NCBI GenBank assembly: GCA_005772955.1 | Contig: SXID01000150.1 | Coordinates: 1-41,149 of the forward strand | Direction: 5' to 3' | Origin: Planctomycetia bacterium | Lineage (GTDB): Bacteria > Planctomycetota > Planctomycetia > Gemmatales > Gemmataceae | DNA: 41,149 nucleotides | In this document: positions 1-41,149 of the stretch, piece by piece | Layout: each line of letters starts with the position of its first letter | Position numbering within the stretch: position 1 is the first letter of the stretch | Notes under the pieces: model-generated | Databases searched by the model: none | What the model saw: only the letters and a program-made list of their open reading frames with translations | What the model was told of the DNA's origin: nothing | Program-made: the position numbers and the translations under genes

Positions 1-52
1 GCGGAGCGCGGCCGCGCTCCGCTGCGCGTCGCGGCTACGCGAGGTGGCTCTG

Positions 53-682
53 ATGGCGACCTTTCCCCTCTTCGCGGTTCACCTGTCGGACGGGGCGCTT
101 GCCACCGCGTGGTGGGCGTCCGGGTTCGCGGGCCTCGCGGTCATGCTCGCAGTCGCGATGTGGAAAGTGCGCGAAGAAGACGTCCCGCGAATCGGCGTGC
201 TGACAGCTGCGTTCTTCGTCGCGTCGAGCGTTCACATCAAGCTCGCGGTGCTGCCGACTAGCGTTCACCTGATCCTCAACGGGTTGGTCGGTGTGGTGCT
301 GGGTCGGCGCGCGCCGCTCGCGATCGCGGTCGGCCTCGGGTTGCAGTACCTACTCCTCCAACACGGCGGCCTCACCACCATCGGCATCAATGCGTGCATC
401 GTGGGCGTGCCCGCGCTCGCGGCCGGTGCGCTGTACCCGGTGTTACGCCGGCTGCGTGTGCACTCGTTCGTGCGCGGGGTGCTGCTCGGCGGCGGAGCCG
501 TGGCTGGCGCGGTCGTGCTGAACTTCCTCGCGTTGTTGCTCGGCGGCAAGGAGAACTGGGAACGCCTCGCGCAATTGGTTCTGGTCGCGCACATCCCGAT
601 TGTGATTATCGAAGGGCTGATGCTCGGCGTGCTGGTGAGCTACCTGGAGAAGGTGAAACCGGAGATGCTGGGTTCGTCGTAG
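53..682 (+). CDS. CbiM-like ECF metal transporter substrate-specific subunit
   Basis: About 209 residues, almost all hydrophobic, with the CbiM/NikM family signatures HLSDGAL near the N-terminus, VLPTSVHLILNGLVG around residues 80-95 and GINACIVG further on. These proteins form the membrane S-component that binds cobalt or nickel for energy-coupling-factor transporters. I chose ATG 53 over GTG 44 because GAGG at 41-44 is well placed for it. The family normally presents Met-His at the mature N-terminus (MHI.DG) as metal ligands; here the equivalent position reads Val-His, preceded by a short hydrophobic stretch. No CbiN, CbiQ or CbiO gene follows (mutS2 converges on it), so partner genes are upstream of the window or elsewhere. 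Metal specificity cannot be told; nickel would fit the larE gene at 32 kb, but that is a guess. Confidence 0.85.
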   Translation: MATFPLFAVHLSDGALATAWWASGFAGLAVMLAVAMWKVREEDVPRIGVLTAAFFVASSVHIKLAVLPTSVHLILNGLVGVVLGRRAPLAIAVGLGLQYLLLQHGGLTTIGINACIVGVPALAAGALYPVLRRLRVHSFVRGVLLGGGAVAGAVVLNFLALLLGGKENWERLAQLVLVAHIPIVIIEGLMLGVLVSYLEKVKPEMLGSS

Positions 683-778
683 GGTGGCAATCTTACTGTC
701 CAGAAGATGAAGGCCCATCACGCACCTTCAATGCCAACGGTGTGCCTCCAGCCGGCGAGGCGCGGCCTTCGACCAATC

Positions 779-2782
779 CTACACAACCTCCACCGGGAAT
801 ATCTCTTCAAAAGGGACTTCCCACTGCCCGATGCCGACGCTCACAGTCACGGTCTGCTTCTTCGCGTCCACTTTCACAACCTTGCCGTTCGCGCCGAATC
901 GCTGTACCGTCACCACCGTGCCGGGTTTCAGGTTCGCACGCAGTTCGTGAAGCGCGGCCTTGTCTTTTACTTCCTTGTCAAGCGCGGCTCGCTCGCGCAC
1001 GAGCGATTCCTTCTCGCGGTTCGCCTCGTGTTGCGCCGTGAGCGCGTCCACCTTCGCCTGTTCCGCCTCGAGTCGCAGTTCCTGAAGGCGCACCAGTTCG
1101 CCGCTCCTGCCCGCCCGCTTCTTGAGGTAGCGGTGCGCCTTGCGAAGCAGTTCCTTCGGTAGCTTCAGGCGGCGGGCAATCTTGAGGGCGTTGCTCATAC
1201 CGAACTGCCCGATGTGCAACCGGTACGTGGGTCGCATCGTTTCGATGTCGAACTCCACCGCGCCATTCTCGGCTCGGTCGTTGTTGAACGCGTACGTTTT
1301 CAAGTCGCCGAGGTGCGTCGTCACGATCGCGCGGCAACCGACCGTATCGAGTTGATCGAGGATCGCGCGTCCTAGCGCCGCGCCTTCCGTCGGGTCGGTG
1401 CCGGAGCCAAGTTCGTCGAGGAGGATTAGGCTTTGGTCGTCCGCGACCTTGAAGATGGACGCGATGCGCGAGATGTGCGAGCTGAACGTGCTGAGCGACT
1501 GTTCGAGACTTTGCTCGTCGCCGATGTCCGCGAGGATGTGCCTGGATACCGGCACCAGACTTCCTTCGCCCGCGGGTATGTGCATCCCGCACTGCGCCAT
1601 CAAGCACAGGAGGCCGGTTGTTTTCAGCGTGACCGTTTTGCCGCCGGTGTTCGGCCCAGTGATGACCAGCAGGTTGAACCCGATCCCGAGCCGCACGTCG
1701 ATCGGCATCACGGAGCGAGGAACGGGCGAAGAACCGGGTGAGTCCGTTGCTAGTTCTGTTTCGGATTTCGGATTTCGAGTTTCGGATTTGCCTGGTTGGT
1801 TTCGAAACAGGCTTTCGAGAAGTGGGTGCCGAGCCTGTCGGAGCCACAGCCGGCCTTCGGTGTTCATGTCCGGCGGATACATGTCGAAGTCGCGCGAATA
1901 GCGGGCCTTGGCGGTGATGAGGTCGAGCTTCGCGATCACGTCGAGTGCATACACCAGCGGCTTGGCGACGCGACCGACTTCGCTGCTCAACCGCCGAAGC
2001 ACGCGCTTCACCTCGCGGTCTTCGTCGGCCTTCTGTTGCACGCGCTCGGCGCTCAGGTTGGAGATGCTCGCGGGTTCGATGAACACTGTTTCGCCGGTGC
2101 CGCTCATGCGGTGAACGACGCCCTGCACCTTGTGCCGGTGATTGACCGAGACCGGAAGCACGTAGTGGTCGCCGTGAACGGTCGCGTTCGGGTAGCTGAG
2201 AATCTTGCGTAACTCCGGGTCGCGCAGCAGACGCCGGATCTCTGCTTTCACTTTCTCGTCGAGGTCGTAGAGCTTCTGGCGCACGGCTGCGAGGTCGCGA
2301 CTTGCCATGTCGAGCACATGCCCGCGACCATCGATACACCCGCCGATGGACTTGCCGACCGTGCCGAGGTCTTCGATGCCGGAAAGGTGGTCGATGATGC
2401 CGGAGAGGTGTTCCGCGAGGCGCATCCGGTAGCGGTACATTGCCCCGGTACAGTTGAGTGATTCGGCCACTTCGATGAGTTGTTCCGCGCTGAGCATGGT
2501 GCCGATCGCAGCGCGGCGCGCGATCAGGCGAACGTCGTGCAGCCCACCGAACGGCGGCGCCTGGTTCAGCCCCAACGCCGTGACCACCTCGGTCGTGAGA
2601 GCTATGTCTTTGCGTATCGCGTCAGGGTCGAGGGACGGTTCAATCTGGCGCGCGAGATCGCGGCCGAGCGAAGACGCGGCGTAATCGGCGAGGAGTTCGC
2701 GGACCTTATCGAACCCGAGGAGGTCAAGCGTATGAGCGTCCATGAGGGCGGAATCAAGCTTAGGTGCTTCGAGGGTAATCAT
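779..2782 (-). CDS. mutS2: MutS2-family ATPase lacking the Smr domain
   Basis: 667 residues. The N-terminal region (LLGFDKVRELLADYA, about residues 21-35) and the middle (HGDHYVLPV, GETVFIEPA) are MutS2-type core and clamp motifs. The ATPase has Walker A GPNTGGKT near residue 375 and Walker B LILLDELGSGTDP near 450. MutS2 proteins bind branched DNA or collided ribosomes; the C-terminal Smr domain supplies nuclease activity. This protein ends shortly after a KOW-like stretch (KPGTVVTVQRFGANGKVVKV), and no Smr motif is seen in or after it, so it is about 110 residues shorter than the usual 780. A low-complexity insert around residues 331-341 (SETRNPKSETE) comes from a short direct DNA repeat. 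The start could also be Met14 at 2743; neither has a clear Shine-Dalgarno site. Confidence 0.93.
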   Translation of the reverse strand: MITLEAPKLDSALMDAHTLDLLGFDKVRELLADYAASSLGRDLARQIEPSLDPDAIRKDIALTTEVVTALGLNQAPPFGGLHDVRLIARRAAIGTMLSAEQLIEVAESLNCTGAMYRYRMRLAEHLSGIIDHLSGIEDLGTVGKSIGGCIDGRGHVLDMASRDLAAVRQKLYDLDEKVKAEIRRLLRDPELRKILSYPNATVHGDHYVLPVSVNHRHKVQGVVHRMSGTGETVFIEPASISNLSAERVQQKADEDREVKRVLRRLSSEVGRVAKPLVYALDVIAKLDLITAKARYSRDFDMYPPDMNTEGRLWLRQARHPLLESLFRNQPGKSETRNPKSETELATDSPGSSPVPRSVMPIDVRLGIGFNLLVITGPNTGGKTVTLKTTGLLCLMAQCGMHIPAGEGSLVPVSRHILADIGDEQSLEQSLSTFSSHISRIASIFKVADDQSLILLDELGSGTDPTEGAALGRAILDQLDTVGCRAIVTTHLGDLKTYAFNNDRAENGAVEFDIETMRPTYRLHIGQFGMSNALKIARRLKLPKELLRKAHRYLKKRAGRSGELVRLQELRLEAEQAKVDALTAQHEANREKESLVRERAALDKEVKDKAALHELRANLKPGTVVTVQRFGANGKVVKVDAKKQTVTVSVGIGQWEVPFEEIFPVEVV
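1756..1790. repeat. Short direct repeat inside mutS2
   Basis: Units of the type TTTCGGATTTCGGATTTCG lie inside the mutS2 reading frame and encode SETRNPKSETE on the minus strand. The insert sits between the core/lever region and the ATPase domain, keeps the frame, and reads like an intergenic-type repeat that has entered the gene. Confidence 0.75.
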
Positions 2783-2845
2783 GCCCGGCAGGACACATCA
2801 GCGCAGCGCCGGGTTCGGGCCAAGTGAATTGTACGCAGCGAAGAG

Positions 2846-2894
2846 ACCTACCCCCAATCCCCTCCCTAGAAGGGAAGGGGATTGGGGGGTAGGT
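2846..2894. terminator. Long hairpin between the TIGR03067 gene and mutS2
   Basis: An almost perfect inverted repeat: ACCTACCCCCAATCCCCT on the left is answered by AGGGGATTGGGGGGTAGGT on the right around a short GAA-containing loop. It begins 5 nt after the stop of the TIGR03067-type gene on the minus strand and lies 64 nt before mutS2. It could end transcription of the first gene, although there is no strong T run, and it may also be a copy of a dispersed palindromic repeat. Confidence 0.6.
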
Positions 2895-2898
2895 TGCT

Positions 2899-3384
2899 TC
2901 ACTTCACCTGTCGCGCCCATGTTTCGAGGAAGTATCCGCTGCCGGCGGTCGACTCGAACTTTGTCGGCTTCGGCTTGTCCACCGTGCCGTAGCACAGCTT
3001 AAGTTGGTTGCCGGCCAACTCGTAAATGCCGTGACTCTTCTTGCCCTTCAGTGGGCCATCAGCGAATTCGAAGGTGATCGTCTTCGGCGTGGTCTTCGCG
3101 TCCAGCGCGATGTTCGCGAGCGCGAGCCGGAAGATGACCGGCTGACCCGCCGCGTTCGGCTTCGCGTCTTTGAAGTACAGGTGGTACTCAGTCTTGTCGA
3201 ACACCACCGTGACTTGCTTCATCACTTCGGTGGGCATCTGCGGCTTGCCCTCGAAGTCGCACTGCAGCGGTTTCCAGTAGCCTTGCACCTTGTCCATGTC
3301 GGTCGCTGGCGCCGAGGCCGGTGGATCACCAAATGCAACGGCACCGAAGGTCATCACGCTCATGAGTGCCCCCACGCGAAACAT
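2899..3384 (-). CDS. TIGR03067-type secreted protein
   Basis: 161 residues with an N-terminal signal peptide (MFRVGALMSVMTFGAVAFG) followed by a beta-rich domain. The motifs VQGYWKPLQCDFEGKP, TTPKTITFEFADGPLKGK, HGIYELAGNQLKLCYG and PTKFES match the pattern of the planctomycete TIGR03067 family, whose members are exported proteins of unknown biochemical role. ATG 3384 has GGAGGG a few bases upstream; a longer open frame to 3543 would overlap the methyltransferase gene and lacks such a site. It ends in TWARQVK just before the hairpin at 2846-2894. Function unknown. Confidence 0.8.
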   Translation of the reverse strand: MFRVGALMSVMTFGAVAFGDPPASAPATDMDKVQGYWKPLQCDFEGKPQMPTEVMKQVTVVFDKTEYHLYFKDAKPNAAGQPVIFRLALANIALDAKTTPKTITFEFADGPLKGKKSHGIYELAGNQLKLCYGTVDKPKPTKFESTAGSGYFLETWARQVK

Positions 3385-3502
3385 CGTACGCCCTCCGGGT
3401 ACTCGGACAGGTTTGGCATAGCGTATGACCTCGCGTGCGCGTCGCGTCAATCTCAATTGGTGCGTGGTCGCGACGCCGCAAGCGGCGGAAACTGTGGCAG
3501 CC

Positions 3503-4672
3503 TCAATGAAGTCGCTCACAGACGATCGCAGTGTGAACCCCACCGGCTCGCGTGAGCAACAGCGTGCGGTGATTCGGACCGTCGAGCTTCAGTTTCTTCA
3601 GCACTTCGTCGGCGTCCGCGGGCGACCCGCGTTTGATCAGCGTGACGCGGCCGACGTGGTGTTCACGCAGGTACTCGCGGAGGTGCTTCGGGTGAAACGG
3701 CGCCGTGTGTTCCACGTTGAACGCGGTCGCGAACGGCGTGGCGATGTACTCCTCCGACGTGAGGAGTTGTACTTCGAAGTCGATTGGTTCCGCGCCGATG
3801 CGATCTGCGAGATCGTGAACCAACCCGGCCCGCGTCACGGCCGCGTCGGGGTCGTACAGTACCGCGCCAACCGGCGCGAGCGGTTGGGCGTCGCGCAGCA
3901 CATCGGCACTGAGCGTGTCGCCGGAGGGCAGTAGCGTCGCACGCCGCGCGGTTCCACGCAGTGCGCCGAACCAGAGCACGCACTCCTTCATTTCCCCGCT
4001 TAGCGAGATAAACTCCGCCTCGGAATCAGGGGGGAGGTCGGACCTTGCGACGCCCGGTGCGACCTTAACCGCGAGCGGGAAGCCGGGCGCGAATCGCGAG
4101 CGGATCGCGCTGAGTGATGGCGTGTAGTCTTCCGGGCAGAGATGCCGGCGGCCGTCGGCGCGTCGGTTGGGGTCCGCGAATGCCGCCTCGGTTTCTGGCA
4201 ACCGCACCGTGATCGCGTTTGCCACAACCGCATGTACGCTAGCCTCCAACCCGAGCGCCAGTGCATTCGCTTCCAGCATCGCGACTCGTAGCGGATCAGT
4301 ATCGACGGCGTTCACACTCAACCCGACGCGGGCGAACGCGAGTGTATCGGCACCGATACCGCAGCACAGATCCGCGACGTGCCCGAAGGCAGTGAACCGG
4401 GCTGCATGGTGGCGTGCGACGACGTCACTGGTGGACTGCTCGAGCGATTCCCGTGTGAAGTACATGCGGCCCGCGTCGGAGAACTTGTCGCGTGCCTTGA
4501 GCCTCAGGAGAGCCGTTTCGAGTGCGGCTGTCGCGAGCGCAGGCGAATGGTTCTTGCGCAGCGCGTCGATGCACGCGAGGTACGCGGCTTCGGTCGGTTG
4601 CAGCGCGACCGCGTGTTTCACGGCGCGTTGTCCCGCGGGAGTCAGCAGTTCCCGAAAGGTTTCGATGTCCAT
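3503..4672 (-). CDS. Class I SAM methyltransferase with THUMP-like C-terminal domain
   Basis: 389 residues. The motif VADLCCGIGADTLAFA (about residues 98-113) is SAM-binding motif I, followed by the acidic VNAVDTDPLRVAMLEANA, and AFADPNRRADGRR resembles a DPxR-type motif IV. The N-terminal 90 residues are helical and contain KARDKFSDAGRMYFTRESLEQ. The C-terminal part (FHPKHLREYLREHHVGRVTLIKRG and the end LLLTRAGGVHTAIVCERL) matches the THUMP-like domain found after this methyltransferase core in bacteria. The substrate is not known; RNA is likely from the domain type. It is transcribed divergently from the small Lys-rich gene at 4760. Confidence 0.82.
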   Translation of the reverse strand: MDIETFRELLTPAGQRAVKHAVALQPTEAAYLACIDALRKNHSPALATAALETALLRLKARDKFSDAGRMYFTRESLEQSTSDVVARHHAARFTAFGHVADLCCGIGADTLAFARVGLSVNAVDTDPLRVAMLEANALALGLEASVHAVVANAITVRLPETEAAFADPNRRADGRRHLCPEDYTPSLSAIRSRFAPGFPLAVKVAPGVARSDLPPDSEAEFISLSGEMKECVLWFGALRGTARRATLLPSGDTLSADVLRDAQPLAPVGAVLYDPDAAVTRAGLVHDLADRIGAEPIDFEVQLLTSEEYIATPFATAFNVEHTAPFHPKHLREYLREHHVGRVTLIKRGSPADADEVLKKLKLDGPNHRTLLLTRAGGVHTAIVCERLH

Positions 4673-4759
4673 GATCGGACGTGCCGCCCTCGCCGTTAGC
4701 GTGCCCCGCTGCTACCTTAGACCGAATCAGTTTAGGCACGCAAACTATAAGGAGTCGAG

Positions 4760-5014
4760 ATGGGTAATCCCGCAACCGTGAAGCGGAAGGCGACCGAGAA
4801 GCGCCGCAAGAAGTACGAAGCACGCCTCGGGCCGGGCGCGTACCTTCCGAAGGACGAGCGCGAGAAAGTGAACGCCGAGATGGCGAAGTTCGAGGTTGCC
4901 GAGAAGGAACGAAAGGCGAAAGTGAAGGTGGTGCGCGAGGCCAAGAAGAAGGCCAAAAAGAAGGCCCCGAAGGCAGTCGCCGCGCCAGCGCCGGCCGAGA
5001 AGCCGAAGGCGTAA
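4760..5014 (+). CDS. Small Lys/Ala-rich basic protein
   Basis: 84 residues, strongly basic, beginning MGNPATVKRKATEKRRKKYE. A helical, charged middle (PKDEREKVNAEMAKFEVAEKERKAKVKVV) is followed by a KKAKKKAPK tail and an Ala/Pro-rich end (AAPAPAEKPKA) like the tails of histone H1-like and HU-extension proteins. AAGGAG lies 6-11 nt upstream of the ATG, so translation is likely. There is no signal peptide or membrane segment, so it should be cytoplasmic. The composition would suit nucleic acid or ribosome binding; no family is recognised with certainty. Confidence 0.72.
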   Translation: MGNPATVKRKATEKRRKKYEARLGPGAYLPKDEREKVNAEMAKFEVAEKERKAKVKVVREAKKKAKKKAPKAVAAPAPAEKPKA

Positions 5015-5021
5015 AGAAGTC

Positions 5022-5123
5022 AGAAGAGTGTTCACCGCGGAGAACGCACAGAGTAGACATTGAGAGTTGGACCACAACACTCTCCTGTTCTCTCTCTGCG
5101 TCCTCCTCGGTGAACACTCTTCT
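5022..5123. repeat. Imperfect inverted repeat between convergent genes
   Basis: The left arm 5022-5053 (starts AGAAGAGTGTTCACCG) and right arm 5092-5123 (ends CGGTGAACACTCTTCT) are complementary over about 32 nt with a few mismatches, separated by 38 nt. It fills the gap between the small Lys-rich gene (+) and tsaD (-), so it could act as a two-way terminator. The arms also resemble a dispersed planctomycete intergenic repeat. Confidence 0.75.
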
Positions 5124-5126
5124 TTG

Positions 5127-6149
5127 TCACAGCCAGTTCGGTTCGGCGTCTAAATCCTCCGGCGCGAAAACGCCAAGTTTCCACTTCTCCACGGCTAGCG
5201 CGGCCATCGCCGCGTTATCGGTACACAACGCCAACGGCGGGATGAATAGCTCCGCGCCCTCTTTTGCGCACATCGCTTCGAGGGCCGCGCGGAGCGGCGT
5301 GTTCGCGCTCACGCCGCCCCCGACCGCGAGCCGCGTTAGCCCCGTCTTGCGCAGCGCCTGCTTGCACTTCGTGGTTAAGACATCGACCACTGCAGACTGA
5401 AAGCTCGCGGCGAGGTCGGCCCGCTTCTGACCCGGTTCGGGTGGGGTAGCTTTCTTCACGTCTTGTCCGTGGCACGCGTACAACAACGCCGTCTTCAAAC
5501 CACTGAAGCTGAACTCTAACCGCCCGTCGTCGATGAACGCGCGGGGGAAACGGAACGCCTTCGGGTTGCCGTGCGCTGCTTCGCGTTCCACCGCCGGCCC
5601 GCCGGGGAAGCCCAGACCCAGGATTGCCGCCACCTTGTCGAACGCTTCACCGGCCGCGTCGTCGCGTGTACCGCCGAGTAGTACGAGTGACAACGCGGTG
5701 TCACAGCGGAACAAGGCCGTGTGCCCACCGCTCACCACCAACCCCAGGCAAGGGAAGATGTCGCGACCGGCTGCGAGCCGGCTCGCGTAAATGTGGCTCG
5801 CGATGTGGTTCACCGCGATCAGCGGTACGCCTAAACCAAACGCGAACGCTTTTGCCGCGCTCACGCCCACGAGTAGTGCCCCGACCAGTCCCGGCGTGTT
5901 GTGAACCGCGACGCAGCCGATGTCTTTGAGCGAGATGTTCGCGCGTAGGAGTGCTTCATCGACAACGGGAAGGAGATTGCGGAGGTGTGCGCGCGACGCG
6001 ATCTCGGGCACCACGCCACCGAACCGCGCGTGCAGGTCGGTCTGCGACGCGACCACGCTTGAGAGGACGCGCAGTTCGTCCGTGAACACCGCTGCTGCAG
6101 TTTCGTCACAGCTTGTTTCGAGAGCGAGGAAGTGCGTCATGTGATTCAT
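5127..6149 (-). CDS. tsaD: tRNA N6-threonylcarbamoyladenosine transferase TsaD
   Basis: 340 residues from ATG 6149. TsaD transfers the threonylcarbamoyl group to A37 of ANN-decoding tRNAs, together with TsaB and TsaE. Visible signatures: FLALETSCDETAAAV at the N-terminus, the metal-binding NHIASHIYAS, VSGGHTALFRC, FPGGPAVEREA and GGGVSANTPLR. Length matches the family. Starts at GTG 6161, ATG 6149 or ATG 6140 are possible; the repeat at 6151-6214 ends directly at ATG 6149 and no Shine-Dalgarno site is visible for any of them. TsaB and TsaE genes are not in the window. Confidence 0.97.
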   Translation of the reverse strand: MNHMTHFLALETSCDETAAAVFTDELRVLSSVVASQTDLHARFGGVVPEIASRAHLRNLLPVVDEALLRANISLKDIGCVAVHNTPGLVGALLVGVSAAKAFAFGLGVPLIAVNHIASHIYASRLAAGRDIFPCLGLVVSGGHTALFRCDTALSLVLLGGTRDDAAGEAFDKVAAILGLGFPGGPAVEREAAHGNPKAFRFPRAFIDDGRLEFSFSGLKTALLYACHGQDVKKATPPEPGQKRADLAASFQSAVVDVLTTKCKQALRKTGLTRLAVGGGVSANTPLRAALEAMCAKEGAELFIPPLALCTDNAAMAALAVEKWKLGVFAPEDLDAEPNWL

Positions 6150-6150
6150 A

Positions 6151-6214
6151 GTAGTAGGCACACTCCGCGTGCCGTTGCGATACCATGGCGCACTCCGTGT
6201 GCCTGCTACTTTGA
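6151..6214. repeat. GTAGTAGGCACAC palindromic repeat, copy 1
   Basis: The left part GTAGTAGGCACACTCCGCGT and right part GTGTGCCTGCTACTTTGA form an imperfect inverted repeat filling the gap between the kinase stop (6216) and the tsaD ATG (6149). It is a diverged relative of the cleaner copy at 32890-32968, which sits in the same kind of place between two minus-strand genes. Confidence 0.85.
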
Positions 6215-6215
6215 G

Positions 6216-7961
6216 TCAGGGCCGGACCACCGTTTGGGCTTGTTCGGCCGTTGCCGAAGGCGCGGGAACTTCCGTGGGTGAGTCGGTCGCGTCCCACCAC
6301 TGCGCCGCGATCGCCGCGTTCCAGTCTCTACTGCACGCACACGCGTCGAGCGCGGCATCGAGTGCCAGCGCGGTCTGGAAGCGTTCGGCCGGGTCTTTCG
6401 CGAGGCACTTCGCGACCACCGCCGCGAGGTCGGCCGGGATGTCGTTCCGCAATGTCGAAAGGTCCGGGGCCGGCTGTGTCAGGTGCGCCGCGAGCAGCTT
6501 CCCGACGCTCGTGCCCTCGAACGGCGGCCGTCCCGCCAGCACGAAGAACGCTACTGCTCCCAGCGAGTACAGGTCGCTGCGTGGGTCAACCGATTCGCCC
6601 GCGGCCTGCTCCGGGCACATGTACGACGGGGTTCCCAGAACGGTGCCGGCTCGCGTAATCTTCACATCGGTAGCGGAACTGTGATCCTGTACCAGACCGA
6701 AGTCGAGGAGTTTCGACACGTCGCGCTGACCGCCCAGTGACGTGACCAGAATGTTCGATGGCTTCAGGTCGCGGTGAACCATCCCGCGTGCGTGCGCTTC
6801 GGCAAGCGCGCCGCAAAGCTGGCGCAAGAGGTACACTGCGCGGCCGGGTGCTAGCGCGCCGCGGTCCTTTACCAGCGAGTCGAGCGTCGGGCCTTCGAGG
6901 TATTCCATCACGTAGTAGAAACTGCCGTCGTCGCTGCGCCCGTAGTCGTAGATGCGGACCGTGTGAAAGTGCGTGAGCGTCGTCACCGCGCGCACCTCGC
7001 GCTCGAATCGCGCCGCGGTTGCGGGTTCCGAGGCGAGTTCGGCGCGAACGAACTTCATCGCGCACGGGCGTTTCAACAACCGGTGTTCGGCGAGCCACAC
7101 TTCGCCCATACCGCCCTCGCCGAGTTTCTTCCGAAGTACGTACGAGCCGAGTTGCTTCGCCTCGCGAATCGCATCGAATGCCTGGCGCTGAATCGCGATC
7201 GAGCGCGACGCGCTGAACACCGCGACCACACCAGCCATGAACAACGGCAGGGCTGTGACCGGCAGAATCGACTCGAGTATTTCGCGAATGCATGGGTTGA
7301 CGATCGCGGCGGCGACAGTCGCCAGAATCGGGACGAGGCACAGCAAACCGGCTCCGATTAAACTGCGCCGGCGCGTGTTCGGAATGAGCACGCCGTAAAG
7401 GATGATGGCAAGGACGCTCGGATAGTTCGTGATGATCGCATCGAACCGATACAGGATTTCCGAGTAGTGTTCTTCGGTCGAGGCGACGGGAGGTGCGGCG
7501 AGAACCAGAAACCGCGCGGTCCCGGCAAACAGCCCGATCAGCGCGAACTGCAAGACCTCGACGAACCGGAACGCCGCGAGCGACGCTTCCGGTCGGCGTA
7601 GCAAGAACGCTAACCCGACGATGCTCTGCACGCAAGAAATCAGTGGCAGAAGCACCGCCCAATTGACCGGTCCCATCTTGTGCTGCAGCACCTGTACCCC
7701 GGCGAGATTCGCCACAATGAAGAACGCGGCTGCGATGCCGATCGCGCCGTGCGTGACCAGCAACCGCTTGCGGAGCAGTTGGCGCGTTTCTTCGGCGAAG
7801 CCCGCTGACCCAGCCGAGGTCGTGCGTGGGAGCGTGGAGACGGTTTTTGTAGCGGCATTCGGGCGTAGGAGTGTCTCGTCGGTGGTACTCGGCGCTTCGC
7901 GCACCACCGTCGCGCCCGGTTCGGGCGGGCGAATTACGGTTGTTTCTGGAATGTCGGGCAT
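6216..7961 (-). CDS. Membrane Ser/Thr protein kinase with C-terminal catalytic domain
   Basis: 581 residues from ATG 7961 (a TTG at 7973 is an alternative). A Pro/Thr-rich N-terminus of about 65 residues is followed by about six predicted membrane helices (residues 67-250) and then a bacterial PknB-like kinase domain (about 273-545). Seen in it: glycine loop LGEGGMGEVWL, AMKFVR lysine, VHRDLKPSNIL catalytic loop, LLDFGLVQD metal-binding motif and GTPSYMCPEQAAG activation loop end. All key residues are present, so it should be active. The order is unusual: most such kinases have the kinase first and the membrane helix after it. The gene is followed by repeat copy 1 and tsaD. Confidence 0.93.
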   Translation of the reverse strand: MPDIPETTVIRPPEPGATVVREAPSTTDETLLRPNAATKTVSTLPRTTSAGSAGFAEETRQLLRKRLLVTHGAIGIAAAFFIVANLAGVQVLQHKMGPVNWAVLLPLISCVQSIVGLAFLLRRPEASLAAFRFVEVLQFALIGLFAGTARFLVLAAPPVASTEEHYSEILYRFDAIITNYPSVLAIILYGVLIPNTRRRSLIGAGLLCLVPILATVAAAIVNPCIREILESILPVTALPLFMAGVVAVFSASRSIAIQRQAFDAIREAKQLGSYVLRKKLGEGGMGEVWLAEHRLLKRPCAMKFVRAELASEPATAARFEREVRAVTTLTHFHTVRIYDYGRSDDGSFYYVMEYLEGPTLDSLVKDRGALAPGRAVYLLRQLCGALAEAHARGMVHRDLKPSNILVTSLGGQRDVSKLLDFGLVQDHSSATDVKITRAGTVLGTPSYMCPEQAAGESVDPRSDLYSLGAVAFFVLAGRPPFEGTSVGKLLAAHLTQPAPDLSTLRNDIPADLAAVVAKCLAKDPAERFQTALALDAALDACACSRDWNAAIAAQWWDATDSPTEVPAPSATAEQAQTVVRP

Positions 7962-8004
7962 GGCCTGGTTCAACGTGGGTGAGCGCGACGCGGCTCACTC
8001 TAGC

Positions 8005-8343
8005 TTACTCCAATATCGCCGCGTGGGAGCTTGAGACACAACCAATACGAGGCGCGATGGCCCAGGATACCGTGCGAACGGTCGCCGGGTCGCCCCATGT
8101 ACTCGCGAACTCCGTCGCGAACCTTGCCAACGAGTCGGAGTAGTGCACATTCACGAACTGTTTCGTTGCTGACCACGTGCTGAGGTAGCCGAGGAACTGG
8201 GCCAGTGACGACAGCCCTCCTGACTGGAACCGCGGCGTGGGAAGCTCTGATGTACGGAAACGGAATGGTCGCGTAGCCGCGTCAACCCATACGCTCTCGC
8301 GGTCTGGCGCGACCGACGCGAGGAACGCGAATAACTCCGGTGG
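8005..8343 (-). pseudogene. Remnant: C-terminal part of a class I SAM methyltransferase
   Basis: Reading the minus strand from 8343 to the TAA at 8005 gives about 112 codons open without a good start. They contain ESVWVDAATRPFRFRTSEL, then QFLGYLSTWSATKQFV and ASTWGDPATVRTVSWAI. This series is the usual C-terminal end of type 11 (UbiE-like) methyltransferases, where the pattern is FPF.E, L.GYL.TWSA, WGD, V.W. An in-frame TAA just upstream (near 8344) cuts the frame, and no SAM-binding motif is found upstream. The rest of the 7962-8416 stretch holds nothing I can assign. Confidence 0.6.
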
Positions 8344-8416
8344 TTACGTCGGTCGGAACTCGCGGTTGTCGGCGGCGTGCTCCAGAGAAGCGACCCTGGA
8401 ACGTGCCGCTCATCCG

Positions 8417-8968
8417 TCAGTCCCCTTCAACGATCTCGACGCGCTCTTCATCAACCGGAATGGTGTAGAGGTGGCACAACGTCGGGAACCGTTTGTGCAG
8501 CTCGGTTTCGTCCTCGAAATCCCAGTCGAGTCCTTCGGGTGGGGGCGGCGGCAAATCCTTCTCCGCGCGGTCGAGCCGGTCGTAGAAATCGCTCATGCCT
8601 GTCTTCTCCTCGTAGACACGTAGCGCAGCCGCATCGAGGCCGAAGCCATCCACTGGGTCGCCGTCGAGGATGTCCGCGAGCGAGTCCGGGTGCCTCAGCG
8701 CGTGCTCATAGGCGTGCCGCCCGCGACCGACGAGCCACACGCGGAAGTCGCGGAAGCCGTCGTCGGAGCAGCCGCCGTTGATGAGCGTGGCAGCGCCCCA
8801 CAGATCGAGGAGGTTCGCGGATGCGATGGCCTCGTCGAACTTCGCTTGAAACTCGACCACCTCGAACCACTGCAGGTCGCCGAGCCGCTCCTTGAGCGAT
8901 TCAAAGTGGTCGATCGGGTCCGTGCGGTATGCGTCCTCGACGATCTTCCAGAACGGTTTCCAGTCCAT
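8417..8968 (-). CDS. DUF4240 protein
   Basis: 183 residues beginning MDWKPFWKIVEDAYRTDP. The centre LWGAATLINGGCSDDGFRDF followed by RVWLVGRGRHAYEHAL and HPDSLADIL is the DUF4240 signature. The C-terminus is acidic and Pro-rich (DLPPPPPEGLDWDFEDE). The start has GAGGG 8 nt upstream. No signal peptide or membrane segment, so cytoplasmic. Its paralogue lies just upstream at 9178-9726. The biochemical role of DUF4240 is not known to me. Confidence 0.82.
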   Translation of the reverse strand: MDWKPFWKIVEDAYRTDPIDHFESLKERLGDLQWFEVVEFQAKFDEAIASANLLDLWGAATLINGGCSDDGFRDFRVWLVGRGRHAYEHALRHPDSLADILDGDPVDGFGLDAAALRVYEEKTGMSDFYDRLDRAEKDLPPPPPEGLDWDFEDETELHKRFPTLCHLYTIPVDEERVEIVEGD

Positions 8969-9038
8969 CGCGCCCTCGCAGTTATGGGAGTGGGCGAGTC
9001 TCGCGCCATACGATTCGCGGCCGGGATTGGGTTATTTT

Positions 9039-9143
9039 CCTCACCCCGACTTTACGGGGAGAGGGTGAGTGGTGCTTGCATGAGTCGGGTCATGTAGAAG
9101 ACCCCTCACCCCAACTCTCTCCCCGCAAAGCCGGGGCGAGTGG
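9039..9143. repeat. Paired CCTCACCCC hairpin repeats
   Basis: Two hairpins of related sequence lie between the DUF4240 genes: 9039-9069 (CCTCACCCCGACTTTACGGG to GAGGGTGAG) and 9102-9143 (CCCCTCACCCCAACTCTC to GGGGCGAGTGGG). Both have CCTCACCCC arms, and the second has a CCCCGCAAAGCCGGGG core. They resemble dispersed repeats of planctomycete intergenic DNA and could also terminate transcription from the upstream gene. Confidence 0.7.
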
Positions 9144-9177
9144 GCCAAACGCCTCCCACCCCGCCGCGTGCAGTATA

Positions 9178-9726
9178 TTATTCGCCGCCGTCCCCGCCGT
9201 AGTAAAGCGCCAAGAGACGCGGGACGTGTTTCCGCATCTTTTCATCGTCATCGCGGTCCCACATGTTGCCCAAGTCGGGCACCATCGGGTGTTCGCCGAA
9301 GCGGGCAAGCTCGGCAGCCTCGACCGCCGCGTTCCCGGCTTCGTTGTCCTTCGTCTTGGTGACGGCGAACCACGCATCACGGCCGGGCGGGCCATCCCAC
9401 TCCAATTCGCCGTCGTCGGGTTCCACCACGTCGGCGAACGTGTCCGGGTTGGTCAGTGCCGCTTGAAACACGTCGCGACCCTTCAGAATGAGCCAGTTGC
9501 AGAAGTAGTGGAAACCGTCGTCGGAACAGCCGCCGTTGATTAGGTACGCGGCACCCCACAGGTTCCAGCCGTAGGCCTCACGCGACATCGTTTCCCACCA
9601 GTGGATGAAGTCGAGGACTTCGTCCGGTTTGAGCTTCACGAGCCGCTCCTCGATGCGCTCCGCGTGGGCGTCCGGTTCTTCGCGATTGCTCTTCGCGATG
9701 TGTTCCCAGAACTCGTCGAGCGTCAT
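9178..9726 (-). CDS. DUF4240 protein, tandem paralogue
   Basis: 182 residues beginning MTLDEFWEHIAKSNREEPD. It shares the DUF4240 core with its neighbour: LWGAAYLINGGCSDDGFHYF, then NWLILKGRDVFQAAL and NPDTFADVV. The C-terminal third differs (ELARFGEHPMVPDLGNMW and onward). AAGGAG lies about 11 nt upstream of the ATG. The core identity and adjacent position point to an old local duplication. Cytoplasmic by absence of export signals; function unknown. Confidence 0.82.
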   Translation of the reverse strand: MTLDEFWEHIAKSNREEPDAHAERIEERLVKLKPDEVLDFIHWWETMSREAYGWNLWGAAYLINGGCSDDGFHYFCNWLILKGRDVFQAALTNPDTFADVVEPDDGELEWDGPPGRDAWFAVTKTKDNEAGNAAVEAAELARFGEHPMVPDLGNMWDRDDDEKMRKHVPRLLALYYGGDGGE

Positions 9727-9791
9727 GCGCGAGGCTCCTTTTCTTTCTCCACCGCTCGAGGTTTTGCGGTTCCTGCAAAGTCAGGAGCATC

Positions 9792-11072
9792 TCAAATGCC
9801 AAGTAGTTTGCGGCCGGCTTGCGCGCTACGCTTCGTCGGCGCTCGCGGGTCGTCGTTCACGTCCAGTTCCCAACAGCAGTGGATCGCGTACGCATCTTCC
9901 GCGCTCGTGTCGGCGGTCGTTTCGCCGAACAGCGCAAAGGTGATTGAGCCGACCATTCCCAGACCCTCCTCGTCGGTGCCGTCTTCGTTACGCCCGGTGT
10001 AGGTCCACTTGAATAGCCACACGCGGCGACGGTCGTTGGTTGGTGGCCAGTCTAGTTCGCGAGTGTCGTAGAGCGTGACATCGGTAGGTGGTCCGCCGAA
10101 CTCGTTCGGGTGGCTGAGCCACTGGCACATCTGCGCGAGTGCTTGGAAGTCAGGTTCGAGCGCGGAAGGTGGCACGCGGTCCGCGTGCCCGAGTTCTTCG
10201 AGATACCGCTGCGCGCGGATGCTGTGGTGTGGGTCTTCGCACACACGCGCCAGGTACGTGACACCCGCAGTGCTCCCGCGATACGCGCTCGCCCACGCAG
10301 CTTCTATCTGCACGCCGGTGTCCGGGTGATCCATCGCGAGCGCCGCGAGCGAGTTCCGCGCCTTCGATTCGATGAAGGGTAGTGCCGCGGCCGCGCTGTG
10401 CGCATAACTGAAATCGCCCAGAGCGGAGTCCACAAGCCACGCTTCGAGTCGATTGTGTCCCTCTTCGGTGTCGAAGGGGTGCGCGTCAATCCGCTTCTCG
10501 CGGGCTGCGTCGTTCACCAGATCGAGGTATGCGACCGCGGCGAACTCGGTCGGTAGCGGGTCGCGAAGTTTGTCGATGAGAGCGGTTGTGAGCGGGTGCC
10601 CTTCGTCGGCGTAGACGCCGAAGACGATCTCCCACATGTACTCGTCGGGGAACCGGCGAACGGCGGTTACGACACGCTCCAGACCCGGATTCGACACGTA
10701 CACCGCGAACATCTTGCACACGCACATGATCGCTTCCGCCGGGCACTTTGGCACCGCGATGGCGGCATCGAAGAGGCGCACGAGTTCGGTCATCCCGCGA
10801 TCGCGGAGGAGTCGAGTTGCATCATCCGACGACTCATTCTGGAAGAGTATGGCGAGGGTCTGGAGCGGCGTGGCGGTTTCGCCGTAGATGACCGTATCGA
10901 TGAGCGGTTGCACGTCGATGATCTCTGCGAGTACCGCGACCAGCCCTTGTGCGTCTTCAAGCGTGAGTTCCTGATCGTCCCACGGTTCGAGTGATGCGGC
11001 CAGGTCTGCGGCTTCGGGCTTCGCGAGCGCGGTGCGGATGGTCTCGGCGAGTTCCAGTTTGCGACCGGCCAT
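9792..11072 (-). CDS. HEAT-like repeat protein
   Basis: 426 residues, no signal peptide. The first 300 residues are mainly helical with Ala/Leu-rich, HEAT-like units such as SLAALAMDHPDTGVQIEAAW and GVTYLARVCEDPHHSIRAQR. The last 100 residues look different: DVTLYDTRELDWPPTNDRRR, then VWLFKWTY, GMVGSITFALFGE and DAYAIHCCWELDVND, a beta-rich module of unknown type. I do not recognise a named family. It lies 66 nt upstream of the DUF4240 pair on the same strand, so the three may be co-transcribed. Confidence 0.72.
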   Translation of the reverse strand: MAGRKLELAETIRTALAKPEAADLAASLEPWDDQELTLEDAQGLVAVLAEIIDVQPLIDTVIYGETATPLQTLAILFQNESSDDATRLLRDRGMTELVRLFDAAIAVPKCPAEAIMCVCKMFAVYVSNPGLERVVTAVRRFPDEYMWEIVFGVYADEGHPLTTALIDKLRDPLPTEFAAVAYLDLVNDAAREKRIDAHPFDTEEGHNRLEAWLVDSALGDFSYAHSAAAALPFIESKARNSLAALAMDHPDTGVQIEAAWASAYRGSTAGVTYLARVCEDPHHSIRAQRYLEELGHADRVPPSALEPDFQALAQMCQWLSHPNEFGGPPTDVTLYDTRELDWPPTNDRRRVWLFKWTYTGRNEDGTDEEGLGMVGSITFALFGETTADTSAEDAYAIHCCWELDVNDDPRAPTKRSAQAGRKLLGI

Positions 11073-11160
11073 GTCGTGTTCTCTACCTCAGTGAAGACGA
11101 GCGTATCGCATGCGTCAGTGGTTGATCGGTCGCGGCGGCTGTGCCAACTCCGGCGACAAC

Positions 11161-11257
11161 ACTCACGATCCACTGGGGTCGCATTCCAGATCTCCGCCGT
11201 GCTGTCCCCGCTTGCGGTAGCGACGCGAGTCCCGTCGGCACGGAGCGAGCGGACCGC
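11161..11257 (-). pseudogene. Remnant: single WD40-blade fragment
   Basis: The minus strand between the TatD hydrolase stop and the HEAT-like gene encodes, without a start, AVRSLRADGTRVATASGD, then STAEIWNATPVDRE. This is one typical WD40 blade (SPDG.RV.TAS.D.TA.IWNA). No further blades are recognisable either side, and the frame runs on into the start of the HEAT-like gene out of phase with it. Likely the last blade of a lost WD40 protein. Confidence 0.55.
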
Positions 11258-11258
11258 C

Positions 11259-12116
11259 CTAGTACCCCGTTCTCACCTTCTGCGGCGCGACGCCGTTCGC
11301 GCTCGGCTCAGGCGGCCACTCTTTCCAGTTGTTCGCTTGTCGCCAGAAACTCAGCGGGTTCTCGTACACCACCTTCGTGATGTCAGTTTCCTTGTGCCCG
11401 CGGCGTTTCATCTCCTGAATCAACTCCGGCACCGCGAGCGGGTCTGACTTGCCCCAGTCCCCCGCCGAGTTCGCCATGATCCGGTCCGTGCCCACCATCT
11501 CGATGATGTCGCACGCACGCGCCGGTGTACACTTGGTGACCGGGTACAGCGTCATCCCGCACCAGAAACCGTTATCGAGCGCGAGCTTCACTGTGTGTTC
11601 TTCGACGTGGTCGATGCACACGCGATGCGGCGTAATCCGCGAATCGCCTTTGAGCATGTCCACGATCATCCGCGTGCCCTTGTACTTGTCCTCCAGGTGC
11701 GGCGTGTGAATCAGAATCAGTTCGTCGGTCTTGGCCGCGAGGTCAAGGTGTTCTTGAAAGATGGTCGCCTCGTTCGCGGTGTTCTTGTTGAGGCCGATCT
11801 CGCCGATGCCGAGCACGCCGGGCCGCGAGAGGAACTCCGGGATCATGGAAATGACTTCGCGAGAGAGCGACACGTTCTCCGCTTCCTTCGCGTTGATGCA
11901 GAGCCAGGAGTAGTGCTTGATGCCGAACTGCGCGGCGCGTTTCGGCTCGAACTCGGTGAGGTGCCGGAAGTAGTCGTGAAAGCCTTGCGCGCTACCGCGA
12001 TCGAACCCGGCCCAGAACGCCGGTTCGGAGATCGCAGCGCACTGGGCGTACGCCATCCGCTGGTAGTCGTCCGTGGTCCGCGAGATCATGTGAATATGCG
12101 GGTCGATGTACTTCAT
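11259..12116 (-). CDS. EboB-like TatD-family metal-dependent hydrolase
   Basis: 285 residues from ATG 12116 (GTG 12146 adds ten residues without support; GAGGA lies upstream of 12116). The start MKYIDPHIHMISRTTDDYQR carries the amidohydrolase metal-binding HxH (His7, His9). GVLGIGEIGLNKNTANE supplies the metal-binding Glu, LILIHTPHL a His, CIDHVEEHT another His and MANSAGDWG the Asp. This pattern is that of the TatD-like protein of the ebo cluster (EboB), rather than of ordinary TatD nucleases. None of the other ebo genes is nearby, so it stands alone here. Substrate unknown. Confidence 0.82.
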   Translation of the reverse strand: MKYIDPHIHMISRTTDDYQRMAYAQCAAISEPAFWAGFDRGSAQGFHDYFRHLTEFEPKRAAQFGIKHYSWLCINAKEAENVSLSREVISMIPEFLSRPGVLGIGEIGLNKNTANEATIFQEHLDLAAKTDELILIHTPHLEDKYKGTRMIVDMLKGDSRITPHRVCIDHVEEHTVKLALDNGFWCGMTLYPVTKCTPARACDIIEMVGTDRIMANSAGDWGKSDPLAVPELIQEMKRRGHKETDITKVVYENPLSFWRQANNWKEWPPEPSANGVAPQKVRTGY

Positions 12117-12172
12117 TTCCGATGTATCCTCGGCGGTGAGCGTCACTCGTGGAGTCGGTCCCCGCGAGCTGC

Positions 12173-12211
12173 GCGGCGCCGGCGCCGCGGGAATAATTAT
12201 TCTAGCCGCGG
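12173..12211. promoter_or_regulatory. AT-rich palindrome in a divergent promoter region
   Basis: GAATAATTATTC (12191-12202) is a perfect 12-nt palindrome and the only strongly AT-rich island in a GC-rich intergenic gap. It is bracketed by CCGCGG at 12185-12190 and 12206-12211, and by the GC palindrome GCGGCGCCGGCGCCGC at 12173-12188. The gap (12117-12393) separates divergent genes, so an operator or promoter element is plausible; no regulator is known. Confidence 0.45.
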
Positions 12212-12393
12212 TTCCGTGGGTGAGAAAGAAGGTTCACCAAGACCATCCGATCGGGTAGGCTATACGTTGTGTTGAGAGGGTCGCGGTCCGCTTCGGACAT
12301 CCCACCAAACCGACTCTCACGACACTGCGGCAGACTCGACCTACCCGTAATCGATTCACTCCAAGGCCGAGCGGTTCCCAAGGAGTTCGCATT

Positions 12394-14013
12394 ATGTCAC
12401 GGTTAAGAGCCGGTTGGCTGGCCAGAACCTGGGCGGTTCTCCTCGGTTTTGCGTTCCTGCCGTGCGCCGCTAGCCGGGGCGCGGATGCCCAGATTCGCGA
12501 GACCGTGGACGTTGAGATCAAGGCCGCGTGGGCGCGCGAGAAAATCACTCCCGCGAAGCCGGCCTCCGACGCCGAATTCCTCCGCCGCGTCTCGCTCGAC
12601 CTCGTCGGCGTGGTCCCGAACAACGAGGACGCGGTCGTCTTCCTCGACAGCAAAGACGTGGACAAGCGGGAGAAGTTGATTGACCGGTTGCTCGCCGACC
12701 CCCGGTTCGCGCGACACCAGGGCGATATCTGGGACATGCTCCTGTTCGGCCGCAATCCGCCGGGGTTCAACACCGATCGACGCGAAGGGTTCCAGACCTG
12801 GCTCCAGTCGCGGTTCGAGAAAAACGTCCCCTACAACGAGTGGGTGCGCGAACTGCTGAAGGCCGAGGGGACCAGCGCGGACAACGGCGCGATGTACTTC
12901 GTCCAGTACCGAAACGCTCCCGAGGACGCGATCGAGGCCATCACGCAGACGTTCCTTGGCGTTCAACTCCAGTGCGCCCGCTGTCACGATCACCCGTTCG
13001 AGGCGTGGAAGCAGCGCGAGTTCTACGGGATGGCCGCGTTCCTCGCCCGGCTCGATGTCGTTACCGTAGCCCAGAAGGGGAACACGGCGGTCTACGCGAT
13101 TGGGGAACGAAATAGCGGCGACGTGCGCTTCACCGGCTCTGCGAAGGAGGCGAAACCGGGAGACAAGGGCGAAGCGGTGAAGCCGAAGTTCCTTCTTGGG
13201 AAGGAGCTTGCCGAACCCGCGTTGCCGAAAGACTTCAAGGAAGAGCGATTTGCGGCCAACAAGATCCCGACGAAGCCGAAGTTCTCGCGTAAGGACGCGC
13301 TTGCCGACTGGATCACTAAGCCGGACAATCCGTACTTCGCCCGGGCGGTTGTGAATCGCGTGTGGGCGCAGTACATGGGTCGCGGACTTGTTCACCCGGT
13401 GGACAACCTGAGCGACTCGAACGCCGCGAGCCACCCCGCGCTGCTCGACACGCTGACGAAGGAATTCGTCGCCCGTAAGTTCGATCTGAAGTGGTTGATC
13501 CGCGAACTGGTGAGCAGCAAGACGTACCAACTCTCGAGCGCCGGGAGCGGTGAGCCGACGCCAGCGTGGTTCCAGCACGCACGAAGCCGTCCGCTTTCGG
13601 CCGAGGAACTGGTCGAGTCGTGGCAAGTTGCGACCGGGTATCTGGCAGCCGAGACCGCGAAGAAGCCGGATGCCGACCGATTCCGTCCGCTGGGCAGCGG
13701 CTACCTGCTCCAGTTCTTCGGCAGCCCGACCACCGGCACCGGGGACTTCCAAGGCGGTCTCCGCGAACACCTGTACCTGAACAACGGCCCGCTTGGGCAG
13801 ATGATCGGCGTGAAGGGCGGACTGGCCGAATTCGTTGGCGACGCAAAGAAACCAGTGGCTGATCGCGTCGAGCGGTTGTTCCTCGCGACATTGAATCGTC
13901 GCCCGACTTCTGAAGAGGCGAAGAAGTTTACCGCGTACCTGAACGACAACGGGCCTGTGGCCGATGCCGTGTGGGTTCTGCTCACGTGTGCCGAGTTCCG
14001 ATTCAACCACTGA
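12394..14013 (+). CDS. DUF1549/DUF1553 protein with CxxCH motif
   Basis: 539 residues with a signal peptide (about 1-30). DUF1549 covers about residues 35-230 and holds FLRRVSLDLVGVVPN and the c-type heme-like motif CARCHDHPFEAW at 194-205. DUF1553 covers about 295-530 with SRKDALADWITKPDNPYFARA, NRVWAQYMGRGLVHP, FDLKWLIRELVSSKTYQLSS and RPLSAEELVESW. AAGGAG precedes the ATG. Such proteins are abundant in planctomycetes and are usually paired with a DUF1501 protein, as here. The CxxCH suggests a redox or heme role in the periplasm; the substrate is unknown. Confidence 0.92.
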   Translation: MSRLRAGWLARTWAVLLGFAFLPCAASRGADAQIRETVDVEIKAAWAREKITPAKPASDAEFLRRVSLDLVGVVPNNEDAVVFLDSKDVDKREKLIDRLLADPRFARHQGDIWDMLLFGRNPPGFNTDRREGFQTWLQSRFEKNVPYNEWVRELLKAEGTSADNGAMYFVQYRNAPEDAIEAITQTFLGVQLQCARCHDHPFEAWKQREFYGMAAFLARLDVVTVAQKGNTAVYAIGERNSGDVRFTGSAKEAKPGDKGEAVKPKFLLGKELAEPALPKDFKEERFAANKIPTKPKFSRKDALADWITKPDNPYFARAVVNRVWAQYMGRGLVHPVDNLSDSNAASHPALLDTLTKEFVARKFDLKWLIRELVSSKTYQLSSAGSGEPTPAWFQHARSRPLSAEELVESWQVATGYLAAETAKKPDADRFRPLGSGYLLQFFGSPTTGTGDFQGGLREHLYLNNGPLGQMIGVKGGLAEFVGDAKKPVADRVERLFLATLNRRPTSEEAKKFTAYLNDNGPVADAVWVLLTCAEFRFNH

Positions 14014-14057
14014 AAACAGCAGAGAGCAAAGGGCATCATTGACCAAGCAGAGTTCAG

Positions 14058-14130
14058 GTTTAGCGTTCGCCCCGCAGGGACGAAGTGCGTTGAATAAGCA
14101 ACATTCGCCCCGCTAGGGCGAACGCTAAAC
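14058..14130. repeat. GTTTAGCG inverted repeat inside the operon
   Basis: GTTTAGCGTTCGCCC (14058-14072) and GGGCGAACGCTAAAC (14116-14130) are perfect 15-nt complements. Inside them are two smaller units, TTCGCCCCGCAGGGACGAA (14066-14084) and TTCGCCCCGCTAGGGCGAA (14104-14122). A weaker outer pair (AGCAGAGAGC near 14020 and GCTCTCTGCC near 14157) makes the structure nested. It lies between the DUF1549/DUF1553 gene and its DUF1501 partner, so a transcript across both could fold here. Confidence 0.8.
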
Positions 14131-14200
14131 GACTCTCAGATGGTCTGTTGTCCTCTGCTCTCTGCCCTCTGATTTCTGTCCACTGTCCTGAGGTCTCTCA

Positions 14201-15463
14201 ATGTCGCACGCACAATCGCACCTGTCCCGCCGCGCCCTGATGAAAGGGATGCTTGCGACGGCGGGCGGCGGAATGGTGATGAACTGGGGTGGGCTGACCG
14301 GTTCGGCCGCGCTTGCGGCCGAGGTCCGCAAGCAGAAGAAACACTGCATCTACCTCTTCATGAACGGCGGCGCGAGTCAGCTCGAGACGTTCGACATGAA
14401 GCCCGGTCGGCCGACCGGGGGGCCGTTCCGCCCCATCGACACGAATGTGACCGGCGTCAAGGTCTGCGAACTGATGCCGTACATGGCGAAGCAGATGGAC
14501 AAGGTCGCCGTCATCCGGTCGATGCGGACGTCCGAGGTCGACCACCCCGGCGGCATCCATCTGATGCACACCGGTTACCGCGCCTCGGCTAACGTACGGT
14601 TCCCGGAGATTGGCGCTATCGTCGCCAAGTACCAAGGAACGGTCGGCGCGGACCTGCCGGACTTCGTGAAAGTGTCCACCGTCGGCAGTTCTGGGTCCGG
14701 GTTCCTCGGGCCGAAGTACCTCCCGTTTGGCATCGGCAGTGACGGTAACCTACCGACGTTCGCGGTGTCGAATATGGACGCGACGAAAGAGGCGAAACGC
14801 CACGATCTGCGCGCGTTCGTGGATAATCAATTCGCGACCGAGACGAAGAGCGAAGTGGCGAAGATGCACATCGAAGGGTACGAGGCCGCTCGCCGGCTTC
14901 AGAAGGGCCGCACCGCATTCAAGATCGACGCTGAGTGGGACAAGTACAAGGAGTTGTATGGCGACAGCGAGTTCGGTCGCCGATGCCTGCTGGCGCGCAA
15001 ACTGGTCGAGTCCGGGGTGGCGTTCATCGAGGTCGGGCAGAGCAGTTACGACACGCACTCCGACAACGCAACGGGTCACCGCGGACTCCTCCCGCCGATG
15101 GAGCAAGCCTGGGCTGGGCTTCTGACCGACTTGAAAGATCGGGGGCTTCTCGAAAAGACGCTCGTGGTGTGGGCCGGTGAGATTGGACGCACGCCATACA
15201 TCAACAACCGGGCGGGACGTGACCACTACGTTCGCTGTTGGTCCACCGCCCTCGCCGGATGCGGAATCAAGGGCGGGCAGGCTTACGGGATGAGCGACGA
15301 GAACGGGATCGATGTGAAGGAGAACCCGGTTCCTGAGGGCGACTTCTTCGCCACGATCTACAAGGCTCTTTCGATTGACCCGACAACCGAGAACTACGCC
15401 GGGCTGCGGCCGGTTCCGCTTGCCCCGTTCGGGTCCAAGGTGGTGAAGGCGTTGCTCGGCTGA
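14201..15463 (+). CDS. DUF1501 protein (Tat-exported)
   Basis: 420 residues. The N-terminus (LSRRALMKGMLATAGGGM) is a twin-arginine signal. DUF1501 motifs: LFMNGGASQLETFDMKPG, VIRSMRTSEVDHPGGIHLMH, SDNATGHRGLLPPMEQAW and VVWAGEIGRTPYINN followed by GRDHY. DUF1501 has an alkaline phosphatase/sulfatase-like fold, so a hydrolase role on phosphate or sulfate esters is possible but unproven. GAGG lies upstream of the ATG. It is the second gene of the DUF1549/DUF1553-DUF1501-WD40 operon; only 21 nt separate it from the WD40 gene. Confidence 0.93.
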   Translation: MSHAQSHLSRRALMKGMLATAGGGMVMNWGGLTGSAALAAEVRKQKKHCIYLFMNGGASQLETFDMKPGRPTGGPFRPIDTNVTGVKVCELMPYMAKQMDKVAVIRSMRTSEVDHPGGIHLMHTGYRASANVRFPEIGAIVAKYQGTVGADLPDFVKVSTVGSSGSGFLGPKYLPFGIGSDGNLPTFAVSNMDATKEAKRHDLRAFVDNQFATETKSEVAKMHIEGYEAARRLQKGRTAFKIDAEWDKYKELYGDSEFGRRCLLARKLVESGVAFIEVGQSSYDTHSDNATGHRGLLPPMEQAWAGLLTDLKDRGLLEKTLVVWAGEIGRTPYINNRAGRDHYVRCWSTALAGCGIKGGQAYGMSDENGIDVKENPVPEGDFFATIYKALSIDPTTENYAGLRPVPLAPFGSKVVKALLG

Positions 15464-15484
15464 TCCGTTTTCCGGGAGCGATCC

Positions 15485-16672
15485 GTGTTCAACCCCAGCA
15501 AGTCGAAACTGCGTTACCAACTCGTTCTCGAGGGTTCGTGGCCGACAGCGGTCGCGTTCCTCGGGGCGGGCCGGCTCGCGGCCGGAAACCAACTCGGTCA
15601 GATCTTCGTCTGGAACCTTCCAGAAAAGCCGCCCGAGTTCAAGGTCGAGCCGAAGGCCGAACGGCAGGCCCCGAACGTCTGGCCGGTTCGCCGGCTCGAC
15701 GGGCACACGAACGAGATCAGCCGTTTGGTGGCGACTCCCGATGGCAAGCACATCGCATCGGCCAGTTACGACCGCACGCTTCGGTTGTGGCCGACCGGCG
15801 CGCTGGCGGCTGGCAAAGCCGAAGTTGTACTGGACGAGGACGCCCGGAAACGCGCGGCGCGTCGGATCGGCAAGAAGGAGCCATCCAACGATCCCGGAGT
15901 GACGGTCGAAACGCAGACCGCGTGCAAGGTTCTTGAGGGTCACAAGGAGTGGGTGTACGCGCTCGGCATCAGTCGCGACGGCACGCGACTAATTAGCGGC
16001 GACGCGGCTTCAAACGTCATCGTGTGGGCCGTGGATTCTCAGAAGCAGGTGGCGAAGTGGACGGGGCACTCGTGGAACTGGATCGTGGCCGCTTCGTTGT
16101 CGCCCGACGGCAAGACCGCGTTGGTCTCGGAGAATCGCTACAAGCGCGACGACTTCGACGTTCCCGCGCCTGGACTCAAACTCTGGGATGCGGCGACCGG
16201 GAAGGAAACGCTCGACCTGATGAAGGTGCAGTTCCCGAAGCTCAACACCGCCGACCGCACGTATGGCGGATCACAGTTGTGGCGGAAGTTCGTCGCCGCC
16301 GGGCTGATCGCGACCGCGTACTCTCCCGACGGGAAGTTGGTCGCCGCGGGGCAGGGTGGTGAAACCGATACCGGGATCGTCCACATTCTCGACGCGGCCA
16401 CGGGCAAACTCGTGCGCGACATGTCCGCCCACAAAGAGGGAATAACGGACCTGCTGTTCTCGTCTGACGGCAAGCACCTGGTCACGGCCGGGCGCGACAC
16501 CACCGTGCGAATCTCGCGCGTGGAGGACGGCAAGGAAGTCGCCGTCCTCGGCTCACCGCGTGGAGGTCAGTTCAAGGACTGGTTCAGTGCCGTCGCGCTT
16601 TCCCCGGACGAGCGGTTCCTCGCCGCGACGGACATCGCCGGACTGGTTCACGTGTGGGAGTTCGAGGGCTGA
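15485..16672 (+). CDS. WD40-repeat protein
   Basis: 395 residues starting at GTG 15485 with GGGAG just upstream. About seven WD40 blades are visible, for example ISRLVATPDGKHIASASYD, then RTLRLWPTG; VYALGISRDGTRLISGD; WIVAASLSPDGKTALVSENR; ITDLLFSSDGKHLVTAGRD; and FSAVALSPDERFLAATD, ending VHVWEFEG, consistent with one closed propeller. There is no signal peptide, although its two operon partners are exported. WD40 proteins usually scaffold complexes; here the partner is probably cytoplasmic or the protein is exported by an unrecognised route. It converges with the esterase gene 19 nt downstream. Confidence 0.9.
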   Translation: MFNPSKSKLRYQLVLEGSWPTAVAFLGAGRLAAGNQLGQIFVWNLPEKPPEFKVEPKAERQAPNVWPVRRLDGHTNEISRLVATPDGKHIASASYDRTLRLWPTGALAAGKAEVVLDEDARKRAARRIGKKEPSNDPGVTVETQTACKVLEGHKEWVYALGISRDGTRLISGDAASNVIVWAVDSQKQVAKWTGHSWNWIVAASLSPDGKTALVSENRYKRDDFDVPAPGLKLWDAATGKETLDLMKVQFPKLNTADRTYGGSQLWRKFVAAGLIATAYSPDGKLVAAGQGGETDTGIVHILDAATGKLVRDMSAHKEGITDLLFSSDGKHLVTAGRDTTVRISRVEDGKEVAVLGSPRGGQFKDWFSAVALSPDERFLAATDIAGLVHVWEFEG

Positions 16673-16691
16673 GAGACAGTCTTGAAACCGA

Positions 16692-17555
16692 TCACTTCTT
16701 GAGTGCGTTGCCCAGGAAGTCGAATAGCGCCTTTGTGGCCAGGTCGTCGGACAGACCGAGATCCGCGTTGATCTTGGTGTGCGTTGTCTCCCTTGCTCCG
16801 AACAGCGTGGCGGGAACACCGGCCTCCTTCATGACGTTGCCCAATCGCTGGGCCTGCGCGCTGACGTCGGGGTGTCCCGAGACGTACAGGAGCAGGAACG
16901 GCGGGATGCCCTTGCCCTGCGCCACGTGTGTGACTGCGGAGAAGTCCTTGTGCTTCTCCGGGTCGTTGCCGAATTTCTCCCGGTGGCCGAACTTCGCGCG
17001 TGGCAGGTTGTGCGCCTTCCACCGGGCTTCTGCGGTCGCGATCATGGCAGGCACGTCGTAGGTGTCCCCATCGACCGGCACGCAACCCTTCACGATGTCC
17101 AGCGATAGTTTCTCGGCCTTCAAGTAGCGATCGTCGGTGCAGATTAGCGCGGCGAGTTGCGCCCCGGCGGAGTGGCCCATGACGAACATTCGCTTCGGGT
17201 CGCCACCGAACTCCGCGACGTGGTCGTGAGTCCAGCGAACGGCCTTCGCGACATCCTGCACAATGGTCGCCATGTCCACTGCGGGCAGCAGCCGGTAGTT
17301 GGTGGCAACGAAGATGAAGCCTTTCTCCGTGAACACCTTAGGCTTGAGCTGGACATCCTTCTTGTCACCCGCCTGCCAGCCGCCGCCGTGAATCCAGAAG
17401 ACCACCGGTAGGTTCTTTGCATCCTTTGGGTAGTGGACGTCGAGCACCTGCCGTTCATGTCCCTTCTCGACGTAGGGGATGTCGCGTTTGACCTCTTGCG
17501 CCCGCACGTCGGCGGCGACGGCGAGAACGACAAGGAGAGTAGAGACGAGTCGCAT
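16692..17555 (-). CDS. Secreted alpha/beta-hydrolase (esterase)
   Basis: 287 residues with a signal peptide [19 protein letters not shown]. It has the oxyanion-hole motif [12 protein letters not shown] (His56-Trp60), the nucleophile [10 protein letters not shown] (Ser129), a likely acid in [10 protein letters not shown], and a His in [12 protein letters not shown], giving a complete triad in the pattern of carbohydrate and feruloyl esterase-like hydrolases. It is the last gene of a minus-strand run of catabolic enzymes and ends 19 nt from the WD40 gene. Substrate cannot be told. Confidence 0.9.
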
Positions 17556-17624
17556 GATGTCCGCCCTTGACAGAGGAGAGGTCTTGAACCGGAGGCGTGG
17601 GTGACTTTGGAGGAGTCGCTGACG

Positions 17625-18770
17625 TCACGGCAGGAGCATGATACACGACGGGCTGGGGTGCTTGACCGGGTCGCCGGCCGATTTCAGGCGTCCCGTTTTA
17701 GCGTCGATCCCGAACACCGCGACGTTGTTCCCCGGCATGTTTGAGCACAGCAGCCACGCGCCGTCCGCGGTGATCGCCAGGTTCTGCGGGCCCTTTCCGA
17801 GGCTTGGCGCGATGACCACGAGCGTCAACATCCCGTCCTCACCGATGCTGTAGGCCGCGATGCTGTCGTGTCCGCGGTTGGTCCCGTACAGGAACTTTCC
17901 ATCCGGCGTGATCTTCAGATCGGCGCAGTAACTGGTGCCTTTGAAGTCGTTCGGGAGCGTCGAGAGTGTCTGCTTCTCGGTGAGGGTGCCCGATTCCGCG
18001 TCGTAGTCGAACACGGTGACCGAGTTCAACAGTTCGTTGATGACGTAGACGCGTTTCCCGTTCGGGTGGAAGGTGAGGTGTCGCGGCCCGGCTCCCGCGG
18101 GCGACTTGGCGAACGGCGTCTTGTTCGGCGTCAGCTTCGCCGTGGCCGGGTCGAGTTTGTAGCAGAGGATCTGATCAAGCCCCAGGTCGGCGGCGTAAAC
18201 GTACTTGTTGTCCGGGCTGACGACGATGCAGTGGGCGTGCGGCTCCTTCTGCCGCTTCGGGTCTACGCTCGACCCTTTGTGTTGGAAGAACGACGCCTTC
18301 TCGCCGAGTGAGCCATCGGCCTTGACCGGGAGCGAGGCCACGCTCCCCGATGTGTAGTTCGCCGCGAACACGGCTTTGCCCGTCTTGTCAACGTCCAGGT
18401 AGCACGCCGCGGTGCCTTCCGCCGATTGGCGGTTGAGCAATTTCAGTTCGCCGGTCCGACCGACCACCTCGTACGCGGCGACCTGCTCGTTCTCCTTCCC
18501 GCCGAACTGCTTGGCGTGGATCGAGTACAGGAACTTCTTGTTCGGGGACAGCGCGAGGAAGAACGGGTTCTCCGCACCGGCCGTGCGCGTGAGCGCCTTG
18601 AGTTTGCCAGCCTTGGTGTCGAACTCGTAGGCTTGGATGCCGCCCTTGTCACCGGGTGCAAAGGTTGTGATGAATACGATCGGGTCGGCCGCGGGTGCGA
18701 GACTCGGTGCGGCGAGCAGGGCGAAGGCGGCGAGCGCGAGAGCTGGAACGGGCCGGTACGCGGTCATCAT
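17625..18770 (-). CDS. Lactonase-like beta-propeller protein
   Basis: 381 residues from ATG 18770, which has GAGGA 8 nt upstream; a much longer open frame to 19208 has no support. A signal peptide (ALALAAFALLAAPSLAPA) precedes repeated propeller motifs of the 6-phosphogluconolactonase/lactonizing-enzyme type: GGIQAYEFDTKAGKLK, FLALSPNKKFLYSIHAK, ACYLDVDKTGKAVFAANYTS, PHAHCIVVSPDNKYVYAADL, GPRHLTFHPNGKRVYVINE and PQNLAITADGAWLLCSN. Family members hydrolyse sugar lactones or bind sugars. The exported form suggests an extracytoplasmic substrate. It lies between esterase and aldolase genes. Confidence 0.88.
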   Translation of the reverse strand: MMTAYRPVPALALAAFALLAAPSLAPAADPIVFITTFAPGDKGGIQAYEFDTKAGKLKALTRTAGAENPFFLALSPNKKFLYSIHAKQFGGKENEQVAAYEVVGRTGELKLLNRQSAEGTAACYLDVDKTGKAVFAANYTSGSVASLPVKADGSLGEKASFFQHKGSSVDPKRQKEPHAHCIVVSPDNKYVYAADLGLDQILCYKLDPATAKLTPNKTPFAKSPAGAGPRHLTFHPNGKRVYVINELLNSVTVFDYDAESGTLTEKQTLSTLPNDFKGTSYCADLKITPDGKFLYGTNRGHDSIAAYSIGEDGMLTLVVIAPSLGKGPQNLAITADGAWLLCSNMPGNNVAVFGIDAKTGRLKSAGDPVKHPSPSCIMLLP

Positions 18771-18859
18771 GGGAATTCCTCGGTGTGGGACTGCGGTCAT
18801 CCGATCCGCCCCGAACGACGGCAATCGGGGAACGCGATAGTGCGGCCAGCATGAGACCG

Positions 18860-19630
18860 CTACCCTTTCCTCAATCCGTCGAAGGCCAGCGTCATCGCGT
18901 CCTTCATCATGGAACTTTCGTTGGAGTAGACGACCAGTCGCGCCCCCTGCCGGATCGTGCGCAGTGCCTGCTCGGACTTGCCGAACCAACACCCGGCCGC
19001 GACGTGGTGCTTGTCCGCGGTGTCGATGATCTTCTTCAGAATCGCGATCAGGTCTTTGTGGTCGTACTCGTTGGGGATGCCCATCGTCGTGGTCAGGTCG
19101 TTCGGCCCGACGAAGACCGCGTGAACGCCGGGAATTGAGCAGATCGCATCGAGGTTCTCGATCCCCGCCAGCGACTCGATCATCGGGATGAACACCGTGT
19201 CGCGGCACCGCACGTTCGTGACGTACTCCTTCGTCGCATCGCTAGGCCACTCGTTTTTGTCCAGCACTCGCTGGAGTGCCTTCCCCTTTAGCGGCCGGAA
19301 CACCGCGGCAGCGGCCAGCGCCTTCGCGTGCGCAACTTCCTCGACGTAGGGCACGACGACACCGTCGAACGAGTCGCACACCTTTGAGACGTCGTCCGGG
19401 TCGCGGCTGTGGGTGCGCGCGAGGCATGCGATGCCCTTCGCGTTGAGCGCGTACTTCATCGGTAGAAAGTCCGCGATGTCCAGCGCGTTGTGTTCCGCGG
19501 TGACGATGACGAAGTCGAGCGCGCCGCTTGGGAGGAAATCCACGAGTGCAGGAGTGACCGCGTGCTGGAAGAACGTGCCGAAAACGCGGTCGCCTTTGAT
19601 CAACTTGTCCTTCAGAACCTTGCCGCTCAT
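18860..19630 (-). CDS. HpcH/HpaI family aldolase
   Basis: 256 residues. Visible: VFGTFFQHAVTPALVDFLPS, VIVTAEHNALD with the general-base His47 region, IACLARTHSRDP with the conserved Arg, VFIPMIESLAGIENL (metal-binding Glu152) and VHAVFVGPNDLTTTMG (metal-binding Asp178). These are the divalent-metal class II aldolases that cleave 2-keto-3-deoxy acids into pyruvate or similar units. No signal peptide, so cytoplasmic. It starts 10 nt after the oxidoreductase stop at 19641, so the two are probably one operon and may act in the same sugar-acid pathway. Confidence 0.9.
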   Translation of the reverse strand: MSGKVLKDKLIKGDRVFGTFFQHAVTPALVDFLPSGALDFVIVTAEHNALDIADFLPMKYALNAKGIACLARTHSRDPDDVSKVCDSFDGVVVPYVEEVAHAKALAAAAVFRPLKGKALQRVLDKNEWPSDATKEYVTNVRCRDTVFIPMIESLAGIENLDAICSIPGVHAVFVGPNDLTTTMGIPNEYDHKDLIAILKKIIDTADKHHVAAGCWFGKSEQALRTIRQGARLVVYSNESSMMKDAMTLAFDGLRKG

Positions 19631-19640
19631 GGTGTGCCTT

Positions 19641-20750
19641 TCAGGTTAGCAGGCTCAGTGGGTTGACGCGGGACTTCAGCGGCAGTTCGACTGGCTTGGA
19701 CACGCGATGCGACTCGAAGACGGCCGCGATCATCTCGATGATGGCGGTGCAGTCAGTGGCGGAACACTTGGTCTCGCGGCCCTTCTCAATCGCCTCGATC
19801 AGGTCAGTGATGGCGGCGACGTGACCGCCCTCGTAGGAGCCGTCGGTGCGTGACTCCGGCTTGCCGATGCCGTCCGAGGTGATCTTCTCCCACTTGCTGC
19901 CGGTGCGCCCTGGCGACCAACTGCTGTCGCGCAACAGGTCGGCCTTCACCAGATAGCCGCTTTCCAGTTCGATGACGCCTTTCGAACCGAAGACCTGCAC
20001 GGCGAACCGCGTCGGCTTGCCGGCCATTCCCTTGCGGCTCGCGAAGTACCCGGTCACGCCCTTCGCGAACGAGTAGCTCGCTTGCACGTGGTCGCCGGCC
20101 AGAAGCCCGATCCCTTCCGGCCCTTCACGGAGGTGCGCCTTCGCCACGGGCTTGCCCTCGTGCGTCACCGTGGCGTAGCAGGAGGTTGCGCTACCGCCCG
20201 CGATGCTGCGCATCATCCCGAAGACGTGCGAACCCAACACCCAGAGGTCTTCGCCGCCGCCGCGGGCGTCCTCCTTGCCACGCCCGCGAATCTCCAGCAG
20301 GTCGCCGATGGTTCCGTCGGCGATGACCTTCAGCACGGTGGCGAGAACTGGGGAGTACTGGCTGATGTGCGCGATGCCGAGTTTCAGGTGCCGCATGTCG
20401 AGCGCTTTGACGACCGCGTCGCACTCCTTCAGCGTCCGGCAGAACGGCTTCTCCATGTAGATGTGGCAGCCGGCCTCGGCCGCGGCGATCAGCATGTCGT
20501 GGTGTTGATCGATCCAGCGAGGGCAGATGGCGACAATCTCCAGCTTCTCTTTCGCGAGCATGTCGCGGTAGTCGGCGTACGCGGTCTTGGCACCGTTGCG
20601 CTTTTGCGCCGCGGCGCGACCGGTTTCGTTCGCATCGGCGACGGCCACGATCTCGACGGCCTCCACCTTGCGGCACGCCGCATCGACCGCGTGACCGTAG
20701 TCGCCGCGCCCGGTGTGCCCGATGATCCCAACCCGATATTTCTTCGCCAC
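19641..20750 (-). CDS. Gfo/Idh/MocA family oxidoreductase
   Basis: 369 residues from GTG 20750, with GAGG upstream. The Rossmann nucleotide-binding start RVGIIGHTGRGDYGH is followed by VAVADAN, VAICPRWIDQHHDML and the catalytic-region motif YMEKPFC (100-102 EKP). The C-terminal domain continues through QVFGSKGVIELESGYL. Members oxidise or reduce sugars or inositols with NAD(P). No export signal, so it is a cytoplasmic partner of the aldolase that follows by 10 nt. Substrate unknown. Confidence 0.92.
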   Translation of the reverse strand: MAKKYRVGIIGHTGRGDYGHAVDAACRKVEAVEIVAVADANETGRAAAQKRNGAKTAYADYRDMLAKEKLEIVAICPRWIDQHHDMLIAAAEAGCHIYMEKPFCRTLKECDAVVKALDMRHLKLGIAHISQYSPVLATVLKVIADGTIGDLLEIRGRGKEDARGGGEDLWVLGSHVFGMMRSIAGGSATSCYATVTHEGKPVAKAHLREGPEGIGLLAGDHVQASYSFAKGVTGYFASRKGMAGKPTRFAVQVFGSKGVIELESGYLVKADLLRDSSWSPGRTGSKWEKITSDGIGKPESRTDGSYEGGHVAAITDLIEAIEKGRETKCSATDCTAIIEMIAAVFESHRVSKPVELPLKSRVNPLSLLT

Positions 20751-20785
20751 TTTAGAGTCCTCTGAATGGAGAGACGCGGTTCTTC

Positions 20786-20897
20786 ATCGTAGTCATCACG
20801 CTCCGCGTGATGTCGCCTTCGCGGTTCAGGTGCGATTTGCACAGAACGTTATCGCTTGCTCCAGCGCGGACCTCACGCGGAGCGTGAGGACTACGAT
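20786..20897. repeat. CTCACGCTCCGCGTGAGG repeats, inverted pair
   Basis: Copy 20786-20812 (ATCGTAGTCATCACGCTCCG, then CGTGATG) and the reverse copy 20871-20897 (CCTCACGCGGAGCGTGAGGA, then CTACGAT) face each other across 58 nt, between the two Gfo/Idh/MocA genes. Each is itself a palindrome. They belong to the same family as the four copies near 23.6 kb and the degenerate copy at 27220. Confidence 0.88.
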
Positions 20898-20902
20898 TCG
20901 AC

Positions 20903-22234
20903 TTACACTTCGGGAAGCACCCACGGCTTGCGGTACTCTGGGCGGGTCCGGAGAGCGTTCGCTTCCTTGTCGTCGAGGAAGGTTTCCGTCTCGGGGTCGA
21001 GCGTGAGCTTCCGCCCAACGCGCGCCGCGATGTTGCCAGCGTGACACAGCACCGACGCGGGGTGGCCGACGGTTTCCAGATCGCAGTAAGGCTTCTTGCG
21101 CGACTTGATGCAGTCGATGAAGTCCTGAACGTGCGCCTTCTCGTGACTGTCGCCTTCGCCCTTCGCCAGCACTTCGCCGGCCTTGCCGTAGGCGGTCCAG
21201 CGAGTGTTGCCCATGACGAGGTAACCTTGATCGCCGAAGATCGCGGCGCCCTCCGACTCAGCGAGGTAGTTGTAAGGTGCCCAGATCCGCATCTCGTAGG
21301 TGAGGAGTCGCGTCTCCTTGCCTTTGCCGTATTCGTAGTTCGCTTGCAGAGTGTCCGGGAACTCTTGCGCGTCGTCGAAGTACCACTTGCCGCCGTTGGC
21401 GAAGATGGTTCGCGGGAGGCCGAGCGGCGGCATCTTGTTCGCCTCCGCAGCGGCATCCATCAGCGCTACGGCCATGTCGAGCCGGTGGACGCCGTCGTTG
21501 CCGAGGTCGCCGGTGCCGTAGTCGTAGAGCCAGCGCCACCGCCCGTGGAACCGGTTCACGTTGAATGGCCGCTTCGGTGCCGGACCCATCCACATCTCGT
21601 AATCGACCCCGGCCGGCGCCTCGCTGTCCTTGGGGAACCCGATGGCACCTTGCTTCGAGCTTTCCCAGGCTTTCGCGACCACGACGCGACCGAGTTTGCC
21701 GGTCTTCACGAACTCGACCGCTGATTGCAACCGCTTGGTGGACCGGTGCTGCGAACCCATCTGAACGACGCGCTTGTGCTTCCGCAGCGCGGCCACCATC
21801 CGCATTCCCTCGACGATGTTGTGGCCGTCCGGCTTCTCGACGTACACGTCCTTACCGGCCTGACACGCGAGGATGGTCGGGATCGCGTGCCAGTGGTCCG
21901 GCGTGCCGATAACGATGGCGTTGATGGTCTTGTCGTCGATGAGCTTGCGGAAGTCGCTCTCGCTGCCCGGCTTTTTGCCCTGGAACTTCTCAGCGACCTC
22001 AAGCCCCTTCGCCAACCGGCCTGGGTCGAGATCCGCAATCGCGACGACTTCGACGTTCGGGTTCGCCGCGAACGTGTTGATCAGCGAGAGCGCGCGACCG
22101 CCGGCGCCCATGATGCCGACCCGGACGCGGTTGTTGGCCGGTTCCTTCCCGACCAACCCCGACGAGGCGAGCGCGACGCTCGCGGTTACGGCGCCCGATG
22201 TTTGCAGAAACGCGCGACGGGTTTGTTCTGACAT
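20903..22234 (-). CDS. Tat-exported Gfo/Idh/MocA oxidoreductase
   Basis: 443 residues from ATG 22234, with GAGGAAC upstream; the longer frame to 22990 is not supported. The start MSEQTRRAFLQTSGAVTASV is a twin-arginine signal, meaning the folded enzyme carries its cofactor across the membrane. The nucleotide motif VGIMGAGGRALSL is followed by IAIADLDPGR-like sequence (VAIADLDPGR), VIGTPDHWHAIPTI, YVEKPDGHNIVE and RWRWLYDYGTGDLGNDGVHR, a pattern common to exported planctomycete members. Substrate unknown; sugar likely. Confidence 0.92.
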   Translation of the reverse strand: MSEQTRRAFLQTSGAVTASVALASSGLVGKEPANNRVRVGIMGAGGRALSLINTFAANPNVEVVAIADLDPGRLAKGLEVAEKFQGKKPGSESDFRKLIDDKTINAIVIGTPDHWHAIPTILACQAGKDVYVEKPDGHNIVEGMRMVAALRKHKRVVQMGSQHRSTKRLQSAVEFVKTGKLGRVVVAKAWESSKQGAIGFPKDSEAPAGVDYEMWMGPAPKRPFNVNRFHGRWRWLYDYGTGDLGNDGVHRLDMAVALMDAAAEANKMPPLGLPRTIFANGGKWYFDDAQEFPDTLQANYEYGKGKETRLLTYEMRIWAPYNYLAESEGAAIFGDQGYLVMGNTRWTAYGKAGEVLAKGEGDSHEKAHVQDFIDCIKSRKKPYCDLETVGHPASVLCHAGNIAARVGRKLTLDPETETFLDDKEANALRTRPEYRKPWVLPEV

Positions 22235-22299
22235 GGTTGTTCCTCGGGGAAGACCGGCACAGTATGAGGTGTGGTCCGACCAATCGCGAGCGTTTTCCG

Positions 22300-23442
22300 T
22301 CACGGCCCGGCCGCATCGCGCCCGGCCGCGAGCCACGCCAGCCCGAACCGGGCGAACACGATTTCCTTGTACCCGTCCCGCTCGTACAGGCACCCGAGTT
22401 GTTCGTTCGGTAGAACCACGAGAGATGAGTAGGCGGCCGACTTCGCGTACATCACGCGCGCCCCGGGCCACGTCTTTCCCTGGTCGGTACTCAGGCGAAC
22501 CGTCATGCGTTCGCGTTTCGTGCTCGCGGGGTTGGCGAACACGAGTACGCCTTTGCCTCTCAGGCCTTCCACGCGGATCAGGCTCGCTTGACAGGTCGGT
22601 TCGATTAGCGCGTCGTCGAACGCGATCTCCGACCATGTGGCCCCGCGGTCGGTACTGATGGCCAGCGCGCGTCGGTTCTTGCCATGGTTGCTGCGCATGT
22701 TCAACAGCAGCGAACCGTCGTCGCGTTCGATCACGGCGCACTCGTTGGTCTTCGCAGTTGCGCGCCCGCCGACCTTCCACGTCTTGCCGTGGTCGTCGCT
22801 GTAGATGACGTGCGAGTACGAGTCGTCCCCACCCTTCACGCGATGGTCGCACGGGATGACCAGCCGCCCGTCCTTCAACTGGATGCCGACACCGGGGCCG
22901 GTGGCGTACCACGTCCAGTTCTCCGGCTTGACCACGGCGCTGATGTTCTCGGGCTTCGACCACGTCTCGCCGTCGTCGTCGCTGAAGCACATCAGTACCT
23001 CACGCGAACCGGGGCCGGAGGCCGCTTTGTTCTTCGCGACCGAGTTGCCGCCGGCGTTGCGCGTGAGCGGCAGCCAGATGCGCCCGGTGGTGCGGTCGAG
23101 GACCGGGCACGGGTTGCCAACCGTGTCGGTCCCGTCGTCCACGATCACCTGAAGTGGTCCCCAGGTGCGCCCGCCGTCAGTGCTGCGGCGAAGCACCATG
23201 TCGATGTCGCCGGTGTCGGACGTGCCCTTCTTGCGCCCTTCGGCGAAAGCCAGCAGTGTGCCCTCTTTGCCGACGATGACGGCCGGGATACGGAACGACG
23301 CGTAGCCTTCCGTCCCGGCGGTGAAGAGGACGACTTCTCGCGAAGGCGCGTCGCGCCCACCAGGCGACGGGGCAGGAGCCGGCTCTGCACTCCAGACAGC
23401 AGCGGCGCAACACAACGTCACGAGGAGGGCAGTGCGGGGCAT
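22300..23442 (-). CDS. Secreted sialidase (GH33-like)
   Basis: 380 residues from ATG 23442 (GTG 23475 is an alternative) with a signal peptide (ALLVTLCCAAAVWSA). The arginine motif YASFRIPAVIV (FRIP 50-53) is followed by SDTGDIDMVLRRS. Five Asp-boxes are seen: STDGGRTW (87-94), SDDDGETW (144), SDDHGKTW (195), STDRGATW (233) and STDQGKTW (278). LLLNMRSNHGKNRRALA and the Tyr in AAYSSLVVLPN complete the active-site pattern. GH33 enzymes release terminal sialic acid or related sugars. It is upstream of the Tat oxidoreductase by 65 nt on the same strand. Confidence 0.93.
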   Translation of the reverse strand: MPRTALLVTLCCAAAVWSAEPAPAPSPGGRDAPSREVVLFTAGTEGYASFRIPAVIVGKEGTLLAFAEGRKKGTSDTGDIDMVLRRSTDGGRTWGPLQVIVDDGTDTVGNPCPVLDRTTGRIWLPLTRNAGGNSVAKNKAASGPGSREVLMCFSDDDGETWSKPENISAVVKPENWTWYATGPGVGIQLKDGRLVIPCDHRVKGGDDSYSHVIYSDDHGKTWKVGGRATAKTNECAVIERDDGSLLLNMRSNHGKNRRALAISTDRGATWSEIAFDDALIEPTCQASLIRVEGLRGKGVLVFANPASTKRERMTVRLSTDQGKTWPGARVMYAKSAAYSSLVVLPNEQLGCLYERDGYKEIVFARFGLAWLAAGRDAAGP

Positions 23443-23559
23443 GCGTCGTCCACTCCGATGAGGCGGGGAGATCACGCGGACATTCTACCGTCGCGCGGAT
23501 GGCCGTTCGCTGCTCCGATTTCGGAACGAGATGCGGTTGGTAAAGATGTATCACCTCGG

Positions 23560-23789
23560 ATCGTAGTCCTCACGCTCCGCGTGAGGAACCAAACAGCGCT
23601 GGTGTGTGATCCCAAGCACCGGTTCCTCATCGTAGTCCTCACGCTCCGCGTGAGGAGCCAACCACCTTGGCGTATCCCCTCTGGCATCGCCACCTCACGC
23701 GGAGCGTGAGGACTACGATGAAGACCCAACCACCTTGGGGTATTACCTCTGGCACTGCACCTCACGCGGAGCGTGAGGACTACGATGAA
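23560..23789. repeat. Cluster of four CTCACGCTCCGCGTGAGG repeats
   Basis: The gap 23443-23812 holds no gene but four palindromes: 23560-23586 and 23629-23655 in one orientation, and 23693-23719 and 23760-23786 in the other. Two of them lie in a near-identical direct repeat of about 65 nt, 23658-23722 and 23726-23789, each beginning CCAACCACCTTGG and ending CTACGATGAA. Spacing is irregular and the units are palindromic, so this is not a CRISPR array. Confidence 0.9.
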
Positions 23790-23812
23790 CTGCGACACCA
23801 TTCTGCGCACGA

Positions 23813-26065
23813 TCACGGCTTCGGGCCGACCGGCAGGTTGTCGGTGAGGTAGCGGGTGAGCAGTCCGTATAGGTGCCGCGTCGTGTTCTTCCCCTCGTTG
23901 ACCGAGTGACTCCGGTTCGGGTACGGCATCAGCGTAAACGGTTTGTTCAACTCGATCAGTTTATCCGCGAGCTTCTCGGTTCCTTGGTAATGAACGTTGT
24001 CGTCGCCGGTTCCGTGAACGAGCAACAAGTTCCCCTTCAACCCGGCCGCGTGAGTGATGGGTGAGCCGTGCCTGTAGTCTTCGGGATTGTCTTGCGGCAG
24101 TCCCATGTACCGCTCTTGATAGATGGTGTCGTACAGTCGCATGTCGGGCACCGGTGCGACGGCCATCCCAGTGTGATACAGGTCCGGGTGGCGGAACAAC
24201 AGGTTCAGCGTCATCGATCCACCTCCACTCCATCCCCACACACCGACCCGTGTCGCGTCGAGGTACGGGCGCTGTTTCAGCAGGTCGCGCGTTGCGGCGG
24301 ATTGGTCCGCGGAGGCGAGCGTGCCGACCTTACGGTACGCGGCTTTGCGCCAGTCCCGGCCGCGCGGACACGGTGTCCCGCGATTGTCCACGCATGCCAC
24401 CGCGTACCCCTGCTGCGTTAACATCAAGTGCCACAGGTACTGACTTCCGCCCCAGCGGTCGGTGACCGACTGGCCCGCCGGTTCGCCGTACACATGAACC
24501 ACCAGCGGGTACTTCTTTGCTGGGTCGAAGTTCGCCGGTTTCATCAGCCACCCGTTGAGCTTCACCCCGCCGCCGATGTCGGCGTGGAAGAACTCCACTG
24601 GCGTTTGCGCAAGCTTCCCCAGGGTCGCGCGGAGTTTGTCATTGCTTGCGAGGACGCGCAGAACCTTGTGGTCAGGGAGCGAGACGAGTTCGACGCTTGG
24701 CGGCCTGCCGAACGCGGAATAGGTGTGGACCGCGAACGCGCCGTCGGGCGACACGTTGTACTCGTGCCAGCCCGGTTGATCCGCGGGCGTGACGCGCTCC
24801 GGTATGCCGCTTCCGTTGAGCGGTGCTCGGTACAGGTAGTGTTGCGTGGGGTTGTCCGGCGACGCGAAGAAGTACACTCGCCCGGCTTTCTCGTCGATGT
24901 GCAGCACGCGAATCACGTCGAACTCGCCGCGAGTGACTCGCGTCACGGTGGCGCCGTCGCGCGACATGAGGTACAGGTGCCGCCACCCGTCCCGCTCGCT
25001 GATCCAGGTGAACGCGCTCCCCCTCGCGACCCACTCACACGCGTCGTCGTGGACATCGACCCATGTCCCGTCGCGCTCTGTGAGTACCGTTCGCACCTTG
25101 CCGGTCGCGGCGTCCGCAAGCATCACGTCGACCGCGTTCTGGAGCCGGTTGACGCGCTGTATCACCAACTCCTTCGCGTTGCCGGCCCACTCCATGCGCG
25201 GGATGTAGTAGTCGGTGCGTGTGTCGCCGGAAACGTCGATCCACTTCGTCGCGCTGCCCGTTGAAGCCACGACCCCGACGCGGCACGCCGAGTTCCGTTC
25301 CCCGGTCTTCGGGTACGCGAACGTCTTCAGGGTTGGGTAGTTCGCGCTGGTGTTGTCGATGAGTGTGAACGTCTTCACACCGCGCGTATCGAGTTGCCAG
25401 TACGCGATGCTCTTGCCGTCGGGACTCCAGCGCCACCCGTCGCGGCAGAAGAACTCTTCTTCGTAGACCCAGTCGAAGGTGCCGTTGATCACCTCGTCCG
25501 TTCCGTCGGCGGTAAGTCTCGTCGGTTCGCCGCCGTCGGCCGGTTCGACGAACAGGTCATTCCCGCGAACGTACCCGACGCGTTTGGCGTCGGGCGATAG
25601 TTTGGCGAACATCAACGCGGCCGGTTTGGTGTTCGCGCCGACCTTTGCGAGTTTGCCCTTCGCGCGGTGGAACGTCCAGTAGTCGCCGCGCGTGTTCGCA
25701 CGCCACACCTTCATGGAGTTCGTGAAGATTAGCACGAGGTCGAGATCCTTCGAGAGCTCGTAGCCGTGAATTGCGAGCGGTTCTTTCGTGTTCGGCGGGA
25801 CGAGTTTCTCCGCGGCAACGAGTACCTCGCTCTTCCCGGTCGCGTCCACCCGAACGATGTCGCTCGCGCCGTTGTGTTTCTTCGACGGCTGGAGCGTGGT
25901 GTACGCGCCGCCGTCGAGCCACTTCAGTGGCGGAACGCGATCGCCGCGGAAGTCGTCGGACGCAAACACGCGGTCGAGCGTGAGCTTCGCGGGGTCCGGC
26001 TGTTGCGGCTGTGCGGTAGCGGGAGCAACGACAAGGAAGAGGAGGAGAAACGCGCGACGATACAT
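23813..26065 (-). CDS. S9 family dipeptidyl-peptidase IV-like peptidase
   Basis: 750 residues with a signal peptide (MYRRAFLLLFLVVAPATAQ). The N-terminal two thirds is the DPP-IV beta-propeller with the double-Glu motif DWVYEEEF that grips the substrate amino end. The C-terminal alpha/beta-hydrolase domain has VWGWSGGGSM (Ser613), VHGTGDDNVHYQ (Asp688) and YPNRSHSVNEG (His720), a complete triad, plus the YGEPAGQ oxyanion region. It should release N-terminal Xaa-Pro or Xaa-Ala dipeptides outside the cytoplasm. The ribosome site lies in a hairpin (26070-26094). Confidence 0.95.
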   Translation of the reverse strand: MYRRAFLLLFLVVAPATAQPQQPDPAKLTLDRVFASDDFRGDRVPPLKWLDGGAYTTLQPSKKHNGASDIVRVDATGKSEVLVAAEKLVPPNTKEPLAIHGYELSKDLDLVLIFTNSMKVWRANTRGDYWTFHRAKGKLAKVGANTKPAALMFAKLSPDAKRVGYVRGNDLFVEPADGGEPTRLTADGTDEVINGTFDWVYEEEFFCRDGWRWSPDGKSIAYWQLDTRGVKTFTLIDNTSANYPTLKTFAYPKTGERNSACRVGVVASTGSATKWIDVSGDTRTDYYIPRMEWAGNAKELVIQRVNRLQNAVDVMLADAATGKVRTVLTERDGTWVDVHDDACEWVARGSAFTWISERDGWRHLYLMSRDGATVTRVTRGEFDVIRVLHIDEKAGRVYFFASPDNPTQHYLYRAPLNGSGIPERVTPADQPGWHEYNVSPDGAFAVHTYSAFGRPPSVELVSLPDHKVLRVLASNDKLRATLGKLAQTPVEFFHADIGGGVKLNGWLMKPANFDPAKKYPLVVHVYGEPAGQSVTDRWGGSQYLWHLMLTQQGYAVACVDNRGTPCPRGRDWRKAAYRKVGTLASADQSAATRDLLKQRPYLDATRVGVWGWSGGGSMTLNLLFRHPDLYHTGMAVAPVPDMRLYDTIYQERYMGLPQDNPEDYRHGSPITHAAGLKGNLLLVHGTGDDNVHYQGTEKLADKLIELNKPFTLMPYPNRSHSVNEGKNTTRHLYGLLTRYLTDNLPVGPKP

Positions 26066-26069
26066 GACA

Positions 26070-26094
26070 GACTCCCGGTTGTGACCTGGGAGTC
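26070..26094 (-). promoter_or_regulatory. Hairpin covering the peptidase ribosome-binding site
   Basis: On the minus strand GACTCCC (26094-26088) pairs with GGGAGTC (26076-26070) across an 11-nt loop. The second arm carries GGGAG, the likely Shine-Dalgarno site, ending 4 nt before the ATG of the S9 peptidase. Pairing would hide the site, which would suit translational control. Confidence 0.5.
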
Positions 26095-26169
26095 AGCCTG
26101 CACGGATCACGGGCGTCCGACAAGCGCGATTGGGAGAACCGGAGCGGTTTTATCGGTTCGAAGGACGGC

Positions 26170-26199
26170 GCAACCGGACCCAAACGCGGGTCCGGTTGC
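26170..26199 (-). terminator. Perfect 12-bp hairpin after a hydrolase gene
   Basis: GCAACCGGACCC (26170-26181) and GGGTCCGGTTGC (26188-26199) are perfect complements with a 6-nt loop, 7 nt after the stop of the hydrolase at 26206 on the minus strand. There is no strong U run, so it is a probable rather than proven terminator. Confidence 0.7.
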
Positions 26200-26205
26200 C
26201 CCGGG

Positions 26206-27186
26206 TTACTTCTTCAGCCGCTCGATCAGGTACGCGGCCGCGGTAGGGAGTTCCTTGTTCGGCTCCGTGTTGGAGTGGAAGACCACATCGATCCCGGCCG
26301 CCTTGAGCTTCTCGGCCAACTTCAGACCCAGGATCGGGGAGTGCGTCGGGTCCGGGTGTTCCTCACCGACCTTCGCGCCCTTGACGCCGCCGTAGTAAAG
26401 CCCGATGGGCGGGTCGTCCTTCGTCACGTGGCGGATCGGTGAATACTCCTTGATCCAGTCCGCGATCTTCTCCCGGTTCTTCTCCACTTCATCGAGGTTC
26501 TTCAAGCCGAACGCGTGCGCACCGTAGGTGTAGTTCGGGAGCCACTCGCGAACTTCCTTCGGGTCGAGCGAGACCTGCGCCCCGTTCACGGCCGCGCAGT
26601 AGAGTCGGGTCGATTCGCGTGCGATGGGATCGGCGCTCTTGGGGTCGGCCATGTCGTCGTGGAACGCGAGCCATAGGGAGGAGCAGCCGCCGGCCGAACC
26701 ACCGGTCGCCCCGATCCGCTTCTTGTCGATGTTCCAGTCCGCGGCCTTTGACCGCACGAACTGAATCGCGCGGGCCGCGTCTTCGAGCGGTGCCTTCACC
26801 GGCGGCGTGACCTTCTGGGCGTTCGCCTGGGCCATCAACCGGTAGTTGATGGAGACCACCGAGATGCCGTTGTCGAGGTAGTTCTTCACGCCGCCGTAAT
26901 AGCTGCTCTTGTCGCCGCCATTCCAGCCGCCGCCGTGAATGCAGAAGACGACCGGCGTCGGCTTGTCGGACTTGGCTTGCCAGAAGTCGAGTACCTGGCG
27001 TTCGAGCTTCCCGTAGGGAACGTTCTCGGCGGTCGGCTTGATCGCCGGAACCGGCTGTTTCTTTTCGTCCTTCTTCTTTTCGTCCTTCTTCTCGTCTTTC
27101 TTCTCCTGTGCCTGTCCGCCGGCGAGGGCGAAGAGGGCGGTCATCGCGAAGACGATCGCGGGGCAAATGAACCTGCGGGACAGCAT
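26206..27186 (-). CDS. Secreted alpha/beta-hydrolase with Lys/Glu linker
   Basis: 326 residues from ATG 27186, with GGAGAG upstream. A signal peptide (ICPAIVFAMTALFALAGGQA) is followed by a highly charged linker (QEKKDEKKDEKKKDEKKQ), then a hydrolase domain with FCIHGGGWNGGD and ATGGSAGGCSS (Ser164). Asp in EEHPDPTHSPIL fits the acid. The usual catalytic His at the end of the fold is not obvious: the tail reads VVFHSNTEPNKELPTAAAYL. It may use another His or be catalytically weak. Related in fold to the esterase at 16692; a second copy of this type in the same locus. Confidence 0.87.
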   Translation of the reverse strand: MLSRRFICPAIVFAMTALFALAGGQAQEKKDEKKDEKKKDEKKQPVPAIKPTAENVPYGKLERQVLDFWQAKSDKPTPVVFCIHGGGWNGGDKSSYYGGVKNYLDNGISVVSINYRLMAQANAQKVTPPVKAPLEDAARAIQFVRSKAADWNIDKKRIGATGGSAGGCSSLWLAFHDDMADPKSADPIARESTRLYCAAVNGAQVSLDPKEVREWLPNYTYGAHAFGLKNLDEVEKNREKIADWIKEYSPIRHVTKDDPPIGLYYGGVKGAKVGEEHPDPTHSPILGLKLAEKLKAAGIDVVFHSNTEPNKELPTAAAYLIERLKK

Positions 27187-27219
27187 GTCACTCTCCGGGG
27201 TAAGGTGGGAACAGATCTT

Positions 27220-27246
27220 ATCGTAGTCATCACGCCCCGCGTAAAG
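27220..27246. repeat. Degenerate CTCACGCTCCGCGTGAGG repeat
   Basis: ATCGTAGTCATCACGCCCCG followed by CGTAAAG matches the family at 20786 but has lost the second arm, so it no longer forms the full palindrome. It lies upstream of the hydrolase gene. Confidence 0.65.
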
Positions 27247-27337
27247 TCGCTGGAACCACGAATAGGGGTGAATGTGTTTGGGAAGTGCAAGGTTTAGCGT
27301 CGGACCCAGAGGGGCCAAATAATGGAGCAGACGGCGC

Positions 27338-29263
27338 CTACTTGCGGCCCGGCGCTCGCTTCTCGAAGCGTTCTAGCCAGTCGAGCAGGATCGCGTCCTT
27401 GATCTCCTTCGACCCGCGCAACTTGTCCGGCGGCGTGCCCCAGTAGAAGCTGATCCACCCGGCCGCGTCTGCGCCCGCCTTCTCGATGAACACGTCCATT
27501 TCCTTCGGCGAACACTTCAGCGGGAACGTCTCCTCCACAACCACCGGCTTGCCCACGGCGAAGCCCTTCAGCGTCTTCGCCGCGTCATTGAGTTTCCCCG
27601 CCTCCGGGTAGATGTGAACGCAGAGGAAGTCGAGTTTGTCGGTCACCTGGTCCGGTACGAAGCCGGAGGTCAGTCCGTTTCTGTCAAGACTCCAGTCCAC
27701 CAGCCCAACGGTAATCAGGTGTTGCTTATCGACCTTGCGCACAGCGGCGACGAGGTGATCGATCCACTGCCGCGCGACATCGGCGCGCATGCGGCCCTTC
27801 GGATCGAGCGCGATGAACTGTACGAAGTGCTTGCCGCCGAATGCGCCGCCGAGCCAGTCGCCGTCCTTGCGCTTGCTGCCCGACACCACCGGTTCGTTCA
27901 TCAGGTCGTAGCAGAAGATCGCGGGGCTTTTCGCGCACCGCCCCGCGACCGCCTCCCAGAACTTTGCCTGCGCGTTCCAGCGCTCTGTCTCCGTGAGTTT
28001 GTCATACCACGCAGGGACTTCTTTCTTGTGGTAGCAGCCCAGGCCCGTCAGGTTGAGGTAAAGCCGGTTCGCTTCGGCCAACTTGACCAGTTTCGCGAGC
28101 CGGTCGAGCGCCTTCTCGTCGGGCTTGTCAGCAGCGGTCATGAACTTGCCGAACTGCAGGTGAACGCGGACCACGTTGGCCCCGAGCTTCTTCATCTGCG
28201 CGAAGTCGGCCTCGATCTTCTCCCATTCCTTTTCCCAGTAGTCCTCGATCAATCGCCCGGTTTCGTCGTGGTCGTAGTTGAATCCCCACGGCACGAACGG
28301 CGTGCCCCCTGGCTCCAGCGCGAAGCCCTTCTTGTCCTTCGACACCACCATGCGCGGCAGTTCGCCGACCCACTCCGCGAACGCGGCGCCCAGATCGACT
28401 TTCCCCGCGTGAACGAGAACGCCGAACCGGAGCCGGAACGATTCGCCTTTCTTCACCGTGACCTTGCTCTTCTCGCCGCGAGTGAAGGCGTTCTTGCCGA
28501 ACGGGTTGGCGACCAGCACGCCATAATCGCGCGAGTGAAACCACGACCGCCGGAAGTTCGTCGGGTCCGGCATCAGCGTGACACCCACTTCCTTGCCGTC
28601 GATCGTGCCGGCGTAGTCGCACCAGCCCGCCGACTTGCCCCACACTTCCTTCTCGTTCTTTTTGCCGTCGCTGTTGACGATCTGTCCGCCGCTCTTCACC
28701 GTGAGCGGCGTGGCGACCCGCACGCCCAGGCCCATCTCTTCCTGATCGCCAAAGGAGAAGTCCTCCGGACCGGTGAACTCCGAAGTCCAGTCGAGCAGGT
28801 ATCCGGCCGGGCGAACGGTGATCGTGACGCGGCACACTTCTTCGCAGAGCGACTTGCCGTGCGCGGTGTAACGGTTGCGCACCGCGAATGTGCCGCCGTC
28901 CTTCGTCGCCTTCGGTTTCTCGACGAACTCGACGTGCGCGACGGTGCCCTTGTTCCGCCAGAAGTCGGACCCCGCGAGTTCGCCGAACGCGAGCCACAGT
29001 CCTGGGTGCATGGTGTCATGATCAGTGGCGTCACCCACGACCGGCGGATGATTGCGCGTAACCTGCTTGCCGTTGGGCGCGTGCAGGTGCATGAAGTACG
29101 GGCGTCGCACCTTGGTATCTTCCCAGACGTAGGTTGCGAACGGCTTGCCGTCAATCTGGATCGCAAGGCTGGTTTCCTTCTGGGCAAACGTGACCTGTGA
29201 CTGCGCCCGAGCGCTCGCGGGAAGCACGAAAGCCAGAGAGAGGAGCAGAAGGCGAGTGATCAT
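27338..29263 (-). CDS. DUF6807-GH5-like fusion protein
   Basis: 641 residues with a signal peptide (1-20). The first 300 residues are DUF6807-like (PmoA-type family): PFATYVWEDTKVRRPYFMHL, RNHPPVVGDATDHDTMHPGL, LAFGELAGSDFWRNKG, and RSWFHSRDYGVLVANPFGKN. From about 310 the sequence switches to a GH5/cellulase-like barrel: TPFVPWGFNYDHD, GANVVRVHLQFGKFM, the acid/base motif YDLMNEPVVSG (Glu457), LDFLCVHIYPE, and the nucleophile motif KPVVVEETFP (Glu577 or 578), then GWISFYWGTPPD. Both domains look complete. It follows the zinc-ribbon membrane gene by 25 nt. Substrate unknown; a glycan is likely. Confidence 0.87.
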   Translation of the reverse strand: MITRLLLLSLAFVLPASARAQSQVTFAQKETSLAIQIDGKPFATYVWEDTKVRRPYFMHLHAPNGKQVTRNHPPVVGDATDHDTMHPGLWLAFGELAGSDFWRNKGTVAHVEFVEKPKATKDGGTFAVRNRYTAHGKSLCEEVCRVTITVRPAGYLLDWTSEFTGPEDFSFGDQEEMGLGVRVATPLTVKSGGQIVNSDGKKNEKEVWGKSAGWCDYAGTIDGKEVGVTLMPDPTNFRRSWFHSRDYGVLVANPFGKNAFTRGEKSKVTVKKGESFRLRFGVLVHAGKVDLGAAFAEWVGELPRMVVSKDKKGFALEPGGTPFVPWGFNYDHDETGRLIEDYWEKEWEKIEADFAQMKKLGANVVRVHLQFGKFMTAADKPDEKALDRLAKLVKLAEANRLYLNLTGLGCYHKKEVPAWYDKLTETERWNAQAKFWEAVAGRCAKSPAIFCYDLMNEPVVSGSKRKDGDWLGGAFGGKHFVQFIALDPKGRMRADVARQWIDHLVAAVRKVDKQHLITVGLVDWSLDRNGLTSGFVPDQVTDKLDFLCVHIYPEAGKLNDAAKTLKGFAVGKPVVVEETFPLKCSPKEMDVFIEKAGADAAGWISFYWGTPPDKLRGSKEIKDAILLDWLERFEKRAPGRK

Positions 29264-29288
29264 GATTCGTGGCTTTGCTCGCAGGAGG

Positions 29289-30218
29289 TCAACGACCGCG
29301 TTGCTCGAACCGTTGCCGCGCGCGTGGGGTCAGCGGCGCGCGCCGGGCGACGACGTTCGCGGCCAACCCCAGAAGCAACTGGTATCCGCCGGCGAGCGAG
29401 AGACTGATGATGTTCGCGGGCAACCGCCACAACAGCGATTCGGTTTGGTTCCCGGCCGCAAGTTCGCGCCACGCCGCAGCCGTCAGCAAAATCGTGACCA
29501 CGAACCCAACCAAGTACCACAACATGTACGAGCCGGCCATCGAAGACAGGTCGCGGTCGCGCAGTCCCACACCGAGCTGGTACAAGAACATCAACCACGT
29601 CGCCCACGATAGCAGCAACAGAATGCCGGACACGATCGCGATTCCCACCCATTCGCCCGACGGAGCGAGGCATCCGATTAAGACCGCGGCCAGCGCGCAG
29701 AGCGCCGCGGCGCCCGCGGCCAGCAACCCGCCGTGCGACGCCGGGGCGCTGGCGCACAGGAACTGCCCCCACGTGTGCCCAATCACAGCGAAGATAAGTC
29801 CGGGCACCACCACGATCGCCGCGGGCAGTCCCACCGGCACCGGTCCGCGCCCCGCGGACAGGACTACGTACACGTCAAGAATCACGAGTCCGGCCATGAA
29901 CAGTGAGGCGAGGCCGTTGGAACCGCGGGCCAGCGAGAGACCGTCGTGGACGTTCCACCACGACAGTTCAAGACCGCTCACTCGGTCGTTGGGCGCGCCG
30001 TCCGGTTCCCCGGAGTCGGACAAGACCGGTGCGTAGGCGGGTGGGAACGCGAGCGGCGTCTCTGCCGGCTCCACCACGGGAACCGGCGGAACGGTGGGAA
30101 TGGTAGCGCTGGTGTCGATCATCCACCCGCACGTCGGGCACGCGACGAACGACTCGCTCGCGCCCTCCGGGATCGCGACGACCTGACCGCAGTACCCGCA
30201 CTCGGCGGCCACGGTCAT
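29289..30218 (-). CDS. Zinc-ribbon membrane protein
   Basis: 309 residues. The N-terminus has CGYCG and CPTCG pairs (Cys7/10/27/30) forming a small zinc ribbon. A Pro/Val-rich linker follows, then about six membrane helices from residue 100 on (for example GLASLFMAGLVILDVYVVLS, SGILLLLSWATWLMFLYQL, YMLWYLVGFVVTILLTAAAW). The ATG overlaps the stop of the upstream gene by 4 nt (ATGA type), so translation of the two is coupled. The same cysteine spacing and helix number occur in that gene. Function unknown. Confidence 0.8.
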   Translation of the reverse strand: MTVAAECGYCGQVVAIPEGASESFVACPTCGWMIDTSATIPTVPPVPVVEPAETPLAFPPAYAPVLSDSGEPDGAPNDRVSGLELSWWNVHDGLSLARGSNGLASLFMAGLVILDVYVVLSAGRGPVPVGLPAAIVVVPGLIFAVIGHTWGQFLCASAPASHGGLLAAGAAALCALAAVLIGCLAPSGEWVGIAIVSGILLLLSWATWLMFLYQLGVGLRDRDLSSMAGSYMLWYLVGFVVTILLTAAAWRELAAGNQTESLLWRLPANIISLSLAGGYQLLLGLAANVVARRAPLTPRARQRFEQRGR

Positions 30219-31501
30219 TTGCGTTCGGCCTCTTCGTTCGCTTTCGCGTCTTCAACGGCGGCGATGAACTCGAACGCCCCGACACGCACGCCCCGGACCG
30301 CGCGCCAGTACGCGCCGACCAGGATGAGCCAGCCGATCAGCAGGGCGGCCTGCTCGTACATCCGCCAGTCGACCAGCGCCGGGTCTTTTTCCTTCGGTCG
30401 GCCAGCGTGGAGCAGGTACTGATCCCAGCCGACCGTCGCGATCACGGGGATCATCGCGAACAGGAACACGACAACCCCCACCGCGCGCGCGACGCCTGGC
30501 CGCTTCAGCGCCAGCCCGCTCGCGGTCAGCCCGGTGAGGAACCAGAACTCCGCCAGCGGCGCACAAACCATGAGCGTCAGCACCGCGTACGCGGCCTCGT
30601 CGCGGAACAGCATCTTCTTGCACACCTCTGAAGCCAACAGCGCGATGAACGCGACCAGTGTGACGACCCCACTGAACACGAATAGTCCCCGCGCGCCGCT
30701 GCTCCGCGGGCCGCCGCCGCTGAAGAGTCGGCCAATCGTCATCAGGAATCCGGCCATGAAGATTGGGACACCGTAGACGAGCAGGTCGAGTTCTTCGGCC
30801 TTCGACAGCGGAATCGCGTCGCGGTCCGCGGTGTTGACGTACCCGTCGATCTTCACCACTCCCGGATCTTTGCTCGTCGGCAGTTCACCGACGGCGCGCG
30901 CGTAGATTGCCTCGCCGAACCCGACGAACCCAAGCAGCGCGACGAACAGTAGCCCGAACTGAACCCAGAACAGCCCACGCCACACGGAGGCCCACTTCTT
31001 CGCGAGCACCTCCCCGGGTGTCTCCGTGGGTTTCTTCCCTTTCTCAGCAGTTTTCTTCGGTTCGGGCTTGGTCGCCTTCGGACGCGGCTTGTCCCCGCGA
31101 TCGCGATTGCGGTCGCGCGGCATCTCAACCAAGTCCGATATGGGTTCGGGTTCTGCCGCGCGTTCAGGCTCTGCCTTGGGTTCCGGTGCCGGGGCACCCG
31201 GATGCTCAGGCGTGACAGGTGCCGTCGGGGTGGAGATCGCGCCCCAGTCGTCGGGCGACGCGACCGCCGGCGCCGGTGGCGGCGAAGCCGGGCGAGGCGG
31301 TGGGCCGGAGCGAGCCGGCGGCGGGGTTGGTGTGGCTGGCGGGAGCGGCGGGGCCGTCGGCGCACCAGCTGTGGCCGACTCTTCCTCGGCGGGCACCGGT
31401 ACCGCCGCCTGGCAGTACGGGCACTTCACCTTCTTCCCCGCGGATTCGTCCCGCGCCCGGAACCGCTTCCCGCACGACGGACAACCCAATGTGATTGGCA
31501 T
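30215..31501 (-). CDS. Zinc-ribbon, proline-rich membrane protein
   Basis: 428 residues. Starts MPITLGCPSCGKRFRARDES with four cysteines at 7, 10, 27 and 30 (CPSC and CPYC), like the MJ0042-type zinc ribbon. A long Pro/Ala- and then Lys/Arg-rich linker (residues 40-180) leads to about six membrane helices (WVQFGLLFVALLGFVGFGEA, LVYGVPIFMAGFLMTIG, FSGVVTLVAFIALLASEV, YAVLTLMVCAPLAEFWFLTG and two more). Overlaps the next gene by 4 nt. The linker and ribbon should be cytoplasmic. Function unknown; sensing or complex assembly at the membrane is possible. Confidence 0.8.
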   Translation of the reverse strand: MPITLGCPSCGKRFRARDESAGKKVKCPYCQAAVPVPAEEESATAGAPTAPPLPPATPTPPPARSGPPPRPASPPPAPAVASPDDWGAISTPTAPVTPEHPGAPAPEPKAEPERAAEPEPISDLVEMPRDRNRDRGDKPRPKATKPEPKKTAEKGKKPTETPGEVLAKKWASVWRGLFWVQFGLLFVALLGFVGFGEAIYARAVGELPTSKDPGVVKIDGYVNTADRDAIPLSKAEELDLLVYGVPIFMAGFLMTIGRLFSGGGPRSSGARGLFVFSGVVTLVAFIALLASEVCKKMLFRDEAAYAVLTLMVCAPLAEFWFLTGLTASGLALKRPGVARAVGVVVFLFAMIPVIATVGWDQYLLHAGRPKEKDPALVDWRMYEQAALLIGWLILVGAYWRAVRGVRVGAFEFIAAVEDAKANEEAERK

Positions 31502-31655
31502 GGCAACGAACTCCCCACGAGGCAGGAGATGAGAAGGTTAAGTGACGGCGAGGGACCAGTGCCGGACATGGTACGTGCGAATGCAGCGTGGCGGAACCCC
31601 GCATGCTGGAAAATCGCGAGCCCTTCCGCTGGAGCAACCGCTCCTGTCAGATGGC

Positions 31656-31916
31656 TCAGAACCGCGGCGACGGGCGATTCCAGTCCGGGTCGTAGGCGAG
31701 CGAGAAGAGTTGTTGGAGTAACTCCGCCTTGTTCGGCGCGTCAGAGTGAAGCACCTCGACGGCCTTCTGCAGTTTCACATGGCGCGGGTCGGTGACCGCG
31801 TTCTCCGAACCATCGCCGCGCGCGACGCGGTCGAAGATCGCAGCCGCTTCGAGTAGCTTGCTCCGGGCATCGAGGAAGAACTGGTCCAGCGCGGTCGCGG
31901 CGGGTAGGGGAGTCAT
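31656..31916 (-). CDS. Small hypothetical protein
   Basis: 86 residues from ATG 31916 (a TTG at 31925 is an alternative). Helical throughout: TALDQFFLDARSKLLEAAAI, then FDRVARGDG, and the end VKLQKAVEVLHSDAPNKAEL leading to LFSLAYDPDWNRPSP. No export or membrane signal. No family is recognised. It ends 154 nt after the zinc-ribbon start, so it is probably expressed separately. Confidence 0.6.
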   Translation of the reverse strand: MTPLPAATALDQFFLDARSKLLEAAAIFDRVARGDGSENAVTDPRHVKLQKAVEVLHSDAPNKAELLQQLFSLAYDPDWNRPSPRF

Positions 31917-31955
31917 GGTTCTCAATGGGTAGTGGTCTGTGGGCAGCGTGCAGAC

Positions 31956-31983
31956 AAGCAGGGAAGCAGGGAAGCAGGGAAGC
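31956..31983. repeat. AAGCAGGG tandem repeat
   Basis: Three and a half perfect copies of the 8-nt unit AAGCAGGG. It sits in a region of related short words (CTACTGCCCACTGCTCACCG and onward to 32014) that runs into the 3' end of larE, so that the last codons of LarE (SRQ and the stop) are encoded within repeat-like sequence. Confidence 0.8.
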
Positions 31984-32003
31984 TACTGCCCACTGCTCAC
32001 CGC

Positions 32004-32870
32004 TCACTGCCTACTGTACACTTTGCGAAGTTCCAGCGGCACGAGTTCGTTCAGGCTGCCGCTGCGGAAGCCGTCGAGGTCGAGCGTCACGAACTTGAAA
32101 CCCAGCACGTGAAGCGTGCGAGAGAGTTCGGTTCGCACCGGTTCGCACGCGAGCTTCGCCACTTCGCTGAGCGGCACTTCGACGCGGGCCAGATCACCTT
32201 CGTGGTAGCGCACGCGGCACTCGCGCAGACCCAGAGTGCGCAGGAATGCTTCAGCATCTTCGACGCGTTTCGTGCGTTCCGGCGTGACCGCGACGCCGGG
32301 TGCCATACGGCTCGACAGGCACGGCGCTGCGGGTTTGTCCCAGGTGGGAAGCTCCCAGTGGAGCGCGAGAGCGCGAACATCAGTCTTTGTGAACCCGGCC
32401 TCTTGTAGCGGGTGCCGCACGTGGTGTTCCGCGGCCGCGATCAAGCCCGGCCGGTAGTCGCCGAGATCGTCGAGGTTCGCGCCGCTTACCATGAAGGGCA
32501 CGCCGAGTCCAGGCAACAGCGATTCGACCGTGGTGTACAGTTCCGTCTTACAGTGGTAGCAGCGGGTGCCGTCGTTCTTCGTGTAATCCAGGTTGCTGAA
32601 CTCGTCGGTGCGAACGACGACATGACGAATGCCTATGAGTTGCGCGAGTCGGCGTGCGTCTTCAAGTTCGGTGCGAGCCACACTCGCGCTGTCGGCCGTG
32701 ACCGCGATCGCGCGTTCGCCCAGTTCAAGGAACGATGCCTTCGCGACGACGGTGCTGTCGATGCCTCCGCTGAACGCAACCGCCACACCACCTAACTCGC
32801 GCAGCACCGCGAGCAGACAGTCGCGTTTTGCGGTAACTGTGGCGGGGTCGTGTTGTGTTGCGATGCCCAT
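32004..32870 (-). CDS. larE: LarE-like sacrificial sulfur transferase
   Basis: 288 residues from ATG 32870 (a longer frame to 32903 lacks support). The PP-loop VAVAFSGGIDSTVVAKA (34-40) binds ATP. RCYHCKTELYTTV gives Cys104 and Cys107, and KPAAPCLSSRMAPG places the sacrificial cysteine at 174, matching Cys176 of the Lactobacillus enzyme. LarE donates its own sulfur to a nicotinic-acid-derived precursor in synthesis of the nickel-pincer cofactor of lactate racemase. LarB, LarC and a racemase are not in the window. The gene ends inside repeat-like sequence. Confidence 0.92.
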   Translation of the reverse strand: MGIATQHDPATVTAKRDCLLAVLRELGGVAVAFSGGIDSTVVAKASFLELGERAIAVTADSASVARTELEDARRLAQLIGIRHVVVRTDEFSNLDYTKNDGTRCYHCKTELYTTVESLLPGLGVPFMVSGANLDDLGDYRPGLIAAAEHHVRHPLQEAGFTKTDVRALALHWELPTWDKPAAPCLSSRMAPGVAVTPERTKRVEDAEAFLRTLGLRECRVRYHEGDLARVEVPLSEVAKLACEPVRTELSRTLHVLGFKFVTLDLDGFRSGSLNELVPLELRKVYSRQ

Positions 32871-32889
32871 GTTTTCAGTATACCCACCC

Positions 32890-32968
32890 AAAGTAGTAGG
32901 CACACTCCGTGTGCCGTTGCTGTTCTGTGAGGTCGAAGCGACGGCACACGGAGTGTGCCTACTACTTT
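32890..32968. repeat. GTAGTAGGCACAC palindromic repeat, copy 2
   Basis: Left arm 32890-32917 (AAAGTAGTAGGCACACTCCG and on) and right arm 32941-32968 are a perfect 28-nt inverted repeat around a 23-nt spacer. It lies between larE and the small membrane gene, whose stop (32962-32964) is inside the right arm. A transcript here would fold into a very stable hairpin. A diverged copy is at 6151-6214. Confidence 0.93.
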
Positions 32969-33276
32969 GAAGGCTTCTCGGTCGACTCGCTGAAGTCGAA
33001 TGCCGGGTTCGGTTCGGACTCCTTGCTCGCGGTCGGGTCCGGTTGAAGCGGTCGGCGCACAGGCGTCGTCATTTGCTCGTAAGCGAGCCGGCCGGCGTAC
33101 CACTTCGCCAGATTCAACCCCGCGAACACCAGCGCGAGAAACGCGCCGATCATCATTCGCGTCGGGTCGAACAGTCTCGCCGTAACATCCGGCACGAGGA
33201 GTCGGAGGGCCAGAAGCCCGGTTCCGGCGAACAGGAAGAACAGGCCGAGCGTGAGCCGCATGTGTCGCACCGTCAT
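32962..33276 (-). CDS. Small two-TM membrane protein
   Basis: 104 residues from ATG 33276, with GAGG upstream (a longer frame to 33336 lacks a site). Two membrane helices are seen: MRLTLGLFFLFAGTGLLALR and MMIGAFLALVFAGLNLAKWY. The tail is polar (PDPTASKESEPNPAFDFSES). Its last two codons and stop come from the palindromic repeat. Function unknown. Confidence 0.68.
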   Translation of the reverse strand: MTVRHMRLTLGLFFLFAGTGLLALRLLVPDVTARLFDPTRMMIGAFLALVFAGLNLAKWYAGRLAYEQMTTPVRRPLQPDPTASKESEPNPAFDFSESTEKPSK

Positions 33277-33496
33277 CGCCGCGCCCTCGTGGTCGTGGGT
33301 CGTCCCGGTGAAGGGTGACGCGTTCGATTCTAACACGCGGTGAACATTCTGTGCAGATTCGGCTTGTCTGCCACCCCTCGACAGGGGATTCTAGTAAAAG
33401 CCGTAATTGCCCCGCCAACCATGCCGCCGGTTTCAATCCCACCGCCTGATTCCCGCCGAGCCGAATCACCTTCGCTGCTCGCGCCGAGGAGAACCG

Positions 33497-34906
33497 ATGC
33501 TGACCATCAGCGATACGCGGAACACCCGCACCTGCCAGGGTTCGTCGCGCCGCGAGTTCCTCCGCGTCGGGAGCCTCGCGCTGCTCGGCGGGATGGGACT
33601 GCCGCAGTTGCTCGCGGCGAAGGCAAAGGCCGCATCCGAGAACCGCGCGTGGAAGGACAAGTCGGTTGTGTTGTTGTTCCTCTCAGGGGGGCCGTCTCAC
33701 ATCGAGTTCTTCGACCCCAAAATGACCGCGCCCGAAGAGATCCGCAGTATCACTGGCGAAGTGAAGACGAAGCTCCCCGGCATCACCTTCGGCGGCTCGT
33801 TCTCCAAACTTGCGAACATGACCGACAAGATCGCTGTAGTGCGGTCCTACGCGTCGATGAACGGCGACCACTCGTACCTCGCCGTCACGAGCGGCGGCAA
33901 CCCGATGAAGGCCTCGATGGGTCCGCTGTACGCACGCGTCGCGGGCGCGAACAACGCGGTCACCGGCATCCCGAATAACTGTCTCGTGTTGCCCGAAGCG
34001 GTCGAGCCGGGGCTGAAGCTCGGCGGCAATTTCGAGACAGGCGCGCTGCCCACGCTCACCGCGCCGGGCGAACTTGGGGGGTCGTACGCCGCGTTCGACC
34101 CGAGCGGCGGCGACCAGCTCAAGAAGAACCTGAAGCTCTCGGTCACGACCGAGAGGTTCGAGGACCGGCGCAAGCTCCTCGCCGGGTTCGACACCGTTCG
34201 CCGCGACCTCGACGTGACCGGCGCGATGGATGGCGCGGACAAGTTCCAGCAGCAGGCGTTCGACGTGATCGCGCGCGGCGTCGGCGACGCGTTCGACATC
34301 ACGAAGGAAGACCCGAAGACCATCGCGAAGTACGACACGAGCGGGTTGTTCAAACTGAACGACGTCACGAAGTGGTATGACATGCGCCGCGGGACGAATC
34401 TGCTCGGCAAGCAGATGCTCCTGGCTCGCCGACTGTGCGAAGCCGGGTGCGGGTTCGTCACCGTATCTGATTGCGGTTGGGACATGCACGCGAACAGCAA
34501 CAGCCCGAAGAACATGGCGAACCTCCCTCCGATGGCAAGCCAAGTGGATCACGCAGTCGCGGCGTTCATCGAGGACATCTACGAGCGCGGTTTGGAGGAC
34601 AAGATTCTGCTGGTGGTGACGGGCGAGATGGGCCGCACGCCGAAGCGGAACCGCGACGGCGGCCGCGACCACTACGCAAATCTCACTTCGCTGCTCCTCG
34701 CTGGTGGTGGGCTGAAGACCGGTCAGGTGATCGGCCAGTCGGACCGGACCGCGTCGCAACCGACCACGGAGCGTTACACGCCAAAGCACCTTCTCGCAAC
34801 CGTGATGAGCACCGTGTTGGATCTCTCCGAAGTGCGGCTCAAGCCCGGCCTGGGACGAGTCGGGAACGTGCTCACCGAAGGCGACCCGATCCCCGGTCTT
34901 CTGTAA
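33497..34906 (+). CDS. DUF1501 protein (Tat-exported), second copy
   Basis: 469 residues from ATG 33497, with GAGGAG just upstream; the longer frame to 33407 lacks a site. The twin-arginine signal is SSRREFLRVGSLALLGGMGL. DUF1501 motifs: FLSGGPSHIEFFDPKMT, VVRSYASMNGDHSY, CGWDMHANSNSPKNM and VVTGEMGRTPKRN followed by GRDHY. No DUF1549/DUF1553 gene is next to it, unlike the 14201 copy, so partners are elsewhere or it works alone. The desaturase gene follows after 166 nt on the same strand. Confidence 0.93.
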   Translation: MLTISDTRNTRTCQGSSRREFLRVGSLALLGGMGLPQLLAAKAKAASENRAWKDKSVVLLFLSGGPSHIEFFDPKMTAPEEIRSITGEVKTKLPGITFGGSFSKLANMTDKIAVVRSYASMNGDHSYLAVTSGGNPMKASMGPLYARVAGANNAVTGIPNNCLVLPEAVEPGLKLGGNFETGALPTLTAPGELGGSYAAFDPSGGDQLKKNLKLSVTTERFEDRRKLLAGFDTVRRDLDVTGAMDGADKFQQQAFDVIARGVGDAFDITKEDPKTIAKYDTSGLFKLNDVTKWYDMRRGTNLLGKQMLLARRLCEAGCGFVTVSDCGWDMHANSNSPKNMANLPPMASQVDHAVAAFIEDIYERGLEDKILLVVTGEMGRTPKRNRDGGRDHYANLTSLLLAGGGLKTGQVIGQSDRTASQPTTERYTPKHLLATVMSTVLDLSEVRLKPGLGRVGNVLTEGDPIPGLL

Positions 34907-34947
34907 CCGGCATTGCCTGCCAATGTTGCTTCGGTGGGCGCATTGTT

Positions 34948-34965
34948 GTCGGGAGAATTCCCGAC
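34948..34965. promoter_or_regulatory. Palindrome before the desaturase gene
   Basis: GTCGGGAGAATTCCCGAC is a perfect 7-nt inverted repeat with a GAAT centre, in the 166-nt gap between a DUF1501 gene and the desaturase. It could be an operator or a short terminator. TACAAT at 34984-34989 would fit a -10 element, but I see no convincing -35. Confidence 0.4.
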
Positions 34966-35072
34966 GCGACTCCACTTCTGGCATACAATGTTGAAGATTT
35001 TCACGCCGCTCCTCACGCGGCCCGGAATAAATCATTTTCTTCATTCTGTCGCCCAGACGGAGAAACGACTCC

Positions 35073-36206
35073 ATGTCGGAGCGAACCGAACTCGCCTCCA
35101 ACCCAACCCCACCGCAAACCGCGACCGCGAACCTGCGGCCGAAGTTTCCGCGTGACGAGGCCGGATTCCTCGCTGAACTGCGGCGCCGAACGGATGCGTA
35201 CTTCGTCGAAACCGGGCAGAGTGAGCGCGACTGCTGGCGCATGTATCTGAAGACCGCGGTCATCCTCGGGTGGCTAGCGACCTCCTACGCGCTGTTGGTG
35301 TTCGCCGCGCCGACCGTGTGGCTCGCCGCCCCGTTGTCGATCTCGTTCGCACTGGCCATCTCCGCGGTCGGCTTCAGCATCCAACACGACGGCGGGCACC
35401 ACGCGTACTCGCGGTTCGCGTGGGTGAACCGGGTCGCCGCCATGTCGCTCGACCTGATCGGCGCCAGTTCGTACCTCTGGAAATGGAAGCACGTCGTCTT
35501 TCACCACACCTACCCCAACGTCCACGGGCAGGACACCGACCTCGCCGTCGGTCCCGTTGCGCGACTCGCACCACAGCAACCGCGACGGTGGTATCACCGG
35601 TGGCAGCACTTGTACCTGTGGCCGCTGTATGGCGTGACTGCGTCCGTGTGGCACCTGTACGGCGACTTCCGCGACGTGATCGCCGGGGCTATCGGGCCGC
35701 ACAAGATCCCGCGCCCCAGAGGCTGGGATCTCGTCGTGTTCCTTGGGGGCAAGGCGCTGTCGGCCGGGTTGCTGATCGGCGTGCCGATGCTGATCCACGA
35801 GTGGTGGGTGGTACTCACATTCTACGCGGTCGTGACGGCGGTCGTGGGCGTGACGCTGACTGTGGTGTTCCAACTTGCGCACTGTGTGGGCGAAGCCGAG
35901 TTCCCCGACCCGGTCGAGGGCGGGCGCAAGATGGAGGATGCGTGGGCGGTGCACCAGATTCAGACGACGGTGGATTTCGCTCGTGGGAGTTGGACGCTGT
36001 GCTGGCTCCTGGGTGGGCTGAACTTTCAGGTTGTTCACCACTTGTTCCCGCGTGTGTGCCACATCCACTATCCGGTGCTGGCACGGATCATTGAGGACAC
36101 CTGTCGCGACTTCGGAGTGCGCTACCAAGCACACCGGTCGTTCGTGGCGGGGATCGTCTCGCACTTCCGCTGGCTGCGTCAGATGGGGCGCCCGCAGTCC
36201 GTCTAA
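35073..36206 (+). CDS. Membrane fatty-acid desaturase
   Basis: 377 residues. The three histidine boxes of acyl-lipid/acyl-CoA desaturases are present: QHDGGHHAYS (His105-110), WKHVVFHHTYPN (His140-145) and QVVHHLFP (His322-323), the last with Gln as in front-end (delta-6-like) enzymes. Membrane helices lie between the boxes. There is no fused cytochrome b5 domain, so electrons come from a separate donor. The enzyme would introduce a double bond into a membrane acyl chain. Expression may be separate from the preceding DUF1501 gene. Confidence 0.92.
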   Translation: MSERTELASNPTPPQTATANLRPKFPRDEAGFLAELRRRTDAYFVETGQSERDCWRMYLKTAVILGWLATSYALLVFAAPTVWLAAPLSISFALAISAVGFSIQHDGGHHAYSRFAWVNRVAAMSLDLIGASSYLWKWKHVVFHHTYPNVHGQDTDLAVGPVARLAPQQPRRWYHRWQHLYLWPLYGVTASVWHLYGDFRDVIAGAIGPHKIPRPRGWDLVVFLGGKALSAGLLIGVPMLIHEWWVVLTFYAVVTAVVGVTLTVVFQLAHCVGEAEFPDPVEGGRKMEDAWAVHQIQTTVDFARGSWTLCWLLGGLNFQVVHHLFPRVCHIHYPVLARIIEDTCRDFGVRYQAHRSFVAGIVSHFRWLRQMGRPQSV

Positions 36207-36460
36207 CGTTCGATCGGAAGGGTCGTCACCGCGTCGCGCGCCTCTGCCGGCGTGCGGGCGAAGACGCGAACAGCACTCACATCGAGCCGGTCGTCGAGCG
36301 CGGCGAAGAGCAGAGGCTTCTTCATCGCGCGCTGCGAGGCACTTTCGCAACAACCGGTCGTTACCCGTTCCCGCTTCGGCCTCAACTTCCTTGTGCACCT
36401 CAGCGCCGCGTGCGCTGGCCCAGTCGCGCAGGTGGTCGAGGCGGAGGTTCATCTCGTTCT
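36207..36460 (-). pseudogene. Possible frameshifted gene remnant
   Basis: The minus strand between the desaturase and the flavoenzyme gene (36207-36526) contains two short protein-like stretches in different frames: MNLRLDHLRDWASARGAEV then HKEVEAEAGTGNDRLLRKCL (from 36452), and MKKPLLFAALDDRLDVSAVR then VFARTPAEARDAVTTLPIER ending near 36203. They look like one decayed gene with a frameshift. A serine-recombinase-like flavour (LLFAALD) was considered but is too weak to call. Confidence 0.35.
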
Positions 36461-36469
36461 TGGCGAACG

Positions 36470-36485
36470 GGGGGCGTAAGCCCCC
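36470..36485 (-). terminator. Hairpin after the flavoenzyme gene
   Basis: GGGGGC and GCCCCC enclose a GTAA tetraloop, about 40 nt after the stop of the oxidase gene on the minus strand. It may terminate the transcript; it also resembles a dispersed G-rich repeat of planctomycete intergenic DNA. Confidence 0.5.
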
Positions 36486-36526
36486 TGATTCTTTGGGTGG
36501 TGATGGGTGATGGATACGCGCACGGG

Positions 36527-37657
36527 TCAGAAGGTTCGGCGCGCCGAGAACAGGCCGATGTCGTGCTTCGTGGTGCCGTGTTCGACGAGGTCCGCGAGAA
36601 TTTCACCCACAGTGGACGCGAACTTGAACCCGTGCCCGGAGAATCCGCACGCGATGCTCACCTGGGGGAATGCCGGGTGCAGGTCGATCACGAAGTGATG
36701 GTCTGGCGTGACCGTGTACATGCACACCTGACCCTTCGTGAACTCGCCCAGACCCCGCAGGAATCCGGTGAAGTTGGCACGCATCGCGTGGACATCGTCG
36801 CCGGTCGTCTCCCAGTTCACGCCGGTTGGGTCTGGGAGTTCCGGCGCGCCATAGTGCCGCGCCACTTTCGCGCCGAATGCGTCGATCGCGGGCAACCCGT
36901 AGAACGGCATCCCCGGCACGTCCGCGATGAAGATCGGGAACCGGTCTCGCCGGAACAGTTCGGGGCGATTCCCCGTGCCGAACCACAGCAACACCTGCCG
37001 CATCACGCGGAGCGGGACGCCTATGTCCGCGAGTAACTTCGTCGCCCACGCGCCCGCCGTGACGACCAACTTAGCCGCGCGATACGTGCCCTTGTCGGTG
37101 GTGACTTCCACTCCATCGCCGACCGCTTTCCACCCGCGAACGGCTTCCTCGGCATGAATTTCGGCGCCGCAGGACACCGCGCTGTCAATGTGTTCGCGAA
37201 CGCATTCTTCCACATACAGGAAACCGGCTGCGTGCTCGATCACGCCAATGTACTCGGCCGGGAAGTTAAACGCGGGGAACCGCCGGTTGATCTCGTCGCC
37301 GGACAACTCTTCAGCCGCGAGTTGGTGTGTACGCACCGATGCGCGAACGCCTTCGACGTGTTCGCTCTCCGGCGGTCCGACGTTTAGACACGGGCATTCC
37401 GTGAGCAAGTGCCGACCCGTGAGTTGTTCCAGTTCGTACCACTTCTCGAACGCTCGCTGAGCGAGTGGAACGTAAGCCGGTCCTTCGGCATACGCGGTGC
37501 GGATGATGCGCGTATGGCCATGCGAACTGCCACGCGAGTGAACCAGAGGGAATTGCTCCAATCCCAGCACACGCCGGCCGCGGCGTGCCAGCTCGAAGCA
37601 CGCGGCAGACCCCATGCCACCGACACCGAGCACGATCACATCGAACGATTGTGACAT
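36527..37657 (-). CDS. MTOX/sarcosine oxidase-like FAD oxidase
   Basis: 376 residues from ATG 37657. FAD-binding start VIVLGVGGMGSAACFELARR, then LEQFPLVHSRGSSHGHTRII, with the active-site loop, and GQVCMYTVTPDHHFVID holding the Cys that forms the covalent flavin link in monomeric sarcosine and N-methyltryptophan oxidases. FSGHGFKFA near the end is the usual second FAD motif. It oxidises secondary amino acids, releasing formaldehyde and hydrogen peroxide. The ATG lies 6 nt after the stop of the trypsin-like gene, and its ribosome site (GAGG) is inside that gene, so the two are translationally linked. Confidence 0.93.
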   Translation of the reverse strand: MSQSFDVIVLGVGGMGSAACFELARRGRRVLGLEQFPLVHSRGSSHGHTRIIRTAYAEGPAYVPLAQRAFEKWYELEQLTGRHLLTECPCLNVGPPESEHVEGVRASVRTHQLAAEELSGDEINRRFPAFNFPAEYIGVIEHAAGFLYVEECVREHIDSAVSCGAEIHAEEAVRGWKAVGDGVEVTTDKGTYRAAKLVVTAGAWATKLLADIGVPLRVMRQVLLWFGTGNRPELFRRDRFPIFIADVPGMPFYGLPAIDAFGAKVARHYGAPELPDPTGVNWETTGDDVHAMRANFTGFLRGLGEFTKGQVCMYTVTPDHHFVIDLHPAFPQVSIACGFSGHGFKFASTVGEILADLVEHGTTKHDIGLFSARRTF

Positions 37658-37663
37658 CAACGG

Positions 37664-39721
37664 TTACCTCAACTCCTTCACGCCGGCGCGCAACAACTTC
37701 AGCCGTTTGGCATTGTCCTTAGCGGCGCCGGCGGTCTTCAGCAGCTCCGCGACCGCGGCCCTCGTCTTCGGGTCACGCGTGCCTTTCTCGGTGGCCGCGA
37801 GAGCCTTCGCCAGCCAGGCCGTTGCGATGTCGGGCGCGTCGGGGAACTTCTGTTCGAGTTCGTCGGCGTGCGCCAACATCACTCCCGAGACGGACTTCAT
37901 TCGCTGCGCGTTGGTACGCACTAAATCGCCGAGGGCGGTCGCCGCCTTCGCGTCCTCACCCAACCCGAGCAGCGCGCGGGCTAACTGCTCGCGTGCGTCC
38001 ACATCGGAGGGGTCAACAGCGAGCACGTACTCCGCATCGCCGCGTGCCTTGCGGTAGTCTTTCGCAGCGTTCGCGAATGAGGCCCGCAACACGAGTACGT
38101 CACGGGAAAAATGTCCTTTCTCGACGGCAGCATCGAGTTCCGCGATCGCCTGTGCCGGTTCGAACATGAGCGCCCGGCACGAGCGGGCTTTCGCGCAGCC
38201 GGGATCGAGTGACACCGCGTTGTCACAGTCGCGTTTTGCCTCCGCGAACTGGCCCGCGGCGCGGTGCCATTCGGCGCGCGTCGCTAGCGCGCGAGCGAGC
38301 ATTACCGCGTGTTGTCTTGGGATTGCTTCGAGACGCGAGATCAATCCCGCGAGCGTGTACGTCGGCCGGTCGCGGAGTGCCACATCGAGGAAGGCGCGAA
38401 TCTCGTCGGTTGTCGCCGCGTAACCCACGAGTTGCGCGCCTTCGCGCGAAGCCAGCACACCAACCAGCTCACCTTTCGCGTTCACCAGCGGTCCACCGGG
38501 CGAACCGGCCTGCGCGGGAAGTTGACACGCGAGCGCCGGGACCCGTGGCGCCTTTTCGCCGACATCGAGTGCCACGCGCCCGCGCTGGCGCACGGAGCCA
38601 AACGCGTACACCCAGGCGAACTCTAACCCGGCGGGGTGACTCATCGCGTGGATCGCGTCGCCCGCATTCGGCACGCCGGGCGCGAGCGGGAGCGGTCGCA
38701 TTCCTTCCGAGCCAGTATCGAGTCTGATGAGCGCGAGATCGCGAGTTGTGTCGCGAGCGAGAACGGTGCCACTGCGCCACGCTCCGCGAAGGTGCAGCGC
38801 GAGCGGGTCGCGGTAGGCGTCTCGCTCGCTTACCCAGCGGTCGCCCTCGCGTAGTGGAATCGCGATGCCTACGCGGTCCGTGACTGTGAAACCCCGCGCG
38901 CAGGTCAGCACCAAGTCTTTTTCGATTAACACGCCCGCGAGGTGAACGTCGGTCGCGGTGGGCTTTACCCATACCGTCGCGCGTGTGAGTGTGTCCGCGA
39001 TGGCGTTGGGTTTGGCGTTCTTGGCGGGCACGTCGTTCCCGTTCACGAAACGCCTGACATCGTTCGCGGAGATGACGACCGCCGCGAGCGGACAGTTTCG
39101 GCGCAGCGCGCAGTCCACACCGACCACGTGGCCGCGCGCGTTGAACACCGGACCGCCGGAATCGCCTTCTTCCGTCGGGAACTGCGCGATGAGAGCGTGC
39201 GCGTCGAGCGAGAGCTTCTTCCCGCGCCAGAAATAACCTTCCGCGAGCTTCCCGCTCGTGCGCAGCGGGCCGACGGTCAGGTTCCACACGGTGTCGAGGT
39301 CGAGTCGGTGGCCCACGATACGGAGCGGGTCGCCCGGTTGCGGCACTTGCGCCGCGAGGGTGACCGCTTTGGTACCAGCGGGAAGTGAAACGAGTTCGAT
39401 GAGCGCGAGGTCGAGTTCGTCGTTGGTCTTCAGCACGGTTCCAATAACGAGCAACCCGCGTTCACGGAGCACCGCGCGGTTGCGAAGGTACTCCGCGCGA
39501 TCCGTTACCAGTTCACCGTCGCGAACCCAGGGAAAGAGCACATCAACCTTCTTGCGGTCCGCGACGACGTGCCGACAGGTGACGAGCAACCGCTTTTCGG
39601 CATCGACGATGAAACCGCTACCGGCCCCGTCGTTTTCGGCCCGTACCCACGCGCACGACGCTAGCGGAACGTCGGCGGGAAGGCTCGGGAGTGCGAGTGC
39701 AAGCGTGAGTGCGAGGAACAT
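37664..39721 (-). CDS. Tandem trypsin-like peptidase and TPR protein
   Basis: 685 residues with a signal peptide ([16 protein letters not shown]). The first trypsin-like domain (20-230) has a full triad: [10 protein letters not shown] (His51), [10 protein letters not shown] (Asp104) and [10 protein letters not shown] (Ser188). The second (245-450) keeps RDLALIRLD (Asp328) and [10 protein letters not shown] (Ser407) but reads [11 protein letters not shown] where His should be, so it is probably inactive. Residues 460-685 are TPR-like helical repeats ([40 protein letters not shown]). It is followed at once by the oxidase gene. Confidence 0.9.
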
Positions 39722-39794
39722 GCTTCACAGTTTACCTGATCGGCGGCGTTGCGTCTGCTTGCGGCGCAATTGTCCCGCGGGTACGCTGAGTATC

Positions 39795-41149
39795 ATGAAC
39801 ACGCACTTTCCCTTTGTTCATTCGCGTCGCGAGTTCCTGCTTCGCACAGGCGGCGGGCTTGGCGGTATCGCGCTCAATTACCTGCTCGCGCAAGAGACCC
39901 TCGCTCGCGCTCCGGGCTTGTCGTCGAACCCGTTGGCCGAGAAGAAGCCGCACTTCGCGCCGAAGGCCAAGCGCGTCATCTTCATGTTCATGGTCGGCGG
40001 GCCGTCGCAGATGGACCTGTTCGACCCGAAACCAGAACTCGCAAAGTGGGCCGGCAAGCCGCTTCCGGAATCGACCGGCCAACCCAAGAGTCAGTTCACC
40101 ACGGGTAAAGAGGTGATTCTGCCGAGTACGCGGAAGTTCACGAAGCACGGCAAGTCGGGCACCGAGATCAGCGACCTGATGCCGCACCTCGCGACGTGCG
40201 CCGACGATATCTGTTTCTTGCGGTCGTGCTGGTGCAGCAACACCGTTCACGCCCCCGCGATGTACGAACTGCACAGCGGGCGCACGCTCATGGGCTGGCC
40301 GAGCCTCGGCAGTTGGGTCACTTACGGGTTGGGCAGCGTTTCTGAAAACCTCCCGGCGTACTGCGTGATGCCGCAACCGGAAGGCGTCCCCGAAGGTGGC
40401 GCCCCGTGCTGGTCAGGCGCGTTCCTTCCACCTGTGTATCAGGGCACGCTGTTGCGTCGCGGCCCGAGCCCCATTATCAATTTGAAGCCGCCAGCCGACA
40501 CCGGCGACGAGCAGAACAAGCGCGCGTTCGACCTCGTGCAGAAGCTGAACGCGGCACAGTCGATGGGCGACGCGGAACTCGAAGCGCGTGCATCGAACTA
40601 CGAGTTAGCGTTCAAGATGCAGAAGCACGCGCCCGACGCGGTCGATCTCGCGCAAGAGACGGCGGCGACGAAGAAGGCTTACGGTCTCGACGACAAGGCC
40701 ACTGCGGACTTCGGCACGCGCTTGCTCCTGGCACGCCGGTTGGTGGAACGCGGGGTGCGGTTCGTGACCGTGTACAGCGGCGGCGGCCCGCTCGTGACGC
40801 AGTGGGACGCGCACGACAACGTGAACGCGAACCACGAGAAGATGTGCGGCCACGTCGATCGCCCGATTGCCGCACTCCTGAAGGACTTGAAGCAACGCGG
40901 GATGTTGAAGGACACGTTGGTGGTGTGGTGCAGCGAGTTCGGGCGCACGCCAAACAGCCAGGGCGGGAAGGGTCGCGACCACAACCCGCACGGCTACACG
41001 ATGTGGCTCGCGGGCGGCGGCGCGAAGGGCGGAACCGTGGTCGGTTCAACGGACGAGTTCGGGCTGAAGACCGTGGACGACCCGGTGTCCGTGAACGACT
41101 TCCACGCGACGATTCTTCACCTGTTGGGGTTGGATCACGAGAAGCTGAC
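39795..41149 (+). CDS. DUF1501 protein, third copy (cut by window end)
   Basis: 451 codons are visible from ATG 39795 and the gene runs off the right edge, lacking roughly the last 20-30 residues. Twin-arginine signal: [23 protein letters not shown]1501 motifs: [50 protein letters not shown] and [16 protein letters not shown] followed by GRDH. The C-terminal LLGLDHEKL is typical. No DUF1549/DUF1553 gene precedes it in the window. It is transcribed divergently from the tandem peptidase at 39721. Confidence 0.93.

Follow-up and report, generated by a model that had tools for sequence, protein, structure and literature searches.

A DUF6807 domain fused to a GH5-type barrel in a putatively exported protein of Gemmataceae

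A planctomycete contig of 41,149 nucleotides (here called the window), one of the 278 contigs of a draft assembly, carries a gene that joins a DUF6807 domain (PF14100) to a GH5-type barrel. As far as these searches go, this is a new architecture made from two known families. We favour, with moderate confidence, the reading that the product is an exported two-domain enzyme in which a GH5-type retaining beta-glycosidase and a DUF6807 domain handling sugar rings were fused once. The C-terminal half would be the retaining beta-glycosidase, with E457 as acid/base and E578 as nucleophile. The N-terminal DUF6807 probably binds, and perhaps converts, the sugar at a chain end or the sugar released by the barrel. 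Enzyme activity, substrate, export and any cooperation of the two halves are inferences.

Domain layout and the GH5-like barrel

The fusion gene and the features around it are collected in Table 1. The open reading frame has 641 codons, starts with ATG and contains no internal stop. A 528-aa ORF runs antisense to it (27614-29200, plus strand), and our home-made gene caller chose the minus-strand fusion gene over this ORF. The match to PF14100 scores 174.7 bits against a cut-off of 27 (E 3.9e-51), spans positions 2-267 of the 270 of the profile and includes the conserved residues of the family. The match to PF00150 (Cellulase/GH5) scores 66.7 bits against a cut-off of 23.5 (E 3e-18). An NCBIfam scan of the fusion protein gave no match up to E 0.01. 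Profile search of the source genome returned three DUF6807 matches and one PF00150 match, the fusion gene being present in both sets. The original prediction of two domains in one protein is borne out by both profiles, and its proviso that the C-terminal half might fail to match GH5 has fallen away. Export is consistent with the N-terminus, MITRLLLLSLAFVLPASARAQ, which by eye resembles a signal peptide.

Table 1. Features of the fusion gene and of the genes downstream of it in the window. Conservation refers to alignments of 42 DUF6807 rows and 69 barrel rows.
Feature	Position	Strand	Remark
DUF6807-GH5 fusion gene	27338..29263	-	641 aa; leader peptide; join recurs in genomes G024 and G016
Probable signal peptide, residues 1-20	29204..29263	-	cut after ARA; by eye
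DUF6807 (PF14100) domain, residues 33-296	28376..29167	-	Pfam; predicted mutarotase-like beta-supersandwich
H82 of DUF6807	29018..29020	-	conserved in 42/42 rows
E176 of DUF6807, candidate active-site acid	28736..28738	-	conserved in 40/41 aligned rows
H243 of DUF6807	28535..28537	-	conserved in 41/41 rows
Junction, about residues 298-303	28355..28372	-	DUF6807 end AEWVG, then ELPR..VSKDKKGF
GH5-like TIM barrel, residues 302-641	27341..28360	-	PF00150 part, residues 343-556, at 27596-28237
R366 and H368, GH5 RxH motif	28160..28168	-	invariant in 69/69 rows
E457, acid/base (putative) in NEP	27893..27895	-	invariant in 69/69 rows
H550 and Y552, GH5 HxY motif	27608..27616	-	invariant in rows covering both
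E578, likely nucleophile	27530..27532	-	invariant in 69/69 rows; aligned to 1qno position 276
BD-FAE-type esterase	26206-27318	-	directly downstream of fusion, same strand
DPP-IV-like S9 peptidase	23813-26065	-	directly downstream of fusion, same strand
Run of BD-FAE-type esterase, lactonase-type propeller, HpcH/HpaI aldolase, two Gfo/Idh/MocA dehydrogenases and BNR/sialidase-like protein	16695-23442	-	

By profile, predicted TIM barrel and catalytic residue set the C-terminal half is a GH5 barrel. Its model (residues 300-641) comes closest to the exo-mannosidase Op5Man5 (7bob_C; Z 28.9, rmsd 2.6, 290 aligned, 18% identity), followed by GH5 mannanases with Z 25.5-26.2. A phmmer search for solved GH5 structures reached a best E of 0.0023. 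With the GH5 mannanase/exo-mannosidase branch (7bob, 1qno) the barrel shares the TIM fold, the RxH, NEP and HxY motifs and an equivalent nucleophile glutamate, whereas it is only 16-21% identical to its ten best fold matches, among which mannanases and mannosidases are nearest, and differs in standing behind a DUF6807 domain. In the profile alignment to the Trichoderma reesei mannanase 1qno, E457 falls on the NEP glutamate at chain position 169; we take positions 169 and 276 of 1qno, counted from the printed alignment, to be acid/base and nucleophile. Both motifs named in the original prediction contain their glutamates, NEP with E457 and VVEETFP with the pair E577/E578, of which the alignment makes E578 the likelier nucleophile. 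N456 and E577 are likewise found in 69/69 rows and W608 in 67/69. The rows come from Planctomycetota together with two Verrucomicrobiota records and one Omnitrophota record; one row, L116, is the window's own gene again and occurs once in this set and once in the set of 42 DUF6807 rows. A beta-mannan-like or other beta-glycan substrate is most likely, a suggestion that we put forward weakly.

Fold, conserved residues and partners of DUF6807

Folded alone from six sequences, the DUF6807 half gave a model with pLDDT 89 and pTM 0.90, which is predicted to be a galactose-mutarotase-like supersandwich. Structure prediction, as proposed at the outset for both halves, hereby yielded a GH5-type barrel and a mutarotase-like domain. 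In Foldseek the Bacillus subtilis GalM ranks first (E 3.8e-6). The model aligns with the beta-domain of a PL26 exo-rhamnogalacturonan lyase at Z 18.3 (rmsd 3.0, 233 aligned), with BDI_1685 at Z 17.4 and with GalM at Z 17.2-17.4. PL26 has a helical barrel, and the match is to the beta-domain part only (5xqj 127-500). Further matches are parts of alpha-mannosidases, of a GH36 alpha-galactosidase, of LacZ and of YidC. The predicted likeness to galactose mutarotase-like systems (GalM, the GH36 part, LacZ, the PL26 beta-domain) at Z about 15-18 contrasts with a sequence that bears no detectable kinship to aldose epimerases: hhalign of DUF6807 against a profile of 20 aldose epimerases from related genomes gave a probability of 0.5%. 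As far as the model goes, the resemblance to aldose 1-epimerase (PF01263; Z 17.4 to 3mwx) is one of fold only. The DUF6807 profile matched none of the PDB sequences to E 10, and viral contigs scanned with the DUF6807 alignment yielded 41 pattern matches and zero relatives. In five loci (L146, L149, L152, L154, L157) an unassigned N-terminal segment of about 100 residues, alike by eye, lies upstream of DUF6807; the PL26 match likewise starts only at chain residue 127.

The 42 aligned DUF6807 rows mix free, cytochrome-fused and GH5-fused members. Conservation of at least 95% is found at 33 positions, many of them polar or aromatic, including R70, H82, D100, W102, E176, R182, W214, D216, Y217, H243, R245, Y247 and N253. 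Judged from the alignment, these residues look like a working site. The fusion half matches the PF14100 family over its full length and differs from the rest of the family in being joined to GH5. Because it keeps the conserved polar residues of the family, the domain likely binds, and perhaps converts, a sugar.

A different reading makes DUF6807 a non-catalytic accessory that does no more than prop up the barrel or mould the pocket for its substrate. A supporting role of this kind is ascribed to supersandwich domains in some other glycosidases and lyases, and GH36 alpha-galactosidases have the domain order supersandwich, then TIM barrel. When the whole model was searched with Foldseek, alpha-galactosidases came first with both domains aligned (8k7v_B, E 1e-13, then GH36 AgaA, 4fnr_A), and the junction has no long linker. 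This two-domain alignment is loose, however (rmsd 23.5 A over 740 columns), and the barrel of the fusion is GH5 by sequence and fold. The full fusion model itself reached pLDDT 82 and pTM 0.67, so that the relative placement of the two halves is uncertain. The conserved positions of DUF6807 also exceed what one would expect of a prop, and in the frames examined the domain is widespread without a GH partner. We consider an accessory role possible and rather unlikely.

In the window's phylum 120 of 392 genomes contain DUF6807, and in that of the Verrucomicrobiales record L012 68 of 288 do; outside the GH5 fusion the domain is mostly a separate protein. Of 14 control genomes, Caulobacter alone has it. 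Partners were sought in the Verrucomicrobiales phylum in frames of at least 540 aa (20 loci among the matches listed, 10 of them Pfam-scanned) and in the window's phylum in 12 loci (10 Pfam-scanned). According to Pfam, DUF6807 is fused with HEAT/DUF7133 or cytochrome c proteins (L072, L153, L187, L188, L190; L185 below cut-off), with ThuA (L181, L189, L195), with an FGE-sulfatase (L079) and with a GDSL esterase (L184); in ten other long frames it is the only Pfam domain. A tail that by eye is DUF1080-like follows DUF6807 in L147 and L148 and gave no Pfam match at E 0.01, that of L147 none at E 1. One further frame of 1214 aa (L194, genome G776, 3321-6962, plus strand) has the order nucleoside hydrolase, DUF6807, PL11 rhamnogalacturonan lyase. 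Here too DUF6807 shares a chain with a glycan-cleaving enzyme, whereas the enzyme class is another, a nucleoside-hydrolase domain is added and the phylum differs; this fusion is independent of the one with GH5. The proposed link of DUF6807 to glycan cleavage accordingly stands in part. The PL11 fusion and the sugar-enzyme fold speak for it; the rarity of the GH5 fusion, the lack of co-occurrence reported below and the joins to ThuA, cytochrome/HEAT, GDSL and FGE-sulfatase proteins speak against it.

Distribution and origin of the fusion

Separate and fused versions of the two domains were searched for, and the halves are mostly separate. The full-length fusion is present in 3 of the 95 Gemmataceae genomes, namely the source genome, G024 and G016, which belong to the same genus. 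The copies share 71-84% amino acid identity per half and are joined at the identical residue (AEWVG, then ELP or PLP). Among the three, dN/dS is 0.19-0.40 for the DUF6807 half and 0.15-0.20 for the barrel; purifying selection acts on both halves. The fused rows make up a single clade in the GH5-like tree (99/91), with the free G017 protein as sister, and again in the DUF6807 tree (97/91), with the free G014 and G087 proteins as sisters; the simplest account is thus a single origin. The GH5-like tree holds 50 of the 69 rows, leaving out phylum rows past the first 12, the duplicate L116 and rows below 250 aa. The DUF6807 tree holds 41 of the 42 rows, leaving out the fragment L088; in it the window row was entered twice, and a long-branch warning concerns another part of the tree. 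The fragment L088 (G013:C140) covers residues 1-106 of a close DUF6807, at which point its 3.3 kb contig ends, and may be a fourth fusion. That a frameshift (the worry of the original prediction), a sequencing error or a chimeric assembly produced a false fusion, a view to which the window's status as one contig of a draft lends some ground, can practically be dismissed, since the same join recurs in two other assemblies, within one clade, under purifying selection and with no stop or frameshift.

The GH5-like half occurs in 36 of the 95 family genomes, the G042 copy being a contig-end fragment. In the 33 fusion-less ones it is mostly a separate protein, mostly of 340-390 aa as given by the home-made caller. 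Strong matches (E <1e-70) are found in 44 of 392 phylum genomes besides the window's, as a single copy each, and with weak ones included (E 0.001) the number is 60 of 392. Of these 44, 29 loci were examined with flanks of at most 1.5 kb, and DUF6807 is absent from all 29. Two larger frames contain the GH5-like half as well. In G018 (L054, 4477-7536, plus strand) an S9 peptidase stands in frame ahead of the same barrel, giving 1020 aa. In G022 the half lies within an open frame of 872 aa; Pfam matches nothing in the first part of this frame, which may be non-coding.

In free GH5-like proteins a signal-peptide-like stretch often lies directly before the post-junction sequence, and ELPR..VSKDKKGF is their mature N-terminus. 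The fusion would go back to a single event in the genus, in which an entire free DUF6807 gene came to stand before the mature part of a free GH5-like gene. DUF6807 with its own leader would have replaced the GH5-like signal peptide, a swap suggested by these free leaders together with the free DUF6807 genes found elsewhere, and by which both activities would be exported as one chain. Descent from adjacent genes found no support: the closest free halves lie on separate contigs in G014, and in G087 they share a contig at a distance of about 0.4 Mb. Fission in G017, where the free GH5-like protein has 80% identity to that of the window, found no support either: this protein branches outside the fused clade (99/91) and has a leader-like stretch of its own.

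The fusion could also be incidental, with DUF6807 serving mainly as an export leader for a GH5-like enzyme and the halves working independently. It is rare (3/95 genomes), and a close DUF6807 and a GH5-like gene do not co-occur: of the 33 genomes that have the GH5-like gene 6 also have a close DUF6807, as do 17 of the 59 that lack it (p 0.32; three fused genomes left out, the G013 fragment counted as close DUF6807). From the join to an S9 peptidase in G018 it follows, moreover, that the GH5-like half tolerates another N-terminal partner. Against this stands the dN/dS of the DUF6807 half in the fusion, since decay is to be expected in a leader of 280 aa that has no use. We consider an incidental join possible and rather unlikely. 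No operon partner common to the three fusions, or generally to either half, was found. Small sets of relatives share neighbours, including several genes within close pairs, and in G018 and G029 the same three genes, one of which by eye encodes a MoxR-like ATPase, lie downstream of the GH5-like gene. The neighbourhoods were read without L046, L048, L049, L059 and L086, which are very GC-rich and for which the caller chose the wrong strand; L046, the G016 contig, measures 4.6 kb. With neither co-occurrence nor a general neighbour, the fusion is best seen as a lineage-specific experiment, not as the tip of a general partnership.

Gene neighbourhoods and the role of DUF6807

Matches to Gfo/Idh profiles lie near DUF6807 in 7 of 20 loci versus 1 of 20 controls (Fisher p 0.044), and ThuA in 3 of 20 versus 0 of 20. 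The loci, on long contigs and all outside the window's family, were hand-picked from the higher-ranking matches, with controls 100 kb away on the same contigs, and the p values are modest. In a Pfam tally of 119 neighbour proteins GFO_IDH_MocA comes first with 8, AP_endonuc_2 has 3 and ThuA 2; sulfatases and ABC transporters number 4 each versus 2 each in the controls. GFO_IDH_MocA is absent among the 25 families listed for the controls (115 proteins), where the lowest listed count is 1 and one 2869-aa ORF was dropped. These neighbours hint at a role of DUF6807 in the catabolism of oxidised sugars.

The run at the end of Table 1 looks like a cluster for oxidised-sugar catabolism. Its Gfo/Idh pair lies 5-7 kb downstream of the fusion on the same strand, three genes away. 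Gfo/Idh-type models named glycoside 3-dehydrogenase exist in NCBIfam, and one of the pair matches such a model far below the cut-off. Relatives of the pair are absent around the fusions of G024 (16 kb) and G016 (4.6 kb), the best tblastn E being 0.95. Elsewhere in the window two DUF1501 proteins are encoded on the plus strand (33497-34906 and 39795-41149), a family frequent in the loci examined. In excerpts of the literature, ThuAB is described in trehalose use via 3-keto derivatives (PMC7404187, PMC4765114), BT2157 as a 3-ketotrehalose hydrolase, a 3'-ketolactose route as a proposal for Caulobacter and a 3-keto route as one for lactose, salicin and raffinose (all in excerpts of PMC9007349), and a PF14100 gene in a possible operon with two demonstrated beta-galactosidase genes (excerpts of PMC5342196). 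DUF6807 could on these grounds be a mutarotase-like isomerase, hydrolase or eliminase of keto-sugars that takes part in oxidised-sugar (3-keto-glycoside type) catabolism and is coupled to cleavage by GH5, a proposal that we regard as doubtful. If it were true, one exported chain would couple hydrolytic GH5 cleavage with keto-sugar processing, and the fusion would bridge two known ways of breaking glycans.

Doubt may also be directed at the barrel, which might be no glycosidase at all or act on a non-polysaccharide such as a glycolipid. Its identity to solved GH5 structures is low (the 18% to the best fold match), endoglycoceramidases are among its matches in sequence and fold searches, and no recognisable glycan cluster surrounds the gene. 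The GH5 catalytic positions are nevertheless invariant in all 69 rows across three phyla, and we judge this alternative improbable.

Searches of the literature under DUF6807, PF14100 and related names, which covered few subscription papers, returned passing mentions and no functional study. PmoA of methane monooxygenase is a membrane protein, and the names 'methane oxygenase' and PmoA do not fit PF14100, for which a beta-sandwich behind a leader peptide is predicted. The former name is given to PF14100 as a neighbour of beta-galactosidase genes (excerpts of PMC5342196), PMC10291797 uses PF14100 as a profile for PmoA, and in PMC10971088 it appears as a Pfam number; the excerpts available of two papers on planctomycete glycoside hydrolases (PMC5352709, PMC5673643) make no mention of PmoA. 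Since the predicted fold and the leader peptide argue against it, PF14100 appears to be a wrong marker for methane oxidation, and its use as such, as in PMC10291797, is spoken against.

The fusion had been offered as a handle on the role of DUF6807. It serves this end partly: the role is narrowed towards carbohydrate handling and is not defined, the fusion being rare, without co-occurrence of its halves and without a general neighbour gene. Its main worth is in the hints that it gives, together with the other partners, about DUF6807. The predicted fold and the conserved residues, together with the fusions to two classes of glycan-cleaving enzymes and the Gfo/Idh and ThuA neighbourhood, make this anonymous family testable.
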